NCBI GenBank assembly: GCA_030644725.1
Contig: CP130629.1
Location: 310,001 to 374,000, forward strand
Reading direction: 5' to 3'
From: Candidatus Electrothrix communis
GTDB lineage: Bacteria > Desulfobacterota > Desulfobulbia > Desulfobulbales > Desulfobulbaceae
DNA: 64,000 nt
Shown: positions 1 through 64,000 of the stretch, in pieces
How positions within the stretch are numbered: the stretch's first letter is position 1
Layout: every line of letters begins with the position of its first letter
Notes under the pieces: generated by a model
Seen by the model: only the letters and a program-made list of their open reading frames with translations
Databases searched by the model: none
What the model was told of the DNA's origin: nothing
Made by a program: the position numbers and the translations under genes

Positions 1-891
1 GAGCGGCTGGTGGAACGCCTGCTCATCGGCTTACTTTCCGGTGGTCATATTCTGCTGGAAGGGTTGCCCGGTCTGGCCAAGACCCTGGCGGTGAAGACCT
101 TGGCCGCTGCCGTGTCCACGGATTTCCGCCGCATCCAGTTCACCCCGGACATGCTGCCAGCAGACATCATGGGCACCGAGATCTATAATCCGCAAAACAC
201 CTCTTTTGAGGTCAAACAGGGACCGATCTTCTCCTCCATCATCCTGGCCGATGAAATCAACCGGGCCCCGTCCAAGGTGCAGTCCGCTCTGCTGGAGGCC
301 ATGCAAGAGAAACAGGTCACCATCGGAGAAACCACTTTTTCCCTACCCGAGCTGTTCCTGGTTCTGGCAACCCAAAACCCCATTGAGCAGGAAGGCACCT
401 ATCCCCTGCCTGAAGCCCAGGTGGATCGTTTTATGCTTAAGGTGGTGGTGGATTATCCCACCCGCGAGCAGGAACGAAAAATCCTCGACCTGGTGGAGCA
501 TACCGACTCCAAGATGCAGGTGCAGCCGCTTATTTCCCCAGAGGATATCCTGACGGCCCGTAAGGTGGTGGATACCATTTATCTGGATGACCGGATCAAG
601 GAATACATTGTGGATCTGGTCTTTGCCACCCGTGATGCGGGCAGCATCAGCCCGGAACTGAAAGATTATATCGAAACAGGAGCCTCGCCCAGGGCCACCA
701 TCAACCTGAAGGCGGCTGCTCGAGCCTTGGCTTACCTCAACGGTCGCGGCTATGTCATCCCGGATGATATCAAGAACTGCGCCCCGGATATAATGCGCCA
801 TCGTCTGCGGATCAGCTATGAGGCTGAGGCTGAAGGGGTGACTAGCGAGGATATTATTCAGCGGTTGCTGGATACGGTGCCGGTGCCGTAA
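1..891 (+). CDS. MoxR-family AAA+ ATPase (5' partial)
   Basis: MoxR ATPases are chaperone-like AAA+ proteins that usually work with the VWA proteins encoded next to them. The reading frame is open to the left edge, so the first residues lie outside the window. The visible 296 residues hold the Walker A motif GLPGLAKT (about residues 21-28), Walker B ILADEINRAP (about 80-90), the family-typical ATQNPIEQEGTYPLPEAQ stretch, and a C-terminal helical lid with SPRATINL. A GTG at position 10 could serve as a start, but MoxR proteins are normally about 320 residues and the frame continues upstream, so a partial gene is more likely. It is the first visible gene of a MoxR / DUF58 / membrane / VWA operon; the next gene starts 19 nt downstream. 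Family assignment is certain; the substrate is unknown. Confidence 0.93.
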   Translation, partial: ERLVERLLIGLLSGGHILLEGLPGLAKTLAVKTLAAAVSTDFRRIQFTPDMLPADIMGTEIYNPQNTSFEVKQGPIFSSIILADEINRAPSKVQSALLEAMQEKQVTIGETTFSLPELFLVLATQNPIEQEGTYPLPEAQVDRFMLKVVVDYPTREQERKILDLVEHTDSKMQVQPLISPEDILTARKVVDTIYLDDRIKEYIVDLVFATRDAGSISPELKDYIETGASPRATINLKAAARALAYLNGRGYVIPDDIKNCAPDIMRHRLRISYEAEAEGVTSEDIIQRLLDTVPVP

Positions 892-910
892 AGGCGAGCA
901 AGGCTATATC

Positions 911-1825
911 ATGGAAAAAGCAATAACCAAAGAAATCCTGAGGAAAGTCCGCCGCATTGAAGTGCGGACCCGGCGCATGGTGGATAACTCCCTGGCCGGG
1001 AGCTACCACTCGGTCTTCAAGGGCCAGGGCATGAACTTCGACGAGGTCCGGGAATATGTGCCCGGCGATGAGATCCGCAGCATTGACTGGAACGTCACGG
1101 CCCGCACCGGGGTGCCCCACGTCAAGAAATTCACCGAAGAGCGGGAACTGACCATCATGCTGATGATCGACATCAGCGGCTCAGGCGGATTCGGCTCAGG
1201 GGACCAGTCCAAGCGGGAGATGATGGCCGAACTGGGCTCAGTTCTGGCCTTTTCCGCTGTGCGCAATAACGACAAGGTGGGCCTGATCCTGTTTTCCGAT
1301 TTTGTTGAACTCTTCATCCCGCCGGATAAAGGGCGCAAGCATATCCTCCGGGTTATCCGGGAGATCCTCTTTTTTCAGCCCAAGAATAAAGGCACTGATA
1401 TCTCCGAGGCCCTGAATTTTGTCAACCGGGTCGCCAAGAGAAAATGCGTGACCTTTCTCCTCTCTGATTTCTGCCTGCCCGGCGATTTTGACGATTCGCT
1501 GGCAGCACTCCGCCCCAAGTTACTGGTCACCGGACGCCGTCATGACCTGATCACGGTCTCTGTCACCGACCCAAGAGAGCAGGAGCTGCCTGATGTCGGC
1601 CATATCACCCTGGAAGACGCGGAAACCGGGGAGCAGCTGGTGCTCAACACAGCTGATCCGCAGACCCGACAGGCCTATGCCCATCTGGCCCTTGATCGGG
1701 CCGAACGTTTTGCCCATACCGTGCGCAGTGCTGGCCTTGACCTGCTCCAGCTCTCTACAGATAAACCTTATATCATGCCGTTGATGGGATTTTTTAAGGC
1801 GCGGGAAAGGAGGATGGGCCGATGA
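911..1825 (+). CDS. DUF58 domain protein of the MoxR/VWA operon
   Basis: The 304-residue protein carries the DUF58 core: YVPGDEIRSIDWN near residue 55-68, followed by the degenerate VWA-like strand LTIMLMIDISGSG. DUF58 proteins nearly always sit between moxR and vwa genes, as here, and are thought to form part of the same MoxR-VWA complex. There are no membrane segments, so a cytoplasmic position is inferred. The start ATG follows moxR by 19 nt. Its stop overlaps the next start (ATGA at 1822-1825), so the two are probably translationally coupled. The biochemical activity of the family is not established. Confidence 0.9.
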   Translation: MEKAITKEILRKVRRIEVRTRRMVDNSLAGSYHSVFKGQGMNFDEVREYVPGDEIRSIDWNVTARTGVPHVKKFTEERELTIMLMIDISGSGGFGSGDQSKREMMAELGSVLAFSAVRNNDKVGLILFSDFVELFIPPDKGRKHILRVIREILFFQPKNKGTDISEALNFVNRVAKRKCVTFLLSDFCLPGDFDDSLAALRPKLLVTGRRHDLITVSVTDPREQELPDVGHITLEDAETGEQLVLNTADPQTRQAYAHLALDRAERFAHTVRSAGLDLLQLSTDKPYIMPLMGFFKARERRMGR

Positions 1826-2580
1826 AATGGTTGTGTTTAAGAACGGTAGGGGCAGGCCCCTGTGCCTGCCCGTTTATGTCCTGCCCCGGACGTTCCGGGC
1901 GAACACAGGGATTCGCCCCTACAGCATTCCTGCTCCTTCTTCTCTTAATAATGATCCCTGCCGCTGTATCTGCCGATCAGGTGACAGTGCCTCTTGCTGA
2001 TCCGGCACAAAAGACGCAAAAATCGGCACAGGGCCAAGCTGCGAACCAGCCGGATAAAGAACCCGCTCTTACGGAGAATCAGCTCTATGATATCCGGGAA
2101 CCCATCCTGATTCCGGACAGCAACCGAATCCTGTGGTGGATTGCCGCGATACTGGCTGGAATCCTGCTGATCGGCCTAATCTTCTATTTTTGGAAAAAGC
2201 GAGCCCGTCAACAAAAAGCTGTACTGGCCCATGAGACCGCCCTGCGCGAGTTGGAACGTGCTGGCCCCCTGATTGAGGAACAAAACATCAACGCCTTTAT
2301 CACCCTGATCGACCAAACCCTACGCCGCTATATTGAGCAGCGTTTCCACATCTTCGCCCGCAGACAGACCACCCGTGAATTTATTCACGAACTGGCTGAA
2401 GATCAGGAAAACGTGCCTGAACCTTTGATGGAAAACTCTGAAAACCTCAAAACTTGGCTCCAGCATTGCGACCTAGTGAAATTCGCCAAGGCGGGCCTAA
2501 GCCAGGAAACCATGACCGACATGGTATTGAACCTACGCACCTTTATTGAATCAACCAAGATGGAGGCAAAAGAAAAATAA
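1822..2580 (+). CDS. Membrane protein of the Bat-like operon (DUF4381-like), repeat-coded N-terminus
   Basis: A 252-residue protein with a hydrophobic, signal-like segment (about residues 36-51, ending AAVSA), a second membrane helix near residues 107-128 (ILWWIAAILAGILL) and a cytoplasmic-type helical C-terminus. Small membrane proteins of this layout (DUF4381-like) occur between DUF58 and VWA genes in other MoxR operons; that assignment is by position and topology. Residues about 9-34 are encoded by a copy of the genome's GTAGGGGCAGG repeat (1846-1922), inserted in frame ahead of the hydrophobic segment, so the N-terminus is longer than a normal signal peptide. The gene overlaps DUF58 by ATGA and the next gene by one base. 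Confidence 0.78.
   Translation: MKWLCLRTVGAGPCACPFMSCPGRSGRTQGFAPTAFLLLLLLIMIPAAVSADQVTVPLADPAQKTQKSAQGQAANQPDKEPALTENQLYDIREPILIPDSNRILWWIAAILAGILLIGLIFYFWKKRARQQKAVLAHETALRELERAGPLIEEQNINAFITLIDQTLRRYIEQRFHIFARRQTTREFIHELAEDQENVPEPLMENSENLKTWLQHCDLVKFAKAGLSQETMTDMVLNLRTFIESTKMEAKEK
1846..1922. repeat. GTAGGGGCAGG-type palindromic repeat inside a coding region
   Basis: The element opens with GTAGGGGCAGGCCCCTG and closes with GGGATTCGCCCCTAC. Its inner parts form hairpins (GGGCAGGC/GCCTGCCC and a CCCCGGA/TCCGGG pair). Nearly the same sequence occurs at 18562-18637, and a related one at 32946-33018. Here it lies within the coding frame of the membrane protein at 1822 without breaking it. Confidence 0.85.
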
Positions 2581-3575
2581 TGGACAGCCTTCGTTTTGTG
2601 CATCCTGAACTGCTCTGGTTGCTGCTTTTCCTTCCGATTCTGGCTTTTTTGCGAGGGCGGCGCGGGCCAGCACCGTCCTTGGTGTTTTCCTCCATCTCAA
2701 TGGCCAAAGCAATCTCCGGCGACCGCAAGGTCAGCCCCGGTAAATTTCTAGCTTGGTTGCGCTTGGTAGCCATCGGCCTGCTCATCATCGCCATGGCCCG
2801 GCCCCAATGGGGCAATACCAAGACTGAAGTGGAGGCATCAGGCATTGACATCCTGCTGGCTGTTGATGTTTCCGGCTCCATGCAGGCGATGGATTTTGAG
2901 CTCAAAGGCAGGAACGTGGATCGCCTGACCGTGGTCAAGGCGGTGGTGAAAAAATTCATTAAAGAACGCCCTAACGACCGCATCGGGTTGGTCGCCTTTG
3001 CAGGCCGCCCCTACATGGTCTGCCCTCTGACCTTGGATCATGACTGGCTCCAACTTCGCCTAGACTCTCTGCAAACAGGGATGATCGAAGACGGCACAGC
3101 CATCGGTTCCGCCATTGTGGCCGGGGTAAACCGGCTGCGGGATCAGGAGGCCAAATCCCGGATCGTGATCCTGCTCACCGACGGGGTGAATAATTCAGGG
3201 AAAGCCGCGCCGCTCACTGCTGCTGAGGCGGCGGAAACCATGAAGATCAAGGTCTACACCATCGGCGCAGGCCGACGCGGAGTGGCTCCTATGCCGATGG
3301 TCGACCAGTTCGGTCGCAAGCGGATGGTTAGGGCTCAGGTGGATATTGATGAAAAAACGCTGGGAAAGATCGCCGAGATGACCGGGGCGCAGTATTTTCG
3401 GGCGACGGATACCAAGTCGCTAGAAAATATCTACGAGGAAATTAACGCTATGGAAGCCACGACCAGAAAAATCAAGCATTTTGCTCGCTATCGGGAGCTG
3501 TTTTCCTGGCTGGTTTTTGCGGCCTTGGTGTTGCTGGGGGTGGAGTTGTTTGTTTCGCGGAGGCGGTTGCCGTAA
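2580..3575 (+). CDS. VWA-domain membrane protein (BatA-like)
   Basis: A 331-residue protein with an N-terminal membrane helix pair (LLWLLLFLPILAFL; LRLVAIGLLIIAMARP), a von Willebrand A domain with an intact MIDAS metal site (DVSGSM near residue 97, LLTDGVNNSG near 200) and a C-terminal membrane helix (LFSWLVFAALVLLGVELF). This is the BatA layout. Such proteins pair with MoxR and DUF58 proteins in the envelope, with proposed roles in metal-protein maturation or stress tolerance. The start codon overlaps the previous stop by one base. It ends the operon; a second VWA (BatB) or TPR gene often follows in other genomes but is absent here. Confidence 0.9.
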   Translation: MDSLRFVHPELLWLLLFLPILAFLRGRRGPAPSLVFSSISMAKAISGDRKVSPGKFLAWLRLVAIGLLIIAMARPQWGNTKTEVEASGIDILLAVDVSGSMQAMDFELKGRNVDRLTVVKAVVKKFIKERPNDRIGLVAFAGRPYMVCPLTLDHDWLQLRLDSLQTGMIEDGTAIGSAIVAGVNRLRDQEAKSRIVILLTDGVNNSGKAAPLTAAEAAETMKIKVYTIGAGRRGVAPMPMVDQFGRKRMVRAQVDIDEKTLGKIAEMTGAQYFRATDTKSLENIYEEINAMEATTRKIKHFARYRELFSWLVFAALVLLGVELFVSRRRLP

Positions 3576-4012
3576 CCGGGTAATCAGGAAGAGAGCAACC
3601 GCCCCCGCCAAGCCTTCTGCCCCATAGGATAAGAAAATTCCAAACAATCACGGAAAACACCAACCCGCAAACCTCGCCCGAGGTGCAGCTCGCTGTTTGT
3701 TCTGCCGCTCTCCGCAGCCTTGATCACCAAGAGAATATGATCATACCCGGCTCGCCCTCCTATCCTCCAGAGCAGCCGCTCAACCACCGGCGCTGCAAAG
3801 CAGGATGCAGGGCGCAAAACGGAGCCCGGAGAAGTTTTTGGAGATATGGCAGTCTGAGCAGGCGTAGCAGTTCCGACAGCAGGTTGCTTTAGCCTGCTTT
3901 TGATGCGGTCAACGGAAAGAACACCTCGGCAGAAATCCAAGGGGAAATTCATGAATTGCCTCTGCACAGCATCCCCCCATCTAAAAAAGTTCTTCCGCGA
4001 AAAGCCAAGAAA
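3576..4012. other. Intergenic stretch between convergent genes, no supported gene
   Basis: About 440 bases separate the VWA gene from the convergent cNMP-binding gene. A 127-codon minus-strand frame (3584-3967, GTG start) crosses it, but its translation is low in complexity, rich in R/S/P and matches no family I know. I see no clear terminator or repeat. Confidence 0.4.
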
Positions 4013-4726
4013 TCAAATACTCCGTTCTTCAGGTACGATATAGTCAATATTCTTTTTTTCTCCATGCCCTTCGTTTTGAGAAAAACGTTTCACCAGTAAC
4101 TGGATCAGATAAAATCCGAATTGAGGATTTTGATAATAGAGCTGCTTGATCTGCGTATCGGTCATGGAAAGTAACTCAACCTCGCTTCCGCAACGCAGGG
4201 TAGCCAGTCGAATCGGTTCACTGGCAAAGACCCCCATCTCACCGAAGATTTCCCCAGGCTTGATAACAACGCCCAGTTCATCAAGGGTCAGAATTCCTGA
4301 TTTGAGGATGTAAATCTTATCGGCTTTATCACCACGACGAAAAACAAGCTCATCTTTGTTGAATTTTTCTTTATGCATGTGAGGAATCATGAATTCAAAG
4401 GACATGTCATCCTTTGATGCTGATCGGACTTTTTTGATCAGTTTGAGCATCTGGATCAAACGGAAAAAATTCATCGGCAGCAGAACCACATGCAGGACAA
4501 ACACAGGCCAGATCTCGGCATTGATTGTATAGACAATAAATGTCATGTTGCTTGCCATTCCTATAATTCTGAGGGGGATCATGTTCTTCATGTAGAATGT
4601 TGAGAACATTAAAAATGCGGCAAGAAATCCCAGGAGTTGGAGGCAATCCATAATGGTGACCAGGTCAGGTGTTAAGGCAGGGCGATGATGGCAGCGCCTT
4701 ACCGTAAGGGGGCACAGCCATTTCAT
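4013..4726 (-). CDS. Membrane-anchored cyclic-nucleotide-binding domain protein
   Basis: The 237-residue protein has three hydrophobic helices in its first half (LLGFLAAFLMF, the IIGMASNMTFIVYTI region, PVFVLHVVLLPMNFF) followed by one cNMP-binding (Crp-like) domain: YILKSGILTL, then the phosphate-binding cassette GEIFGEMGV...IRLATL with its conserved Glu and Arg. It lacks an HTH, so it is a ligand sensor at the membrane and not a Crp-type regulator. A start 25 codons later (4651) may be the real one, since the first 25 residues (beginning MKWLC, as in the repeat-bearing gene at 1822) look unlike a membrane protein N-terminus. It diverges from the large kinase gene. Confidence 0.8.
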   Translation of the reverse strand: MKWLCPLTVRRCHHRPALTPDLVTIMDCLQLLGFLAAFLMFSTFYMKNMIPLRIIGMASNMTFIVYTINAEIWPVFVLHVVLLPMNFFRLIQMLKLIKKVRSASKDDMSFEFMIPHMHKEKFNKDELVFRRGDKADKIYILKSGILTLDELGVVIKPGEIFGEMGVFASEPIRLATLRCGSEVELLSMTDTQIKQLYYQNPQFGFYLIQLLVKRFSQNEGHGEKKNIDYIVPEERSI

Positions 4727-4862
4727 TGAGAAATGTTTCTACCTGTTTTCTTAGGAAAAGGGGGCTGTTTATGCATTTCGTCGGTTTTTCCTGTTTGTTT
4801 ATTGCGAAAAGATACAGGAGTAAAATCCGGGGGAAGCTATAAAAGGCAATATTAGAGGGTTG

Positions 4863-4874
4863 TACAAATTTGTA
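4863..4874. promoter_or_regulatory. Palindrome TACAAATTTGTA, possible operator
   Basis: A perfect 12-base palindrome lies in the AT-rich 350-base gap (4727-5078) between the divergent cNMP-binding and kinase genes. Its position fits an operator for either promoter, but no regulator is implied by the sequence. The rest of the gap holds no gene. Confidence 0.3.
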
Positions 4875-5078
4875 TATTTTATTGGTAATGTATTAACAAA
4901 ATGATAATATTTACAATATACTTTCGATTCGTTCGTATTTAAAGTAGTATAGGAAAATCGTCATTATTTATCAACAACTTTGAGCGGATAGTAATTCGGA
5001 TTCGGGCGATGTCATTTTGTCTGATGTTTACGTTCCCTGTACAAAATTTACAGAGGAGTTTGGATCATCACGGGCTAG

Positions 5079-8000
5079 GTGATGTTCTTGCCGCATAACC
5101 AGCGTGCCGGATCAATAGAACATTATGCTGAATTTATGCTGAATACGTTACATGAGAATGAGCTTGTAGACGATAGATATCTCATCCTGAATAAACTCGG
5201 GAAGGGCGGGATGTCTGTAGTTTATCGAGCATTAGATAAGGAGGATGATAAAGAAGTTGCGCTCAAATTCTTGAATCCTGTCAATACCCTTCCTTACCTT
5301 GAACTGGTTGTCAAATTCAGAAACGAAGTTAAAGTGATCAGTAAGCTTGATCATCCTAATATTATTAAATTTCATGCCGCAGGAGATTATAACGATATAC
5401 CCTATTTGGTCACGGAAGTGCTGGAAGGAGACAGTCTTGCTGGACTCTTGAAAAAGGGTATTAAATTCAGCGTAAATGAGGCGTTAGCCCTTGTCGGGAA
5501 AGTCGCCGAAGCCCTGCACTGTGTTCATTCCCACAATATTATTCATCGGGATGTGAAGCCAAGTAATATTTTCGTCGTGAACAGCGCGACGGAGCAGCCT
5601 GAAATTAAGTTGCTCGATTTCGGCTTGGCACATATCATGGAACTGAGTAATTTTGAAAAAAATGATAATATGGCAGGTACATTTTCCTATATGTCTCCTG
5701 AAGCGACCGGTATTATACGTAAACAGCTTGACGAGCGCAGTGATCTCTATTCCGTTGGTGTTATTCTTTATTATCTTTTAACCGGCCAATTCCCCTTTCA
5801 GTCCTCCACCGCCGCAGAGCTGCTTCATCAGATCGCAGCCATGAGAGCGGTGCCCCTGCACCATTTAAATCCCCATCTTGCTGATGTTATCGTTCATATT
5901 GTTAACCGTCTCTTGGCAAAGGACCAGGATGAACGTTATCAGAGTGCCAACGGACTCCTTTATGATATCAAAAGATACTTAAATGACGAGAGAAACTTCA
6001 CCATTGGTGATGGTGATAGTAATGAAATACGCCTCTCCTATCAGACCAAACTTGTTGGTAGGGAAGAAGAGCTGACCATGATCAAGGGGTTGATCAATAA
6101 GGCTGCTCGTAAGCAGGGGGGGGTCTGTCTTATCGGCGGTGAACCTGGAGTAGGAAAGACCAGGTTAGTCAAGGCTATAAAAGAGTACGTTTATATAAGG
6201 GGTTATAATAAGGGGGAAATTTTTATTGAGAGCCATTGTATGGCTCAGGAAAAAAAGGTTCCCTATCAGGCCTTCAAGCACGCCCTGGACGAATTTATTC
6301 AAAAGGTTACCACGGCCGGTGTGCAAGAAAGATCCCTAGAAACGAAAAGGATTAAGGAGCTGGCAGGGGAGCTGGGCACCATACTTATTAGGCTGAACCC
6401 AAACCTCAAGGATCTCCTTGGTTCAGTTCCAGAGTTACCACCCTTGGAACCTGAAAAAGAGAACATTCGATTTACCATTACTGCAGCCCATTTTATCTGC
6501 AACCTCATTCGGGAGGATCAGGTAGGTATCCTTTTTTTGGATGATCTGCAATGGGCAGATGAGGGGAGTTTGCGTCTCTTGGAGCATATAAGTGCTCATA
6601 TAAGTATAAGTACATCAAATTTGCTCATCCTGGGGACCTATAGAACGAATGAGGTTGATGAAACCCATGGGCTGAGTAGGATTAAGCGAACAGCGAAGGT
6701 CCGAGGAGATGCTGTGACGGATCTCCAGATCAAGCCCTTGTCCTATGATAGGGTTATGAATATGGTGGCGAACCTGCTCAAAGAAAAAAATGAGCAGGTG
6801 CATGCTTTTGCAAAGTATATCTCCGACAAGGCAGAGGGTAATCCTTTCTTTACTATTACCTTGGTTAAAGAGATTGTTGAGCAGAAGGCCATTGTTTGGG
6901 AGCAGGGTATTTGTACTGTTGATCAAGAAAAAATCAACAGGCTACACCTACCGAATAACATCCTTGATATGATGTTATTACGGACCAAAGATATACCGCA
7001 GGGCCTGGAAGACCTCTTGGAAATAAGTGCTGTCATCGGCAAGGAGTTCAGGCTTTATCTTCTGTATAGGCTGATTGATAAGGAGCATGTTGCGGTATTG
7101 CAATTAATTGATCAGGCAGTGAAAAGAAACCTGCTGGAATACTCACTTAGCGATCGTGGAAAGGTCAGGTTTGCCCATGATCGTATACGGGAGGCATTCC
7201 TCGCAAGGATTTCTGACCAGAAAAGAGCAGAGTATCATCTCAGGGTCGCGTGGTTTCTTCTGGAGCATTATAAAGGGCAAGAAAAGGAGATTCTCTTTGA
7301 GCTGACCTACCATCTTATGGAGGGTGGGGACGAAGAAAATGGATTGCAATATGCTTTGCTAGCGGGAGCCAAGGCAAAGAATAACCATGCTCATCAGGAT
7401 GCGATAGCCTATTATATTTATGTAAAGGATATTTTAGACAGAAAGGGTGATAAAACAGAAGTCTATACAGTTTTGCTGGAAAATTTGGGTGAGAGTTATA
7501 GGCTTATCGGAAAATTTGAGCAATCTCTCATTATCTTAAAGGAATGCGAGTCTCTTATTCCTGAGATAAAAACGATAGAGAAAAGTAGAGTTTTGAGCAA
7601 GATGGGAGATACTCTGTTTGAAAAAGGGGAAGTGGAAAAAAGCTTCTCTGCTTTGGAACAGACATTGAGACTGTCAGGGATCAAGGTTCCCCAGAGTACG
7701 TTGGCGGTTTCCTTTAAACTCTTATTTGAGTTGACAGTGCAATTTCTCCATGCCTCGTTACCAAAGATTTTTCTTAGGGCGAATAAAAATCTTGCAACGC
7801 GGGAAGATGTTATTGTTCTGCGAGTACTGAACAGGCTGTATAAATGGTATTTTTTTAAAGATATGAAAAAAAGCCTGTACTGCCATCTAAAATGTCTTAA
7901 TCTCGCGGAAAAGGCGGGATCCTGCTCCGAGCTTATCTATTGTTATATGCTTGGAGGAATTATATGGGCTTCTATTCCTTGGAAGTCGAGGTCATTGAGG

Positions 8001-10049
8001 TATGCTGAATTAGCGATTGATACGGCAAAAAGTGCTGGAGATAGGCTTCAGGAGGGGACTGCGTATGGCGGTTATAGTATTACCTTGCTTATGTTGAATC
8101 GCCCTCGAAAAGGATTGGAGTACTCTAAAAAAAGCATACAGATGCTCAGGGGATTGAGCGAATACTGGGACCTGGGGGTTGCCTATGCTTTTAGAATTCA
8201 GCATTGTCTGTTGACTGGGAAATTAACCGAGGCATTGACTGTCAGTGAAGAATTTGTTGTCTTGGCAACTGAAGCGCAGGTTCCCCAGAATATAGGATGG
8301 GCTTTAATGGCAAAAGGAAAAGCTCTTGCCATGATTGGGGATGCAAACGACAAGACTATCGAGGAGGTCAAAGAAAGTGTTTTTTTGATGGAGAAAACAA
8401 GGGACATGGCAAATATTCTTTTTGCGTTGTCGGCCCTGTCTTTAATTTATTTACGGCAAAAAGAATATGATAAGGCGATAGAAACCATAGAGAAAGTGAT
8501 GCGCAGGTTCCCTACTCATTACAGTAATGGTGTATGGACGCTGGATTTATTTCCTCTTGGGGCTCAGGTTTACCTTGATGCTGTTACCCATCTAGCAAAA
8601 CTTTCAGAGAATAAACGACGGGAGTATCTTAGGCGGGCTCGGTGGTTTTGTAAAAAATCAATGAAGTGGAGCAAGAAATTTAAATTCATTCTCGGGTGGT
8701 CGTACCAGGTCAACGGTACGTATGAGTGGGTTATTGGAAGAAAAAAGGAGGCCTTGTATAATTGGGAAAGCGGTATAGCATTTCTCCGCGAACATACAGA
8801 GGATACGTATCGACTTGGCTATATTCTTATGGAAATGGGAAACTTTCTTATTGATGAGAAGGAGGGCGTCTATAGAGATATAGCAAAACGCCATCTTGCA
8901 GAGTCCCAAAATATTTTTAAGGATATAGGAGCGGAAGCTGATTGCCAGATTATCCCCGAATTATTAGGCGTTCAGGAGGCCACGCCTTCAGCTCAGGAAG
9001 TTTTTCACGAGCAGGAGACAAGTCCTCAACAGCGTTTTAGCTCGGAAAGAAAAATTATGACGGCCTTGGAAACCAGTCGCTACCTCAGTTCGATTCTTGA
9101 TTTGGATGAGCTGCTGGAAAAAATAATGGATAAGGCCATAGAGTTGCTTGGGGCAGAAAAAGGAATTTTGTTCCTGTATCCTGAAGATCGAAATCAGCCG
9201 CAGGAACTGGAAGTGCGAGTTGCACGAAATGTGGAGTGTGTTGAGAACGAAAAAGATACGTTTTTTACAAGTCAAAGTATTATCAGAAAGGTTGAAAAGG
9301 AAAAAAAGCCACTTATTATTGAAGATGCTGTAACGGATGATATTTTCAAGGAGCAATCTAGCGTTATTAACTATGCGTTGCGCTCCGTGCTCTGCGTTCC
9401 GATCCAGCATAGAAATATTCTGCTCGGCGTGATTTATCTTGATAATGGTATGATCAGCGGCTTGTTTAATAGAGAGGATCTCTGGGTTTTGGAATTAATT
9501 TCCAGTCAGGCCGGTGTATCAATAGAGAATGCCCGTTTGTTTAAGCAATCGGTTATGGATGCCCTGACAGGAATATATAATCGAGCCTATTTTGATAATT
9601 TTTTACTCCATTCTGTGCAAGAGGCCCGCGAGGAACGCGAACCCTTGAGCCTCATTCTTATTGATGTCGATAAGTTTAAGATATTTAATGACACGTATGG
9701 CCATCAGGTTGGCGATATTGTCTTGCAGAGTGTTGCCCAGGAAATTAGTAATAACGTCGGAAAGGATGATGTGGCAGCTCGTTACGGAGGAGATGAATTC
9801 GTCGTTATTTTGCCCGGTTCAAGAAAAGATAATGCTGGTAGGGTCGGGAGAAAAATTAACAGGGCGGTTCAGGAACGTATCGTTCAGCATAAAATGAACA
9901 GTGGGAAAATAGAACAATTATGCATTACTGTCAGTGTTGGGGTGGCTGAATTGACAGGTGATGATAGAACAGAGTTGGTCGAGAATGCAGATCAGGCCTT
10001 GTATCAGGTGAAGGAGCTTGGGCGTAATTGTGTTGTTGTTTGGGAATAA
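5079..10049 (+). CDS. Ser/Thr kinase - AAA ATPase - TPR - GAF - GGDEF signalling protein
   Basis: A 1656-residue soluble multidomain protein. Residues about 34-305 form an intact Hanks-type kinase: Gly loop LGKGGMSVVY (40-49), Lys63 in VALK, HRDVKPSN (about 157-164), DFGLA (about 180), SPE. A large NTPase follows, with Walker A GGEPGVGKT (about 354-362) and Walker B ILFLDDLQWAD (about 483-493). Residues about 720-1290 are TPR-like helices, about 1325-1490 a GAF domain, and about 1495-1656 a GGDEF domain with intact RYGGDEF (about 1567-1573). The allosteric I-site RxxD is absent (GKDD at that place), so product inhibition is not expected. Known relatives combine kinase-ATPase sensing with c-di-GMP output; the stimulus is unknown. 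Start is GTG 5079 or ATG 5082, with no strong ribosome site. No transmembrane helix is seen. Confidence 0.92.
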   Translation: MMFLPHNQRAGSIEHYAEFMLNTLHENELVDDRYLILNKLGKGGMSVVYRALDKEDDKEVALKFLNPVNTLPYLELVVKFRNEVKVISKLDHPNIIKFHAAGDYNDIPYLVTEVLEGDSLAGLLKKGIKFSVNEALALVGKVAEALHCVHSHNIIHRDVKPSNIFVVNSATEQPEIKLLDFGLAHIMELSNFEKNDNMAGTFSYMSPEATGIIRKQLDERSDLYSVGVILYYLLTGQFPFQSSTAAELLHQIAAMRAVPLHHLNPHLADVIVHIVNRLLAKDQDERYQSANGLLYDIKRYLNDERNFTIGDGDSNEIRLSYQTKLVGREEELTMIKGLINKAARKQGGVCLIGGEPGVGKTRLVKAIKEYVYIRGYNKGEIFIESHCMAQEKKVPYQAFKHALDEFIQKVTTAGVQERSLETKRIKELAGELGTILIRLNPNLKDLLGSVPELPPLEPEKENIRFTITAAHFICNLIREDQVGILFLDDLQWADEGSLRLLEHISAHISISTSNLLILGTYRTNEVDETHGLSRIKRTAKVRGDAVTDLQIKPLSYDRVMNMVANLLKEKNEQVHAFAKYISDKAEGNPFFTITLVKEIVEQKAIVWEQGICTVDQEKINRLHLPNNILDMMLLRTKDIPQGLEDLLEISAVIGKEFRLYLLYRLIDKEHVAVLQLIDQAVKRNLLEYSLSDRGKVRFAHDRIREAFLARISDQKRAEYHLRVAWFLLEHYKGQEKEILFELTYHLMEGGDEENGLQYALLAGAKAKNNHAHQDAIAYYIYVKDILDRKGDKTEVYTVLLENLGESYRLIGKFEQSLIILKECESLIPEIKTIEKSRVLSKMGDTLFEKGEVEKSFSALEQTLRLSGIKVPQSTLAVSFKLLFELTVQFLHASLPKIFLRANKNLATREDVIVLRVLNRLYKWYFFKDMKKSLYCHLKCLNLAEKAGSCSELIYCYMLGGIIWASIPWKSRSLRYAELAIDTAKSAGDRLQEGTAYGGYSITLLMLNRPRKGLEYSKKSIQMLRGLSEYWDLGVAYAFRIQHCLLTGKLTEALTVSEEFVVLATEAQVPQNIGWALMAKGKALAMIGDANDKTIEEVKESVFLMEKTRDMANILFALSALSLIYLRQKEYDKAIETIEKVMRRFPTHYSNGVWTLDLFPLGAQVYLDAVTHLAKLSENKRREYLRRARWFCKKSMKWSKKFKFILGWSYQVNGTYEWVIGRKKEALYNWESGIAFLREHTEDTYRLGYILMEMGNFLIDEKEGVYRDIAKRHLAESQNIFKDIGAEADCQIIPELLGVQEATPSAQEVFHEQETSPQQRFSSERKIMTALETSRYLSSILDLDELLEKIMDKAIELLGAEKGILFLYPEDRNQPQELEVRVARNVECVENEKDTFFTSQSIIRKVEKEKKPLIIEDAVTDDIFKEQSSVINYALRSVLCVPIQHRNILLGVIYLDNGMISGLFNREDLWVLELISSQAGVSIENARLFKQSVMDALTGIYNRAYFDNFLLHSVQEAREEREPLSLILIDVDKFKIFNDTYGHQVGDIVLQSVAQEISNNVGKDDVAARYGGDEFVVILPGSRKDNAGRVGRKINRAVQERIVQHKMNSGKIEQLCITVSVGVAELTGDDRTELVENADQALYQVKELGRNCVVVWE

Positions 10050-10069
10050 CGAATTCTTTCCAGGCGTTT

Positions 10070-11122
10070 TTAGGATTGTATAATTCCCGATCCAACCACC
10101 ATATCCTCCTGATACAGGACAGCGAATTGTCCCGGAGTCACTGCCCGCTGAGGTTCTTGAAATCGAATCCGCCAATTTCCGTTCTCGACAGGATTGACCT
10201 CTGCCTCAGCAGCCTGATGGCGCGAACGAAGCTGCACCTTGCCTTGCCAGGGAATTGGTAACTCCAACTGCCATTGCATATTAGAGAGGAGGAGTTCCCG
10301 CTGAAAGAGCTCGTCATTCTTTCCGATAATGACTCGGTTGTTTTTCGCATCAAGCCCGATCACATACCAAGGTGTTGCATCCGGTATGCCTAAGCCTCTC
10401 CGCTGCCCCACGGTGTATTTCCAGCTTCCTTGGTGGCTGCCCAGCACCCTGCCGTCCTTGGTGACAATCTCTCCTCTCATGCTCTTCATTCCCTGTTCGG
10501 AAAGAAAGGCCGCCAAGTTCTGATGAACAAGAAAACAGACATCCTGACTTTCATCACCGCCGAATTGGGTAAATCCGAAGTCCTGAGCCTGGAGGAAAAT
10601 GTCTTTTTTGCAATAATCAGCCAAGGGAAAAAGAGTGTGTTGAAGCTGTTGCGAAGAAAGGCGACAAAGAAAGTAGGATTGATCCTTTGTCGGATCTTTG
10701 CCTCGTCGGAGAAGAGCGGTGCCGTTTATATCGTCTACCTGATGTATGCCCGCATAATGGCCGGTGGCAGCCTTGTCCATGCCCTGAGCAAGCATAGCCT
10801 CGGTGAGCAGACCGAATTTAATCTCTCGGTTGCAGACGACACAGGGGTTCGGGGTTCGGCCTTGGCAATAAGAATCTGTGAAATAGGCAATGATCCTTTT
10901 TTTGAATTCCTCCTCCATCTCCACCAAATGCAAGGGGATATTGAGACGATCAGCAGCCTTCTGTACTTTGCAAATCTGCTCATCAAGGCCGGGCAGCGGG
11001 AGCTTCATGAAAAAACCATGTACAGAAAAACCCTGTTCAAGCAGAATTGCAGCGGTAACCGTGGAGTCAACACCGCCGCTCATGGCAACGCCGACGGTGC
11101 AGGGGCGTGTTAGGTCAGTCAT
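10070..11122 (-). CDS. mnmA: tRNA-uridine 2-sulfurtransferase MnmA
   Basis: MnmA adds sulfur to U34 of tRNA-Lys, -Glu and -Gln in the cytoplasm. The 350-residue protein has the PP-loop SGGVDS (residues 15-20), the nucleophile in NPCVVCNREIKFG (Cys94) and the second cysteine in SQDVCFL (about residue 195), then the C-terminal beta-barrel with GQFAVLY. Length and motifs match the family. The gene is convergent with the kinase gene (20 bases apart) and lies 29 bases downstream of manC on the same strand, so it may be co-transcribed with the sugar genes. Confidence 0.97.
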   Translation of the reverse strand: MTDLTRPCTVGVAMSGGVDSTVTAAILLEQGFSVHGFFMKLPLPGLDEQICKVQKAADRLNIPLHLVEMEEEFKKRIIAYFTDSYCQGRTPNPCVVCNREIKFGLLTEAMLAQGMDKAATGHYAGIHQVDDINGTALLRRGKDPTKDQSYFLCRLSSQQLQHTLFPLADYCKKDIFLQAQDFGFTQFGGDESQDVCFLVHQNLAAFLSEQGMKSMRGEIVTKDGRVLGSHQGSWKYTVGQRRGLGIPDATPWYVIGLDAKNNRVIIGKNDELFQRELLLSNMQWQLELPIPWQGKVQLRSRHQAAEAEVNPVENGNWRIRFQEPQRAVTPGQFAVLYQEDMVVGSGIIQS

Positions 11123-11151
11123 AGCTTGTAGCAGGCTCAGAGGTTAGAGGC

Positions 11152-12558
11152 TTAGATGTTTCGACCGTATTCATCATCAAAACGAACAATGTCGTCTTCT
11201 CCGAGATAGCTTCCGATCTGGATCTCAATCAGCTCCAGCGGGATTACACCGGGGTTCTCCAGTCGATGGGTGGTTCCGAGGGGGATATAGGTTGATTCGT
11301 CTTCCCGGAGCAGAATTTCCCGCTCGCCGTTTTCTACCCGAGCAGTGCCCCGTACCACTACCCAGTGTTCGTGGCGATGATGGTGCATCTGGGAAGAAAG
11401 GCGGGCCCCAGGGTTCACAGTGATACGTTTGATTTGGAAACGATCGTAGATTTCCAGGGTGGTATAACTGCCCCAGGGACGAAAGACGGTGCGATGGCTG
11501 TGAAATTCTGTCCGGTTTTGTTTTTTCAGTTTATTGACAATTTTTTTCACATCCTGAGCGCGATCCAGCGGGGCGATCAGGACGGCATCCGAGGTCTCCA
11601 CCACCAAGGTGTCCCGCAGGCCGATCGCAGCCACCAAGGTGTCTTCGGAACGGATAAGGCAGTTTTCAACGTCTTCAAGGAGCACATCGCCGCTGATTAC
11701 ATTACCTTTGGGATCTTTCTCCGTAATCTCCCAGAGTGCGCTCCAGGAGCCGATATCATTCCACCCGAAATCAGCCTCAACCACAACTGCTTGGCTTGTT
11801 TTTTCCATCAGGGCATAATCAACTGAGTCAGCCGGGCTTTGCTGCATGGCCTTTGGATCAAAGCGGAAAAATACACCGTCAGGAGTCCCTTTTTTGACCG
11901 CCTTTTTCATGCAGGTCACGATGTCAGGGGCATACTCGTCTAGTTCGGCAAGGAGTAGATTGACCGGGAAGGCAAACATACCACTGTTCCAGAAGTAGTT
12001 GCTGTCGGCAATGTACTGTTCCGCTGTTGCCAGATCCGGTTTTTCCACAAAGGATTGCACAGCATGCTTTTCTCCTCTGCGGATATAGCCGTATCCGGTC
12101 TCGGGGCGATCCGGTACAATACCGAAGGTGGCCAGCTTGCCTTGCTTGGCAAGTTTTTTGGCCCGTGTTACGGCCTTGATAAAATCATCCGGACGGGCAA
12201 TGAGATGGTCTGCTGGCAAGACGAGCAAAAGAATGTCTTTTTCGCTGTGTTTTTGTGCAAACAGGGCAGCGCCACAGACTGCCGGAGCTGTGTCTTTGCC
12301 TAAGGGCTCAAGGAGGAGCTGATACTCTGGAAACAGATTCAGTTCTTCGACTTGGGTCCGGGTTAGGAAACGGTGTTCTTCGCCCACCACAATAAGAGGG
12401 GGCAGGGCATCTGGTATCAGGCTGACGCGGATGAGGGTCGTTTGCAGGAGGGAATACTCTCCGATCAGACTGAGGAGCTGTTTTGGGTACAGCTCTCTGG
12501 AAAGGGGCCAAAGACGGGTGCCGGTGCCGCCTGCAAGAATAACGGGCTGGATTTGCAT
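11152..12558 (-). CDS. manC: Mannose-1-phosphate guanylyltransferase / mannose-6-phosphate isomerase
   Basis: Bifunctional type II enzyme that makes GDP-mannose and isomerises fructose-6-P to mannose-6-P for surface polysaccharide. The 468 residues hold the nucleotidyltransferase signature GGTGTRLWPLSRELYPKQ (10-27), FVEKP, and a C-terminal cupin isomerase domain starting near RPWGSY with the metal-binding MHHHRHEHW. All parts appear intact. It follows manB (12697-14070) on the same strand, across a 138-base gap that contains a 30-base palindrome. Confidence 0.95.
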   Translation of the reverse strand: MQIQPVILAGGTGTRLWPLSRELYPKQLLSLIGEYSLLQTTLIRVSLIPDALPPLIVVGEEHRFLTRTQVEELNLFPEYQLLLEPLGKDTAPAVCGAALFAQKHSEKDILLLVLPADHLIARPDDFIKAVTRAKKLAKQGKLATFGIVPDRPETGYGYIRRGEKHAVQSFVEKPDLATAEQYIADSNYFWNSGMFAFPVNLLLAELDEYAPDIVTCMKKAVKKGTPDGVFFRFDPKAMQQSPADSVDYALMEKTSQAVVVEADFGWNDIGSWSALWEITEKDPKGNVISGDVLLEDVENCLIRSEDTLVAAIGLRDTLVVETSDAVLIAPLDRAQDVKKIVNKLKKQNRTEFHSHRTVFRPWGSYTTLEIYDRFQIKRITVNPGARLSSQMHHHRHEHWVVVRGTARVENGEREILLREDESTYIPLGTTHRLENPGVIPLELIEIQIGSYLGEDDIVRFDDEYGRNI

Positions 12559-12605
12559 GGTGTTGTGAAATTTATATTATGAAATTATAAGATGTTGGCG
12601 AATTT

Positions 12606-12635
12606 TGTAGGGACACGGCATGCCGTGTCCCTACA
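12606..12635. repeat. Perfect 30-base palindrome between manB and manC
   Basis: The left arm TGTAGGGACACGGCA is followed directly by its exact reverse complement, so the whole 30 bases read the same on both strands. A shorter piece of the GTAGGGGCAGG family (GGGCAGGCACAGGGG...) follows at about 12653-12679. As RNA it would form a long hairpin between two co-directional genes and could stabilise or attenuate the message. Confidence 0.85.
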
Positions 12636-12696
12636 GAAAACCTTAATATTTCAGGGCAGGCACAGGGGTTTGCCCCTTCAGTGTATCGTTTTTTTA

Positions 12697-14070
12697 CTAC
12701 GCCCTGATCAAGGCCAGCAGCTCCTCTGTTTTTTTCTGCAAGAGCATTGTGTCAGCACGAGTTTCCACATTAAGGCGCAGGACCGGCTCGGTGTTGGATT
12801 TGCGGAGATTGAAGCGGAATTCTGGGTAAGAAACAGAGAGTCCGTCTGTGTAATTTCTCTCGCCGTCGCTGTATTGTTCTTCCACCTGCTGCAATGTTGC
12901 ATCCGGATCACCCACTGTGGAGTTAATCTCGCCGCTGACCGGATAGGCCAGCATTCGTTCATCAACCAGAGCGGATAAGCTGGTTTTCTGCTGGCAGATC
13001 AACTGGACGACCAGCAGCCAAGGCAGCATGCCAGAGTCACAATAACCAAAGTCCTGGAAATAATGATGGGCAGACATCTCGCCCCCATAGACGGCCTCTT
13101 CCTGTCGCATGGCCTCTTTGATAAAGGCATGGCCGGTTTTAGTCATAACCGCCTTACCGCCTGCGGCCTGAACAATTCCCTGGGTGTTCCAGATCAGCCT
13201 GGGGTCATGGAGGATTGTCGCTCCGGGATGGCGTTTGAGCATTGCCGCAGCCAGTAAACCGACAATATAATATCCTTCGATAAAACGTCCGTTTTCATCA
13301 AAAAAGAAGCAGCGATCAGCGTCTCCATCCCAGGCCAGGCCGAGGTCTGCTCCATGTTCGCGCACGGCCTGAGCTGTTTCTTCCCGATTTTCGGGGAGCA
13401 GGGGATTGGGTACGCCCTTAGGGAAACTGCCGTCTGGTTCGTGGTTGAGCTTGATAAAGTTGACAGGGAGATGTTGCTCCAAAAGATCAATGACCGGCCC
13501 GGCGCAACCGTTGCCTGCGTTGACAACGATTTTCAGCGGTTGTAAGGCGTCTTTGTCGATGGAGGAGAGCAGGTGTGAAATATATTTATATTTATTCGGC
13601 ATTTTGCTATGCCGTCCGATATGATCCGGCTGCTCTGGGAGGGTGCTGTTGTACCAGTCCTCGGAGGCTGCGTTTTTTGCCACTTCAAGCAGGCCGGAAT
13701 CCGAAGACATGGGCCGGGCACCCCGTGAAACAAATTTCATCCCGTTGTAGTCAGATGGGTTATGACTGGCCGTAACCATGATGCCGCCGTCCACCCCGTC
13801 GCCCTCTCCCTGAAAGGCGGCAAAATAGATCTCTTCTGTGCAGCACAGGCCGATATCGACAACATCAATGCCCGCTTTAGTGAGTACCTGGCAGAGGTTC
13901 TCGTTGATTCCCGGACTGGACAGGCGAATATCATGCCCTATAACGACCTTACCTGCATCAATCTGTCGGCAGAAGGCCAGCCCGATACGAGCGGCAATAT
14001 CCTTATTGAGCTCCTCCGGCACACGTCCCCGGACGTCATAGGCTGTAAAACATTTGAGCGGTTCCGACAT
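12697..14070 (-). CDS. manB: Phosphomannomutase / phosphoglucomutase
   Basis: Cytoplasmic phosphohexomutase that interconverts hexose-6-P and hexose-1-P, feeding the neighbouring guanylyltransferase. The 457 residues show the phosphoserine loop TASHNPSDYNGMKF (Ser near residue 101), the metal site DGDADR (about 248-253), the sugar-binding GGEMSAHHYF and the C-terminal phosphate loop with RKSNTEP. This is the AlgC/ManB type. Divergent from rfbA. Confidence 0.94.
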   Translation of the reverse strand: MSEPLKCFTAYDVRGRVPEELNKDIAARIGLAFCRQIDAGKVVIGHDIRLSSPGINENLCQVLTKAGIDVVDIGLCCTEEIYFAAFQGEGDGVDGGIMVTASHNPSDYNGMKFVSRGARPMSSDSGLLEVAKNAASEDWYNSTLPEQPDHIGRHSKMPNKYKYISHLLSSIDKDALQPLKIVVNAGNGCAGPVIDLLEQHLPVNFIKLNHEPDGSFPKGVPNPLLPENREETAQAVREHGADLGLAWDGDADRCFFFDENGRFIEGYYIVGLLAAAMLKRHPGATILHDPRLIWNTQGIVQAAGGKAVMTKTGHAFIKEAMRQEEAVYGGEMSAHHYFQDFGYCDSGMLPWLLVVQLICQQKTSLSALVDERMLAYPVSGEINSTVGDPDATLQQVEEQYSDGERNYTDGLSVSYPEFRFNLRKSNTEPVLRLNVETRADTMLLQKKTEELLALIRA

Positions 14071-14119
14071 AGCTGACCTCTAGTATCTGGTGGAATGGAA
14101 ATCTTTTACCAAACAAATT

Positions 14120-14148
14120 TTGAACAACAAAAATAAATACGTTATACT
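14120..14148 (+). promoter_or_regulatory. Sigma-70 promoter for rfbA-rfbD
   Basis: A TTGAAC -35 box and a TATACT -10 box are separated by 17 bases, a near-consensus housekeeping promoter facing rfbA. The predicted transcript would carry a leader of about 110 bases. Confidence 0.6.
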
Positions 14149-14265
14149 GAAGCTTAATATTTGCTTAATCTTTGAGCAACAAGAAAGGTAATGAGTTAAT
14201 TCATATCATAGAATCAGCCCCTGAGGCAAGTAGCAAGTGCTTTTCAGGAGGCTTCGGAGAAATAT

Positions 14266-15159
14266 ATGAAAGGTATTCTTCTTGCAGGCGGATCCGGGAC
14301 GCGCCTGTATCCATTGACCAAGGTAATGAGCAAACAGCTGATTCCTGTCTACGACAAACCTATGATCTATTACCCGCTTTCCGTTCTTATGCTGGCCGGA
14401 ATCCGGGACATCCTGATTATTTCCACGCCAAGTGATTTGCCCAGGTTTATCGAACTCTTCGGAGATGGAGGACAGCTCGGCCTGAATATTTCCTATGCCG
14501 AACAACCCCGTCCGGAAGGTTTAGCTCAGGCATTCCTTATTGGTAAAGAGTTTATCGGCAATGAGCCGGTCGCCCTTGTCCTGGGAGATAATATCTTCTT
14601 TGGTCCTGGTTTTGCAGGGATCGTGCAGCGCTGCAGTAAACTCACAGACGGCGGAATCATCTTCGGGTATCTGGTCAAGGACCCGGAACGATACGGCGTT
14701 GTCGAATTTGATGGGGAGAGGAAAGTTATCGGGATCGAGGAAAAACCTGCAAAACCCAAATCACGCTATGCAGTACCCGGCTTGTATTTTTATGATAATT
14801 CGGTGGTGGATATTGCCGCCTCGATACAACCCTCTCCTCGCGGTGAGCTTGAGATCACAGATGTCAACTCCTGCTATCTCGAACAAGGTCAACTGAACGT
14901 GGAGTTATTAGGGCGGGGATTTTGTTGGCTGGATACAGGGACCCATGAATCCTTACAGCAGGCGTCAAGTTATGTGCAGGCAGTGCAGGAACGCCAGGGG
15001 TTGAAGATTGCCTGCGTTGAAGAAATCGCTTACCGTCAGGGGCATATATCAGCTGAGCAGGTTGCCCAGCTTGCTGCATCAATGATGAAAAATCAGTACG
15101 GTCAATATCTGATGGCGATGCTGGAAGATGAAAAACTGAAGGATGGATTGGTAGGGTAA
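14266..15159 (+). CDS. rfbA: Glucose-1-phosphate thymidylyltransferase
   Basis: Makes dTDP-glucose from dTTP and glucose-1-P, the first step of dTDP-L-rhamnose synthesis. The 297 residues start with the nucleotidyltransferase motif [17 protein letters not shown] and continue with [27 protein letters not shown] and the C-terminal dimerisation helices; length is typical (about 290). It is followed by rfbD with a one-base overlap. The dehydratase and epimerase genes (rfbB, rfbC) are not in the window. Confidence 0.96.
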
Positions 15160-16034
15160 TGAATATTCTTATAACAGGTGCAGGCGGTCAACTGGGGCAG
15201 GATTGCCTGGCGGTCATGGGCGAAGAGCATGCGGTGCATGGTCGCACCTCAGGGCAACTGGATATTACTCAGTCTGAGCAGGTGCAGCATGAAATCCAAA
15301 CGCTGCGGCCGGATGTGGTTGTTAACTGCGCTGCCTATACTGCGGTGGATACATGTGAAAGCGAGCAGGAGGCTTGTTGGGCTGTCAATGCCCACGGAGC
15401 GGCCAATCTGGCTGAAGCCTGTGCAATAGGTGGCGCTCGGCTCATCCATATCTCAACGGATTATGTCTTTTCCGGTAATAAACCTGTTCTGGAGCCGTAT
15501 ACAGAACAGGACCCTGTTGGTCCGCTGTCTGTCTACGGCAAGAGTAAACTGGCTGGTGAGCAGGCAATTGCAGACCGGATGAATGATTTTCTTATCCTGC
15601 GCACCTCCTGGCTTTACGGGATGGGCGGAAATAATTTCCTCAAGACCATGCTGCGTCTTGCAATGGCAGATCCTGAACGAACCATCCGGGTGGTTGATGA
15701 TCAGTATGGTTCGTTAACCTGGACCATGACCCTAGCTCGCCAGATCAGACAGCTGCTGGCTTCCGACCTCACCGGTATTGCCCATGCCACTGCGGAAAAA
15801 TCCAGTACCTGGTATGCAGGTGCGAAATATTTTCTTGAGTCTCTGGGGGTTGCATTTTCTCTTGAGCCCTGTGCCACCGCAGAATATCCCACCCCGGCCC
15901 ACCGTCCGGCCAATTCCATCCTGGAAAACAGCTTCCTGAAAGAGCACAAGATGAATTTGATGCAGGATTGGCAGCAAGATATTGATGCCTTTGTTGAGCT
16001 GTATCGAGATGAGCTGGTTGCTCAATTCTCCTGA
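15159..16034 (+). CDS. rfbD: dTDP-4-dehydrorhamnose reductase
   Basis: Last enzyme of dTDP-L-rhamnose synthesis, reducing the 4-keto group with NAD(P)H. The 291-residue SDR-fold protein has the nucleotide loop ITGAGGQLGQD at its start, STDYVFSG, and the catalytic YGKSKLAGE (about 126-134). It overlaps rfbA by one base (TAATG). Intact and of usual length. Confidence 0.95.
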   Translation: MNILITGAGGQLGQDCLAVMGEEHAVHGRTSGQLDITQSEQVQHEIQTLRPDVVVNCAAYTAVDTCESEQEACWAVNAHGAANLAEACAIGGARLIHISTDYVFSGNKPVLEPYTEQDPVGPLSVYGKSKLAGEQAIADRMNDFLILRTSWLYGMGGNNFLKTMLRLAMADPERTIRVVDDQYGSLTWTMTLARQIRQLLASDLTGIAHATAEKSSTWYAGAKYFLESLGVAFSLEPCATAEYPTPAHRPANSILENSFLKEHKMNLMQDWQQDIDAFVELYRDELVAQFS

Positions 16035-16306
16035 AGAGGTGTTAGGGATTCACAAAAAAGACCTTACCCCTCATGCAGGGTCCTATAGGGCGAACCTATG
16101 GTTCGCCCTGTTATACTGGGCAGACACGCAGCCCACCCACACAATTTGCACTATGTATACTCTTCCAGGTATCACTTCGTCTAGCTGATAAGGCTGTTCG
16201 CTGTCAGTAGTCACACTTTTAAATCTGCGTTGTTCATGCTTGCTTTTCTCTTTATGTTTTTTGTATCATTGCATTTTTTTTGCACGTTGTTTTTCAGGAA
16301 ACATTG
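16035..16306. other. Intergenic region with a short hairpin
   Basis: No gene is seen between rfbD and the promoter at 16307. An inverted repeat, AGGGCGAACC - TAT - GGTTCGCCCT (16087-16109), has ten perfect pairs and resembles the CGAACC arms of the genome's other palindromes. It lacks a T-run, so it is a repeat and not a clear terminator. Confidence 0.5.
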
Positions 16307-16334
16307 TTGACATGTATACATTATATGGTAGAAT
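16307..16334 (+). promoter_or_regulatory. Strong sigma-70 promoter upstream of a small membrane protein
   Basis: TTGACA and TAGAAT are separated by 16 bases. The AT-rich leader that follows contains CTAATTAGTATTAATTA (from 16339), a partly palindromic stretch that could be an operator. The leader is about 110 bases long and leads to the gene at 16450. Confidence 0.65.
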
Positions 16335-16449
16335 GATACTAATTAGTATTAATTATCAATTAGGCTCAAATGTTTAAAAAACTTTATTTTTTATGTGAAA
16401 TGGTATAAAAATATATATGTCTCTGTTGCTAGGGCGAGGAGGGTAGCAT

Positions 16450-16734
16450 ATGGTTGTTAAAAAAGATCAGCTGAATGTTAAAAAAGGGCAGGGGGTAATA
16501 AGCGTATTTGAAAAAATTCTTTTTATTGCGTTAGGTTCTCTGTCTCTAGGGTTTCTTTTTGTAACATGTTGGTTTCTCCTGACTGGTGATGAACGGATCT
16601 TTCTTCACGGCAGTCAAATCACTCCCCAGCATTTTTGCATGCTTTTTTATGTACAAAGTTTTTTTGTAGGAAGAAAATTGGGTCATGAGAACGCAGGTAA
16701 TTCTGAAGCGCAGCAACTCCTTTGGACATTTTAG
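16450..16734 (+). CDS. Small membrane protein of unknown function
   Basis: A 94-residue protein with a charged start (MVVKKDQLNVKKGQG), one clear membrane helix (about residues 22-45, FEKILFIALGSLSLGFLFVTCWFLL) and a second weaker hydrophobic stretch (FCMLFYVQSFFVG). I recognise no family. It is supported as real by a strong ribosome-binding site (GCGAGGAGGG, 7 bases before the ATG) and a near-consensus promoter at 16307. It stands alone between rfbD and the convergent cooC. Confidence 0.55.
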   Translation: MVVKKDQLNVKKGQGVISVFEKILFIALGSLSLGFLFVTCWFLLTGDERIFLHGSQITPQHFCMLFYVQSFFVGRKLGHENAGNSEAQQLLWTF

Positions 16735-16811
16735 TCGCTTGACTTACCCCGCCTAGTATTCGATCTGCACGGTGAGTACCAACCTCTTCGCCGTTTCAGC
16801 ACGTTTTTTCC

Positions 16812-17570
16812 TCATCCTTTGGACAGCAGGCTATCCACAAGTTGTCCCGGTGCATCGTTTAAACCCTCACTGATCGTTATTATGGCCTGTTCAGCCCGTT
16901 CAGCTCGGCGCACTGCGTTGGAGACCGGGAAGAAAACAATAGGCCGTTCTCCGAGCTCTCGTTCTAGAAAATTTTCATCGTCCTGATCCTGAACCAGATT
17001 GCCGACAAAATAGACCCGAGGTATACCCACATCATCAGCCATTTTTTTGATTTTCAGGGCCGTGCGGATGCCGGATCTGGAGGGAATGGTCACGATCAGG
17101 AGGCAATCTGCCCCTGCCACTGTGCCTCGGCCCAGATGTTCCACCCCGGCTTCCATGTCCAACAGAACAGTTTCCTCAGCGGTGAGGAGCATTTTTTTGA
17201 GCATCTTGCGGAGCACATGGTTTTCCGGGCAGGCACATCCGCCTTCTGCTGTCTGGACCGCACCAAGAATCATCAGGCGAATTCCGTCTTGTTCTAGCAT
17301 GAAATCCCGGAGCAGGTCATTGACCTCTGGATTGAGGTTGTAGAAAGGGGAACCTTGGCTTTTACCGGCACGTTCTGCCAGCAAGGCACCCATCTCGGCA
17401 ATGGGCTTGACCTTCTTTGCATCTCTGATTCCTAAGGTTTCAGCCATATGCGGACTGGGATCGGCATCAATTACCAAGACCTTTTGCCCCTGTTTTTTCA
17501 GTTCTCCGGCCAACAGGGCCATGATGGTTGTCTTGCCGACCCCGCCTTTACCGCTGATTGCTATTTTCAT
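16812..17570 (-). CDS. cooC: CooC-type nickel-insertion ATPase
   Basis: CooC is a dimeric ParA/MinD-like ATPase that helps put nickel into CO dehydrogenase. The 252-residue protein has the deviant Walker A GKGGVGKTT (residues 7-15), IDADPSPH, and the metal-binding CxC in GGCACPENH, followed by LLDMEAGVEHLGRG. The CxC motif separates CooC from plain MinD proteins. No CO dehydrogenase gene lies in the window. The gene diverges from the Bax-inhibitor family gene. Confidence 0.87.
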   Translation of the reverse strand: MKIAISGKGGVGKTTIMALLAGELKKQGQKVLVIDADPSPHMAETLGIRDAKKVKPIAEMGALLAERAGKSQGSPFYNLNPEVNDLLRDFMLEQDGIRLMILGAVQTAEGGCACPENHVLRKMLKKMLLTAEETVLLDMEAGVEHLGRGTVAGADCLLIVTIPSRSGIRTALKIKKMADDVGIPRVYFVGNLVQDQDDENFLERELGERPIVFFPVSNAVRRAERAEQAIITISEGLNDAPGQLVDSLLSKG

Positions 17571-17704
17571 AGTATTTTCTCCTGAATTTCTTGCCTTGTT
17601 TCAGCAGAGTGGTTATATTAATAAGATAATTGAAGTATTGCCGACTGATGATAAATCGGTACAACGTTGCAAATCCTATAAAATTTATCAGGAGACTATA
17701 CAAT

Positions 17705-18418
17705 ATGGAAACAAAGTATGCGAGCACTACCGCAGTGAGTGCCAAGGCCCGGCAGGAGGCTTCAACAATTTTCCTGGCCAAGGTTTTTAACTGGATGGCG
17801 GTTGGACTGGCACTGACCGGTATTATTGCCTGGTTTTCCGCCACCAGCGGCTTGACGCTTTCTATTGCCAGGTCACCGCTGTACCTTTTTTTGATATTTG
17901 CTGAACTCGGCCTGGTTATTTATCTTTCCGCCCGGATTGAGAAGATACAGGCCGCCACTGCAACAGCCTTGTTTATAGGATATGCGGCCTTGAACGGATT
18001 AACCATGTCCGTTATCTTTCTCAGATACACTGGCTCGTCTATTGCAAGTACCTTTATGATTACAGCGGGGATGTTCGGCGCTATGGCGGTCTACGGCATG
18101 GTCACCAAGAGAGATCTTTCCGGCATGGGATCTTTTATGTTCATGGGGCTGATCGGCATTATTATCGCCTCGGTGGTTAACATGTTTTTAGGGAGCTCAA
18201 CCCTGCATCTGGCAATATCCGGCATCGGTGTGCTGGTTTTTGTTGGCCTGACAGCCTATGATGTCCAGAGGATTAAGGCAATGGGTGAGCAGGGAATCAT
18301 GACCCAGGGAGAGGGGACGGTTCGAAAGGGAGCAATTCTTGGTGCCTTAGCCCTGTACCTTGATTTCATCAATCTCTTCTGGATGCTGCTTACCTTTTTC
18401 GGGGGCGCACGCGACTAA
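17705..18418 (+). CDS. Bax inhibitor-1 / YccA family membrane protein
   Basis: A 237-residue protein with seven hydrophobic segments (such as WMAVGLALTGIIAWF, LYLFLIFAELGLVIYL and the final LALYLDFINLFWMLL), which is the BI-1/TMBIM layout. The conserved FVGLTAYDVQRIK and LYLDFINLF near the end are family hallmarks; homologues act as pH-gated calcium leaks or FtsH regulators (YccA). The start at 17705 is chosen because an AGGAG site lies 10 bases upstream; the frame is also open for 25 codons before it. A strong terminator follows at 18449. Confidence 0.92.
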   Translation: METKYASTTAVSAKARQEASTIFLAKVFNWMAVGLALTGIIAWFSATSGLTLSIARSPLYLFLIFAELGLVIYLSARIEKIQAATATALFIGYAALNGLTMSVIFLRYTGSSIASTFMITAGMFGAMAVYGMVTKRDLSGMGSFMFMGLIGIIIASVVNMFLGSSTLHLAISGIGVLVFVGLTAYDVQRIKAMGEQGIMTQGEGTVRKGAILGALALYLDFINLFWMLLTFFGGARD

Positions 18419-18448
18419 CCCTTTCTTTTGCAAGCGGGCTAAACAAGG

Positions 18449-18484
18449 AAGGCCGGGGCAGTTATCTGCTCCGGCCTTTTTTTA
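18449..18484 (+). terminator. Rho-independent terminator after the BI-1 family gene
   Basis: Arms AAGGCCGGGGCA and TGCTCCGGCCTT pair over 12 bases with a single G-U, close a GTTATC loop, and run into a T tract. Confidence 0.92.
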
Positions 18485-18561
18485 TGCGATTTGCTCGGCG
18501 GGGATGAAACAGGAAAGACCTTAGGGGTTTTCCAAAAAATAAGTTCCTCGTTTTACATGTT

Positions 18562-18637
18562 TGTAGGGGCAGGTCCCTGTGCCTGCCCGGTATGCAAGGG
18601 CGAACACAGGGATTCGCCCCTATACGGTGCCCCTACA
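18562..18637. repeat. GTAGGGGCAGG-type palindromic repeat
   Basis: Starts TGTAGGGGCAGGTCCCTG and ends with GTGCCCCTACA; the inner AACACAGGGATTCGCCCC is shared with the copy at 1846-1922. It lies just past the 3' end of the zinc peptidase gene, between two convergent genes. Confidence 0.85.
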
Positions 18638-18639
18638 AT

Positions 18640-19551
18640 TTATTTACCGCTAAAGGTGTTGCAACTCTCCATCCTGCCGCTGGCCAAACCGATTTTAAAC
18701 CATTGCACCCTTTGCGCTGAACTGCCGTGGGTAAAGGAATCCGGGCTGACATATCCTTTGCTTTGCTTCTGCAAGGTATCGTCACCAATGGCACTGGCCG
18801 CAGCAAGACCTTCTTCTAGATCACCCTCTTCGAGCAGATCCTGGTTTCCGGCATGATAGGCCCAGACACCTGCAAAGCAATCAGCCTGTAATTCCTGCAA
18901 AACCGAAAGCTTGTTTCCTTCCACCTCGCTGCGTTTTCTCCGGGCCGAGTGTACTTTATCGGAAATGCCCAAGAGTTTCTGCACATGATGGCCGATTTCA
19001 TGGGCCACAACATAGGCCTGAGCAAAATCCCCCGGTGCTTTGAAACGATTTTTCAGTTGGTCGAAAAAGCCCAGATCGATATAGACCTGTTGGTCACCGG
19101 GACAGTAGAAGGGCCCGGTGGCGGATTCAGCCATGCCGCAGGCGGATTTCACCGCATCGCGAAATAAGACAAGGCGAGGTTCCTGATAGGTTTTTCCTTG
19201 CTGCTGAAATAAGGTGCTCCAGGTTGCTTCGGTATCAGCCAGAACCACTGAAACAAAATCAACCAGTTCTTTTTCTGCCGCAGTTTCTCGAATCGGTTCC
19301 TTGGACGTGCTGATGGAAGTTCCTTGCTGGAGACCAAGGACGGCCAGCATATTACCGAGGTTTCCTGAAAAGAAACCGTAAGCACCCAAACAGGCAACCA
19401 CGACAACGGTCCCCTTGAAGCCGAGAAACTTCACCGCCACCGGCAACAGGCGCAATATCCCGTTGCTGTTACCGAAACCTCCGGCCCCGGAAATACGCTG
19501 ATTGCGTCGGTCTTCGATATTGTCACTTTTTCGTTTTCCCTGCCAACGCAT
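18640..19551 (-). CDS. Neutral zinc metallopeptidase (YpfJ-like)
   Basis: A 303-residue membrane-anchored protein of the putative neutral zinc metallopeptidase family. The N-terminus (MRWQGKRKSDNIEDRR, then a Gly-rich stretch) is typical, followed by one membrane helix (FLGFKGTVVVVACLGAYGFF) and the zinc site HEIGHHVQ (about residues 183-190), with the third ligand region LQADCFAGVWAYHA downstream. Cys residues flank FYCPGDQQVY. The active site probably faces the periplasm. A clear AGGAG site precedes the ATG. Substrate unknown. Confidence 0.9.
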   Translation of the reverse strand: MRWQGKRKSDNIEDRRNQRISGAGGFGNSNGILRLLPVAVKFLGFKGTVVVVACLGAYGFFSGNLGNMLAVLGLQQGTSISTSKEPIRETAAEKELVDFVSVVLADTEATWSTLFQQQGKTYQEPRLVLFRDAVKSACGMAESATGPFYCPGDQQVYIDLGFFDQLKNRFKAPGDFAQAYVVAHEIGHHVQKLLGISDKVHSARRKRSEVEGNKLSVLQELQADCFAGVWAYHAGNQDLLEEGDLEEGLAAASAIGDDTLQKQSKGYVSPDSFTHGSSAQRVQWFKIGLASGRMESCNTFSGK

Positions 19552-19689
19552 AGCGTTCTCCTGTGTTGTGAGTTTTTCTAACCTGCATGGATCCGGCAGG
19601 TAGCTGTAACGTGGTAACTTCAGTTTTCAGCAAGAGGTAATATTGCTCTGTTCCGCGACTTTAACAGGCTTCACCCTATGGCGGCAAGC

Positions 19690-20319
19690 TTAAATACCCT
19701 GCCAGCGGGGCAGGTCTTTCAGGTGGAGGCCGATTTGGTCACAGATCCGCCCGGCAAATTGGCGGGCCATTGCCTGGAGATCAGGAGGGTGAAGATAAAA
19801 CGAGGGCATGGGCGGGCAGATGGTTGCCCCGGCATCATGCAGGGTCAGCATATTTGTAAGGTGGGTGCGGTTGAGCGGGGTCTCCCGGACCGCGAGGATT
19901 AAGGGTCGCCGTTCTTTGAGGGTAACGTCCGCAGCCCGGTGGATCAGGTTGCCGGAAAAGCCGCTGGCAATGGCTCCGAGGGTGCCGACTGTGCAGGGCA
20001 GGATGATCATGGCATCATAACGGGCTGAGCCCGAGGCTGGCGGGGCTGTGAAGTCGCTTGCGGCGAACCAGCGGCTGACAGCGGGCAGGTCTTCCGGGGC
20101 CATGTCCTGTTCCAGCCGGAGTACCTTTCTGCCGGAATCGGAGATGATTGCGTCCACCTCCACCTCCTGGTCGGCCAGCAGGTCAAGCAGGGCCGTAACA
20201 TAGAGCATGCCGGTGGCTCCGGTTATGGCGAGGATGATGCGGCGTGGGCGGGGCCTTTCGTTGGTTGTAGCAGTCATTTTTTTTCTGTTCAGCGTAAAGT
20301 TTCGTGTTTTACCCGCCAT
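19690..20319 (-). CDS. ubiX: Flavin prenyltransferase UbiX
   Basis: UbiX makes prenylated FMN for UbiD-type decarboxylases. The 209-residue protein has ITGATGMLYVTALLDLL near its start, the GTLGAIASGFSGNLIHRAADVTLKE region and LVLAVRETPLN-like LILAVRETPLNRTHL, all diagnostic. The given start overlaps the end of ackA by 11 bases; ATG at 20277 (MTATTNERP) may be the real start and would remove the overlap. No ubiD lies in the window, but the enzyme fits the futalosine menaquinone genes elsewhere here. A decayed copy of its 5' end lies at 25915-25971. Confidence 0.93.
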   Translation of the reverse strand: MAGKTRNFTLNRKKMTATTNERPRPRRIILAITGATGMLYVTALLDLLADQEVEVDAIISDSGRKVLRLEQDMAPEDLPAVSRWFAASDFTAPPASGSARYDAMIILPCTVGTLGAIASGFSGNLIHRAADVTLKERRPLILAVRETPLNRTHLTNMLTLHDAGATICPPMPSFYLHPPDLQAMARQFAGRICDQIGLHLKDLPRWQGI

Positions 20320-21544
20320 TGATGACTCTGCTGATCACCCGCAGGGTCTGACTGGCAATTTCCCGCTCTTCATCGGTGGCGACAACTAGGAGGGCGACCC
20401 GGCTCTCCGGGCTGTGGACAGGATTAATTCCGTCCAGTTTCTCCAGATTGCCCTGTTCATCCAGAACAATACCCGCCGCCTCAAGGCCCTCGCAGCACAG
20501 CCTGCGGACAACGGGACTGTTTTCACCGATACCGCCGGTAAAGACAATACAGTCCACCCGGCCCAGCACCGCCAAGTAGGCGCCGATGTACTTTTTCAGC
20601 CGGTAGCAGAACATGGTCAGGGCGAGCCCGGCCTGTTCATCCCCCTGTTCGGCCATTTCAGTGATAGTTCGCATATCACTCCGGCCGCAGATGCCCTTCA
20701 GTCCGCTCTCTTTGTTGAGCAGGTTATCCAGGTCGGCCATGCTCATGCCGGTTTCCCGGCCCAGGTAAAAGAGAATTGCCGGATCCAGGTCACCGCAACG
20801 GGTTCCCATGATCAGCCCCTCCAGCGGCGTCATACCCATGGAGGTGTCCACGCATCGCCCGCCCTTGATGGCGGCGGCGCTCACTCCGTTGCCGAGATGC
20901 AGGGTGATGATATTGAGTTGCGCAAGCGGTCGGTCTAAGTATTCCGCCGCCCGTCCAGACACATATCCGTGCGAGATGCCGTGGAAGCCGTAACGCCGCA
21001 CCTTTTTCCTTTCATACAACTCATAGGGCAGAGCATACAAATAGGCGTGCGGCGGGATGGTGCGGTGAAAGGCGGTATCAAACACTGCTACCTGGGGAAT
21101 GTCGCCCGCATGTCGCGCAGCCTCCCTGATGCCAATTAGGTTGGCGGGATTGTGGAGCGGTGCCAAGGGAATCAGTTCTTCAATGCCCTGGATCACCTTG
21201 CCGGTGATCAGGGTGGGATCGTGAAACAGCTCTCCACCATGCACCACCCGGTGGCCAATAGCAGCAAGCTCGTCGAAATCACACATCATGCCGCTTTCAC
21301 ACAGCATTTCCTGCATCATCCTGACGGCCTCGCTATGGTCACCAACTGCTTCCCCGCGCTCAATTTCTTCCTTCCGGTCGCCGTCGCCGTCAAAACACTG
21401 GAGATGGGCGGAACTGTTCTTCTCGTTGATCTGTTCAATCAGGCCGACGGCAAGAACCCGTAGATCCAGAACCCGCAGGTTCGGCACCTTGAAGAGCTGG
21501 AACTTGAGGGAGGAGGAACCGGAATTTACAACCAAAATTTTCAT
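20309..21544 (-). CDS. ackA: Acetate kinase
   Basis: Interconverts acetyl-phosphate + ADP and acetate + ATP. The 411 residues include the phosphate-binding VNSGSSSLKFQLF at the start, GHRVVHGGELF, AVFDTAFH, GFHGISHGYV, HLGNGVSAAAIKGGRCVDTSMG and FTGGIGENSPVVR, all intact. The start overlaps the pta stop by ATGA (21541-21544), so the pair is translationally coupled and forms the Pta-AckA pathway for substrate-level ATP or acetate activation. Confidence 0.97.
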   Translation of the reverse strand: MKILVVNSGSSSLKFQLFKVPNLRVLDLRVLAVGLIEQINEKNSSAHLQCFDGDGDRKEEIERGEAVGDHSEAVRMMQEMLCESGMMCDFDELAAIGHRVVHGGELFHDPTLITGKVIQGIEELIPLAPLHNPANLIGIREAARHAGDIPQVAVFDTAFHRTIPPHAYLYALPYELYERKKVRRYGFHGISHGYVSGRAAEYLDRPLAQLNIITLHLGNGVSAAAIKGGRCVDTSMGMTPLEGLIMGTRCGDLDPAILFYLGRETGMSMADLDNLLNKESGLKGICGRSDMRTITEMAEQGDEQAGLALTMFCYRLKKYIGAYLAVLGRVDCIVFTGGIGENSPVVRRLCCEGLEAAGIVLDEQGNLEKLDGINPVHSPESRVALLVVATDEEREIASQTLRVISRVINGG

Positions 21545-23634
21545 TCTTCATTCTCTTGAGCCTGGATGGCGGTAATGGCCACGGTGTTGATGATGTCCGG
21601 AACGAGGCAGCCCCGACTGAGGTCGTTCACCGGTTTACGCAGTCCCTGCAGAACCGGGCCGATGGCGACGGCGCCGGATGACCGTTGCACGGCCTTGTAG
21701 GTGTTGTTGCCGGTGTTGAGATCCGGAAAAATAAGAACAGTGGCCCGGCCCGCCACTGCGCTGTCAGGCATTTTTTTGCTCGCCGTCAACGGATCAACAG
21801 CTGCGTCATATTGGATCGGCCCGTCCACCAAGAGATCGGGTCTGCGTTTTCTGACAATCGCTGTTGCCTCCCTGACCTTGTCCACATCGGCTCCGGCCCC
21901 GGATTCGCCGCTGGAATAGGAGAGCATGGCGATAATCGGTTCAATCCCGAACTGGACAGCGGTTTTCGCTGAACTGACGGCGATCTCGGCAAGTTCATCA
22001 GGGCCGGGATTGGGATTGACCGCGCAGTCGCCATAGACCAAGATTCGGGTGTCCATGCACATGAGAAAGACCGAGGAGACGAGCAGGACATCGGGCGGAG
22101 TCCGAATAAACTGGAACGCGGGCCGGATGGTGTGGGCGGTGGTATGCAGCGCCCCGGAGACCATGCCGTCTGCCATGTTGTTGTACACCATCATGGTGCC
22201 GAAATAACTGACATCGGTCATGGTGTCCCGCGCCATTTCACGGGTGATGCCCTTGTGTTTGCGCAACCGGTAAAAGGTTTCGGCGAATTCCAGCCGTTGC
22301 TCCGCAGTATGCGGGTCAATGATCCGCACCCCTTCAAGCCGTAATCCCAAAGTCGCGGCCCGGTCGCGAATCCGCTCCTCCTCCCCCAGGAGAGTCAGTT
22401 CGACCACGTCCCGCAGGCGCAGAATTTCCGCAGCCCGCAGAATTCGGTCATCATCCCCTTCCGGCAGGACGATATGTTTGCCAGCCGCCCTTGCCCGCTT
22501 AAAAAGCGAGTACTCAAACATAAGCGGCGACATGGTGCTGGATGGGCTGAGACGAATTTTTTCCTCCAGAGCCGAGGTGTCCACATGGCTCTCGAACATG
22601 CCCACGGCCCGCGCGATTTTCCGCTCGTTCTCTGGTCGGAGGCGACCCTTGATCACGCTCACGTCCATGGCCGTTTGATAGGTATCAGTGGCTACCCGGT
22701 AGATGGGAATGGAGAGGTCAGCAAGCCCTTCCAGCAGTTTGACAACCGAGGGGGGAGGAACCAGATCGCCGCTGAGCAACACGCCGACCGGTGAGGGATA
22801 GGCACTGGAGGCGATAGCCCCTAAAGTGGTCAGGATGATGTCCGAACGGTCGCCGGGGGTGATGATCAGATCGTCCTTTTCAAGGTATTTAAGAAAATTG
22901 GACGGTCCCATGGCGGCGACCTTGAAGCCGCGCACGTCACGCTGCAACCCGGCTTTCGGGCCGCTGAACCACTCTGCGGCCAAGACGTTGACAATTTCGG
23001 CCATGGTCGGTCTGGCTAGGCTTTCCACTTCAGGCAACAGTTCGATGCTGATCCCGGAAACACTGCGATCGCGCAGTAACTGCTCGCTCTCCTCCAGGAT
23101 CTCTGGATTGACCCCGTTGACCATCACGCCGATCAGGGGACACTGGAGGCGATGGAAGGTCTTTTCCGCGACCTGGATATTCTCCAGCAGCTCTTCCTGG
23201 GAGGCCCGATAGCCTGACGACACGTACAAGGCCGGAGTTCCCAGTTCACGGGCGATGCGCACAGAAAGATCGTAATCAAAGGCATCGGAGAGATAGGTGA
23301 TATCCGGTCCCTCGCAGAGAAGAAAATCACAACGTTCCTCGGCTTCCTTGAAGCGGGTCACGATCTCCCGCAAGAGGCGGCGCTCTTCACCTGCCGCGAT
23401 CCACGTCCGCGCCTGATCATGGGTCACACCCGCCATGTTGTCCAAGGGAAGGCTGAGCTGAAACTTGCCGGACAGCAACCCTATATGACGATCCCGTTCC
23501 GCACTTTCCGCGACAACGGGTCGAAAAAACCCAAGGCGGTTCACCCGGCTCGACAGCATCTCCATAATGCCGAGTGACACGATCACCTTATTACTGTTGG
23601 CCTCCAAGCTTGCGATATAGAGACTTTCCGCCAT
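21541..23634 (-). CDS. pta: Phosphate acetyltransferase, long (Pta) form
   Basis: Interconverts acetyl-CoA and acetyl-phosphate. At 697 residues it is the long form: an N-terminal BioD-like P-loop-fold domain (about 1-210), a DRTGG domain (about 215-330), and the C-terminal catalytic PTA_PTB domain (about 365-690) with VLPEGDDDRILRAAE, SYSSGESG and FPDLNTGNNTYKAVQR. Regulatory N-terminal domains are known to tune activity in long Pta enzymes. It heads the pta-ackA-ubiX run. Confidence 0.96.
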   Translation of the reverse strand: MAESLYIASLEANSNKVIVSLGIMEMLSSRVNRLGFFRPVVAESAERDRHIGLLSGKFQLSLPLDNMAGVTHDQARTWIAAGEERRLLREIVTRFKEAEERCDFLLCEGPDITYLSDAFDYDLSVRIARELGTPALYVSSGYRASQEELLENIQVAEKTFHRLQCPLIGVMVNGVNPEILEESEQLLRDRSVSGISIELLPEVESLARPTMAEIVNVLAAEWFSGPKAGLQRDVRGFKVAAMGPSNFLKYLEKDDLIITPGDRSDIILTTLGAIASSAYPSPVGVLLSGDLVPPPSVVKLLEGLADLSIPIYRVATDTYQTAMDVSVIKGRLRPENERKIARAVGMFESHVDTSALEEKIRLSPSSTMSPLMFEYSLFKRARAAGKHIVLPEGDDDRILRAAEILRLRDVVELTLLGEEERIRDRAATLGLRLEGVRIIDPHTAEQRLEFAETFYRLRKHKGITREMARDTMTDVSYFGTMMVYNNMADGMVSGALHTTAHTIRPAFQFIRTPPDVLLVSSVFLMCMDTRILVYGDCAVNPNPGPDELAEIAVSSAKTAVQFGIEPIIAMLSYSSGESGAGADVDKVREATAIVRKRRPDLLVDGPIQYDAAVDPLTASKKMPDSAVAGRATVLIFPDLNTGNNTYKAVQRSSGAVAIGPVLQGLRKPVNDLSRGCLVPDIINTVAITAIQAQENEE

Positions 23635-23707
23635 GATACAGTTCCTCCCCCCGTGCTATTGTAACGTTAGGATGATCTTTTCCGCTTCGGGAAACATGTT
23701 TTCAACT

Positions 23708-24502
23708 TCAGCTTTTCTCTAACGGTTTTCGATAAACCGTTGCCGTGAAAAGACAGCCCTCATGATCATCCTGAAATGCAATATCCGGCCATGCGGCAAG
23801 GGCACGTTTTATCCCCGATCCTAAGCCGTGATACGGCAGCAGCCCTTTGGCAACGTAAGAAACGAGAATGGGATTGCGGATATTGGCGTTGCCAGCACGG
23901 ATTTTTTCAACGGTCAGATTATTGGGCAGGTGACCTGGGCTGATGATTTCAATGCGGTTGTCATAGATAAACACCCGGATGGCCGCGCTGACTAAATAAT
24001 CTCGATGGACCAGGGCATTGACCAGTAACTCTTCAAAGACTGTTTTCGGCACCTCTGGTATGCCTGGAGAATTCACCCCGCGCCCGGCCTGGACTTTATG
24101 GAGGTTGCGCATGATAAAGGCCAGGACATCGGCAAAAATCTTTGGCAGGGGGCCGACAAAATCCTCGGTGTCCAGATAATCCGAGGCGTGAATCTCATTA
24201 CCGGGATAGCGGATTCCTTTGACGACAAACTGAGGCATGATCAATTCCGGCTGTTCGCCAAACATCAGGAGCCCACCCAGATTGAGGTTCCCGTCATCGG
24301 TGGTTAGGTTCATATTTTGGAGCAGGCGAGTTCGTTCTTCGATGGAATCAGGGTATTCCATTTCGTAGACATCCCAGAGAAAATCTCGGAAACGGAGCTT
24401 GTCCACTTTATTGATGCTGGCTTTGGTGGGCAGTTCTTCGGTATTTTTTATGTCCGCTTTAAACTGGCGGGTGCTGTCTTCGCCGAGGGAGATTTCAAAG
24501 AA
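23708..24502 (-). pseudogene. Internally deleted copy of the AlbA_2/RecG-like gene at 25972
   Basis: The frame from 24406 (GTG) to 23708 is nearly identical to the C-terminal two thirds of the gene at 25972-27180, including FEELLVNALVHRDYLVS and GLGSGIKRAL. Upstream, the frame continues to about 24502 and reads ISLGEDSTRQFKADIKN joined directly to ELPTKASINKVDKLRF. About 115 codons of the N-terminal AlbA_2 domain are thus missing by an in-frame internal deletion, and no ATG precedes the remaining stub. It is probably non-functional, though the C-terminal domain could still be made from the GTG. Confidence 0.8.
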
Positions 24503-24533
24503 CAGCGTTCATTGACCGGTCAAGTAACAACTC

Positions 24534-24848
24534 TTATTTCTTCCCATAAGCCGCATCATGAGGGCCAACAATGATGAATTTGACGGTTTCATCTGTGGTC
24601 TCGGAGCAATCCGCACAGGCAACATATCTGTCATCATCTTTTTTCCTGCAAATACCGCAGTACAGGTAGATGATGATGAAATTTCGTTTTACTGGGCAAG
24701 AATAAAAGCCACGGAAATTGCCCTTTAAAGGCTCACCTAACTCAACAGGGTGTTCAAGTATCTGAAGAACTTTTTGTTCAATCTGTTTTTTGATACCCGA
24801 ATGTTTTTTTACAGCCTTCAGAAAGGCTTTCTCAAAGCGAGCATCCAT
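24534..24848 (-). CDS. RelE/ParE-like toxin with a Cys-rich insertion
   Basis: A 104-residue type II toxin of the RelE/YafQ fold: helical start FEKAFLKAVKKHSGIKKQIE, then LGEPLKGNFRGFYSCPV, the strand NFIIIYLY and the end VKFIIVGPHDAAYGKK, as in YafQ-type mRNA interferases. Between the last two strands is an unusual insertion with CGICRKK...CADC, two CxxC-type pairs that could bind zinc. Its start overlaps the antitoxin stop by one base. Toxin activity is inferred from fold and pairing. Confidence 0.8.
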   Translation of the reverse strand: MDARFEKAFLKAVKKHSGIKKQIEQKVLQILEHPVELGEPLKGNFRGFYSCPVKRNFIIIYLYCGICRKKDDDRYVACADCSETTDETVKFIIVGPHDAAYGKK

Positions 24849-25105
24849 TAGTCACCGAAGACCTCATCAAAGGTGTGCCATTGTGCAGAACCGTCTTTTA
24901 TTCTTGTATGCGCTTCTGTCAACGCTTGAGAAAAATGAGGGTCAGAAAGGATAGTGTCTGTTTGCTGTTGGGATGTTCGACGTTTCAGCCCAAGAATAAA
25001 CTGGGTAACGACCTCTGAAACGGTTGTGCGGTTTTCCTGAGCATAAACTTTTATAAAATCGGCGAGATCATAATCAGTACTTATATTTAGTCGTGTTTTA
25101 GGCAT
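24848..25105 (-). CDS. Antitoxin partner of the RelE-like toxin
   Basis: An 85-residue protein. The first half (KTRLNISTDYDLADFIKVYAQENRTTVSEVVTQFI, taken as two parts) looks like a ribbon-helix-helix DNA-binding domain; the C-terminal half (HFSQALTEAHTRIKDG, WHTFDEVFGD) is an acidic tail suited to wrapping a toxin. It precedes and overlaps the toxin gene by one base, the usual antitoxin-first order, and probably autoregulates the operon. Confidence 0.8.
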   Translation of the reverse strand: MPKTRLNISTDYDLADFIKVYAQENRTTVSEVVTQFILGLKRRTSQQQTDTILSDPHFSQALTEAHTRIKDGSAQWHTFDEVFGD

Positions 25106-25179
25106 GCGTACTCCTTATTTCGTGTTGAAGTTATCTGTGTGTGTATTATGCGCACATCAGGAGCACATGTCAAATAAAA

Positions 25180-25386
25180 TTACATATGGAATATCTCGGT
25201 TTGAACACAAAGGAAAGACTGTTTTACGTAACAGGCCGTTGAACAGACTACAGCATTACCCACGCTATATCCGGGTATCCGACTGAACTCTCTTTCATTC
25301 CGATATCGCTTGAACCTGCTGATGATCGAATGCGGGCGTTTATTGATAAGATAGATGCAGGTATCGGTATCAAGTAAAAAGTTCAT
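25180..25386 (-). pseudogene. Truncated VapC toxin remnant
   Basis: The start [18 protein letters not shown] is the classic PIN-domain VapC N-terminus with its first catalytic Asp. After about residue 30 (SRFKRYRNE) the translation loses all similarity to VapC, and the frame ends at 68 residues, about half the usual 130. The other acidic residues of the PIN site are missing, so the toxin is dead. It overlaps the VapB end by 17 bases. Confidence 0.75.
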
Positions 25387-25618
25387 CCAGTCCTTCCCGC
25401 TGCTGCTGTTCTTTTGCTTGGTTCCGTTCTGGAAGAATGGGTTCCCCGCCCTGAAGCAGGGTCTGTTCCCAAGTGTCCCAGACAGACTCTTCTTTTGGGA
25501 GGAGCAGAATACCAGCACCTGTCTTTTTTATAAAAACTTCCTTGCCTTTGAATCGAAATTCCTTGGGCAGGCGGACAGCCTGACTCCGACCGTTGGTAAA
25601 TAACTTTGCTGTTTCCAT
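25370..25618 (-). CDS. vapB: VapB-type antitoxin
   Basis: An 82-residue antitoxin with an AbrB/SpoVT-like N-terminal domain: [19 protein letters not shown] is diagnostic of VapB, followed by [17 protein letters not shown]. The acidic C-terminal tail that would bind VapC is present. Its toxin partner is truncated, leaving an orphan antitoxin that may still bind DNA or neutralise related toxins. Confidence 0.85.
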
Positions 25619-25914
25619 GCGTATTTCTTTTTTGAAGTGTGATATATATTAATATCGTGTTTCGGTAAAGGTCAACGAGCTGATGGGTTATGGTAACGGA
25701 GCGAGTTCGACAGGCATGATCAATTCCGGCTGTTAGGCAAATATTAGCATCCCTGTGACAGGATTATCATTGCTACTGCATTAGAACACAGGATGCCGAT
25801 CATTACCGCAGATCAGATCATTCCTCAATATACCGGCATCAAAGTGATTTGGTAAGATCAGCAGAATTATCCTCCGGTGCGTTTTTTCCTCCCACCGCAC
25901 CTGGAGGAGCGGAC
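25619..25914. other. Mosaic intergenic DNA with an AlbA_2-gene fragment
   Basis: No gene is seen. Positions 25712-25734 (AGGCATGATCAATTCCGG then CTGTT) match 24233-24255 inside the AlbA_2 pseudogene over 23 bases, so this is a third fragment of that gene. Confidence 0.6.
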
Positions 25915-25971
25915 GGCGAGGATGATGCGTTGTGGTTGAGGCTTTCCGTTGGTTGTAGCAGTTATTTTTTG
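25915..25971 (-). pseudogene. Decayed copy of the ubiX 5' end
   Basis: This stretch aligns without gaps to 20227-20283. Read on the minus strand it gives ITATTNGKPQPQRIILAV against MTATTNERPRPRRIILAI of UbiX, with the start ATG changed to ATA. It is about 85% identical and ends directly at the stop codon of the AlbA_2 gene. Confidence 0.75.
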
Positions 25972-27180
25972 TTACTCTTCCTTTGCTGGGCTTGATCCGC
26001 TCAGTTGTTCTAAGGGCTTCCGATAGATTATTGCTGTAAACAAACAGCCTTCATGATCATCCTGAAACTCGATATCCGGCCATGCGGAAAGGGCGCGTTT
26101 GATCCCCGATCCTAAGCCGTGATACGGCAGCAGCCCTTTGGCAACGTAAGAAACGAGAATGGGATTGCGGATATTGGCGTTGCCAGCACGGATTTTTTCA
26201 ACGGTGAGATTATTAGGCAGGTGACCTGGGCTGATGATTTCAATGCGGTTATCATAGATAAACACACGGATTGCCGCGCTGACTAAATAATCCCGATGGA
26301 CCAGGGCATTGACCAGTAATTCTTCAAAGACTGTTTTCGGGATTTCCGGTATGCCCGGAGAGTTTACTCCGCGCCCGGCCTGTACTTTGTGGAGGTTGCG
26401 CATGATGAAGGCCAGGACATCGGCAAAGATCTTTGGCAGGGGGCCGACAAAATCCTCGGTGTCCATGTAGTCCGAGGCGTGAATTTCATTGCCGGGATAG
26501 CGGATTCCTTTGACCACAAACTGGGGCATGATTAATTCTGGCTGCTCGCCAAACATCAATAGCCCGCCCAGGTTAAGATTCCCGTCATCGGTGGCCAGAT
26601 TCATATTTTGGAGCAGGCGAGTTCGTTCTTCGATGGAATCAGGGTATTCCATTTCGTAGACATCCCGGAGGAAATCTCGGAGGAAATCTCGGAAACGGAG
26701 TTTGTCTAGCTTGTCGATGCCTGCCTTGGTTGGCAGTTCGTCAGCATGAAACTGTGAGGTAACCTGAAACAGTCTGCGCAGTTCTTCCTTGGAGTTTACC
26801 CGTCGCTTATCTGAACCAGTTTTTAGCCAGATGATGCCGTTTTTATCAAAATAGGGCTTGTCGATCCCTTTAGGAACCCGCAACACGATTATAAGGCGAC
26901 CGTCCTCTGAAGCCACATTCTCCGTTTCCACAGTCAAAGGACTGCGAACGCCTTGGCTGGCCGCATTGCTGATCAGCTGGTTGATTCGGCTCACATCCTT
27001 TTGCGAAAGTCCGGGGGTGGAGCCGTCATCGGCTACGCCGATAAAGATGGTGCCGCCGTTAGTATTGGCAAAGGCGGCCATCTCAGCGGCTAAGGATTCG
27101 ACGTTTTTTATGTCCGCTTTGAATTGGCGGGTGCTGTCTTCACCGAGTGTGATTTGGGAGAGGATGTCTGATTGTTTCAT
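25972..27180 (-). CDS. AlbA_2 domain / RecG-like C-terminal domain protein
   Basis: A 402-residue protein. The N-terminus is an AlbA_2 (Schlafen-like) putative DNA- or RNA-binding domain: EDSTRQFKADIKN, AAEMAAFANTNGGTIFIGV, DDGSTPG. The C-terminus is the HATPase-like domain found in 'RecG-related' predicted regulators: FEELLVNALVHRDY, IEIISPGHLPNNLT, GLGSGIKRAL. There is no helicase motor. Such proteins are seen as regulators or in defence loci. A 12-base tandem duplication (AGGAAATCTCGG twice, about 26668-26692) repeats four residues (FRDFLRDFLRD) relative to the other copy. It lies 66 bases downstream of the NACHT gene on the same strand. Confidence 0.85.
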   Translation of the reverse strand: MKQSDILSQITLGEDSTRQFKADIKNVESLAAEMAAFANTNGGTIFIGVADDGSTPGLSQKDVSRINQLISNAASQGVRSPLTVETENVASEDGRLIIVLRVPKGIDKPYFDKNGIIWLKTGSDKRRVNSKEELRRLFQVTSQFHADELPTKAGIDKLDKLRFRDFLRDFLRDVYEMEYPDSIEERTRLLQNMNLATDDGNLNLGGLLMFGEQPELIMPQFVVKGIRYPGNEIHASDYMDTEDFVGPLPKIFADVLAFIMRNLHKVQAGRGVNSPGIPEIPKTVFEELLVNALVHRDYLVSAAIRVFIYDNRIEIISPGHLPNNLTVEKIRAGNANIRNPILVSYVAKGLLPYHGLGSGIKRALSAWPDIEFQDDHEGCLFTAIIYRKPLEQLSGSSPAKEE

Positions 27181-27224
27181 GTTATTATCGTACGGTTTGT
27201 TGGATATTTTTCAACAGGGCATGG

Positions 27225-27248
27225 AGGGGCGGTTCGCGAACCGCCCCT
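27225..27248. repeat. Perfect 24-base palindrome at the NACHT gene stop codon
   Basis: AGGGGCGGTTCG is followed by its exact reverse complement. Together with the flanking bases it is a TGTAGGGGCGG...-type repeat, and the NACHT stop codon (27247-27249) lies in its edge, so the element may have set where that protein ends. Confidence 0.85.
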
Positions 27249-29892
27249 ACACATCCTTGTTTTCCAGGATGGTGCCTGTGAGAATGGCACCTGTTAAATC
27301 TGTTCCCTCCAAATTCGCGCCTTCAAGAAGTGCGTCTTGCAAATTAGCCCAAACAAGTTCTGCATCCTTGAGATTCGATCCTTTAAGGTTTGCCTCTATC
27401 AAATTAGCCCCCAAAAGAGATGATTTTTCAAGATGTGCCTCGCTCAAATTTGCTCGTGCAAGAATTGAATAACGCAACGATGAGTCTTCAAAATGGGACA
27501 TGGTAAAGTTTGCCCAATAAAAATCGATCCCTGCAAGGAAGTAGCCGGATAAATTTAAGAACCCTAGCCAACCAGCACGATCATCTAACCCTCTCACCCG
27601 CGCAATCCACTCCCCGAAGGCTCTATCCGATTCTAAATCCAGCCTGGAAACCTGCTTAGTCAGCTTCGCAATATGAAAATGTACTGCCAGCAGGGCTTCC
27701 TCAGTATTCCTTGCCAAGCTCAGATGCTCCTTAAAGCCTTTGCTCAAGAACACATTAGGAAAGGGCAGGCCCTGATTGATGGTGTAACTGAGTAGCTCCC
27801 GCATCATGCCTTGCAAGTCGAGCAGTTCGTTCTCCTGCATCGACCTGAATTCGTTGCTGATGAAACGCAGTAGGTCTCTGTCTATCGCGGTAACCGCACA
27901 AAAGCCGGTCCAATGTTGGAGAGCATCCTTTTTCGACCACCCATCATCCGGGTCTTCCTGCCGCCGCCTGCGCTGCTTCTGCATCTGGAGCAAAAGGCGG
28001 ATGATCCGCAGGGCGGTCAGGTACTCACCAAAGCTTTTATGCGTGAACTCAAAGGTGGGGTCGCCGTCTTGACGATTTTCACTTTGGCGAAAATAAAAAG
28101 CTGTGAGCAGGCGGGTCACTCCAGCCTTGGCCCCTTCTTGAAATTTTTCTAAATATTTGTCAATGCCTCCAGATTTACATTTTTTTTGAATACCGGAAAC
28201 CGTGGCCGTCCGCCCATCACCATGCCAGACCGCCAGGGCGATTTCTTCCAGCACCCGGACAAACTGTTCCTCATCCAGTTCATTGACACAGGCCCTACCT
28301 TTTCCGCATTCCTCGTACTGACGGCAATAGACCGCCTTGATCAGGTCAGCATAGATCTGGTTCAGAGTGGTGTCATCGGTGAACTTGATGGTCTTGCGGT
28401 CATAGCTCAACGCGACCAAGTAATTGAGTAGGGGCTGGGCAGTAATCTCAGCAAGATGATCCCGAGTCAAGTCAGCAGGCAGGCCCGCATAGTCTTTACC
28501 TGCGGCCTCACCGTATTGCCGCCACCATCTTTGCCGTTGATCCTCAACCAGCAACTCGTCCGGGTCATGAAATTCTTTCCGCTCCTCTTCCTCGACAAAA
28601 TAGGGCAGCACAGAGCTGATTTGCTTGGCTTCACGCAGTTTGGTTGCCACCGACTGGATAGCAATGGTCCGCCCGGTGATGATGACCTGCCGTTGCTTGT
28701 GATAGCCGTTGCCTTCCTGGATACGGCGCAGCACCTCGTCCACAAAGTTGTTCGCCACCTCCGAGGCAGCCTTGCCTTGCAGAGCCAGTTCATCCAGACC
28801 GTCAAAGATGATTAGCAGGCGGTCTTTGCCTGTATTGGCATCCAGCGGATTGCCGGACAGGAACGGGTTGTTTTGAATATGACGCTCCATCGCCGAAATC
28901 AGGTTGTCCGTGGCATCAAAGAGATGAAGAGGGATGTAGAGGCAGGGGATGTTGGTTTCCTGAGCAATCCGGGCGGCAAAGACCTTGGCAAAGGTGGATT
29001 TGCCGGAACCGGGGCCGCCGCTGATAAAGCGGACAGCAGGTCCGGCAGCAGGATTGTGCAGCCAGCTTCGGAATTCGCTTTCCAGATCCACTACGATTTT
29101 TTTCACCTGATCTCGTTGCGGCTCTAGCTCCTGACTGTGTTCGTCTCCCTGCTCCTTTTCTTCATAATAGGCCCGCAACGGCACATAGACCTTGTCCACG
29201 CCAAAGGCTTCGGCAAACATCCGGTCGCTGACTTGCCGTTGCAGATGCTGTGCGTACAGTTGCCAGCTTCGGGCCTCTTCGGTCGCCTTGGTAAAGGGGC
29301 TGTCAAAATGATTTTTCAGCTCCGCATAATCCTGCGGGGCCTTCTTCCAGGTCTCGTGGAGGGCAAAGACAAAATAATCCGGCAAACGGCAGGCAATCTG
29401 TTCGGCATTCGTTTGTTTGGCACCAAGTCCTTGCAGCCAAGCAGCTACAGGCTCATGCAAATCTTGCAACAGAGGTAATTCACCTGGCCGGTCAAAGAAC
29501 TTCGGGTTGATTGTTACCTCCGCCCGGCCCATTTCCTCTTCAAAGCGAACGGAAAGAGCTTTGAGCTGTTCTTCATCGGGGCGATTGCGGAACAAATCAA
29601 AATGGTTATCCACCAGCTCAAAAAGAGCGGCCGTCAAGGAGCGATAGATCAGCAGCCAAGCCAGTTCGCCGGGGTTTTTGCGTAGGCCCGCCGCATCAAG
29701 GGTTTCTAGGGCAGCACTGGCAGCGTCGCTGAAATCCAGCATTGCCCCTTCCACCACCATCTTGCCGATACCAAGTAGCAGTTTGCGCGGTTCCGCCTTG
29801 ATCTCCCGGTTCCAAAGAGCAACCGGTCTGCTGATGTTGAGTCCGTTATCAGGGGGTTCAGCCACAGCATCTCCTTTTTGTTGTAAGGTCAT
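27247..29892 (-). CDS. NACHT-type NTPase with C-terminal pentapeptide repeats
   Basis: An 881-residue STAND-class NTPase. Residues about 1-250 are an uncharacterised helical domain. The NACHT domain follows, with Walker A ISGGPGSGKSTFAKV (about 289-303) and Walker B LLIIFDGLDELA (about 360-371), then a winged-helix/helical part containing FTHKSFGEYLTALRI. The last ~95 residues are pentapeptide repeats (A/N-L-x-x patterns such as ANLSEAHLEKSSLLGANLIE). Bacterial NACHT proteins are often antiphage sensors, with the C-terminus as sensor and N-terminus as effector; that role is inference. The start overlaps the mqnA stop by ATGA, an odd partner for a defence gene. Confidence 0.9.
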   Translation of the reverse strand: MTLQQKGDAVAEPPDNGLNISRPVALWNREIKAEPRKLLLGIGKMVVEGAMLDFSDAASAALETLDAAGLRKNPGELAWLLIYRSLTAALFELVDNHFDLFRNRPDEEQLKALSVRFEEEMGRAEVTINPKFFDRPGELPLLQDLHEPVAAWLQGLGAKQTNAEQIACRLPDYFVFALHETWKKAPQDYAELKNHFDSPFTKATEEARSWQLYAQHLQRQVSDRMFAEAFGVDKVYVPLRAYYEEKEQGDEHSQELEPQRDQVKKIVVDLESEFRSWLHNPAAGPAVRFISGGPGSGKSTFAKVFAARIAQETNIPCLYIPLHLFDATDNLISAMERHIQNNPFLSGNPLDANTGKDRLLIIFDGLDELALQGKAASEVANNFVDEVLRRIQEGNGYHKQRQVIITGRTIAIQSVATKLREAKQISSVLPYFVEEEERKEFHDPDELLVEDQRQRWWRQYGEAAGKDYAGLPADLTRDHLAEITAQPLLNYLVALSYDRKTIKFTDDTTLNQIYADLIKAVYCRQYEECGKGRACVNELDEEQFVRVLEEIALAVWHGDGRTATVSGIQKKCKSGGIDKYLEKFQEGAKAGVTRLLTAFYFRQSENRQDGDPTFEFTHKSFGEYLTALRIIRLLLQMQKQRRRRQEDPDDGWSKKDALQHWTGFCAVTAIDRDLLRFISNEFRSMQENELLDLQGMMRELLSYTINQGLPFPNVFLSKGFKEHLSLARNTEEALLAVHFHIAKLTKQVSRLDLESDRAFGEWIARVRGLDDRAGWLGFLNLSGYFLAGIDFYWANFTMSHFEDSSLRYSILARANLSEAHLEKSSLLGANLIEANLKGSNLKDAELVWANLQDALLEGANLEGTDLTGAILTGTILENKDV

Positions 29893-30731
29893 GGGAATAT
29901 TTTTAGCGGCAGGGCCTTGGCAGATGCTGCTCCGTGGCGAATCAAACGGCTGAAGAACTCTTCCAGGGCCTCTAGCTTTGCCGAGGAAAGATCGTATTCC
30001 ATAGCTTGGAGATAATGGAGACAGGCAGTGGGGTCCATCGGGATACGGCGAGCCGCCCGTTCAGAGATCTCCGGCAGACGCTCCTGGCCCTGATCACGAC
30101 AGGAAAGCAGGGTCTGATGCAGCTCTCTTGCCGCGTCTTCCGCTGTTGCAAGAAAATCTTCGCGCACAGCGCAGACGGAAAAGACAAAAGGCAGGCTAGT
30201 CTGCTGGTTCCAGAATTCCGCCAGATCGACTTGAACAGGGTAGGGCGAGTTGGTCTCTGTTGCCAGCCGCAGGGCCTCGTCGCCGATGGCAAGCACGGCT
30301 GCCGGTTCGTTGGCAGGATCGCGGGCACCGAAGACCTCGCCGCTGGTATATTTGGGTTTGACTAAGAAAAAATCTTCCAGAATAATGCGCAAGAGCCAGA
30401 CCGAGGTGTCGGACTGACCGGTCATGAGCACCTGTTTGCCGTCCAGCTCCTCCGGCGGAACTGAGGAAAAGAGAAACACACTGCCCACCGGTCCGGTGGC
30501 GGAAATCGAAAGATCAGCCATAATTCGGTACTGCTCTGGTCGGACCGCATACTCGTAGCAGGAGACAAAACCGAGGTCAAGTTCTCCGGCAGCCAGCAGG
30601 CGATTGAGCTGTGCAGGCGGGGCCTCGGTCACGGGCCAGTCTGGGCGATGCACCTGCTCTTTCCATACCTCGTAAATAGGGGCAGTGTTGATGTAGTTGA
30701 CCATGCCGAAGCGTGCCATAGTTTTTTTCAT
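29889..30731 (-). CDS. mqnA: Chorismate dehydratase MqnA
   Basis: MqnA removes water from chorismate to give 3-enolpyruvylbenzoate, the entry to the futalosine menaquinone pathway. The protein (about 280 residues) has GMVNYINTAPIYEVW at the start, LAAGELDLGFVSCYEYA, SISATGPVGSVFLFS and ILEDFF, all typical. The start at 30731 (MKKTM) is preferred by length; ATG 30740 and TTG 30749 are also in frame. Its stop overlaps the NACHT start. MqnC and a deaminase of the same pathway lie at 45-47 kb. Confidence 0.92.
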   Translation of the reverse strand: MKKTMARFGMVNYINTAPIYEVWKEQVHRPDWPVTEAPPAQLNRLLAAGELDLGFVSCYEYAVRPEQYRIMADLSISATGPVGSVFLFSSVPPEELDGKQVLMTGQSDTSVWLLRIILEDFFLVKPKYTSGEVFGARDPANEPAAVLAIGDEALRLATETNSPYPVQVDLAEFWNQQTSLPFVFSVCAVREDFLATAEDAARELHQTLLSCRDQGQERLPEISERAARRIPMDPTACLHYLQAMEYDLSSAKLEALEEFFSRLIRHGAASAKALPLKIFP

Positions 30732-30749
30732 GCTACTCATTTCCCACAA

Positions 30750-31427
30750 ACCGCATCTGTTCTTGGGTTATCTTAAGCCATTGGCCCTGATTTTTGCTGT
30801 CTACCCAGGTGGGCAGGTTGGTCGTCTCATCAGCCCGCTCATAATGGTATGCATTTCAATCTCTTCAAGATTCCTTTCGCTCATATCTAGGCGGCAAAGG
30901 TTTAAATGTATCCCTTGGTTCTTTATCGCCTTGTGAAATCAAAATTAATTTCTCTGTATTTCTACTGAAAACCAAAAAGATGCGCAAGTGAATTGAACGA
31001 AACCAGTGCTGGAGAGTTCTCTTGATTGGAAATGGTTTATTCCGTCAGCCGGTTCAATTGATTGCCTTCATCTGAACATAATGCCACAATATCTGGTTAT
31101 AGACATAAGGTGAAGACCACCGAAAAGAATAAAACAGGTCAGATGGTTGTCGAGTTGTTATTTGGAGGAATATTTTTTTAGTCGTTTCCACCTATAAAGA
31201 AGGCACTCTGTGGTACATGGTGATGCTCTTCTTTAAGCGGATATTTTTTGATTGATTCTTGGGCTCGATCCTGTTCTGTAATCCGCATCACTGCGCAATC
31301 CGAAAAAGGGTTCGAGTGCCGGGACGGGATGTTTTTTATTTGCGCTTTTCAATAAAAAATAAATAAAAATTTATTCCTTTTCGGGAGTGATTATCAATAG
31401 CATGTGTTTGATTTTTAAGAAAAAAAC
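30750..31427. other. Intergenic region, inverted-repeat element, no gene
   Basis: AT-rich DNA without a supported gene. At about 30990-31071 an imperfect inverted repeat (ATTGAAC / GTTCAAT arms, right end GATTGCCTTCA) resembles the better-formed element at 32156-32225. Confidence 0.45.
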
Positions 31428-31456
31428 TTGACATGTATTGTCTGGTGTTATAGAAA
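31428..31456 (+). promoter_or_regulatory. Sigma-70 promoter upstream of a GEMM riboswitch
   Basis: TTGACA and TAGAAA are separated by 17 bases. Transcription would start about 45 bases ahead of the riboswitch core. Confidence 0.65.
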
Positions 31457-31506
31457 GAGCTTATATTGAAGCTCAGTAATGAGCCAATATCTCTGCTTTC
31501 TGGCCG

Positions 31507-31595
31507 AAGCCGGAAAGTTGAAAAAGCCACAGCCGCCGTGAGGCGGTGTCGGAAAGCCACGGATCTCCCAGAAAGAGACAGCCGGGTTACCAACT
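31507..31595 (+). ncRNA. GEMM-I cyclic-dinucleotide riboswitch (copy 1)
   Basis: The core reads AAAGCCACAGCC, a hairpin closed by a GTGA (GNRA) loop, GGTGTCGGAAAGCCACGG, a short CTC/GAG stem, and AGCCGGGTTACC. The conserved AAAGCCACGG...AGCCGGGTTRCC and GNRA-capped stem are hallmarks of GEMM-I RNA, which binds c-di-GMP (or cGAMP in the Geobacter-type variant). The second copy at 42685-42770 keeps every paired element. Downstream, GCTGTCTCTTT (31662-31672) is an exact complement of AAAGAGACAGC (31572-31582) inside the aptamer, so ligand binding and this pairing would exclude each other. An A in the place of the usual ligand-pairing G hints at cGAMP; this needs testing. Confidence 0.82.
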
Positions 31596-31857
31596 TTTAC
31601 TTTTGAGTGCCGGAGGGTAGAGCTATGCTCATCCAAGAAGTTCCATTCAGCTATATTGGCAGCTGTCTCTTTTGTTGCCTTTTCCTTACGTATTTTTTCC
31701 AGAAGAAGATCTGCTTATTTTTCCGGGCGCCACCGAATATTCGCATATATGCCTTTCAATACGGGTAACGTTTTAATATTATTTAATTACCTTTGGGTTT
31801 GTTTGTCGGCAATATGGTTGTTTATTTGATTTCGAAATTCAAATAGAGGTGGCACGA

Positions 31858-32046
31858 ATGCAGGATTTTAAAGTTGAAGCATCAGAATTGGCTTTAGAAA
31901 AAGCGGCGAAGATGATTTGCACCATGAAGATAGGATTATGCCCTCTTCACGAAGAAAATTTTTCAGGCTGTCACTGCACATGTCATGAAGAAATTCGTCC
32001 ATGGCAGTGTTGGGTGATTCACTTCAAGAGTATAGCCGAGCATTGA
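31858..32046 (+). CDS. Small Cys/His-rich protein downstream of the riboswitch
   Basis: A 62-residue protein with six Cys and four His, mostly clustered: C21, C28PLH, C38HCTCH, C51, H55. This spacing suggests metal binding; no family is recognised. The start at 31858 has a good ribosome site (GAGGTGG, 6 bases upstream). A promoter, a riboswitch and a terminator bracket it as a single-gene transcription unit, which supports it being real. No signal peptide. Confidence 0.6.
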   Translation: MQDFKVEASELALEKAAKMICTMKIGLCPLHEENFSGCHCTCHEEIRPWQCWVIHFKSIAEH

Positions 32047-32052
32047 GGTGGG

Positions 32053-32084
32053 CTCGGGCTGAGCGAGTGGCCCGGTTTTTTTTT
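32053..32084 (+). terminator. Terminator after the small Cys-rich gene
   Basis: TCGGGCT pairs with GGCCCGG (two G-U pairs) around an eight-base loop, followed by nine T. Confidence 0.65.
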
Positions 32085-32155
32085 GGGCAAGCCAAGCCTC
32101 TGCTGGGGGGGGGCACTCGTGCCCAAAGGTCCGTCGTCAAGTAGTGTCAAAAAAA

Positions 32156-32225
32156 TGAAGGCAATTAACGGAGACCGGAAGCCCTGCTGTGAAACTCGGC
32201 CAACCGGTTTTATTAATTGCCTTCA
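32156..32225. repeat. Short inverted-repeat element
   Basis: TGAAGGCAATTAA and TTAATTGCCTTCA are exact 13-base inverted repeats about 44 bases apart, with inner ACCGG / CCGGT. The right half resembles 31045-31071. It has the look of a very short non-autonomous element or RNA hairpin. The rest of 32226-32767 is AT-rich with no supported gene and could include a CRISPR leader. Confidence 0.55.
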
Positions 32226-32767
32226 CTTTAAAAATAACCACATATTCTTGTTTATAATTTTACAATAACAGGAGAAATGTTAACGGAAGATTAACCGGAA
32301 GGTTTTTTTGTGATTTACTACTTTTTTGAGAGTGATGATTGATGTTTTTCGTTTCTCGTCATGTCGGAATATGTTAGTATGTGTCTGCCTTCAGGGTGTT
32401 GTCGGTGGAAAAAACGTTCATCAATGGCTGGTGGAGATGATAGAACAGGTGGTTTGTGCATGCTGAGAGGAAGGGGGGAAACGGTCGGACATGGAATTTT
32501 TCCAGGCTATTTTTTCTCGTTGTCATTATTTGTCATTATTGAAAAAATGCATTTATAGCTTTGGATTTTCAGGAGAAATTTTTTTAAAAATGATTGTAAA
32601 TTCAATTTTTAATACTGATCATGACAAAGTGGTCACGATGTCGTGCAACGAATTGTATTATCGCCTGTAATGCCGGTTCAAAATTCACAACTTTCAAAAC
32701 CTGATTCCATGTCGTTTTTTTACTTGCTTAATCTGCTGAATCTATTATCGTTTAAAGCAAGGCCGCT

Positions 32768-32940
32768 GTCGTAGCACCTACCCTATGAAGAGGGTATTAA
32801 GACGGCTGTTGATCAACGTCTTCCCCACATTCGGGAGTCGTAGCACCTACCCTATGAAGAGGGTATTAAGACTTCGCCCGAGGAGTATGAAATTCCAACC
32901 TGTTTGGCGGTCGTAGCACCTACCCTATGAAGAGGGTATT
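32768..32940. CRISPR. Minimal CRISPR array: three repeats, two spacers, no cas genes
   Basis: Two identical 36-base repeats (32768-32803 and 32837-32872) begin GTCGTAGCACCTACC and end AGAGGGTATTAAGAC, with a TACCCT/AGGGTA internal stem. A third copy (32910-32940) matches for 31 bases and then loses its last five. Spacers are 33 bases (32804-32836) and 37 bases (32873-32909) and unrelated to each other. No cas gene is in the window, so it is an orphan or remnant array. The degenerate third repeat runs into a GTAGGGGCAGG element that starts six bases later. Direction cannot be settled; the truncated end is probably leader-distal. Confidence 0.85.
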
Positions 32941-32945
32941 CTAAT

Positions 32946-33018
32946 GTAGGGGCAGGCCCATGTGTCTGCCTTGTATTGCCCTCCCGGCTGGAACTGGGCG
33001 ACCGCCGGTCGCCCCTAC
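32946..33018. repeat. GTAGGGGCAGG-type repeat abutting the CRISPR array
   Basis: Opens GTAGGGGCAGGCCCATG and closes GGTCGCCCCTAC, with a GGGCGACC-GCC-GGTCGCCC hairpin at its right end. It belongs to the same family as the copies at 1846 and 18562 and seems to have cut the third CRISPR repeat. Confidence 0.8.
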
Positions 33019-33037
33019 GCCAACGCAGGCAGGGCAT

Positions 33038-33076
33038 AAAAAAAGGGTCACCGACTTCTGTCGGCGACCCTTTTTT
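33038..33076 (-). terminator. Rho-independent terminator (bidirectional)
   Basis: AAAAAAGGGTCACCGAC and GTCGGCGACCCTTTTTT pair with one mismatch around a TTCT loop. It lies past the 3' end of the AAA ATPase transcription unit. Confidence 0.85.
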
Positions 33077-33120
33077 GTACGTTCAACTGATCTTCCCCTT
33101 CTTCCCTTCAAATCACATCA

Positions 33121-33416
33121 TCATACCCCGCACTCACCCCCCCCCCCAATCTCCAACTCGACCAGCTCCGCCACCCACTGCTTCTTACAGACCGGATATT
33201 TCTTATACTCCTCATAAAAGCGCTGCTTATTATATTTAAACAACCTGATGGGATCAGAGGGATCAAGCTCCGACAAGAGTAATTGATCAGTTCAATAGAA
33301 AGCGGAATATAGTAGAACTGTTTACCTGCCGCAAAGCGCTTCTGTATCCGTTCTAAGGTGAAAAACAGGGGCGGGATTTCTTCTGCATGGCGGGTAATAA
33401 AATTCTTCTTTTTCAT
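33121..33416 (-). pseudogene. Frameshifted small gene downstream of the AAA ATPase
   Basis: The start (MKKKNFITRHAEEIPP) overlaps the AAA stop by ATGA. After IPLSIELIN the frame slips by one base near 33290. The coherent continuation LLLSELDPSDPIRLFKYNKQ...YPVCKKQWVAELVELEI is in another frame and ends near 33121; the unshifted frame continues as Arg/Ser-rich noise to 33108. An 11-C run (33137-33147, G on the coding strand) sits close to the end and could vary in length. The gene may be a real third partner of the AAA module carrying a mutation or a sequencing error. Function unknown. Confidence 0.65.
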
Positions 33417-35389
33417 CTTGCTCCAGCCGCTGTTTTTTCCGCAAGAAGCCGCCGGGCCTCCTGTTCCACCCGGTATTCCTCCAGACGCTGAGCCACCTTG
33501 TTTTCAAAATCCTTGTCCACGATCATGGCCATATTGTCCAGATAGCGGACCACCTCCTGAAAACGGATACTGGCGAAAGACAGACCCTGCATATTGGCCT
33601 TCATCAGCTCCTTAAGCATGTTCAGTTTTTCATTATAGGATCGGGCGAAAAAACAGGCATGATCGTTCATCCATTCCGTGGGGAAATCAAAATCCGTGAG
33701 CCGGGTATTGATGGCTGTCTGGATATTCCGCACATCCCGCGAGGTAAAATGGGGGAACGCCTCCTTGATGTCATGAAAGAGTCGGGCAAAGAAGAGATGC
33801 TCCTCAACGCTGTGCTCTTTCAGGGTCTTTTCAATAACGGTCTTGACCTTGTAGACCCTGGATTCGCTCTGTTCTTCATACTTTTCACTGATCTGGCCCA
33901 TAATATCCTGGGCCGACATGAACTCGTACTCTTCTGGATGTTTCATGTCCACAAAACCGGGCACCATAGCCTCGTAGGCCTGCCACCAGATGTAATCCTG
34001 ATCCAGGAAATCCTCCAGAGTCGTGGCTCCTGCCAGCAGGGAGCGTTTCTGGACACGGGACAGGACTGCCTTGTCCAGGGTCTCGGGCAGGTTGGTGTAG
34101 ATCTGGATCAGCCGGTTGCCCTGCTTGGCTGCCGAGGCCCCCTCGGTGTTGACCAGGAAACTCTCCACCACTTCGATGACTCCGGCGGAGGTACCCCTGG
34201 CTCCGCGATCCCGTAGCTTACCGTCGCCGTCATCAATGGGCGCATAGATAATCATGTCCGGGGAAATGGTGGTCCGAAACCATTTTTCCATGTTCTCGCT
34301 GCTGCCGCCCTGGTAGGTGGAAACAACGGACTGGGGGATGGGATGGTAGAGGAATTTGATGCCCAGATCCTTACACCGATCATGGAGTTCCGTGGCAGTG
34401 GCGGAGATCCCCATGCTCTTGCCGGTCCCGGCGGGTCCGTACTCCATAGTCACTGCCGGAAAACCGCCTAGCTCGTTGATGGGATTCTGCTTCCGTTCCG
34501 TGTCATAGCACATCAGAAACTGGATGGTGCGCCGTGAGCTATGTTTGTACATGGTGTTGCCGACTATATTGCCCCATTCCAAGCGGTTGAAATCTACACT
34601 GCCGCTCACCCGTACGGCATGAGCGGAGAATCCCTCAATGGTGAATTCCTCGCCCTCAAGCTTATAGCCCTTGTTCTCAAAGGGCTCGGTGTACTGAAGG
34701 GAATCCCGGATAAACTCTATCTCATTGAGCACTTCCTGATAATAGAGCTGGGTCAGCTTAACAAAATCCAGCGGGTTTCTGATATTGTCCGCCGCCACAA
34801 AAAAACCGTGGTAGTAGAGCATATAGTTGAGGGCATAGATGTAATTAGCCAGATGCAGCTCCTCGGGCAGGCCAGCAAAACTGACCCGTACCGAATCCAG
34901 GGCCTCGCTCTTATAGGAACTCAGGGCGGATACGATATAGTTGGCCGTGACAAACATCAGGACTGCTGAGGTGGTGATGTTCTTCTGCCGGAATTCGGTC
35001 TGGGCCTCGGGATTGTTTTTCAGGGCCCCGCCGAACTGCTGCTCCTTGAGGGTGTAAAAGTTGGAGGCCTTGGAGTAGAGATTAGCCGCATGCATGCCCA
35101 GGGCAATGCCTTTGCGGACCGCATTCATACAAAAAGCCACATCCGGGTGATAGATGAGCAGCGGGTCATTACTGAGTCGCTTGGCTTTGTCGGCAATGCT
35201 GATCGTCTTCTGGGTCGAGCTATTAGTGATGCTTTTGATAATAGCATGGGCATCGGCCGAGTCCTTGAGACGTTCTTTTTTCACCCTGGGATGCCAGGAA
35301 ACCCGGCGGAGGAAGGCGGATGCCTTTTTGATCTGTTCTTCCAGATCAGCCTGTTTGATCGGCAGGAATCCGCCGCTGTCAGAGTCCAT
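33413..35389 (-). CDS. AAA ATPase of unknown function
   Basis: A 658-residue protein with an uncharacterised helical N-terminal half (about 1-300) and an AAA module: Walker A YGPAGTGKSMG (about 317-327), a Walker-B-like strand MIIYAPIDDGDG (about 378-389), and a sensor-like LIQIYTNLPETLDKAVLSRV with an Arg-finger-like end. The C-terminus is helical and charged. No signal or membrane segment. I cannot place it in a named family. The next frame (33416) overlaps by ATGA. Its first nine codons and 140 bases of upstream DNA are duplicated at 43116-43283, just after the 394-residue gene, which suggests the two were once adjacent. Confidence 0.8.
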   Translation of the reverse strand: MDSDSGGFLPIKQADLEEQIKKASAFLRRVSWHPRVKKERLKDSADAHAIIKSITNSSTQKTISIADKAKRLSNDPLLIYHPDVAFCMNAVRKGIALGMHAANLYSKASNFYTLKEQQFGGALKNNPEAQTEFRQKNITTSAVLMFVTANYIVSALSSYKSEALDSVRVSFAGLPEELHLANYIYALNYMLYYHGFFVAADNIRNPLDFVKLTQLYYQEVLNEIEFIRDSLQYTEPFENKGYKLEGEEFTIEGFSAHAVRVSGSVDFNRLEWGNIVGNTMYKHSSRRTIQFLMCYDTERKQNPINELGGFPAVTMEYGPAGTGKSMGISATATELHDRCKDLGIKFLYHPIPQSVVSTYQGGSSENMEKWFRTTISPDMIIYAPIDDGDGKLRDRGARGTSAGVIEVVESFLVNTEGASAAKQGNRLIQIYTNLPETLDKAVLSRVQKRSLLAGATTLEDFLDQDYIWWQAYEAMVPGFVDMKHPEEYEFMSAQDIMGQISEKYEEQSESRVYKVKTVIEKTLKEHSVEEHLFFARLFHDIKEAFPHFTSRDVRNIQTAINTRLTDFDFPTEWMNDHACFFARSYNEKLNMLKELMKANMQGLSFASIRFQEVVRYLDNMAMIVDKDFENKVAQRLEEYRVEQEARRLLAEKTAAGAR

Positions 35390-35529
35390 TGATCGTTCCG
35401 TTCTTGGTGAAAGAGATTATGCTGTATCTCTCTATGGAGATCCTGCAAAAACAAGATAATGTTCAGTGTATTTTGCATGATAAAGCTCCGAAGTATATGT
35501 GTCAACAGCGACGGAGAAAAAGTGGGGCA
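35362..35529. repeat. 168-bp direct repeat, left copy (R1)
   Basis: Covers the first codons of the AAA gene and its upstream region. It matches 43116-43283 over all 168 bases with three substitutions and no indels. The segment between the two copies (35530-43115) carries the two secreted-protein genes and a riboswitch. Confidence 0.95.
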
Positions 35530-35550
35530 TTGAACGCGGCGGGACAAAAA

Positions 35551-35586
35551 AAAAGGCCCTGAGTCCTACTGGACTCAGGGCCTTTT
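35551..35586. terminator. Strong bidirectional terminator
   Basis: AAAAGGCCCTGAGTCC and GGACTCAGGGCCTTTT pair perfectly over 16 bases around TACT, with A and T runs on both sides. It ends the secreted-protein gene at 35615 and insulates the AAA gene. Confidence 0.93.
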
Positions 35587-35614
35587 CTCTCAACGGAGAG
35601 CTTTTTTTGTTCGG

Positions 35615-38479
35615 TTACTCTTCCAGCAGAAACGCCTTGGCCTGTACATTATTGCTGTGATCCGACTCCGGTATCTGAGTAGTACCGTTGGAGATGAAAT
35701 AAATCATATACATGCCCGGATCCATGGTGCTTAGGTTTCTGTCCGTATAAACCTGCTCCGCTCCGCACTGACCGGCTTTCATGCCGTCGTTCCCGTCATC
35801 GTCAAAGGGGGTGAAGCCGGTGCCGTCGCAGCGAGCATAGGCCCACATGGCCCTTGTCTCAGGAGAACGACCGGAAACAGTACATTGTTCCGCCCAAGGA
35901 TGCAGGGACTCTCCCCATTTGAGGGTATCCGGGAAGCTGATAGCGGTTGCAGCCAGATCAAAACCGCCCGTTGCGGACAGGGCTTCCATTGGATTGACAA
36001 TAACGCAGTCAGGGTCACCCGGTGTAACGGTGATGGTAAGGCTCTGCACCATACTGTTATTACTCATGTTTGACTCGTAAGAAACGTACTTATTGGTTAC
36101 CTTGGCAGTGAGCGTATGCGCTCCTTCTTCAAAGGGCACGGTCCAGCCGCTGATGGTTATCTCGGTGCTGCCGCCTGCGATCAGATCAGCCGCATCAATA
36201 ACCTGCTCTCCTAAGAGCTGATCACCGTCGTACCAGAGCTGCACGACCACCGGAAAATGAGCATCGCCGCCCACGGGCGCGATATTACCCACATCTATGG
36301 TTATATCATGCTTGCTGCCTGCCTTGACCTCAATCAAATCATCGTCAACGCTCAGAGCCTGCACAGCAATATCCGGCAGGGCGTTCTGCACCCAGAACAT
36401 TACCTGCGGTGAGGTGTTGTTGAGTTCATTGCTTTCGCTCAGCTTATCGGTTTCATCAGTGCTGACAGTGATGGAGTACAGGCCCTCGTTGAGCACTGCA
36501 TCACTCGGCAGGGCAAAAGTGATGTTCTCCGCATATCCGGCTGTGCCGAAGCCGGAAATCTGAGTCTGCTTATTAGTGAACTTCCAGCCGGATTCATAAC
36601 CGGGGCCGGTCAGTATGACTGAGGTTTTCAGCTTATGCTTCTGTTCGGCAGCGGAAGGCAGTGCGCCGATGTTTTCTATCCGCACGGTAATACCCGGCAG
36701 GGTCGGCACTTCGGCAGGGATGTAGATGGCCCGGACATTGCCGGAGGCATCATTCAGGTGGATGGAGGCGGGCAGCACGTCCGGGCTGGTTGCGCCGGTA
36801 TTGCTGGTCACGGTGTCGTAGGCCCCGTAATAGATACCGGACAGGCCTGCGCCGTTGGCTCCGCTGTCGCTCCAGCAGAGGTAGTTATCATCCCAGGAGT
36901 GCTTATCCTTGGGTTCGTCCGTGCGCACGCAGTACATATCGGCCATATTGCCGGACTCCGACCAGACAAAATTCAGCTCGCTTTCGTTGGGTACGCAGAG
37001 ATAGTTGTTCTGGAAATGCGGGTCTTGGGATTCGTAGATCTGGGTGCAGCGCATTCCGGCAATCGGGCCGTCGGCTGACCAGCGGATGTCTTCGCTGCGG
37101 GTGGTGCAGAGAAAGTTGTCGCCCCAGCTGTGCGGGTCGGCGGTTTCTTTCCATTGGGTGCAGGTCATGCCGGGGACTGCGCTGTTGGGTGACCAGATAA
37201 AGGTGCCGTCGCTGAGGGGAGTTTCATTGGTTACGATGATTTTTACCCTCTCTTTTTTATCACGAGAGGTTGAACGATTGGTTCCAGTTCCGTAGGCTAC
37301 TGCTACATAGACATAGTATTCACCAGGCTCATTGATAAAGTCAGCCATATCTACATCGTCTACATAGACACTTCTTTTCTTCTCAGCCTCATCTGATAAA
37401 TCTTTATCTTCACTGCCAAGAAATACATCTCCACTATCAAAGATATCATCTTCTGACAGGTAGAAAGAGGCTTCTACTTCGTCAGGCCAAACACCGCCTT
37501 TCCGTTTGAGTTTGACGCGGAAATCCATGTCGTAGATGTCGCCTAACGGGACTTCGATTACATACTCCCAATCATCCTCTCCTTCTTCACTACCACGAAC
37601 AGAGTCAATTCCAACAGCGTTTTTGTACCCTTCCCAAGGATCGTATGGATCTATGTTTGGGTCTTCTCCGCCTTTTCCATTGCCATTACCGTTTCCTGAG
37701 CCAGAGTTTCCATTTCCTCCTCCAGTGTTACCGCCACCGGAGCCATAAACTTCTTCACACATGGAACGTTCTCGATAATGCTTTTCTCCGCAAATATTTC
37801 CATCTGTAATTTCGTACCAAGTATGGGCATCCCAACAATTCGTATCTCCTCCTCGTTCCCAGCATTGGTCGTTTGAGCAACGGTAATCGTCGTGAATTAT
37901 ATGAGTATGCTTTCCGTCAGGATCAGTAAAAACATTTTGTCCGGTAGTGTCGCAATTATCGGGAGCTTCGTAACCATCTAAATACTCGCCCTTTACTTGC
38001 AAATAGATCTTTTTAAAATCTTCAAGATTGTCTTTTTGAGAGTCAAGTTTTGTTATCACGGCAAAATAGCATAGATTACTATCCTCGGAACACCAATAAT
38101 AGTAACTTGCCCCACCGTGCTTTTTAATATGTGTCCGGTGATACCATTCTGTGCTGTAAATATAGACATCCTCCAACTTTATACCCTTTGGAAGAGCAAA
38201 AAAATTCAAATAATCATCTTCACTGTGTCCTTGAGCTTTTCTAAACTGATAGACTTTTCTATAACTTCCTTTTTTTTCCAAAATAAATTTTGGCCCGGTA
38301 TCTGTCCAGCTACCAGGTTCTTTATTCGGAACGTAATCACCCCAGCTTCCGATATAACTATCGTATCCTTCTTTCGACAACCAATGATAACTTTCAGCTT
38401 TATCATACGAAGGAATTGCGAATGAGTTTTGACTGATCGACAGTATAATTATACCTGCCAACATAAAGATACGTCTCAT
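35615..38479 (-). CDS. Large secreted protein with Cys repeats and CARDB-like domains
   Basis: About 954 residues, exported: MRRIFMLAGIIILSISQNSFA is a signal peptide. The start 38479 is favoured by AAAGGAA seven bases upstream. After a Cys-containing N-terminal region come a Gly/Ser/Asn-rich linker (about 246-275), an Ig-like segment, and three ~40-residue repeats with a shared pattern (F/R-x-W-S, G-M-x-C-x-Q/V, E-x-x-D-P/K-H-x-W/Q-x-N-x-L-C) around residues 430-545. Three CARDB-like adhesion domains follow, each ending in ESN-x-x-NN (for example ESNELNNTSP, ESNMSNNSM, ESDHSNNVQA). Function is probably surface binding. It lies downstream of the riboswitch-controlled gene 38784 on the same strand. 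Confidence 0.8.
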   Translation of the reverse strand: MRRIFMLAGIIILSISQNSFAIPSYDKAESYHWLSKEGYDSYIGSWGDYVPNKEPGSWTDTGPKFILEKKGSYRKVYQFRKAQGHSEDDYLNFFALPKGIKLEDVYIYSTEWYHRTHIKKHGGASYYYWCSEDSNLCYFAVITKLDSQKDNLEDFKKIYLQVKGEYLDGYEAPDNCDTTGQNVFTDPDGKHTHIIHDDYRCSNDQCWERGGDTNCWDAHTWYEITDGNICGEKHYRERSMCEEVYGSGGGNTGGGNGNSGSGNGNGNGKGGEDPNIDPYDPWEGYKNAVGIDSVRGSEEGEDDWEYVIEVPLGDIYDMDFRVKLKRKGGVWPDEVEASFYLSEDDIFDSGDVFLGSEDKDLSDEAEKKRSVYVDDVDMADFINEPGEYYVYVAVAYGTGTNRSTSRDKKERVKIIVTNETPLSDGTFIWSPNSAVPGMTCTQWKETADPHSWGDNFLCTTRSEDIRWSADGPIAGMRCTQIYESQDPHFQNNYLCVPNESELNFVWSESGNMADMYCVRTDEPKDKHSWDDNYLCWSDSGANGAGLSGIYYGAYDTVTSNTGATSPDVLPASIHLNDASGNVRAIYIPAEVPTLPGITVRIENIGALPSAAEQKHKLKTSVILTGPGYESGWKFTNKQTQISGFGTAGYAENITFALPSDAVLNEGLYSITVSTDETDKLSESNELNNTSPQVMFWVQNALPDIAVQALSVDDDLIEVKAGSKHDITIDVGNIAPVGGDAHFPVVVQLWYDGDQLLGEQVIDAADLIAGGSTEITISGWTVPFEEGAHTLTAKVTNKYVSYESNMSNNSMVQSLTITVTPGDPDCVIVNPMEALSATGGFDLAATAISFPDTLKWGESLHPWAEQCTVSGRSPETRAMWAYARCDGTGFTPFDDDGNDGMKAGQCGAEQVYTDRNLSTMDPGMYMIYFISNGTTQIPESDHSNNVQAKAFLLEE

Positions 38480-38492
38480 GATAATTTCCTTT

Positions 38493-38684
38493 TTATAGTT
38501 CAATTAGTGACCTGTCAGCTTTACCATCATGCCCGCACTTCTCTCTATCCTCATAAATCCAATCCTCCACCTTCCTAAGCTTCTCCTTAACAGCCCTAAT
38601 CCCCGCCTTTTCCTCCGAAATCCACCCAGAAACAACAGAGCGGAAATCATCACCCCGCGCATCCCTGAGCTTATCGTGCAGCTC
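38493..38684 (-). pseudogene. C-terminal gene remnant cut by a repeat
   Basis: A coherent, charged 63-codon frame (ELHDKLRDARGDDF...EEKAGIRAVKEKLRKVEDW...) ends in TAA 14 bases before the secreted-protein start. It has no start codon and begins exactly at the edge of the repeat at 38684-38768. I do not recognise the parent gene. Confidence 0.55.
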
Positions 38685-38768
38685 GTAGGTTGCGGGTGAG
38701 CGGAGCGAACCCCAACATGTCCGACTCGCCTTATGATTGTCGGGATTCGTTCCTTACCCCAACCTACG
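38684..38768. repeat. CGTAGGTTG inverted-repeat element
   Basis: The ends CGTAGGTTG and CAACCTACG are exact inverted repeats bounding an 85-base element with GGAGCGAACCCC and GATTCGTTCC inside. It separates the two secreted-protein genes and cuts the remnant at 38493. Confidence 0.75.
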
Positions 38769-38783
38769 GGGCTCATTCATCTC

Positions 38784-41700
38784 TTATAAGACATCAACAG
38801 TGAACGTCCACAGAACTGCTCCACTTGCTTGCTCTATTCTCCCGTATTTTTGTCCAGATGTACGTGGTGTACATTTAAATTGCCTAGCTGTAGAGCTTCC
38901 TCCTGATACCCGAACAACACCTATGCAATCCGTAAGAAGAAATTCCAAGTCATCAGGAAGGCCTTTGCCCTTTACTGTAAAAGTAGTTTTTACCTCCAAC
39001 TTGGCCTCCTCCGTTGGTTCCGTTGGTGTCACAGAATAAACGACCGGAGAAGCCGCAGGTTCTTCTTCATCTTCAATAACATCAACAGTGAACGTCTTCA
39101 GAACTGTTCCATCTGTTTGCCTTATTTCCCCCTCTTTTTGTCCAATTGTACGTGGTGTGCAGCTAAACAGCATAGTTGCGGAGCTTACTTCGAGTAACTC
39201 AACACCTGCGCAATCATTAAGAACGAATGCCAAAGTAGAAGATAGGTTATCACCACTTACTGTAAAAATGGTTGTTTTATCCAACATGGCCTTCGGCGGT
39301 GCTACAGAATAAACGACAGGAGAGGCCGCAGGTTCCTCGGAGACATCAACAGTGAACTCTTTTAGGAGCACTCCATCTGGCTTTTCTGTTAACTTCCCTT
39401 TTTTCTGTCCAGATGTACGTGGTGTACAGCTAAATCGCATAGCTGTAGAGCTTCCTTCCAGTGACTGAACACCAGTGCAGTCCGTAAGAAGAAATTCCAA
39501 GGTAGAAGGCAAGTTCTCCCCTATAATGGTAAAATTAGTTGTTACCCCCAAAGTGGCAGTCGTAGGCGATATTGAACGAACGATTACAGGTCTCTTCATC
39601 ACAAGAGTTTCATACGTTCCGCTGATAGAAATCGCATCATCACTATATACGGCCGTAATTCTCACTTCGTTACCAGCACTTTCAAGCAACGCCTCCACAA
39701 GTCCGTTACCAAGAGATGTTGCATACTGGGATTGGGATGTCCACCATGTACACCGATCCGTAATAACACTTTCAGTTCCATCAGAAAAGGTACCCACCGC
39801 CTCGTAATAAGCCTGTCCTCCTTCATAAAGGATACGGTCCTCCTCGCTTTTGGGTTGAACAGTAATTTTCTGCAAAGTGGGTACAGGAGGATCTGTCACC
39901 TTAACGCTGAATTCTTTCAGAATGCTTCCCCCTGCTTTTATTGCACCACTGTATTGCCCAATAATAGCACTCGGTGTACATTTAAACGCTCTCAACATTG
40001 GATTATTTTCACTACCCACCTCAGTAATACCATCGCAGTTGGCAAGCGAAAATTCCAATTCCACTAAATCCAAATTCTGACCAATTACTGTGAAGATCGT
40101 GTCTTGTTGTTTGATAGCGGTTGAAGGTGACACTGAATAAACTATAGGGAGATTACTGTATACCTTGATAAGTTTAATAGCATCAAAAGCAATATATATC
40201 TTGTCACCGTCTTTATCGACAGTTTCTCCTGTGTTATTATTCAGCTTCACATAGTGATTATTCCCTTCAGCAAAATCATACGTCCCAAGGCGTACCCATC
40301 GGTTCTCCAGAGGGCCTTCTATTTCGGCCTGATTCACGGTTTTGTAATCTATGCGACCGTTGTGAGAAATCTGATACTTAGCATTTTTCGTGTTGGCATG
40401 CCCAATAGGTATACTTGCATAAACCGAATAATATCCTCCTTCCGGTATATCAAAAAACCATTTCCCCGCACTGGTCTCCTGGGGGCCTACGATTGTTTTG
40501 GCATAGTGATAATTACCTCCGAACCCGCTATTCTTAGGACAAGGAATATCGTAAGTCTTGCAACCTTCTCCTAAAGTACTGATACTCCACTCCTCCAGGT
40601 TGTCAGCCTTAAAGAAACGTTCCTTGATTACATCTTCATCAATAACAACTTTATTGTTTTTAATGTCACCACTGATACCAGGATAGGTGACAGAGTCTTC
40701 AACGATAATCGTTAGCTGGTATGGATTCTGATAGCTCCTAACGAACGCAAGAGGCGATTCATACGCTTTAAAAACATCTCTTCTTACTCCTAGATCCGTA
40801 TAGTAATCAGCATCTTCTGGGTCAGGATGAAAAGAATCGGATCGTCTGATTTCAAAATGCAAATGCTCACAATGTAGTGCCCCGTCAGCACAAGTCATTC
40901 CGACCTGACTTATATATCCAACCTGATTTCCTTTTTCTATAAGATCTCCCCTCTCAAAGTCTTCATCCAGATGTCTAATATGACCATACTGCGAATAGTA
41001 TATTTCTCCATTGTTTGAATGTTCAATGACTATACCTCCCCAACCATTACTAATGTTGGCAATTCTTCCTTTAGCAATAGCATGAACCGGAACAGTTCTA
41101 CTTCGATCACCTTCTACACTTAAATCACTTCCTGGATGAAAAATATTTCCGTCATCACTCATAAACTTCCAGCCAAAGTTGTCTGATTCAAGATTTTCAA
41201 TAGGCATTTGTGTTTCAAATGTCTGCATTCCTTCATAACGGACATCCCCAGAAGTAAAATGCCAAACATCTGCTACAGCAAATTTCGATACGGTATCAAT
41301 ATCAGTCGATATCTTTTCCCCATCAAGATAAACAGCCAAATCATATTCCGACACCTCAGAAAGCAGCATATCTGGATAATAAGGAATAGTGATTTCCAGA
41401 GGCTCACCAAATTCAGCCCCATCAGGACTTAACTCATATTTTGAGGACAAAGCAGGTTTCTCAACCACCTCACCGGTTTCCTCATCCATAACCTCAACAG
41501 TATACTTTGTCTCCTTGACGGAAATCACCATAGGAGCAGCAACAGCTCCGGCAGGAATGAACAAAGAAAACTTCTCGCCGATTCTTATCTCGCTATCTTC
41601 ATCAGGCATTGCCACAACAGCCGCTATCTCATCTGTCAACGGCGTAATCTCCGCTGTCTCCACCTTGATAACCGGCTTCAGTTTATACGAATACGCAAAA

Positions 41701-42200
41701 GAATTTTTCCCCTTCCGATTGCCTTTCCCGCTTCCTTTAGACCCGTTTTTCCCCCGCTTAACCACAAGCTGCTTTTGCAGGTTCAACTTTAACGTCAGAT
41801 CGGACAGAAACCCGCCCTCTTTGCCAAAAGCTTTCTTCCCCTTCAGCTTCAGTCCGGAACGTTGTCCGCTCGGCACGATTAAAGGAAACGATTCATTATT
41901 CACTGTAATGGTGTTGTTTTCACCAAGAACAAGCCGAAGTTCCTTAGTTCTTTCAGGCAGCAAAACCTGATTGGCAAAATCTATGTTCCCATCAGCCAGA
42001 TCAAGCAGGTTCAGCTGCGTCGGTCCGCTGGCAACAACACAGCCTTTTTTCCTGGCACAGGCCTCCACCCTGAGCACATCAAGAGAAATCTCGGATACCG
42101 CATTGATATCGAATTTCGGTTGCTTCGCCCATGCATTCCCCAAGGGAACGGCAAGTGACAACAGCAACAGCCAATACATCATGCTTTTCAGCCGTAACAT
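38784..42200 (-). CDS. Secreted M23-peptidase-like protein with golvesin-like and IPT/TIG-like domains
   Basis: About 1138 residues. Signal peptide LKSMMYWLLLLSLAVPLGNAWA; start 42200 is chosen for the GAGGTG site just upstream. Residues about 25-170 resemble a DUF4382-type domain and carry a Lys/Gly-rich stretch. A LytM/M23 domain (about 345-460) keeps HPGSD (about 357) and HLHFE (about 443), the zinc ligands of peptidoglycan endopeptidases. A golvesin-C-like domain follows (about 505-670, ending IAFDAIKLIKVY). Four ~85-residue IPT/TIG-like repeats come last, each beginning YSVSP/SISP and holding one conserved Cys pair (DC...F-x-CTP). Predicted cell-surface or cell-junction protein. A GEMM riboswitch lies about 480 bases upstream. 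Confidence 0.85.
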   Translation of the reverse strand: MLRLKSMMYWLLLLSLAVPLGNAWAKQPKFDINAVSEISLDVLRVEACARKKGCVVASGPTQLNLLDLADGNIDFANQVLLPERTKELRLVLGENNTITVNNESFPLIVPSGQRSGLKLKGKKAFGKEGGFLSDLTLKLNLQKQLVVKRGKNGSKGSGKGNRKGKNSFAYSYKLKPVIKVETAEITPLTDEIAAVVAMPDEDSEIRIGEKFSLFIPAGAVAAPMVISVKETKYTVEVMDEETGEVVEKPALSSKYELSPDGAEFGEPLEITIPYYPDMLLSEVSEYDLAVYLDGEKISTDIDTVSKFAVADVWHFTSGDVRYEGMQTFETQMPIENLESDNFGWKFMSDDGNIFHPGSDLSVEGDRSRTVPVHAIAKGRIANISNGWGGIVIEHSNNGEIYYSQYGHIRHLDEDFERGDLIEKGNQVGYISQVGMTCADGALHCEHLHFEIRRSDSFHPDPEDADYYTDLGVRRDVFKAYESPLAFVRSYQNPYQLTIIVEDSVTYPGISGDIKNNKVVIDEDVIKERFFKADNLEEWSISTLGEGCKTYDIPCPKNSGFGGNYHYAKTIVGPQETSAGKWFFDIPEGGYYSVYASIPIGHANTKNAKYQISHNGRIDYKTVNQAEIEGPLENRWVRLGTYDFAEGNNHYVKLNNNTGETVDKDGDKIYIAFDAIKLIKVYSNLPIVYSVSPSTAIKQQDTIFTVIGQNLDLVELEFSLANCDGITEVGSENNPMLRAFKCTPSAIIGQYSGAIKAGGSILKEFSVKVTDPPVPTLQKITVQPKSEEDRILYEGGQAYYEAVGTFSDGTESVITDRCTWWTSQSQYATSLGNGLVEALLESAGNEVRITAVYSDDAISISGTYETLVMKRPVIVRSISPTTATLGVTTNFTIIGENLPSTLEFLLTDCTGVQSLEGSSTAMRFSCTPRTSGQKKGKLTEKPDGVLLKEFTVDVSEEPAASPVVYSVAPPKAMLDKTTIFTVSGDNLSSTLAFVLNDCAGVELLEVSSATMLFSCTPRTIGQKEGEIRQTDGTVLKTFTVDVIEDEEEPAASPVVYSVTPTEPTEEAKLEVKTTFTVKGKGLPDDLEFLLTDCIGVVRVSGGSSTARQFKCTPRTSGQKYGRIEQASGAVLWTFTVDVL

Positions 42201-42236
42201 AGTACACCTCACTTGTTGGAGTTTATGCAGACGGCA

Positions 42237-42656
42237 TTACGCCGTACTGCTTGTTGCTCTTCTGTACGTTCTGAAGCGTGTAGAACTCGTGGAAATATTA
42301 TCGACCCGTACCGCAAGGACGGAGAAAGTTTCTTCCGGGAATTGAGCAGCACAAGGAAAACGATCAGGAATTACCGAAAAAACGGCAAGCAGAGCAGTAG
42401 CGTCAGGATTGGAGTGAGCGGAAGGAGTGTCCGGGTGAGATTGGACATTGTCGGCAGGAGAGATATACGTGCCCACCTGAAGACAGCAGGCCATTTGCCC
42501 GGTCAGAGCAATCCTGTCGTTATTGTTTGAAGAGTTTGTGAAAAGATAGAGAAACAGCAGGATGACAACAAGCAGATCGGAAAGACCGGAGCAAACATGC
42601 TTGTCAATGCGGTTGGAGGTTGTATCCTGGCAGGATACATTTTCCGAGGATTTCAC
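42237..42656 (-). CDS. Doubtful small frame between riboswitch and secreted-protein gene
   Basis: A GTG-started frame (VKSSENVSCQDTTSNRIDKHV, then a hydrophobic helix DLLVVILLFLYLF) follows the riboswitch with a weak GGAG site. The remainder is Ser/Thr-rich and non-descript. It may be untranslated leader; no family is recognised. Confidence 0.25.
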   Translation of the reverse strand: MKSSENVSCQDTTSNRIDKHVCSGLSDLLVVILLFLYLFTNSSNNNDRIALTGQMACCLQVGTYISPADNVQSHPDTPSAHSNPDATALLAVFSVIPDRFPCAAQFPEETFSVLAVRVDNISTSSTRFRTYRRATSSTA

Positions 42657-42684
42657 AACACACTCCCTAGTTAGAAGCAAAAGC

Positions 42685-42770
42685 AGGTAACCCGGCTGTC
42701 TCCTTCATGGAGATCCGTGGCTTTCCGACACCGCCTCGCGACGGCTGTGGCTTTATCAACTTTCCGTTTC
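42685..42770 (-). ncRNA. GEMM-I cyclic-dinucleotide riboswitch (copy 2)
   Basis: On the minus strand: GGAAAGTTGATAAAGCCAC, a hairpin closed by GCGA (GNRA), GGTGTCGGAAAGCCACGG, a TCTCC/GGAGA stem, and AGCCGGGTTACC. It is colinear with copy 1 at 31507 and differs mainly at positions that keep pairing (GTGA to GCGA loop, altered third stem). It points towards the M23-type secreted-protein gene. I do not see an obvious terminator-antiterminator pair here. Confidence 0.82.
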
Positions 42771-42789
42771 TAACCGGAAAGCAAGGCAC

Positions 42790-43115
42790 CCGCTCAGTTA
42801 AATAAGCATTGCCATTTGTTATGATACTGCGGAACGATTCGTGCTCGTTCAATTTTGCGACCCGAGAAAAGGCAACAAAGAATTGAAGCATCGTTTTCAT
42901 CGTATCGGCGGGGATAGAGTATCGCCTGCATTCGACTGAACGGTTGTATTACTACTTCAATTAAAGAAAAACATACAGACTTCTAATCGTCCTGTCAATT
43001 AAAAAGTATTTATATCAGCATGATAAGCGGTAACGGTTATCAGTCCCATACAAGGGTAAGATAGCTGTAGAGTTTACCTGGATAATCTCAGTAGGCTAAG
43101 AGGCTTTTCTTGAAC
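42790..43115. other. Intergenic DNA upstream of riboswitch copy 2
   Basis: No gene is seen. It should hold the promoter for the riboswitch transcript on the minus strand; a TTGAAC...TATCAT pair is present, but the 20-base spacing is poor. Confidence 0.3.
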
Positions 43116-43283
43116 GCAGGAATCCGCCGCTGTCAGAGTCCATTGATCGTTCCGTTCTTGGTGAAAGAGATTATGCTGTATCTCTCTATGGAGATCCTGC
43201 AAAAACAAGATAATGTTCAGTGTATTTTGCATGATAATGCTCCGAAGTATATGTGTTAACAGCGACGGAGAAAAAGTGGAGCA
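43116..43283. repeat. 168-bp direct repeat, right copy (R2)
   Basis: Matches 35362-35529 with three substitutions. On the minus strand it carries the AAA gene's start (MDSDSGGFL) and then diverges, so it is a detached 5' end of that gene. It lies 39 bases past the end of the 394-residue gene. Confidence 0.95.
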
Positions 43284-43322
43284 AGGGAAGCACTTCTGGC
43301 AATGCGTCCCTATGCTTCGCGG

Positions 43323-44507
43323 TCATTTCATCTCGGCACCTGCTCCTTCCTGCCAGAATTGATTTTCGACCGGCATCCCCAGATCAGCCTCGATCAGCAG
43401 TTGCCGTAGCGCAAAGAGATGCTCAAGTAGTTTCGGTTCAATCTCTGCATAACTTGCGGCATCAGGGACGCGGTTCACCACCACGCCCAGCAGCTCCGTA
43501 ATTGCATTGCCCACCGAGTTCTGGCTGATGGTGACGATCAGTTTGCCCTCATCATTACGATAGATAAGCTGCTTGAAGGCAGGCTGCCAACGAATGCTGT
43601 TGGCGTACCTCGGATCGCTGATACAGCGGTCGCGGACCTTCTTGACCGTCTTGAGGAAATCGTTATTATAAAGCAGCACCCGCTCTATCTGGTCCGGGAA
43701 ATAAGCGTGTTCAGGCATGGGCGCATTGCGAGTCGAAACTTGACCGAAGAAGGTACGGTAAAAGTCGAGAAAGCCTTTCAGCACCATATCGTATTCCTGC
43801 CAGAAGCGGATATTCTGTAAGGCTGCTACACCGCCGCGCACCTCCCAACTCGGCAGCCCCTGCGGGTATCCAGTCACTCCAATCTGGGTCAATTCCGTAT
43901 GTGTTGCCTGCAGGATGTTCAAATCCAGTGACTTGGTAAAGAACTCCCGGTACACATGGGGGATATGTTCTGCAAACAGGCTGTGATGGTCACCATCGGT
44001 CAAGTTTGGGTTGTTCGGGTCGGCCAATTTCGCCTGCCGCAGTTCCTCCTTGCTGAAGACGATGAAATGGTTGTGGAGCATGCGGATGCTCGGCACACCG
44101 GGTGAGGTCAGCGCCCAAGTTGCATCCAGGCTGGCTTCACCGGCCAGAACTAGCCATTCGTCTGGGTCAGGATACTGCTCCAGCATGTAGGAGATGATGA
44201 GATAGTTCATCCTGTTCCAGATCTGCCGTACCTGCTCGGGCACCTGGGTGCGGCGCGCAGGCCGTCCGAGCGGATTAAGGATGCACTTGGAGGTGTTGTA
44301 TATAATGGAGGTGTCAAATTCCCGGCTATGGCCCAGGGCCTTGCGGTAGAGGAGTAGATTTTCCGGGGTGAGCAGCAGGCCGTTGTTCTGCACCAGGTCG
44401 TGCAGGTTTTCTGCGCTGTTGAAGAACTCGTTGGGTTTTATGCCCTCTGGAATCGGTAACGGAATCGGTCGGTAGGGAACAGTTATTTCTCGCGGGGTTG
44501 CGTGCAT
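43323..44507 (-). CDS. 394-residue protein of unknown function, probable partner of the AAA ATPase
   Basis: A soluble protein without signal peptide, membrane helix or nucleotide-binding loop. Notable stretches are PYRPIPLPIPEGIKPNEFF at the start, NRMNYLIISYMLEQYPDPDEW and DPRYANSIRWQPAFKQLIYR. I recognise no family. GGAGA lies upstream of the ATG at usual distance. The detached AAA 5' end (R2) sits right downstream, and a shorter piece of it (R3, 44875-44919) lies upstream, so the gene is bracketed by repeats. Linkage to the AAA ATPase is inferred from this. Confidence 0.75.
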   Translation of the reverse strand: MHATPREITVPYRPIPLPIPEGIKPNEFFNSAENLHDLVQNNGLLLTPENLLLYRKALGHSREFDTSIIYNTSKCILNPLGRPARRTQVPEQVRQIWNRMNYLIISYMLEQYPDPDEWLVLAGEASLDATWALTSPGVPSIRMLHNHFIVFSKEELRQAKLADPNNPNLTDGDHHSLFAEHIPHVYREFFTKSLDLNILQATHTELTQIGVTGYPQGLPSWEVRGGVAALQNIRFWQEYDMVLKGFLDFYRTFFGQVSTRNAPMPEHAYFPDQIERVLLYNNDFLKTVKKVRDRCISDPRYANSIRWQPAFKQLIYRNDEGKLIVTISQNSVGNAITELLGVVVNRVPDAASYAEIEPKLLEHLFALRQLLIEADLGMPVENQFWQEGAGAEMK

Positions 44508-44874
44508 AATGTATGGTCTCCAGCCGGTTGCGGCAAAAATGAATTATTGGGCAGGGAAGGGGCGGGCGCAATAGAGAGTTATTCTCACTCATCCTTCACT
44601 GCTGGCAGCGTAGATCGCGATCAAAGTAAAATATCACGTCACTGCTGTTGTCGGAATATGGATACCGGGATCGCTCGATTCTTTCCCGACCTGTCTTACT
44701 GATAAGACTCTGTACAAATATTGGAGCCGCGTAACCTATGCTACATAATTTGTCTTGTCAATAGAAAGTGAGTTCATTTTTGAATCTTAATGTACACTTT
44801 TGAGAATAATGAATATGATATTACGAGATCGGGTCATGCGCTGCTCTGAGTTTTTAAACAAGCTTTTAAAGTTA
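44508..44874. other. Intergenic DNA upstream of the 394-residue gene
   Basis: AT-rich and without a supported gene; presumably holds the minus-strand promoter of the 394-residue gene. Confidence 0.35.
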
Positions 44875-44919
44875 CTGTCAGAGTCCATTGATCGTTCCGT
44901 CCTTGGTGAAAGATATTAT
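44875..44919. repeat. Third, partial copy of the AAA 5' end (R3)
   Basis: Forty-five bases match R1/R2 with two substitutions and again include the MDSDS start codons on the minus strand. The match stops abruptly on both sides. Confidence 0.85.
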
Positions 44920-44930
44920 TTTGCAACCCG

Positions 44931-45050
44931 TTACAGATTCTGTCGATGCCGATGCTGATGCAGCTTATACGGCATAACAACGGTTTTTTTATCCACATGG
45001 GTGGGCTTGGGGATATAAAACCGCTCCCTGACCTGCTTCTTGGTTAACAT
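44931..45050 (-). CDS. Small 39-residue frame downstream of the deaminase gene
   Basis: MLTKKQVRERFYIPKPTHV begins a basic 39-residue protein (ending HRHRQNL) with an AGGGG site 3-7 bases upstream of the ATG. It lies 50 bases past the deaminase stop on the same strand. It could be a real small gene or the tail of a lost one; no family recognised. Confidence 0.35.
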   Translation of the reverse strand: MLTKKQVRERFYIPKPTHVDKKTVVMPYKLHQHRHRQNL

Positions 45051-45099
45051 ATCCCCTAATATTTCTTGATCCCTGATAACGACCTAGCCTGCGGAGTCC

Positions 45100-46359
45100 T
45101 CAATAGCAGCCTGATTTTTTTGCCGAGCCAGATCGGTTTCCAGGCTGAACCACCAGATATTTCTGGATATCAGAAACACATTTGATGTGACCGGGCAACT
45201 CGACCGCCAAAATCTCTGCCTTTTTCCCCGCTTCCAGCGATCCCAGCGTCCTTTCTAGGCCCAGGGCCTCAGCCCCGCCCAGGGTTGCCATCCGGAGGAT
45301 ATCCGCCGTATCAACGGTGGGATGCTCTTCAGCTAGCAGGTGCATTTCTCGCCAGATGGAGAGCTCAGGATTACTGGTCAGGCTGTCCGTGCCCAGGGCG
45401 GGCAGGATGCCTTTGCGCAGGTATTTTTCCAGCGGGGCTGTGCCCACCCCGAGATAACGGTTGCTGCTTGGACAGAGGCAGATCTTGGCCTTGGTGTCAG
45501 CCAGCAGATCCATTTCTTGGTCCGTAACGTGAAGACAGTGCACGCAAAGTGTCCGGCTGTCAAGAAGGCCGTGTTGATGGAGATAGGACACTGAACCTTT
45601 GCTGTCCGATCCTGTGGGCTGAAAGCTGCTTTCCCAGAACCCTCGTTGCTCAAGAAACTCTCGCATCTCTCCTGTGCCTTGGCTGATCATGTCATGCTCG
45701 GCTGTTGACTCAGCGGTATGGATGGAAAAGATCTGACCCAAGCGGGTTGCCCTGTTTTTCAAAGCGCGGAGCAGGTCAAGGTGGGTGGAGTAGGGGGCAT
45801 GGGCAGTACAGCATATATTGGGGTGATCCACTTCCTCCTTCAGGCTGTCCAGGGCTGCGGCAAGCTCAGATGTCCGCAGGCCGAGGTATTCTTTTAAACA
45901 GAGCAGGCGGCCCTGAAATTCCGGTACCAGTTCTTGGATGAAACCGGTATTGGAGATATCAGCAATGGCAACAACGCCCTGGTCCTGTTGCTGGCTAAGC
46001 ACAGTACGGGCTGCGTCCACTATGGTCTTTTTATCTGCATCAGCCTTGGCCCGCTCGGCAAGCATGTGGCCGATCCAACCGGTAAAGCTGGAAGGGGAGG
46101 GCTCTTGGGAAAGGTAGGCAAGATGGGAAAGCTCCAGATGGGTATGGGCGTTGATCAGGCCGGGCATGAGCACGGCATCAGGATGATCAATGATTTTCGC
46201 CTCTGGATAATGATGGGCAATCTGTTTGAAATCACCGATATCAATAATCAGGCCCGCTCGAACCGCAATGCCGCCATTTGCAAGCGGGGGACGGCGTATC
46301 GGAAGCAGCCAGGGGGCACGATGGATTGTTAGCCTGTCTGTCATTGTTTCTGCTGTCAC
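45100..46359 (-). CDS. Amidohydrolase, probable aminodeoxyfutalosine deaminase (MqnX-like)
   Basis: A 419-residue metal-dependent amidohydrolase of the SAH/aminofutalosine deaminase group: metal site NAHTHLELSH, then HAPYSTHLDLL, HTAESTAEHD, HCLHVTD, CPSSNRYLGVG and ALGTDSLTSNPELS. In genomes using aminofutalosine, this enzyme deaminates it before MqnC acts. The start overlaps the mqnC stop (ATGA at 46356-46359), which strongly supports the pathway role over a general deaminase. Confidence 0.85.
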   Translation of the reverse strand: MTAETMTDRLTIHRAPWLLPIRRPPLANGGIAVRAGLIIDIGDFKQIAHHYPEAKIIDHPDAVLMPGLINAHTHLELSHLAYLSQEPSPSSFTGWIGHMLAERAKADADKKTIVDAARTVLSQQQDQGVVAIADISNTGFIQELVPEFQGRLLCLKEYLGLRTSELAAALDSLKEEVDHPNICCTAHAPYSTHLDLLRALKNRATRLGQIFSIHTAESTAEHDMISQGTGEMREFLEQRGFWESSFQPTGSDSKGSVSYLHQHGLLDSRTLCVHCLHVTDQEMDLLADTKAKICLCPSSNRYLGVGTAPLEKYLRKGILPALGTDSLTSNPELSIWREMHLLAEEHPTVDTADILRMATLGGAEALGLERTLGSLEAGKKAEILAVELPGHIKCVSDIQKYLVVQPGNRSGSAKKSGCY

Positions 46360-47438
46360 TGCTCCTGCCCGACCAGGGTGTAATCCATCAGCCGTTGTTG
46401 CGGCGCGAAACCGGCATCTCTGACTAAGTTTCGGATTTCCTGCTCAGACAGACGGAAATGCACCCCTGCTGCTGCGACCACGTTTTCCTCAATCATGGTG
46501 GAACCGAAATCATTGGCTCCGAAAAAGAGGGAGAGCTGGGCGATCTTCGGGCCTTGAGTCACCCAGGAGGCCTGGACGTTGGCGAAGTTATCGAGAAAGA
46601 TCCGGCTCAGGGCCAGCATGCGCAGGTAGGTAAAAGCGGATGTTTTTTCTATGCGTTGCTCGCCTCGTACATCCTCAGCTAGGGCGGTGTTGTCGGGCTG
46701 GAAAGGCCAGGGGATAAAGGCGGTAAAGCCGCCGGTGCGGTCCTGGAGGTCGCGCAGGCGTTGGAGATGCTCCAACCGTTCTTCCATGGTTTCTATATGA
46801 CCGAACATCATGGTGGCTGTGGTGCGCATCCCCAGATTATGGGCTGTTTCCATGACTGCGAGCCATTCGTCTGCCGAGCATTTACGCGGGGCCAGCTGCT
46901 GCCGCACCCGGTCGGTGAGGATCTCAGCCCCGCCGCCGGGGATGGAATCGAGACCTGCGGCCATGAGCCGTTGCAGGACCTCTTTGACCGAGAGCTTGGA
47001 CAGCTCGGCAAAATGGCAGATTTCCGGCGGGGAAAAACCGTGGATATGAATGCTGGTGGCCTTCATAAAGCGGAGCATGTCCTCGTAATATTCTAAAGGC
47101 AGATCAGGGTGGAGACCACCTTGGAGGAGGATCTGGGTGCCGCCGAGGTCTTGGGTCTCCTGAATTTTTTGGAGCAGCTCGTCCTTGCTCAGGACACTGC
47201 CCGCCGGGTCTTCTGGGGCCTTGAAAAAGGCGCAGAATTTACAGGCCGAGATGCAGATATCCGTATAATTAATGTTCCGGTCAATAACATAGGTGACCTG
47301 CGGCTCCGGGTGCAGCCGTTTACGGACGGCATCAGCCATAAAGCCGAGTTGGTGGAGGTCGGCCTTGTCGGCGAGGAGGAGGAATTCTTCGCCGGTGATG
47401 CGCTCTCCGGCAATGACTTTATCTATTATTTGCTGCAT
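46356..47438 (-). CDS. mqnC: Cyclic dehypoxanthinyl futalosine synthase MqnC
   Basis: Radical-SAM enzyme that cyclises dehypoxanthine futalosine. The 360 residues hold IDRNINYTDICISACKFCAF with the CxxxCxxC 4Fe-4S site, ILLQGGLHPDL, SIPGGGAEIL and FIPWPFQPDNTAL, which separate MqnC from the related MqnE. It is the first gene of a two-gene unit with the deaminase. MqnA is 16 kb away; mqnB, mqnD and mqnE are not in the window. Confidence 0.92.
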   Translation of the reverse strand: MQQIIDKVIAGERITGEEFLLLADKADLHQLGFMADAVRKRLHPEPQVTYVIDRNINYTDICISACKFCAFFKAPEDPAGSVLSKDELLQKIQETQDLGGTQILLQGGLHPDLPLEYYEDMLRFMKATSIHIHGFSPPEICHFAELSKLSVKEVLQRLMAAGLDSIPGGGAEILTDRVRQQLAPRKCSADEWLAVMETAHNLGMRTTATMMFGHIETMEERLEHLQRLRDLQDRTGGFTAFIPWPFQPDNTALAEDVRGEQRIEKTSAFTYLRMLALSRIFLDNFANVQASWVTQGPKIAQLSLFFGANDFGSTMIEENVVAAAGVHFRLSEQEIRNLVRDAGFAPQQRLMDYTLVGQEQ

Positions 47439-47833
47439 GATGATTTGATGTAATTATTAGCAATATTTTTGAATATTTCTTGAGCATGGAAAGCGAAAAC
47501 CTGCCGAATAGATAGCAGGATCTGGTGGTTCTGTCAAACCCTGGAAGCTCAGAGGAAATTTTATACTGATTGTCTGCAAAGGAGAGGTATGTCATAAATT
47601 AAAATCACAAACAAAAACGTCATATTTGCCTTTTTTCTTGTGTGGCATTGCGACATTGATGCTGTGTTTTATGACAAAACGGTTGATTTTTATGAGTTCC
47701 CTTTGTAACTTTATCTCCTCTCATTGATACCCAAATATTTTTTCTGAAGCTCTCTTGCTCCCCCCTCATTTGCCATAATCAGAAGGTTTCAGAGTTTTTC
47801 CTCTTTATAGGCGGTAAATTATGGTCGCAAAAT
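47439..47833. other. Divergent intergenic region
   Basis: No gene of size. A seven-codon frame (ATG 47821, MVAKYGC) overlaps the start of the AAA gene at 47834 out of frame and could be a leader peptide. Promoters for both flanking genes must lie here but none stands out. Confidence 0.35.
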
Positions 47834-50176
47834 ATGGTTGCTAATAGCTCAAAAATTCTCATCCTTGGTTCCAACGTCAAAATAACCAACCTTCCGGTTA
47901 AAGAGGTGAGTCTGCTGCAAGAAGGCAGTCTTCCTGCTTATGGTTATAATCCCGGCGATAATATTGATCTGCTTGCTGGGCCGGTAAGTGTTGAGAAGGG
48001 GAGATTAGAACAATGCCTGACATGGCTGAATTCTTATCTTGCTGAATCCGGTCTCACTCCCCAGGTTGACTGTCTCACCTATGGACCTGAGAAGCAAGTA
48101 TATCAAATTTTCAAAAGGCAGAAAATCGGTGGTGAGGATGATCATGACGGCTGGTTTATGGTGAATCAGTTATTGCCGTCCGAGGAGCGGATGAAAAATT
48201 CACCCGCCTTTGTGATCAACGAGCATGAGTGTTCCATTGTCGGCAATAATACTGGGATGGTTCTGATAGACGACTCCGGTGTGCCTCCGCAGGTCTGCGA
48301 CGATATGATGGGCCTGAATCCTGATATGTGGTGCATCGCTATGGGGATCTCTGTTGCCCATTGGCAGCAGTGGGCCCAGCGTCTTGGAAAGCGTTTTACC
48401 CTTTTTTGCCGCCTTTCCGATTTGGAAACCACCCGTATGGAAATGGACTCCGCTGTCACTTGGGAAAGTATTGTTGCCATGTGCCTTCGGGCCCTCAAAA
48501 CAAGCGAGGTGGGTCTCTGGGATCCGACAACTAAACGTTTTCTCTGTCATATCGTGGTGGAAATGTTTCCCCATGCCATTCTTTATGTCGGTCCGGGTGG
48601 CACATTTTTTCGCTACCGTAAAGGTATGTTGCCGAAAAAAAGCTCGTTTAAGAAACGTGGCTCTGTGCCCTGTTATGACACGATGGTCACTGCAATGTTG
48701 ACCATAAATATCTTTCGCTTCAATTGCCTTGATTTCTGCCGTAATTGCTTTTTTGCTTTTTCAAAGCAGGTGCTGGTCAATTGGAAAGTACTTAATGACC
48801 ACGGATATCATTTTGATGGCCAGCTCAAACTGCCACAACTGGATTTCGGCTCGGTTTGCCCGGCTGATTGGCCATGCTCTGTTATCGAATGTGGTGAGGC
48901 ACGCGGCGGCGGTCGTCTGAAATCTGCTGCTTCCAGCTGCCAGAATGATTGCCCCTGTGCCTCTCCCGAGATGATCAGAAAAGATCCAAGTTTTGTCGAA
49001 TTGCCCCACTCCTCCACAGAATTTGAGAAAAATTTAGCTCTGGTGGCCAGTCAGTCCTGGGGAGAGGAAAAGAAAAAGGCTTTGCGTTCCTTTTTCCATC
49101 GTAAATATGAATCACATTGTAACCTGCAGAACGACGGGGTTCGCTATGCCGGACATATAGATACCATCATTTCCGTGTTGCATAACCTGAAGGAAGAGGT
49201 TAATCGCGGTACCGGATTCGACCATCTCCCCATGTGTCAGGTCGGTCATCTGCGAACCACCGACCCGGCGGAAATCGATCCGGTCATCACCCTGCATCAG
49301 GTCATGGATTCCTATGTCTCCAAGGAAGCGGTCCTGCGTCCTCTCTGTATCGGGGTATTTGGTCCCCCCGGCTCAGGGAAATCCTTTGCCGTGAAACAGG
49401 TCGCTGATGAGATTGCTCGCCATCATGACGGAAATCCTTTTGATTTTTTTGAATTTAATCTTACCCAATTTGCCAGTCCTGAAGAAATCAATGCAGCAAT
49501 TGATCCGATCAGGGCTTCGGTGGCCAGGGGCCGGGTGCCTATTGCCTTCTGGGATGAATTCGACTGTCGATATAACGGTGATGAATTCGGTTATCTTCGC
49601 TTTTTTCTGCCCTCAATGCAGGACGGGGTAACCTATGTTCACGGTATTCCTTACCATATTGGGCGAGCTATCTTTGTCTTTGCAGGTGGTGTCAAGGCGA
49701 GCTGGGAAGGAATGGAGGATTTGCTTTCTTCTGAAAATGGAGAACAGTTAAAGAAATCCAAAACGCTGAAGATACCTGACTTTATGAGTCGTCTCCGGGT
49801 TGTTCTGGATATTGACGGCATTCAGATACCGGGCCACCTTCTCCAGGATTCCGCCAGCGAGGAGGAACTGGAAGAATTACGCCGGATTCTCCATAAACGC
49901 GCCCTGATCATTGCCCATCAGATGCAGACCCATTGGAAAAAAGCAGCTCGAAAAAGTTCAGGCCTGCTGCTTCGCTTACTCATTGGTGAATATAAATTCG
50001 GGGCACGCTCCATTGAGGCGGTCATTGAGGCCAGTCGGGCTGCCGACCGCCTGGTCTATGGCCTGCCCGAGCTGATCGCGCCTTCTGCGGCCCGTATCCA
50101 TGCCAATTGGCGGGTGGAGTTGGAACGCAGGATTGATCATGTGCGCAAGTCAGCAGGGTTGCGAGCTATCTGGTAG
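47834..50176 (+). CDS. AAA-family ATPase with a long uncharacterised N-terminal region
   Basis: A 780-residue soluble protein. Residues about 1-300 form a mixed alpha/beta region (KILILGSNVKITNL..., LIDDSGVPPQVCDD, FPHAILYVGPGGTFF) that faintly recalls a sugar-kinase-like fold; this is a guess. A Cys-rich stretch lies near 310-390. The ATPase domain (about 480-700) has Walker A GVFGPPGSGKSFAVK (about 508-522), Walker B VPIAFWDEFDC (about 566-576) and a sensor-like IFVFAGG. The C-terminal helices include FGARSIEAVIEASR, an AAA lid. A hairpin follows at 50246. Function unknown; it lies beside an orphan hsdS. Confidence 0.78.
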   Translation: MVANSSKILILGSNVKITNLPVKEVSLLQEGSLPAYGYNPGDNIDLLAGPVSVEKGRLEQCLTWLNSYLAESGLTPQVDCLTYGPEKQVYQIFKRQKIGGEDDHDGWFMVNQLLPSEERMKNSPAFVINEHECSIVGNNTGMVLIDDSGVPPQVCDDMMGLNPDMWCIAMGISVAHWQQWAQRLGKRFTLFCRLSDLETTRMEMDSAVTWESIVAMCLRALKTSEVGLWDPTTKRFLCHIVVEMFPHAILYVGPGGTFFRYRKGMLPKKSSFKKRGSVPCYDTMVTAMLTINIFRFNCLDFCRNCFFAFSKQVLVNWKVLNDHGYHFDGQLKLPQLDFGSVCPADWPCSVIECGEARGGGRLKSAASSCQNDCPCASPEMIRKDPSFVELPHSSTEFEKNLALVASQSWGEEKKKALRSFFHRKYESHCNLQNDGVRYAGHIDTIISVLHNLKEEVNRGTGFDHLPMCQVGHLRTTDPAEIDPVITLHQVMDSYVSKEAVLRPLCIGVFGPPGSGKSFAVKQVADEIARHHDGNPFDFFEFNLTQFASPEEINAAIDPIRASVARGRVPIAFWDEFDCRYNGDEFGYLRFFLPSMQDGVTYVHGIPYHIGRAIFVFAGGVKASWEGMEDLLSSENGEQLKKSKTLKIPDFMSRLRVVLDIDGIQIPGHLLQDSASEEELEELRRILHKRALIIAHQMQTHWKKAARKSSGLLLRLLIGEYKFGARSIEAVIEASRAADRLVYGLPELIAPSAARIHANWRVELERRIDHVRKSAGLRAIW

Positions 50177-50245
50177 GTTGCGTACCCCTTTCTTCCTGCC
50201 AAAGCTTTTGGGGTTAGCGTGTAACGAAAAGAGCTGAAAATGTCG

Positions 50246-50280
50246 AAGAAGCCTGGAAGGATCTATCTTCCAGGCTTCTT
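50246..50280. terminator. Hairpin between the AAA and hsdS genes
   Basis: AAGAAGCCTGGAAG and CTTCCAGGCTTCTT are exact 14-base inverted repeats with a seven-base loop. T and A runs are short, but it lies between convergent genes and probably ends both messages. Confidence 0.75.
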
Positions 50281-50458
50281 AGCCAATTTCAAAGGAGGTC
50301 ATGCCGAAAAGACGGTTGACTGCTAGCTCCAGGAAATCCCCTGTGTACATCTTCTTTAATGGTCCTGCTGTTGCAAGGCAGTAGTATGGAGATGCAAAGG
50401 AACTGGGTTCGTGAAAAATGATCTGTTCACCCTTTCTTTTGTGAATTTCTTCAGGCAT
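50279..50458 (-). CDS. Doubtful 59-residue frame overlapping the hsdS end
   Basis: MPEEIHKRKGEQIIFHEP opens a plausible small protein whose ATG overlaps the hsdS stop by eight bases. It reads like protein (FASPYYCLATAGPLKK) but matches no family I know and may be a fragment of a lost downstream gene. Confidence 0.35.
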   Translation of the reverse strand: MPEEIHKRKGEQIIFHEPSSFASPYYCLATAGPLKKMYTGDFLELAVNRLFGMTSFEIG

Positions 50459-51818
50459 CCTTGAGAAAGTTTTCAGCATTGGGGATGCGGAGTTGGCCGG
50501 AGAGGAGTTTGGGGAGGAGGGTGTCGCGAAGGGTTGAGAGTTCCCTAATTTGTTCAGATAGCAAGAGTATCTTATTGTAGATCCCTTTTGCTTGCCCATT
50601 AAAGAAATTGGTGATTTTATCCGTTGGAACCAAAAATGGGATTGGCCGGAAATTCTTTTTGCTGATTTCAAGAAATGTACTACCGTTTGCACGGTCTTTG
50701 ATAGCTCCCATATTGAAATTCGTCCACAACAATAAATAGACTGGACCGTATTTCGAGTTTGGCAGCATCGCAATAACACCCTGATTTACTGACACTGGCA
50801 CATCACTAATGGCCAAATAGCCAATTGGCGCTCTTGATGACATCAATACTACGTCTTTTGGTAGTTGCCCCGAGCTAACTTTATTTACCCCAGCATCTGT
50901 AAGGTAGCGTGTGGTATCCAGCAAGACAATCGAGTCGAGTGCTGACATATCTTTAGGGGTACAAAAAGGGTGAACGCCCCCGTCCCAGAACGTCGCATTT
51001 TTCGTGCTTGGTGTTCCTCCTCCCACTGTTTCAACTTCATCACCAATGGTACTTACCTCCCACCCTTCCGGCACCCAACCCAACTCCTCATTGAAAACAA
51101 AACGATCTGGGAAGTGCTGAGCAACGTCAGCGGGCAGCGACTTGCGCTTATCACCCAGCGTCCGGCGGGCCTCGGCCCGTTTTTGAAGCGGTTCGGGAAT
51201 AGGATTACCAGCAGCCAAGGCCTTGTCGATGACCGGGTCAAAATCAACAAACCAGCTCTTGAATAGAGCCTGCGCCATTGCTTCCAGATTGGCGTTCATC
51301 TGGCGGTTGAGCTGAATTTTGTCGTCAAGGCTGCCAAGGATGTGGGCTATGGCTTTTTGTTTTGGGAGAGGCGGGAGAGGTATTTTTAACGCAGAAACAG
51401 CCTTGCCACTGAGGTGTTTAATAGTCGTTCCTGTGAAAAATGACTCCAGAGCCTCATTTGCTCCAGACCAAAGAAACCAGTAATGCAAAAAAATGTTATC
51501 TAACCCTTTGTGTGGCCTAATTCTATGCAGCGCTTTCTGGATTCTCATCCCTGGAATTTCGTCTTTCCAAATTGCACATCGCCCAGGTTCACCGCCTTCA
51601 CATACGACTAAATCACCATATTTCAGCCCGTAACGTTCGTGCTCATGTTCTTCGAATCGCATTTGAGCCAAATTCTCAGTATCGAAATATCCCCAGCGAA
51701 CATTCTTGTTGCCCAAATACGGAAAGAACTCTCCTCGATTTTTCTCTTTATCGAGCATCTTTCCTAAGCAAAGATCAGCATGATCACCAAGGCGCACGAC
51801 TGGCCACTCATCTTCCAT
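50451..51818 (-). CDS. hsdS: Type I restriction-modification specificity subunit, orphan
   Basis: HsdS gives sequence specificity to a type I enzyme. The 455-residue protein has two target-recognition domains (about 5-145 and 245-385), each followed by a conserved helical spacer: IPLPPLPKQKAIAHILGSLD...FKSWFVDFDPV and LSEQIRELSTLRDTLLPKLL. The start 51818 follows a GGAGGG site. It is full length, yet no hsdM or hsdR is present on either side, so it is an orphan or relies on partners elsewhere. Confidence 0.92.
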   Translation of the reverse strand: MEDEWPVVRLGDHADLCLGKMLDKEKNRGEFFPYLGNKNVRWGYFDTENLAQMRFEEHEHERYGLKYGDLVVCEGGEPGRCAIWKDEIPGMRIQKALHRIRPHKGLDNIFLHYWFLWSGANEALESFFTGTTIKHLSGKAVSALKIPLPPLPKQKAIAHILGSLDDKIQLNRQMNANLEAMAQALFKSWFVDFDPVIDKALAAGNPIPEPLQKRAEARRTLGDKRKSLPADVAQHFPDRFVFNEELGWVPEGWEVSTIGDEVETVGGGTPSTKNATFWDGGVHPFCTPKDMSALDSIVLLDTTRYLTDAGVNKVSSGQLPKDVVLMSSRAPIGYLAISDVPVSVNQGVIAMLPNSKYGPVYLLLWTNFNMGAIKDRANGSTFLEISKKNFRPIPFLVPTDKITNFFNGQAKGIYNKILLLSEQIRELSTLRDTLLPKLLSGQLRIPNAENFLKDA

Positions 51819-51842
51819 AATCCAATCCCTCCAACGTACCAC

Positions 51843-52050
51843 CTACGCCACACAATCCATTCATCATATTTGCTACCTTGTCCCGGAGGGACACCCGATT
51901 AGAGCCCCGTGATTTATCGCGGGGTGGAATTCACGCCATGATTTCGTCGCTCTCGCAGAACAATGTAGGGCACGAACCTGCGTGTTCGCCCTTATGTGAA
52001 GTAGAGCTTCAAGAGAAACCGTTCCCAAGCTGGAGCTTGGGAACGAGGTG
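51843..52050. repeat. Cluster of short palindromic repeats
   Basis: Holds CCCCGTGATTTATCGCGGGG (51913-51932), a hairpin AGGGCACGAAC-CTGC-GTGTTCGCCCT near 51967-51992 and GTTCCCAAGCT-GG-AGCTTGGGAAC (52021-52044). These are typical dispersed palindromes; no gene is seen. Confidence 0.7.
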
Positions 52051-52115
52051 AAAAGAACGCCGGTGCAGAGAGCGGAAGCAAGGACAGCCCGGAGTTTGAT
52101 CTCACCTCGCCGGAA
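52051..52115 (+). pseudogene. Decayed copy of the ppk1 5' region
   Basis: Aligns without gaps to 53799-53863, the codons after the ppk1 start; about 83-85% identical. The stop codon and last two to three codons of the CNNM gene on the other strand are made from this fragment. Confidence 0.75.
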
Positions 52116-53247
52116 CTTGCTCATCAACCGCGCGGCTTGTTGCATCAGCTGAATTGGCTTGTTCTGCCTTTTTTGGGTCAAAGATATCAGCAGCAAGTCC
52201 CATTGCCTTGGCACGCTCCTTCCATTTTTTCCGTGCTAATGCACGCATGTCTTCAACATCGTCTGTTTCATCCATAATTTCCATACCCATAATCGTCTCG
52301 ATTAAATCCTCTAGTGTCACCAGTCCATCCGTCCCTCCATGCTTATTATTGACGACTATAGCGATGTGCTGACGATCCTTGAGAAACCGCTCCAACAATA
52401 CTGTCAACGATACCGAATCTGGAACAGTAAGTATTTCACGTTTCAATGTATTGAGTTTTTGATCACCTCGTTTCTGAGTTGCGTTGATCAAAATATCCTC
52501 TTTAAGAACAAAACCAGTTATGTTGTCAAGATGCGTCGTGTAGAGCGGCAGGCGTGAAAAAGGAATTTGGGTAACTTGTTTCAACGAATCGATAATCTTC
52601 ATGTCCTCGGGTAATGCGGAGATAACAGTACGTGGTGTCATAATATCGTCCACTTTGAGCGACTCGAATCGGAATATGTTTCGGATAATCCTTGATTCCT
52701 TATCGCGAATAAGCCCCGTCTCTACTCCTACCTGAGCCATGGCGATGAATTCGTCTCTACTGAAAATGTGAATATCTTTTCCGTGTGAAATAAGCTTTGT
52801 TAGTCTCTCCGAAATCCACACAATGGGATAAAGCAGTACAATCAGGATGTTGAGAAAATACGAAATTGGACCTACAAGTGTTGTCCAGTAGACGGCACCT
52901 AACGTCTTAGGTATGATTTCGGAAAAAAAGAGGATCAAGAGCGTCATGACAGCAGAAAACAGACCAAACCATGCGCTTCCAAAAACGGCTGTCGCTTTGG
53001 CTCCAGCACCGATCGCGCCAACCGTATGCGCAATAGTGTTGAGTGTTAAAATGGCTGCAAGTGATTGATCCACCTTATCTTGTCTCAGTCGTTTTAAAAG
53101 TGCGGCATGCTTAGGTCGCCTTTCTTTTTGCCCTTCGATAAATGAAGGCGTAATGCTTAAAAGTACCGATTCCGCCACAGAACAGAGAAATGAAAAAACC
53201 AATGCTAGCAGTACATAAATTATTAAGAGTAGACCATCAGAGCTCAT
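52102..53247 (-). CDS. CNNM/CBS-domain membrane protein (HlyC/CorC family), no C-terminal domain
   Basis: About 381 residues. A CNNM (DUF21) membrane domain (LLLIIYVLLALVFSFLCSVAES at the start, then FGLFSAVMTLLILFFSEIIPKTLG) is followed by a CBS pair with DDIMTPRTVISALP and IAIVVNNKHGGTDGLVTLEDLIE. Relatives are linked to Mg/Co efflux or tolerance. The CorC_HlyC C-terminal domain is missing; the protein ends a short tail after the CBS pair, at the ppk1 fragment, so it could be truncated, though CNNM-CBS proteins without that domain also exist. Start 53247 is chosen for AAAGAGG upstream. Confidence 0.9.
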   Translation of the reverse strand: MSSDGLLLIIYVLLALVFSFLCSVAESVLLSITPSFIEGQKERRPKHAALLKRLRQDKVDQSLAAILTLNTIAHTVGAIGAGAKATAVFGSAWFGLFSAVMTLLILFFSEIIPKTLGAVYWTTLVGPISYFLNILIVLLYPIVWISERLTKLISHGKDIHIFSRDEFIAMAQVGVETGLIRDKESRIIRNIFRFESLKVDDIMTPRTVISALPEDMKIIDSLKQVTQIPFSRLPLYTTHLDNITGFVLKEDILINATQKRGDQKLNTLKREILTVPDSVSLTVLLERFLKDRQHIAIVVNNKHGGTDGLVTLEDLIETIMGMEIMDETDDVEDMRALARKKWKERAKAMGLAADIFDPKKAEQANSADATSRAVDEQVPAR

Positions 53248-53758
53248 ATTTTTAATGCCTCTTTCGTGAGAATCCTGTATGCCAGCGGAATGAGCCGAGA
53301 TGGTCAATGTTGTTGACAATACAGAGTGAAAAGTTCAGTTCGATCGTTTTGACGACAATCTTGTAGGAAGAGCATGTTTTCATATTGCATGATCGAACAG
53401 GATATTAAAAGGGCAAACATGGAAAACAAAGTCATCATTCTATCAAACAAATTCTTAACCATCTTGAATGAAAAGTAAACAATAAAAAGCAATTAACAGG
53501 GTGAAATGGTACTCACCTTGGTATCACAGACCAAAATTAGGCCGCGCAGTGATGCGGGGTGCAGGTCGGGGTCGTGGGTTCGAATTCTATAATCAAGCAA
53601 CCCAAAAACCAAGTCATCCAAGCGAAAAATGTTGACTTTCCACCACAACGGCTCAATACTACAGCGGAAGAAGCAGGGGAGAATAGGTTCCGCCTGCTGA
53701 GGTGAAAGCTGGGTCTTTCGACATCATCCGCAAACTGCGGTCAAAAAAAGAGAGAACA
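53248..53758. other. Intergenic region between CNNM gene and ppk1
   Basis: No confident gene. A minus-strand frame (53304-53492) contains a short lipoprotein-like start (SMFALLISC) but lacks a ribosome site. At about 53565-53585 the string GTCGTGGGTTCGAATTC resembles a tRNA T-arm, without the rest of a tRNA. Confidence 0.4.
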
Positions 53759-55972
53759 ATGATTAAAAAAAGTGAGGTTGCGGCAGTGGAACCCAAGGAA
53801 AAGAACGCCAGCGCAGAGAGCGAAAAGACGGACAAGCTGGAGTTTGATCTCACCTCGTCGGAATGGTACCTGAACCGGGAGCTGACCTGGCTGGAATTTA
53901 ATCGTCGGGTCCTGCACGAGGGTGAGGATGAGCGAACCCCGCTCCTGGAGCGGATCATGTTCCTGGCCATTGTCGGCGGCAACCTTGACGAATTTTTCAT
54001 GAAGCGGATCGGCGGCCTCAAGCAGCAGGTCGGGGCCGGGGTGCGCAAGCTGACCGTGGACGGTCGGACGCCGGGTGGGCAGATTGATGAATGCCATGCA
54101 GTGGTGCGCAGCATCCTGGTGAAGAAGGAACAGCTGGAGCAAGAATTGCTCAGTAAACTCTCTGAGCAGGCTATCCGAATTGTCGGTTACCAGGAGCTGG
54201 ACAAGGACCAGCAAAAGGAGGTGAATAATTATTTTCAGGAGAACATCTATCCTCTCCTGACCCCGCAGGGCATGGACCCGGCCCATCCCTTCCCCTTTAT
54301 CTCCAACCTGTCCATCAACCTGCTGGTCGTGACCAAATATCAGCATGACGCCCATCCCTTTCTCAATCGAATCAAGATGCCCACCGGGGTGGGTATTCCC
54401 CGTTTTATTCGAGTGGGGGGAGAGCATCTCTATATCCGTTTTGAGGACCTGATCGCCAATAATCTGTCCGTGATTTTTCCGGGCCTGGTCATTGATTCCT
54501 GTGCCTTTTTTCGGGTCACCCGTAATGCCATTACCGAGCAGGACGGAGCCAACGCCAATGACCTGCTGGCCGTGATTGAGACGGCTCTGCGCAATCGCAA
54601 GTTTGCCGAGATTGTTCGCCTGGAAGTGGATGCTGATATGTCGGCATATCATCGAGGAATGCTGGCTGCTGAACTGGGCATTGATGAGAAAAAGGATGTG
54701 TTCACCGTGGAAGGCATTATCGGTAAACGAGATCTTTTCGAAATTGCCTCCATTGATATCCCGGAATTTCATTATCCCCTCCATCAACCCTTTGATCATT
54801 CCCGTCTTTCTGGAGATTCGCCCAATATTTTCCATATCATCCGGGAAAAGGGCGCTCTTCTGCTTCAGCATCCCTACGAGTCTTTTGATAACTCTGTGCA
54901 GCGTTTTCTTCGGGAGGCCAGCCGTGACCCCAAGGTCCTGGCTATTAAGATGACCCTGTATCGCACCTCGGCAGGCTCCAGGATTATTCCCTATCTGCTG
55001 GATGCAGCCCAGAACGGCAAGCAGGTGGCTGTGGTGGTGGAGCTCATGGCCCGCTTTGACGAGTCTGCCAATATCCGTTGGGCGGAGAACCTGGAAGAGG
55101 CCGGGGTCCATGTCACTTACGGGGTGGTTGGTCTGAAGACCCATTCCAAGGTCATCTTTGTGGTGCGCAGGGATTTTGACGGCCTGCGTCGGTACGCCCA
55201 TATCGGCACCGGGAATTATCATGCAGGCACGGCCAGGATCTATTCTGATCTGGGGATGCTGACCTGTGATCGGGTGATTTCCGAGGATCTTACCGAGTTA
55301 TTTAATTATTTGACCACCGGCTATGCACCGGAGAGAAATTATCGCAAGCTCTTGCCTTCACCCAGGGTGTTGAAAAAGGCCTTGTTGGAGAAAATTGAGC
55401 GGGAGATTGGCACCCATACCAATAAAAATCCTGGGATAATTCAGTTTAAGACCAATGCGTTGGAGGATAAGGATATCACGGCGGCTCTGTACAGGGCCTC
55501 TATGGCCGGGGTGCAGGTGGATCTGCTGGTTCGAGATTCCTGTCGGCTTCGACCAGGTATCCCAGGCTTGTCGGAAAATGTCCGGGTAATATCCATTGTG
55601 GGCAGATTTCTGGAACATAGCCGTATCTATTATTTTCAGAATAACGGCGAGGAAGAGTACTTTATTGGTTCTGCTGATATTATGAAGCGGAACCTGGAAT
55701 ATCGGGTGGAGGTCATCACGCCGGTAGAGCCGGAGGTACTGCGCAAAAAGTTGCGGGAAATCCTTGACGTGCAGCTTGCTGACCAACGCAGTGCCTGGGA
55801 AATGCAGCCGGATGGCAGCTATATCCAGCGTACTGGCGAGCGCGAGAACGAGAAGAGCAGCCATGAAATTCTGATCAGGAAGGCTGAAAAGCGCTTATCC
55901 GATGCCCAGGCCCTTTGTAGCTTGGAGCAGAAAAGGCTTGTAAAACGGAAGAAGGGGCAGAGGAAGAAGTGA
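53759..55972 (+). CDS. ppk1: Polyphosphate kinase 1
   Basis: Reversibly makes inorganic polyphosphate from ATP. The 737-residue protein has the N-terminal domain starting YLNRELTWLEFNRRVL, VGGNLDEFFMKRIGGL, the head domain, and the two C-terminal catalytic domains with KMTLYRTS, GLKTHSKVIFVVRRD (catalytic His), HIGTGNYHAGTARIYSD and DIMKRNLEYRVEV. ATG 53759 is used; the frame extends to a GTG at 53702. A fragment of its 5' end lies 1.75 kb upstream, beyond the CNNM gene. Confidence 0.97.
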   Translation: MIKKSEVAAVEPKEKNASAESEKTDKLEFDLTSSEWYLNRELTWLEFNRRVLHEGEDERTPLLERIMFLAIVGGNLDEFFMKRIGGLKQQVGAGVRKLTVDGRTPGGQIDECHAVVRSILVKKEQLEQELLSKLSEQAIRIVGYQELDKDQQKEVNNYFQENIYPLLTPQGMDPAHPFPFISNLSINLLVVTKYQHDAHPFLNRIKMPTGVGIPRFIRVGGEHLYIRFEDLIANNLSVIFPGLVIDSCAFFRVTRNAITEQDGANANDLLAVIETALRNRKFAEIVRLEVDADMSAYHRGMLAAELGIDEKKDVFTVEGIIGKRDLFEIASIDIPEFHYPLHQPFDHSRLSGDSPNIFHIIREKGALLLQHPYESFDNSVQRFLREASRDPKVLAIKMTLYRTSAGSRIIPYLLDAAQNGKQVAVVVELMARFDESANIRWAENLEEAGVHVTYGVVGLKTHSKVIFVVRRDFDGLRRYAHIGTGNYHAGTARIYSDLGMLTCDRVISEDLTELFNYLTTGYAPERNYRKLLPSPRVLKKALLEKIEREIGTHTNKNPGIIQFKTNALEDKDITAALYRASMAGVQVDLLVRDSCRLRPGIPGLSENVRVISIVGRFLEHSRIYYFQNNGEEEYFIGSADIMKRNLEYRVEVITPVEPEVLRKKLREILDVQLADQRSAWEMQPDGSYIQRTGERENEKSSHEILIRKAEKRLSDAQALCSLEQKRLVKRKKGQRKK

Positions 55973-56092
55973 CTTCAGGAATGTACTTGTAATGCGTTGC
56001 TCAAGAGGGGCTGCAATGAATAGGGGTTGACTCCTTTTACCTTTGAAGAGTACATTATTTGTTTAAGATTATTGCACGGTAAGGAGGACCGG

Positions 56093-56686
56093 ATGATAGG
56101 GGTTGATGAGCGTGTAACAACTGAAGAAGAAATAGCGGAAAGTCTACATAAAGAATATGTACATGAAAAAGTACGTGAAGAAATATATGAAGGAGATAAT
56201 GCAGAAAAGGATGCCGAGGCAAAACAGCGTATCCTTTACTACACGTATGCCGGTATGGCAATGGGCTTTGTTCCTTTTCCCCTCCTTGATCTGGCCGCAT
56301 TAGCTGCTCTGCAATTGAGGATGCTCCACCGGCTTTCTCAAATTTATGAGGTGGAGTTCAAGGCGGGTTTGGGACGATCCGCAAGCAGCAGTCTTGTCGG
56401 TGGAGTGGCGCCAGTGATCTCTGCCGCCCCTGTGGCAGCCAGTTTGAGTAAATTTATTCCAGGCGTTGGACATATATTGTCTTACGGAACATTGTTGGTT
56501 TTAAACGGTGCCTCAACCTATGCAGTGGGTAAAGTTTTTGCCAGACATTTTGCTTCTGGCGGTACGTTTTTGACCTTTGATCCTGAAGCGGCGCGTGATT
56601 ATTTTGCCGAGCAGTATGAAAAAGGGAAAGAGGTTGTTACGTCTTTAAAAAAGAAAAAAAAGAAAAAGGGTGACGCTGCCGAATAA
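56093..56686 (+). CDS. DUF697-like membrane protein
   Basis: About 197 residues. A charged N-terminal half (EEEIAESLHKEYVHEKVREE) precedes the pattern YTYAGMAMGFVPFPLLDLAALAALQLRM...HRLSQIYEVEF, then Gly/Ala-rich hydrophobic segments (SSLVGGVAPVISAAPVAASL, PGVGHILSYGTLLVLNGAS), which match the DUF697 family. The Lys-rich tail includes seven Lys in a row. The start is set by AAGGAGG five bases upstream of ATG 56093. Confidence 0.8.
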   Translation: MIGVDERVTTEEEIAESLHKEYVHEKVREEIYEGDNAEKDAEAKQRILYYTYAGMAMGFVPFPLLDLAALAALQLRMLHRLSQIYEVEFKAGLGRSASSSLVGGVAPVISAAPVAASLSKFIPGVGHILSYGTLLVLNGASTYAVGKVFARHFASGGTFLTFDPEAARDYFAEQYEKGKEVVTSLKKKKKKKGDAAE

Positions 56687-56770
56687 ATGTGATCAATCGC
56701 GGCAGTATCTGCTACAATACATAGGGATTGCATAGGGATTGCATAATGTTTTACCAACGGAGGGCGGGCA

Positions 56771-56920
56771 ATGAAAACAAAGAAAGATGTTATTGCAAAG
56801 GTTGTAAAAAATATTGAGAAGAAGTCAGTGAGAAAAAAAGGAATAGCGGTTAAATCTCGGGTGAAGGCCGGAGGGTTTTGGGAGGATATGAGGGCGGTGT
56901 ACGGGATGAAATCCTCATAA
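56771..56920 (+). CDS. 49-residue basic protein
   Basis: MKTKKDVIAKVVKNIEKKSV starts a 49-residue protein ending FWEDMRAVYGMKSS, with 14 Lys/Arg in its first 32 residues. A GGAGGG site lies seven bases upstream of the ATG and a strong terminator 28 bases past the stop, so it looks like a real gene. It contains a Gly-Gly (VKAGG then FWED), and a C39-peptidase exporter lies 3 kb downstream, but the usual hydrophobic leader residues before GG are missing. Function unknown. Confidence 0.6.
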   Translation: MKTKKDVIAKVVKNIEKKSVRKKGIAVKSRVKAGGFWEDMRAVYGMKSS

Positions 56921-56948
56921 GGTTGTATGGCCGGATATGTTTTTTTTG

Positions 56949-56980
56949 CCACGCTTCAGGTTCTGAAGCGTGGTTTTTTT
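56949..56980 (+). terminator. Rho-independent terminator
   Basis: CCACGCTTCAG and CTGAAGCGTGG pair over 11 bases around a GTT loop, followed by seven T. Confidence 0.93.
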
Positions 56981-57018
56981 GTAACAAGCCGCCTTGTTGC
57001 TCATTGTGAAGCAGGGCG

Positions 57019-59412
57019 ATGTTAATGTATTTTCTTCTCTCTCCCCTTGTTATTTTGATGAAAATGAGAAAAGCCGCCGCAGCCTTTTGCTGTTTATTTT
57101 TTCTTCTTCTGTCGGGCTGCCATAACGAGCCGCAAACCGTTGAGCAGGTTGTGGAGAAAGATGAGGAAGATACTATTCATATCGGCATAGCTTGGGTGCG
57201 GGGGGATGGCCTGTTGATCGAGGGGGCAGAATTGGCCGTAGCAGAGGCCAATGCCTCCGGTGGCGTTCTGCAAAAAAAAGTCAAACTGATTATCAATCAG
57301 AATGAATCCGGGACATCCGATATCTTGGAGCATACCTCCAGCTTGATGGCCGGGGAGAATATCAAAGAATATTCCCGAGAGGTTGCCCGTTATTTTATCC
57401 GGCATTCCAGTCCTGTTACGGCTGTTATCGGGCATAGATATTCTTTTATGGCGCTCTCTGCTGCTGGTCTTTACCAACAGAGTAGGATGCTCTTTATCGC
57501 TCCGACGGCGACCAATGATTTGTTGACCAGCATGGATTTTGATTATGTCTTTCGTATGCTGCCTAAAAACTCTGTATTGGGGCAACAGCTGGCCTTGTAC
57601 TCTGCGGCGAGGGGGATCAAGCGGGTAGCGATTTTTAATGAACGAAGCGAATATGCCCTTGAATTGAGCTCGGCCCTAAAGCAATCACTGGCAGGACAGG
57701 GCGTTCAGACGGTTGTGGAATACTCGTTTTTCAGTGGGATGTCCGGGCGGGAGTTCACCTCCTATGCAGTTGAGTTTAAGCGTCATCATAAAAGGGAGCC
57801 CGTGGATGCAGTCTTTCTTTTGGTCAGTGGAGATATGGCCCGCAGTATTATACGTGAGTTTTATAAACGGGGAGTGGGTGACGCGCTTTTTTTAACAGGA
57901 GAGGGTGTTGATGAGCATGGTTTTTGGCAGGCAATGCAGGGTTTGCAGGAGGAGGTAAAGGAGCAAATTCATATTGGTGTACCTACTCTGTTCCAGGCGG
58001 AGAGTAACCATACTCGTTTTTTTCGAGAAAAATTTATCCGAACCTATGAAGAGCCACCGGATAGTTTGGCCGCTCTGGGATATGACTCCGTGAACATACT
58101 GTTGGCCGCAGTTGAGCAGGCAGAAGCCGCAGCACCGGATAAGGTCGTGGATGAACTTCGTTATTTGCGGACCTGCCAGGGGGTGACACAGACAATAGCC
58201 TTTGAAGATAACGGGGATATCGTTTACAAGCCCTATATGATCAAGTGGATGACTGCCACAGGGTTCGAGTATCGTGATTTAAAAAATCACCTTGTCGCAC
58301 CAGATGCACTGGATAGACAATTAAGCGGATTACCCGGATGTGTCAATGTTGATAGGGATAAGGACGGCATAGTAGATAAACGTGATGTTTGCCCGGACAA
58401 TAGGAAGGAAGAACTGGTACAGGGCGTTTTTTTGGAAGGGGAACAGCTGGGCTGTCCCATGGACATGGATGGTGATGACGTACCTGATTATCGGGATAAA
58501 TGCCCCAGTAATACATCTGAAGAGTTAGGTGAAGGCGTGGATGCGGAGGGATGCCCGGTAGACAGTGATCAGGATCAGGTTCCAGACTATCGTGATACGT
58601 GTCTTCATGATACCCTGGAGCAGCTAAGCAAAGGGGTGACGGCCTTGGGGTGTCCGCTGGATACAGATGAAGATGGGGTAGCAGATTATGCTGATGCCTG
58701 TCCCAATAACTCTCCTGAGGAAATCAAGGAGGGAGTAAATTTAATCGGATGTCCTGTTGATCAAGACAAAGACGGGGTGCCAGATTACTGGGATAAATGT
58801 TCAGGCAATACTGCGGAGGAACTGCGTTTCGGTGTCAGACGTAACGGCTGCCCTCAGGATAGTGATAATGATAAATATCCTGATTTTCAGGACCGCTGTC
58901 GCTTGGATTCGGGAGCAGATCTCGCGCAGGGGACAGATGAACACGGATGTCCCAAGGATAGTGATGAGGATGGCGTTTATGATGTTTATGATGCCTGTCC
59001 AGACACTGTTCAGGGAAGACGGGTGAATGAACAGGGCTGTGCTTTGGTGATCTTGTTCGCAGAGAATATTTTTGCAAGTGCCGGTTCGATAGTATCTGCC
59101 CAGGGAAAGCGGAATTTGCGAGCCTTTGTCCAGACGCTTACGCTGGACAGTATAGAGCGCATTACAATTATTGCACATGCAGACGGACAGGGCACAGCTG
59201 CCTTTAATATCCGTTTATCGCAAGAGCGTGCCGATTCCGTTGCCCGTTTTTTTCAGCAGGAGGGTATTCCGCAAGCGGTTATTGATGCGCAAGGGGTTGG
59301 AGAAAGTCAGCCGGTTGCCGACGATACAACTGAAGAAGGGCGTAGGAAAAATCGTCGAGTCGAGCTGAGTGTGCGTTTGAAGGCGAAAGTAAAGGTGAAA
59401 GAGCGCAACTGA
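57019..59412 (+). CDS. Lipoprotein: periplasmic-binding domain + thrombospondin-3 repeats + OmpA domain
   Basis: A 797-residue predicted lipoprotein: hydrophobic start and lipobox LLSGC (Cys34); ATG 57058 is an alternative start. Residues about 45-430 are a type I periplasmic binding domain (branched-chain amino-acid receptor fold): IGIAWVRGDGLLIEGAELAV, VTAVIGHRYSFMAL, FIAPTATND, YDSVNILLAAVEQA. Residues about 440-675 are seven ~37-residue calcium-type thrombospondin-3 repeats (GCPxDxDxDxVPDYxDxC). An OmpA peptidoglycan-binding domain (about 685-795) has IIAHADGQG, LSQERADSVARFF and RRKNRRVEL. It thus ties a ligand receptor to the cell wall. It starts a tight operon with an exporter (5-base gap to the next gene). 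This combination is new to me. Confidence 0.88.
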   Translation: MLMYFLLSPLVILMKMRKAAAAFCCLFFLLLSGCHNEPQTVEQVVEKDEEDTIHIGIAWVRGDGLLIEGAELAVAEANASGGVLQKKVKLIINQNESGTSDILEHTSSLMAGENIKEYSREVARYFIRHSSPVTAVIGHRYSFMALSAAGLYQQSRMLFIAPTATNDLLTSMDFDYVFRMLPKNSVLGQQLALYSAARGIKRVAIFNERSEYALELSSALKQSLAGQGVQTVVEYSFFSGMSGREFTSYAVEFKRHHKREPVDAVFLLVSGDMARSIIREFYKRGVGDALFLTGEGVDEHGFWQAMQGLQEEVKEQIHIGVPTLFQAESNHTRFFREKFIRTYEEPPDSLAALGYDSVNILLAAVEQAEAAAPDKVVDELRYLRTCQGVTQTIAFEDNGDIVYKPYMIKWMTATGFEYRDLKNHLVAPDALDRQLSGLPGCVNVDRDKDGIVDKRDVCPDNRKEELVQGVFLEGEQLGCPMDMDGDDVPDYRDKCPSNTSEELGEGVDAEGCPVDSDQDQVPDYRDTCLHDTLEQLSKGVTALGCPLDTDEDGVADYADACPNNSPEEIKEGVNLIGCPVDQDKDGVPDYWDKCSGNTAEELRFGVRRNGCPQDSDNDKYPDFQDRCRLDSGADLAQGTDEHGCPKDSDEDGVYDVYDACPDTVQGRRVNEQGCALVILFAENIFASAGSIVSAQGKRNLRAFVQTLTLDSIERITIIAHADGQGTAAFNIRLSQERADSVARFFQQEGIPQAVIDAQGVGESQPVADDTTEEGRRKNRRVELSVRLKAKVKVKERN

Positions 59413-59417
59413 TCATT

Positions 59418-59933
59418 ATGGCGAAAATACCTTTCTCTCAAACAATGCGTGCCTTGCAGGCAGATCACGGGCGTTATAGTCGACTGACGTTGAGTTTGGC
59501 CATTATTGTGCTGTTGCTTTGGGGGTACTGGTTTTTTACTGCTTCAACCTACCATTATGTCAGCAGTAAACATATAGAAATAACCCAGGGAGATCAGCCT
59601 GTATGGAAAATTGCCAAAGGTGAAAATCGAGCTGCTGCTTATCATCGCTATGATGTTCGAGCATATTTTGATCCTTCGGATTTTCATCAGATTAAGCTCG
59701 GTCAGAAGACACGACTGATGCTGACCAGCTCAGATACTCTTCCTCGGCGTGCTCTGACAGCCAAGGTGGATAGGGTTGATCCGGTAAATAAGACGGTTGA
59801 TGTGCAGCTGGAACTTCGAGTTGAAACCGCAGAATCTTTGGCAGGCGCAACTCTGGAACGTATGGAAATCGCTGTGTCTCACCAGACCCCGGCGGCTTTT
59901 CTTTTTCATACGGCCCGCCCTGTTTCTCCCTGA
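59418..59933 (+). CDS. Short membrane-fusion-like adaptor
   Basis: A 171-residue protein with one N-terminal membrane helix (LTLSLAIIVLLLWGYWFF) and a periplasmic part containing VRAYFDPSDFHQIKLGQKTRL and LTAKVDRVDPVNKTVDVQLEL, which resembles the beta-barrel strand region of HlyD/RND-type adaptors. The coiled-coil hairpin and lipoyl halves of a normal ~400-residue adaptor are missing. Placed between the OmpA-type lipoprotein and the C39 exporter, it probably links the exporter to the periplasm. Confidence 0.7.
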   Translation: MAKIPFSQTMRALQADHGRYSRLTLSLAIIVLLLWGYWFFTASTYHYVSSKHIEITQGDQPVWKIAKGENRAAAYHRYDVRAYFDPSDFHQIKLGQKTRLMLTSSDTLPRRALTAKVDRVDPVNKTVDVQLELRVETAESLAGATLERMEIAVSHQTPAAFLFHTARPVSP

Positions 59934-59950
59934 TTGTAAATTATTGAGCA

Positions 59951-62767
59951 ATGTTTCGGTTATCTTCCCTTCTTGGTGGCTACGGTCAGGACAAACGACG
60001 TTTCCTGATACCGCAGGTTATCCAGAGCTCCATGATGGACTGCGGCCCGGCTGCCCTGAAAGCCATATTGGGTGGTTTTGGTATTCATGTCAGTTATGGA
60101 AGGCTGCGCGAAGCCTGTCAAACCGATGTGGACGGCACTTCTATTGACACCCTGGAAGACCTCGCTGTTCGTCTCGGCTTAGATGCTCTTCAAATTATTC
60201 TTCCTCCTGATCATCTTTTTCTGCCCGAGGCAGAGGCCCTGCCTGCTCTGGCTGTGATGCGTCAACCCAACGGTCTCAATCATTTTGTTGTTATTTGGCG
60301 GAGACACGGGCCCTGGGCCCAGATCATGGATCCGGGTACAGGTCGACATTGGGTGCGTATAGACAGAGTTAAGGAACGTCTTTACATACATCAACATACC
60401 CTGGATGCTGTTACTTGGCAGGAGTGGGCTGTCGGCCCGGAATTCTGCGACCCGCTTCTGGCCCACATGGTCTCGCTCTGCTATGATTCTGTCTGGTCCG
60501 AGGCTCGTCTTGAGGAAGCCTTGAACAAGGAGGCAGGGCAAGGTCTTGCTGTGTTGGATGCGGCAACCCGGATGACTGCCTCCTTGGTTCAGGCTGGCGG
60601 GATTGGCAAAGGAAGCAAGGCTGGTGATCTGATTCAGCAGCTGCTCGGGCAGCCTGAGCATATTCCCCAGGGATATTGGTCAGCTTTTCTCTCATCTGAA
60701 AACAGTGAACAGATCATTCTTCAGGGCGCGGTTTTACTGCATGTTGCAGGTCTGGCAGAGGAGCCGGATCTGGAAGCATCGGAAACATCGGAAACAAGAG
60801 GAGCGGATGAAGAAACAGGTTTTGCAGGGGAACCCGGCGGACACAGGCCGTCTGCGGCCTTCCAGGCCTCGCTTTCCCTGGACTCCAAGGCACCTGAACA
60901 GCAGATTGTTCAAGCCCTTTGTCTGGAAGGTGTGTTCACTCCGTTGCTGATTATCAGCGGCGTGCTATTGGCCGGACTCGGTACGGCTCTGGAAGTTGTT
61001 GTGTTGAGAGGAATGGTGGAAATCGGTGAGCAGCTGCCTCTGGTTGGTCAGCAGGCAGAGGCGTTTACTATGGTTATTTTATTTCTGCTCTCCTTGCTGA
61101 TTTTGGAATGGCCTCTGCATAGCGTTTCGCTCCGTTTGGGTCGCCGTTTTGAACTGCGTTTGCGCCAGCGTTTTCTTGAAAAAATACCTGGGCTGGGAGA
61201 CCGCTATTTCCATAGCAGGCTCACTTCGGATATGATCCAACGAGCGTACGAATTGCGCCATCTTCGAATTGTGCCGGTAATGGGAATGCAGTGTTTGAAA
61301 ATATTGACTGAAATCATCTGTATTACAGCGGGTCTGATTATTCTCTATCCTCAGGGGAGCCTGTTGATTCTGTTCAGCTGTCTATCAATTATTGCTCTCT
61401 CTCTGGTCACTCAGCCCTTGGTGCAGGAGCAGGATATGCGTTTTCGTACCCATATCGGCGGGCTCAGTCGTTTTTACTTAGACGCCCTTCAGGGGTTATT
61501 ACCGATTCGCAGCCACGGCGCGGTCCCGGCATTACGGAGTGAACATGAGAGGCTGCTTGTTGACTGGGCAAAAGCGGGCTTGGATTTTTTTGTCACCTAT
61601 GAGCGGATGACTGCTATGAATTTATTGTTCAGTACCGGGCTGGCAATTTTGCTGCTGTATTCGTATATGCAATCCGGTAGTGATAATAGCGGCACGTTTA
61701 TTCTGCTGTATTGGATGTTGACGCTTCCCCAGCTGGGCCGTTCTTTGGCTGAATTGACCCAGCTGTATCCATCATTGCGTAATCGCCTGTTGCGCTTGAT
61801 GGAACCACTGAGTGCGCCTGATGAGAGTTATGACTGGTATCAGGAAGAGCAAGCATCTTCTGAACCTACTTCTGAACCTACCTCCCCATCCTGTCCGGAG
61901 GATTGTGAAAAACAGGAGAACGGAGTATCGGTACATATTGAGAATGTTCGTGTTGTTCTGTCTGGAAAGACGGTTTTGAATGGCCTGAACGCTCGACTTT
62001 CTGCTGGAGAACAGGTGGCCGTGGTTGGGCACTCCGGCACAGGGAAATCAACCCTTGTCGGGCTCCTGCTTGGCTGGTATCGTCCGGCCTCCGGCGGCAC
62101 AGTCCGGGTAAATGGGGAACTGCTTCAGGGGGAACGGCTCCAACAGTTGCGGAGGGAACTGGTCTGGGTGGACCCGGAGGTGCAGTTATGGAATAGCTCT
62201 CTGCAGGATAATCTGAACTACGGGAATGACACTGTTACCCCTCCGACAATGGAATTGCTCAGCCAATCCGACCTGCTGGATGTGTTATCCCGCCTCCCGG
62301 ACGGCGTGGATACTTTGCTGGGAGAAAACGGTCGTTTTCTTTCCGGCGGGGAAGGACAGCGTGTGCGTTTGGGACGGGGGCTGCATCGGGATACCCCGCG
62401 TCTTGTTATTCTGGATGAGCCTTTTCGGGGGTTGACCAGGGAACAGCGACGGGGTCTCTTGGCCCAGGCTCGTCGCTACTGGCAGGGCGCTACTTTAATT
62501 TTTATTTCTCATGATGTGAGCGATAGCCTAGGGTTTGACAGGGTCTGGATGATGAAGGACGGAGAACTGGTGGAGGATGATCAACCGCAACGCCTGGCAG
62601 CCTGTTCTGGATCAGCTTATGCTCAACTGCTGGAGCGGGAAAAAACGGTCCGTGCGCTGATCTGGAACAGTGCGGACTGGATTCGTTTGCGCTTGGAAAA
62701 AGGGAAGCTTGTATCAGGGGAAAAGCAAACTGAGCCGCAAACCGATACACAAACTGATGCCAGCTAA
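59951..62767 (+). CDS. C39-peptidase ABC exporter
   Basis: A 938-residue fused exporter. Residues about 20-140 are a C39 peptidase with an intact triad: Cys31 (SSMMDCGPAAL), His111 (NHFVVIW) and Asp127 (MDPGTG), the enzyme that cuts peptide leaders after double glycine. A linker region, then five to six membrane helices (about 325-620) follow. The ATPase domain (about 665-890) has Walker A GHSGTGKST (about 693-701), signature FLSGGEGQRVRLGR, Walker B LVILDEPF and the H-loop SHD; the D-loop (RGLTREQ) is unusual. It resembles bacteriocin/NHLM-type maturation exporters. It should process and export a leader peptide; no clear substrate gene is visible in the window. Confidence 0.9.
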   Translation: MFRLSSLLGGYGQDKRRFLIPQVIQSSMMDCGPAALKAILGGFGIHVSYGRLREACQTDVDGTSIDTLEDLAVRLGLDALQIILPPDHLFLPEAEALPALAVMRQPNGLNHFVVIWRRHGPWAQIMDPGTGRHWVRIDRVKERLYIHQHTLDAVTWQEWAVGPEFCDPLLAHMVSLCYDSVWSEARLEEALNKEAGQGLAVLDAATRMTASLVQAGGIGKGSKAGDLIQQLLGQPEHIPQGYWSAFLSSENSEQIILQGAVLLHVAGLAEEPDLEASETSETRGADEETGFAGEPGGHRPSAAFQASLSLDSKAPEQQIVQALCLEGVFTPLLIISGVLLAGLGTALEVVVLRGMVEIGEQLPLVGQQAEAFTMVILFLLSLLILEWPLHSVSLRLGRRFELRLRQRFLEKIPGLGDRYFHSRLTSDMIQRAYELRHLRIVPVMGMQCLKILTEIICITAGLIILYPQGSLLILFSCLSIIALSLVTQPLVQEQDMRFRTHIGGLSRFYLDALQGLLPIRSHGAVPALRSEHERLLVDWAKAGLDFFVTYERMTAMNLLFSTGLAILLLYSYMQSGSDNSGTFILLYWMLTLPQLGRSLAELTQLYPSLRNRLLRLMEPLSAPDESYDWYQEEQASSEPTSEPTSPSCPEDCEKQENGVSVHIENVRVVLSGKTVLNGLNARLSAGEQVAVVGHSGTGKSTLVGLLLGWYRPASGGTVRVNGELLQGERLQQLRRELVWVDPEVQLWNSSLQDNLNYGNDTVTPPTMELLSQSDLLDVLSRLPDGVDTLLGENGRFLSGGEGQRVRLGRGLHRDTPRLVILDEPFRGLTREQRRGLLAQARRYWQGATLIFISHDVSDSLGFDRVWMMKDGELVEDDQPQRLAACSGSAYAQLLEREKTVRALIWNSADWIRLRLEKGKLVSGEKQTEPQTDTQTDAS

Positions 62768-62813
62768 TGCGCGAACAGATCCCAGTGCCCCAGCCCCTTG
62801 ACGGAATACTTGC

Positions 62814-64000
62814 ATGACTGCCCCGACCTTTTCCTTACCGACCGAGGTCATTTGGCCGTTGAGTGCCTTACATGAGGCGATCCCCCTCTTGGCCGAACGG
62901 TCCTCCCTCTTGTCCGGGGCTGCCCAGGGAGGAGCAGGGCTCAGGACAGAGATTGCGCCGCCACCCCTGCCTGACGTCGAGAGCATGGAAGACCTTACTG
63001 CCTGGTTGGAGAATGCAGGCCAGAGGCTGGGGCTGGAAGTGGTGGAGGTGGAAACCACCTATCCAGATCAGGAAAATCTGCTGTTGCGGGCTCCTCCTGC
63101 CCTGTTATTGCTTCCTGGTGAGGGGGAAGTGTCTGAAATTCTTTGTTCTTTTATCCTGTTGGTGTCGAGTGGACGGCGTAGCCTGCGTCTGTTGAAGCAG
63201 GACGGAAGCTTGTATCGCCTGCCCGTACACAGTTTGCGGGATATTTTGGTGCGTGCGCTGGAAGTCCCGCTGAGACCGATGGTTGATACCATCCTGGAAC
63301 AGGTGAATATTCGAGAACAGCAGCGGGAGAGAGTGGGACGGGCCCTGTTTCGGGAATATCTTGCTAGCGCAAGGGTTGAAGGATGCTGGATGCTGCGCCT
63401 GCCGCCAAGCGCATCATTTATTCATCAGTTGCGTCGGGCTCGATTTTCTCATAAAATGGTCGGGTTGGTCTGCGCCACTTTGGCTGCGCGTCTGCTGGTT
63501 TTGATTGCTTCCTTTCTGATTGGTAAAACGATTTTGCAGGGTAGCGTTGATCCGAGTGATTTTCAGCTCTGGGGCTTGTTGCTTTTTACTGTTATCCCCA
63601 TGCATTTACTCGGTATGCAGATCAAGAATCGTTTGTCGCTTCATTTTGGCGCACTCTTACGTAATCGTCTGTTACACGGCATCCTGCAATTGCATCCCGA
63701 AGAGATACAGCATCAGGGGAGCGGCTATTTTATCGGTAATGTGCAGGAGATTGAGCAGTTGGAAGCCATGGGGATGAGCTCGGCCTTTATGGCCTGCACA
63801 TCGCTTCTTGAAGTGTTTATTGCTGCCGTTGTGTTGATGCAGGGAGCTGGAGGGATGCTGCACGGGATATTGTTATTAGGATGGACCGGGGTGATCCTCC
63901 TGCTCGGTCGGATCTATTACCGGAGGATGCGGGACTGGCTGGTTCATTCCCGGGTTATGACCTGTGATCTTGTTGAGCGCATGGTGGGGCACCGTACCCG
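62814..64000 (+). CDS. Second ABC exporter of the operon (3' partial)
   Basis: The frame opens at ATG 62814 (MTAPTFSLPTEVIWPL) and runs off the window after 395 codons. Residues about 55-190 look like a degenerate C39-like domain without the catalytic Cys. A membrane region follows (MVGLVCATLAARLLVLIASF; LWGLLLFTVIPMHLLGMQI; GILLLGWTGVILLLG). An ATPase domain is expected beyond the edge. In NHLM-like systems such a second transporter accompanies the C39 exporter. It lies 46 bases downstream of it. Confidence 0.8.
   Translation, partial: MTAPTFSLPTEVIWPLSALHEAIPLLAERSSLLSGAAQGGAGLRTEIAPPPLPDVESMEDLTAWLENAGQRLGLEVVEVETTYPDQENLLLRAPPALLLLPGEGEVSEILCSFILLVSSGRRSLRLLKQDGSLYRLPVHSLRDILVRALEVPLRPMVDTILEQVNIREQQRERVGRALFREYLASARVEGCWMLRLPPSASFIHQLRRARFSHKMVGLVCATLAARLLVLIASFLIGKTILQGSVDPSDFQLWGLLLFTVIPMHLLGMQIKNRLSLHFGALLRNRLLHGILQLHPEEIQHQGSGYFIGNVQEIEQLEAMGMSSAFMACTSLLEVFIAAVVLMQGAGGMLHGILLLGWTGVILLLGRIYYRRMRDWLVHSRVMTCDLVERMVGHRT

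What the first reader, a model, noticed from the sequence alone, without database searches (positions are those of the whole stretch)
35362..43283. Perfectly colinear 168-bp direct repeats bracket a 7.6 kb secreted-protein island that splits a probable operon
R1 (35362-35529) and R2 (43116-43283) agree at 165 of 168 positions with no indels. R1 is the living 5' end of the AAA gene. R2 is a detached copy lying 39 bases after the 394-residue gene. Removing one repeat plus the island would put the 394-residue gene directly upstream of the AAA gene. The island carries its own riboswitch, two large surface proteins and a terminator, so it looks like a cargo segment inserted with a long duplication, or made by unequal recombination.
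Basis: partly seen in the sequence, partly recalled or inferred. Interest (0 to 1): 0.72.

Follow-up and report, generated by a model that had tools for sequence, protein, structure and literature searches.

The report
Duplicated gene junction with swapped cargo
In a cable-bacterium genome, surface-protein genes sit between duplicated copies of the junction of two neighbouring genes; related species carry other cargo in the same slot, so it looks like ordinary recombination-driven genome remodelling with an unusually clear history.

Summary
The repeats are real: R1 and R2 agree at 165/168 positions without gaps, in a one-contig Ca. Electrothrix genome. A third, 45-bp copy (R3, 44875-44919) was missed and changes the reading. 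R3 is the original junction between the AAA gene and a 381-residue gene. In Desulfopila IMCC35008 these genes overlap with nothing between them; in Ca. E. gigas and aarhusensis the 381 gene still ends in that copy, while a second copy, behind a terminator and promoter, starts AAA. Between the copies each species has different cargo: two large surface-type proteins behind a c-di-GMP-I riboswitch (window), a propeller-like protein behind a similar riboswitch (gigas), a toxin-antitoxin-like pair (aarhusensis). In the window the 381 gene is a fragment, and the 394-residue gene lies between R3 and R2. R2 is a hybrid, as if two cargo alleles were stacked by recombination in the core. Core copies are more alike within than between genomes, on few columns. 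'Cargo with duplication, or unequal recombination' holds; 'a 394-AAA operon was split' does not. Against independence of the two cargos: in G001 and G004 a riboswitch also lies 400-500 nt downstream of the 394 gene. No recombinase was found. Moderate interest.

The parts
35362..35529 (-). R1: leader with promoter plus first 28 nt of the AAA gene
43116..43283 (-). R2: hybrid copy; R1-type leader upstream, cassette edge downstream
44875..44919 (-).
44881..45095 (-). broken remnant of the 381-residue gene (residues ~296-381), AAA's original upstream partner
   Evidence: tblastn; stops inside; alignment
33413..35389 (-). AAA ATPase gene, 658 aa (dN/dS 0.065 against G002)
33108..33416 (-). 102-aa ORF: remnant of a DUF6638 gene (residues 304-353 and 372-415 of 417 recognisable)
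35477..35505 (-). promoter-like site TTGACA-17-TATCAT (11 of 12) before AAA
   Evidence: leader also in G001, G002, G004
43231..43259 (-). same promoter in R2, -35 box changed to TTAACA (10 of 12)
35551..35586 (-). intrinsic terminator hairpin at the 3' end of the island
35615..38503 (-). 962-aa CARDB protein, probably secreted; residues 253-962 95% identical to a paralogue at G000:C1:82200-84287
38784..42212 (-). 1142-aa protein, probably secreted: DUF4382, M23 peptidase, golvesin-C, TIG
42683..42761 (-). c-di-GMP-I riboswitch (RF01051) ahead of the 1142-aa gene
42970..42998 (-). cassette's own promoter-like site TTGACA-17-TATGTT, inside sequence conserved in G002 and G007
43323..44507 (-). 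394-residue gene without a recognised family, lying between R3 and R2
45100..46359 (-). amidohydrolase beside mqnE; flank of the whole block
46356..47438 (-). mqnE-like radical SAM gene (menaquinone; name mqnE recalled)
29889..30749 (-). menaquinone biosynthesis gene (mqnA-like), adjacent to the amidohydrolase in G001, G005, G007; other flank of the block

Best explanation
The ancestral locus was an operon 453 - 381 - AAA - DUF6638 in which the end of the 381 gene overlapped the start of AAA. In an ancestor of at least three Electrothrix species a cargo cassette entered at that junction and the junction was duplicated (about 45-95 bp still recognisable), so the upstream copy completes the 381 gene and the downstream copy, behind a terminator and a new promoter, starts AAA. 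The two copies are short homologies around a slot; recombination between them, and between alleles with different cargo, keeps them alike and swaps or stacks cargo. In the window the partner genes decayed, and one such exchange joined a '394 gene' allele to a 'surface protein' allele inside the 45-bp core. This gave R3 - 394 gene - R2 - island - R1 - AAA, with R2 a hybrid of R1's leader and the surface cassette's edge. Shown by sequence: the junction identity, the empty site, the three slot contents, the hybrid nature of R2, the decay. Inferred: homologous recombination as the agent, the single stacking event, and that the surface proteins are made under c-di-GMP control.
For: Empty site: Desulfopila IMCC35008 has 440-381-AAA-DUF6638, the 381 ORF (8869-10014) overlapping AAA (from 10001) with no insert. 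G004 and G002 have complete 381 genes ending in the upstream copy, and a second copy starting AAA. Slot contents differ: Gp49-family plus HTH ORFs in G004; a 798-aa SGL/propeller-like protein with riboswitch and a BrnT ORF in G002; 1142 plus 962 aa in the window. R2's cassette side is homologous to the cassette edge in G002 and to a stand-alone cassette in G007, while its leader is R1's. Core sites (columns -29 to +14): of 10 variable columns 5 are uniform within each genome and differ between genomes, none sorts by copy type, 5 do neither; of 7 variable columns just outside, 2 (-36, -30) sort by copy type. Core distances are 0-3/45 within the window, 5-9/45 from the window's copies to those of G002/G004. 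R1-R2 (165/168) is closer than R1 of the window to R1 of G004 (150/164, 5 gap columns).
Against: The homogenisation signal rests on 5 columns in three genomes; 4 of the 5 set the window apart from both others. At -11 and -24 R3 agrees with G004 against R1 and R2, and G002 and G004 copies are only 3-4/45 apart, close to their within-genome 1-2. No genome was found with the 394 gene alone in the slot, the allele that stacking needs. In G001 and G004 a c-di-GMP-I riboswitch lies about 400 and 490 nt downstream of the 394 gene on the same strand, as it lies 561 nt downstream in the window. The genes that follow are unlike the window's and no riboswitch was found in the G003, G005, G007 loci, but 3 of 6 may mean that the two cargos did not come together by chance. 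G002 and G004 are drafts. R3 has lost its AAA-coding side after 14 nt. About 39 bp of R1's leader next to the core, and the origin of its promoter, are unexplained; the same leader stands before an unrelated TorD-molybdopterin gene in G001.
Confidence: 0.6

Rival explanations
1. Template-switching replication (microhomology-mediated) made two independent templated insertions: first the surface cassette with a duplicated junction, later the 394 gene together with a re-copied 168-bp stretch of R1. No standing recombination slot is needed.
For: The ends of AAA homology differ in every copy (14, 28, about 35 and about 61 nt from the start codon; sequences printed), as expected of imprecise switches. 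The 962 gene's 3' part is itself a near copy of a segment at C1:82-84 kb whose shared DNA ends near the terminator.
Against: Does not by itself explain why core copies agree within genomes while two columns of the leader outside agree by copy type across species.
Confidence: 0.23
2. The 394 gene and a riboswitch cassette form a loose travelling unit, and arrived or were rearranged together; R2 was copied between them later by gene conversion from R1.
For: A c-di-GMP-I riboswitch lies 400-560 nt downstream of the 394 gene on its strand in the window, G001 and G004.
Against: In G002 the window-like cassette edge and riboswitch stand at the junction without a 394 gene; the sequence between the 394 gene and the riboswitch and the genes that follow in G001 and G004 are unlike the window's; no riboswitch was found at the 394 loci of G003, G005, G007.
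Confidence: 0.07
3. A site-specific integrative element that targets the AAA 5' end and restores it, with R1 and R2/R3 as attachment sites.
For: Cargo beside a restored gene end is typical of such elements (recalled). The insert lies at the same gene junction in three species. The island's inner ends share a weak imperfect inverted match of about 24 nt (10 of 500 shuffles as good), one arm being in the terminator.
Against: No integrase or transposase family in 13 of the 17 ORFs of 80 aa or more inside the island or the small slot ORFs scanned in G002 and G004; copy ends differ from genome to genome.
Confidence: 0.05
4. One reading: the 394 gene and AAA were an operon that the island split.
For: Removing one repeat plus the island puts the 394 gene directly upstream of AAA.
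Against: In relatives AAA's upstream neighbour is the 381 gene and the 394 gene lies elsewhere.
Confidence: 0.03
5. Assembly artefact at one of the repeats.
For: Repeats can mislead assemblers; reads were not available.
Against: The genome is one contig; the copies differ at 3 positions; G002's separate assembly shows the R1 - riboswitch cassette - junction order.
Confidence: 0.02

Closest known systems
Repeat-mediated duplication and stacking of islands by homologous recombination (tandem accretion, Campbell-type insertion; recalled)
   Same: Direct repeats bracket cargo; a hybrid repeat sits between two cargos; cargo differs between relatives.
   Different: The repeat is a host gene-gene junction rather than an attachment site or IS, and no recombinase was found; the copies look homogenised within each genome.
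Integrative elements that insert in a gene end and restore it (recalled)
   Same: The target gene (AAA) keeps a complete 5' end beside the insert.
   Different: No integrase found, no fixed core, repeat ends vary.
AAA - DUF6638 operon as in Desulfopila IMCC35008 and, distantly, Vibrio and Sinorhizobium plasmids
   Same: Same order 381-like - AAA - DUF6638. In the Sinorhizobium record an endonuclease-domain gene and an IS4-family transposase separate AAA from the DUF6638 homologue.
   Different: In the window 453 is not found at the locus, 381 and DUF6638 are fragments, and the 381/AAA junction holds cargo.
c-di-GMP-I riboswitch (RF01051)
   Same: Reaches the Rfam gathering score; stands ahead of a large gene of the 1142-aa kind or the 798-aa gene in the window and in G002, G003 and G007 loci.
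   Different: The aptamer is about 470 nt ahead of the 1142-aa gene; no expression platform was looked for.

Membership tests
Site-specific integrative element | Recombinase encoded in the insert | tested here: not met
   13 of the 17 ORFs of 80 aa or more inside the island were scanned with Pfam; no integrase or transposase. Small slot ORFs of G002 and G004 likewise. ORFs under 80 aa were not scanned.
Site-specific integrative element | Fixed boundaries in independent insertions | tested here: not met
   AAA-side homology of the copies ends 14, 28, about 35 and about 61 nt from the start codon.
IS or composite transposon | Short fixed target duplication | tested here: not met
   Duplications here are 45 to 168 bp with varying ends.
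IS or composite transposon | Terminal inverted repeats | tested here: inconclusive
   a weak imperfect inverted match of about 24 nt between the island's inner ends (10 of 500 shuffles as good, one arm in the terminator); none at the 394 block (397 of 500). One search looked only at arms of 40 nt or more and found the two riboswitches.
Repeat-mediated stacking by homologous recombination | Hybrid repeat between two cargo segments | tested here: met
   R2 has R1's leader and the surface cassette's edge; R3 has the 381 side and the 394 side.
Repeat-mediated stacking by homologous recombination | Alleles with single cargo exist | tested here: inconclusive
   Slots without the 394 gene seen in G002 and G004; none with the 394 gene alone.
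Repeat-mediated stacking by homologous recombination | Excision or exchange products in a population | not testable with these tools
   No reads available.
AAA - DUF6638 operon | 381-like gene directly upstream of AAA, DUF6638 downstream | tested here: met
   L058 without insert; G002 with cargo between 381 and AAA; the window keeps remnants in the same order.
c-di-GMP-I riboswitch | Rfam gathering score | tested here: met
   53.9 bits against 35 at 42683-42761 minus.

The most novel reading that the evidence does not exclude
A duplicated gene-gene junction works as a standing landing pad without a recombinase: short copies kept alike by recombination allow surface-protein and toxin-antitoxin cassettes to be exchanged and stacked inside an operon while both bordering genes stay whole, a natural, integrase-free cassette slot in cable bacteria.
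Probability: 0.28. Interest if true: 0.55.

Novelty: new member of a known kind. Interest (0 to 1): 0.38.

Why it matters
It gives a readable history, with an empty site, intermediates and a stacked state, of how a bacterial operon is opened, kept working by a duplicated junction and a new promoter, and then used as a slot for surface-type proteins in an uncultured filamentous lineage. If the within-genome likeness of the copies holds in more genomes, it would be a testable case of cassette exchange by homologous recombination alone. It also places c-di-GMP riboswitches ahead of variable, probably secreted proteins in cable bacteria; a full-text search of the held library for 'cable bacteria' with 'c-di-GMP' listed 6 papers, each with 1 to 3 occurrences of the second term; I saw the listing only.

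Tried and rejected
Considered and rejected: 394-AAA as the original operon; a site-specific element (boundaries vary, no recombinase in the ORFs scanned); R1's leader as native to the TorD-molybdopterin gene (present in G001, not found in any of the six orthologue loci searched, G000, G002, G003, G004, G005, G007). A pattern for the leader's promoter core gave 8 places in the genome at up to 2 mismatches against 1 for the reversed control, so a wider promoter family is possible but weak. For the 394 protein no Pfam, NCBIfam or PADLOC family at E 0.01 and no PDB chain at E 1 was found. AAA has no match in the phage collection and 10 distant ones on plasmids. A phylum sample of 395 genomes gave only G000 at E 1e-20; the two positive sister genomes were evidently not in that sample. 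The genome-contig scan used two 7-residue patterns and gave 3 loci, so relatives lacking those words would be missed. DUF6638 is in no paper of the held library; the six-term search found none.

Limits: the 394 gene's upstream flank (44508-44874) matches nothing among the loci fetched by then except the window's own copies.
Full report
Observation. The window is part of a one-contig genome of 4,845,585 bp. In that genome the repeat occurs in full only twice, plus a third 45-bp copy, R3, at 44875-44919 (96%).

Organism. Two sister genomes in the window's genus match named contigs by length and place: G002 is Candidatus Electrothrix gigas AU1_5 (QYLO01000008.1) and G004 is Ca. Electrothrix aarhusensis MCF (MTKO01000082.1). 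The window is thus from a cable bacterium of that genus. E. communis RB has a published closed genome (PMC11976967, passages seen), so it is a candidate; this was not tested. G007, 5.09 Mb in one contig, may be Ca. E. scaldis (PMC10926707, passages seen); also inference.

What the repeat is. Read on the minus strand, R1 is a promoter leader plus the first 28 nt of a 658-aa AAA ATPase gene; a terminator hairpin lies just upstream of it. In Desulfopila sp. IMCC35008 (L058) that gene stands in the order 440 aa - 381 aa - AAA - DUF6638, and the 381 ORF (8869-10014) overlaps the AAA start at 10001, with nothing between. More distant relatives on Vibrio plasmids keep hypothetical - AAA - DUF6638 (one record looked at); in the Sinorhizobium record an endonuclease-domain gene and an IS4-family transposase lie between AAA and the DUF6638 homologue. 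In G004 and G002 the 453 and 381 genes are complete, and the last bases of 381 are the upstream copy of the repeat core, overlapping a relic of the AAA start. A second copy, behind the leader, starts AAA. The core is therefore the duplicated 381/AAA gene junction. In the window, 453 is not found at the locus (tblastn), and 381 survives only as a broken fragment (about residues 296-381) at 44881-45095, ending in R3. DUF6638 is reduced to the 102-aa ORF. In the whole genome the only trace of 381 is that fragment; 453 was not searched genome-wide.

The slot. Between the upstream junction copy and R1 each genome carries something else. G004: about 1 kb with a Gp49-family ORF and an HTH ORF, which resemble a HigB-HigA pair (the name is recalled). 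G002: about 5 kb with a 798-aa protein (SGL above its cut-off, Vgb_lyase below it) behind a c-di-GMP-I riboswitch, a BrnT ORF and a look-alike ORF that was not scanned. Window: the 1142-aa and 962-aa proteins behind a c-di-GMP-I riboswitch. The cassette's 5' edge and promoter are homologous in the window, in G002 at the same place, and in G007, where a related cassette stands elsewhere without the repeat. Residues 253-962 of the 962-aa protein are 95% identical to a second gene at G000:C1:82200-84287, and shared DNA ends near the terminator. Pieces like the terminator lie next to related genes at several places in the genus. The block sits between an mqnA-like gene and the amidohydrolase-mqnE pair. 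Those genes are adjacent, without the block, in G001, G005 and G007. In G003 mqnA was not found within the fetched 20 kb, G006's contig ends inside the 453 gene, and G004's ends inside DUF6638. AAA was found in 3 of 8 genomes of the genus (3 of 37 genomes, the window's own included).

The 394 gene. It was found in 9 of 37 genomes, the window's own included, 6 of them among the 8 of the genus, in differing neighbourhoods: beside the 780-aa gene in G005 and G007, and next to a 780-like gene in G010. It was not found in G002. In the window it lies between R3 and R2. R2 is a hybrid: its 5' part is R1's leader, its 3' part runs into the surface cassette's edge. R3 has the 381 side upstream and 394-side sequence downstream. 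One crossover in the core between a 'junction - 394 - R1' allele and a 'junction - surface cassette - R1' allele gives this order. No genome with the first allele was found. A fact against chance meeting of the two cargos: at the 394 loci of G004 and G001 a c-di-GMP-I riboswitch also follows the gene on its strand, about 490 and 400 nt after its end (561 nt in the window), although the genes after it differ (279-aa and 265-aa ORFs in G004, a 130-aa ORF in G001). At the 394 loci of G003, G005 and G007 no riboswitch was found. I cannot explain this.

Homogenisation. In the core, the window's copies differ from one another at 0-3 of 45 columns and from those of G002 and G004 at 5-9; G002 and G004 differ from each other at 3-4 and within themselves at 1-2. 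Of 10 variable core columns (-29 to +14), 5 are uniform within every genome and differ between genomes, none sorts by copy type, and 5 do neither; two of those (-11, -24) have R3 agreeing with G004 against R1 and R2. Of 7 variable columns just outside (-40 to -30), 2 sort by copy type. That pattern is what recombination confined to the core would leave, but it rests on few columns. R1 and R2 (165/168) are closer than R1 of the window and R1 of G004 (150/164, 5 gap columns), so R2 is young. At two of the three R1/R2 differences R2 departs from the state of R1 in G004 and G002 and of the G001 leader (sequences); one alters the -35 box.

Function. R1's promoter is the best sigma-70-like site of 19 in the region (11 of 12); the total of 19 is not clearly above shuffles (mean 13.5, sd 4.4). 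The hairpin before it folds at -30.2 kcal/mol, z -8.6. AAA has dN/dS 0.065 against G002 over 655 codons, dS 1.34, so it has been conserved over the divergence as a whole; selection since the loss of its partners cannot be told from this. The likely present state is: the surface proteins are made from the cassette's own promoter under c-di-GMP control (inferred), a terminator ends that transcript, and AAA is expressed from R1. What AAA does is unknown; Pfam gives only the AAA domain.

Mobility. 13 of the 17 ORFs of 80 aa or more inside the island were scanned and none is an integrase or transposase. The island's inner ends share only a weak imperfect inverted match (10 of 500 shuffles as good).

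Verdict. The claim that the island splits a 394-AAA operon is wrong: the broken operon is 381-AAA, and the 394 gene came in besides. The processes are known kinds. The clear series of states, and the hint that a gene junction serves as a recombinase-free slot, make it moderately interesting.

Noticed in passing
32768-32937: Two exact 36-bp repeats (GTCGTAGCACC...AAGAC) 69 bp apart and, by eye, a third, truncated one: a CRISPR-like mini-array. cas genes were not looked for.
   Followed up: partly
31517-31595 (+): A second c-di-GMP-I (GGC variant) riboswitch on the other strand; the surrounding 109 nt are 85% complementary to the island's one. No ORF of 80 aa or more starts within the next 1.3 kb on its strand.
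   Followed up: no
L043 10354-12101 (G004), L046 3701-5361 (G001), window 42683-44507: A c-di-GMP-I riboswitch lies 400-560 nt downstream of the 394-aa gene on the same strand in three genomes, with unlike genes after it; not seen at the 394 loci of G003, G005, G007.
   Followed up: partly
L049 (G001:C115) 1594-1716: The terminator-promoter leader of R1 stands before an unrelated TorD/molybdopterin gene in G001 but was not found at its six orthologue loci searched; 59 bp of the leader are 97% identical to R1's.
   Followed up: partly
38680-38773: A roughly 90-bp dispersed repeat between the two surface-protein genes, also matched in fetched loci of G001, G002, G004 and G007.
   Followed up: partly
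L041 9272-11250 (G004): The AAA frame is interrupted (two ORFs of 403 and 256 aa); it may be a draft error or decay.
   Followed up: no
window 43323-44507 and 47834-50176; L044, L048, L016: The 394-aa gene and a 780-aa AAA gene are neighbours in G005, G007 and, in the other order, in G010 of another genus: a possible functional pair of unknown role.
   Followed up: partly
23718-24017 and 26009-26308: A 300-bp direct repeat at 92% elsewhere in the window.
   Followed up: no
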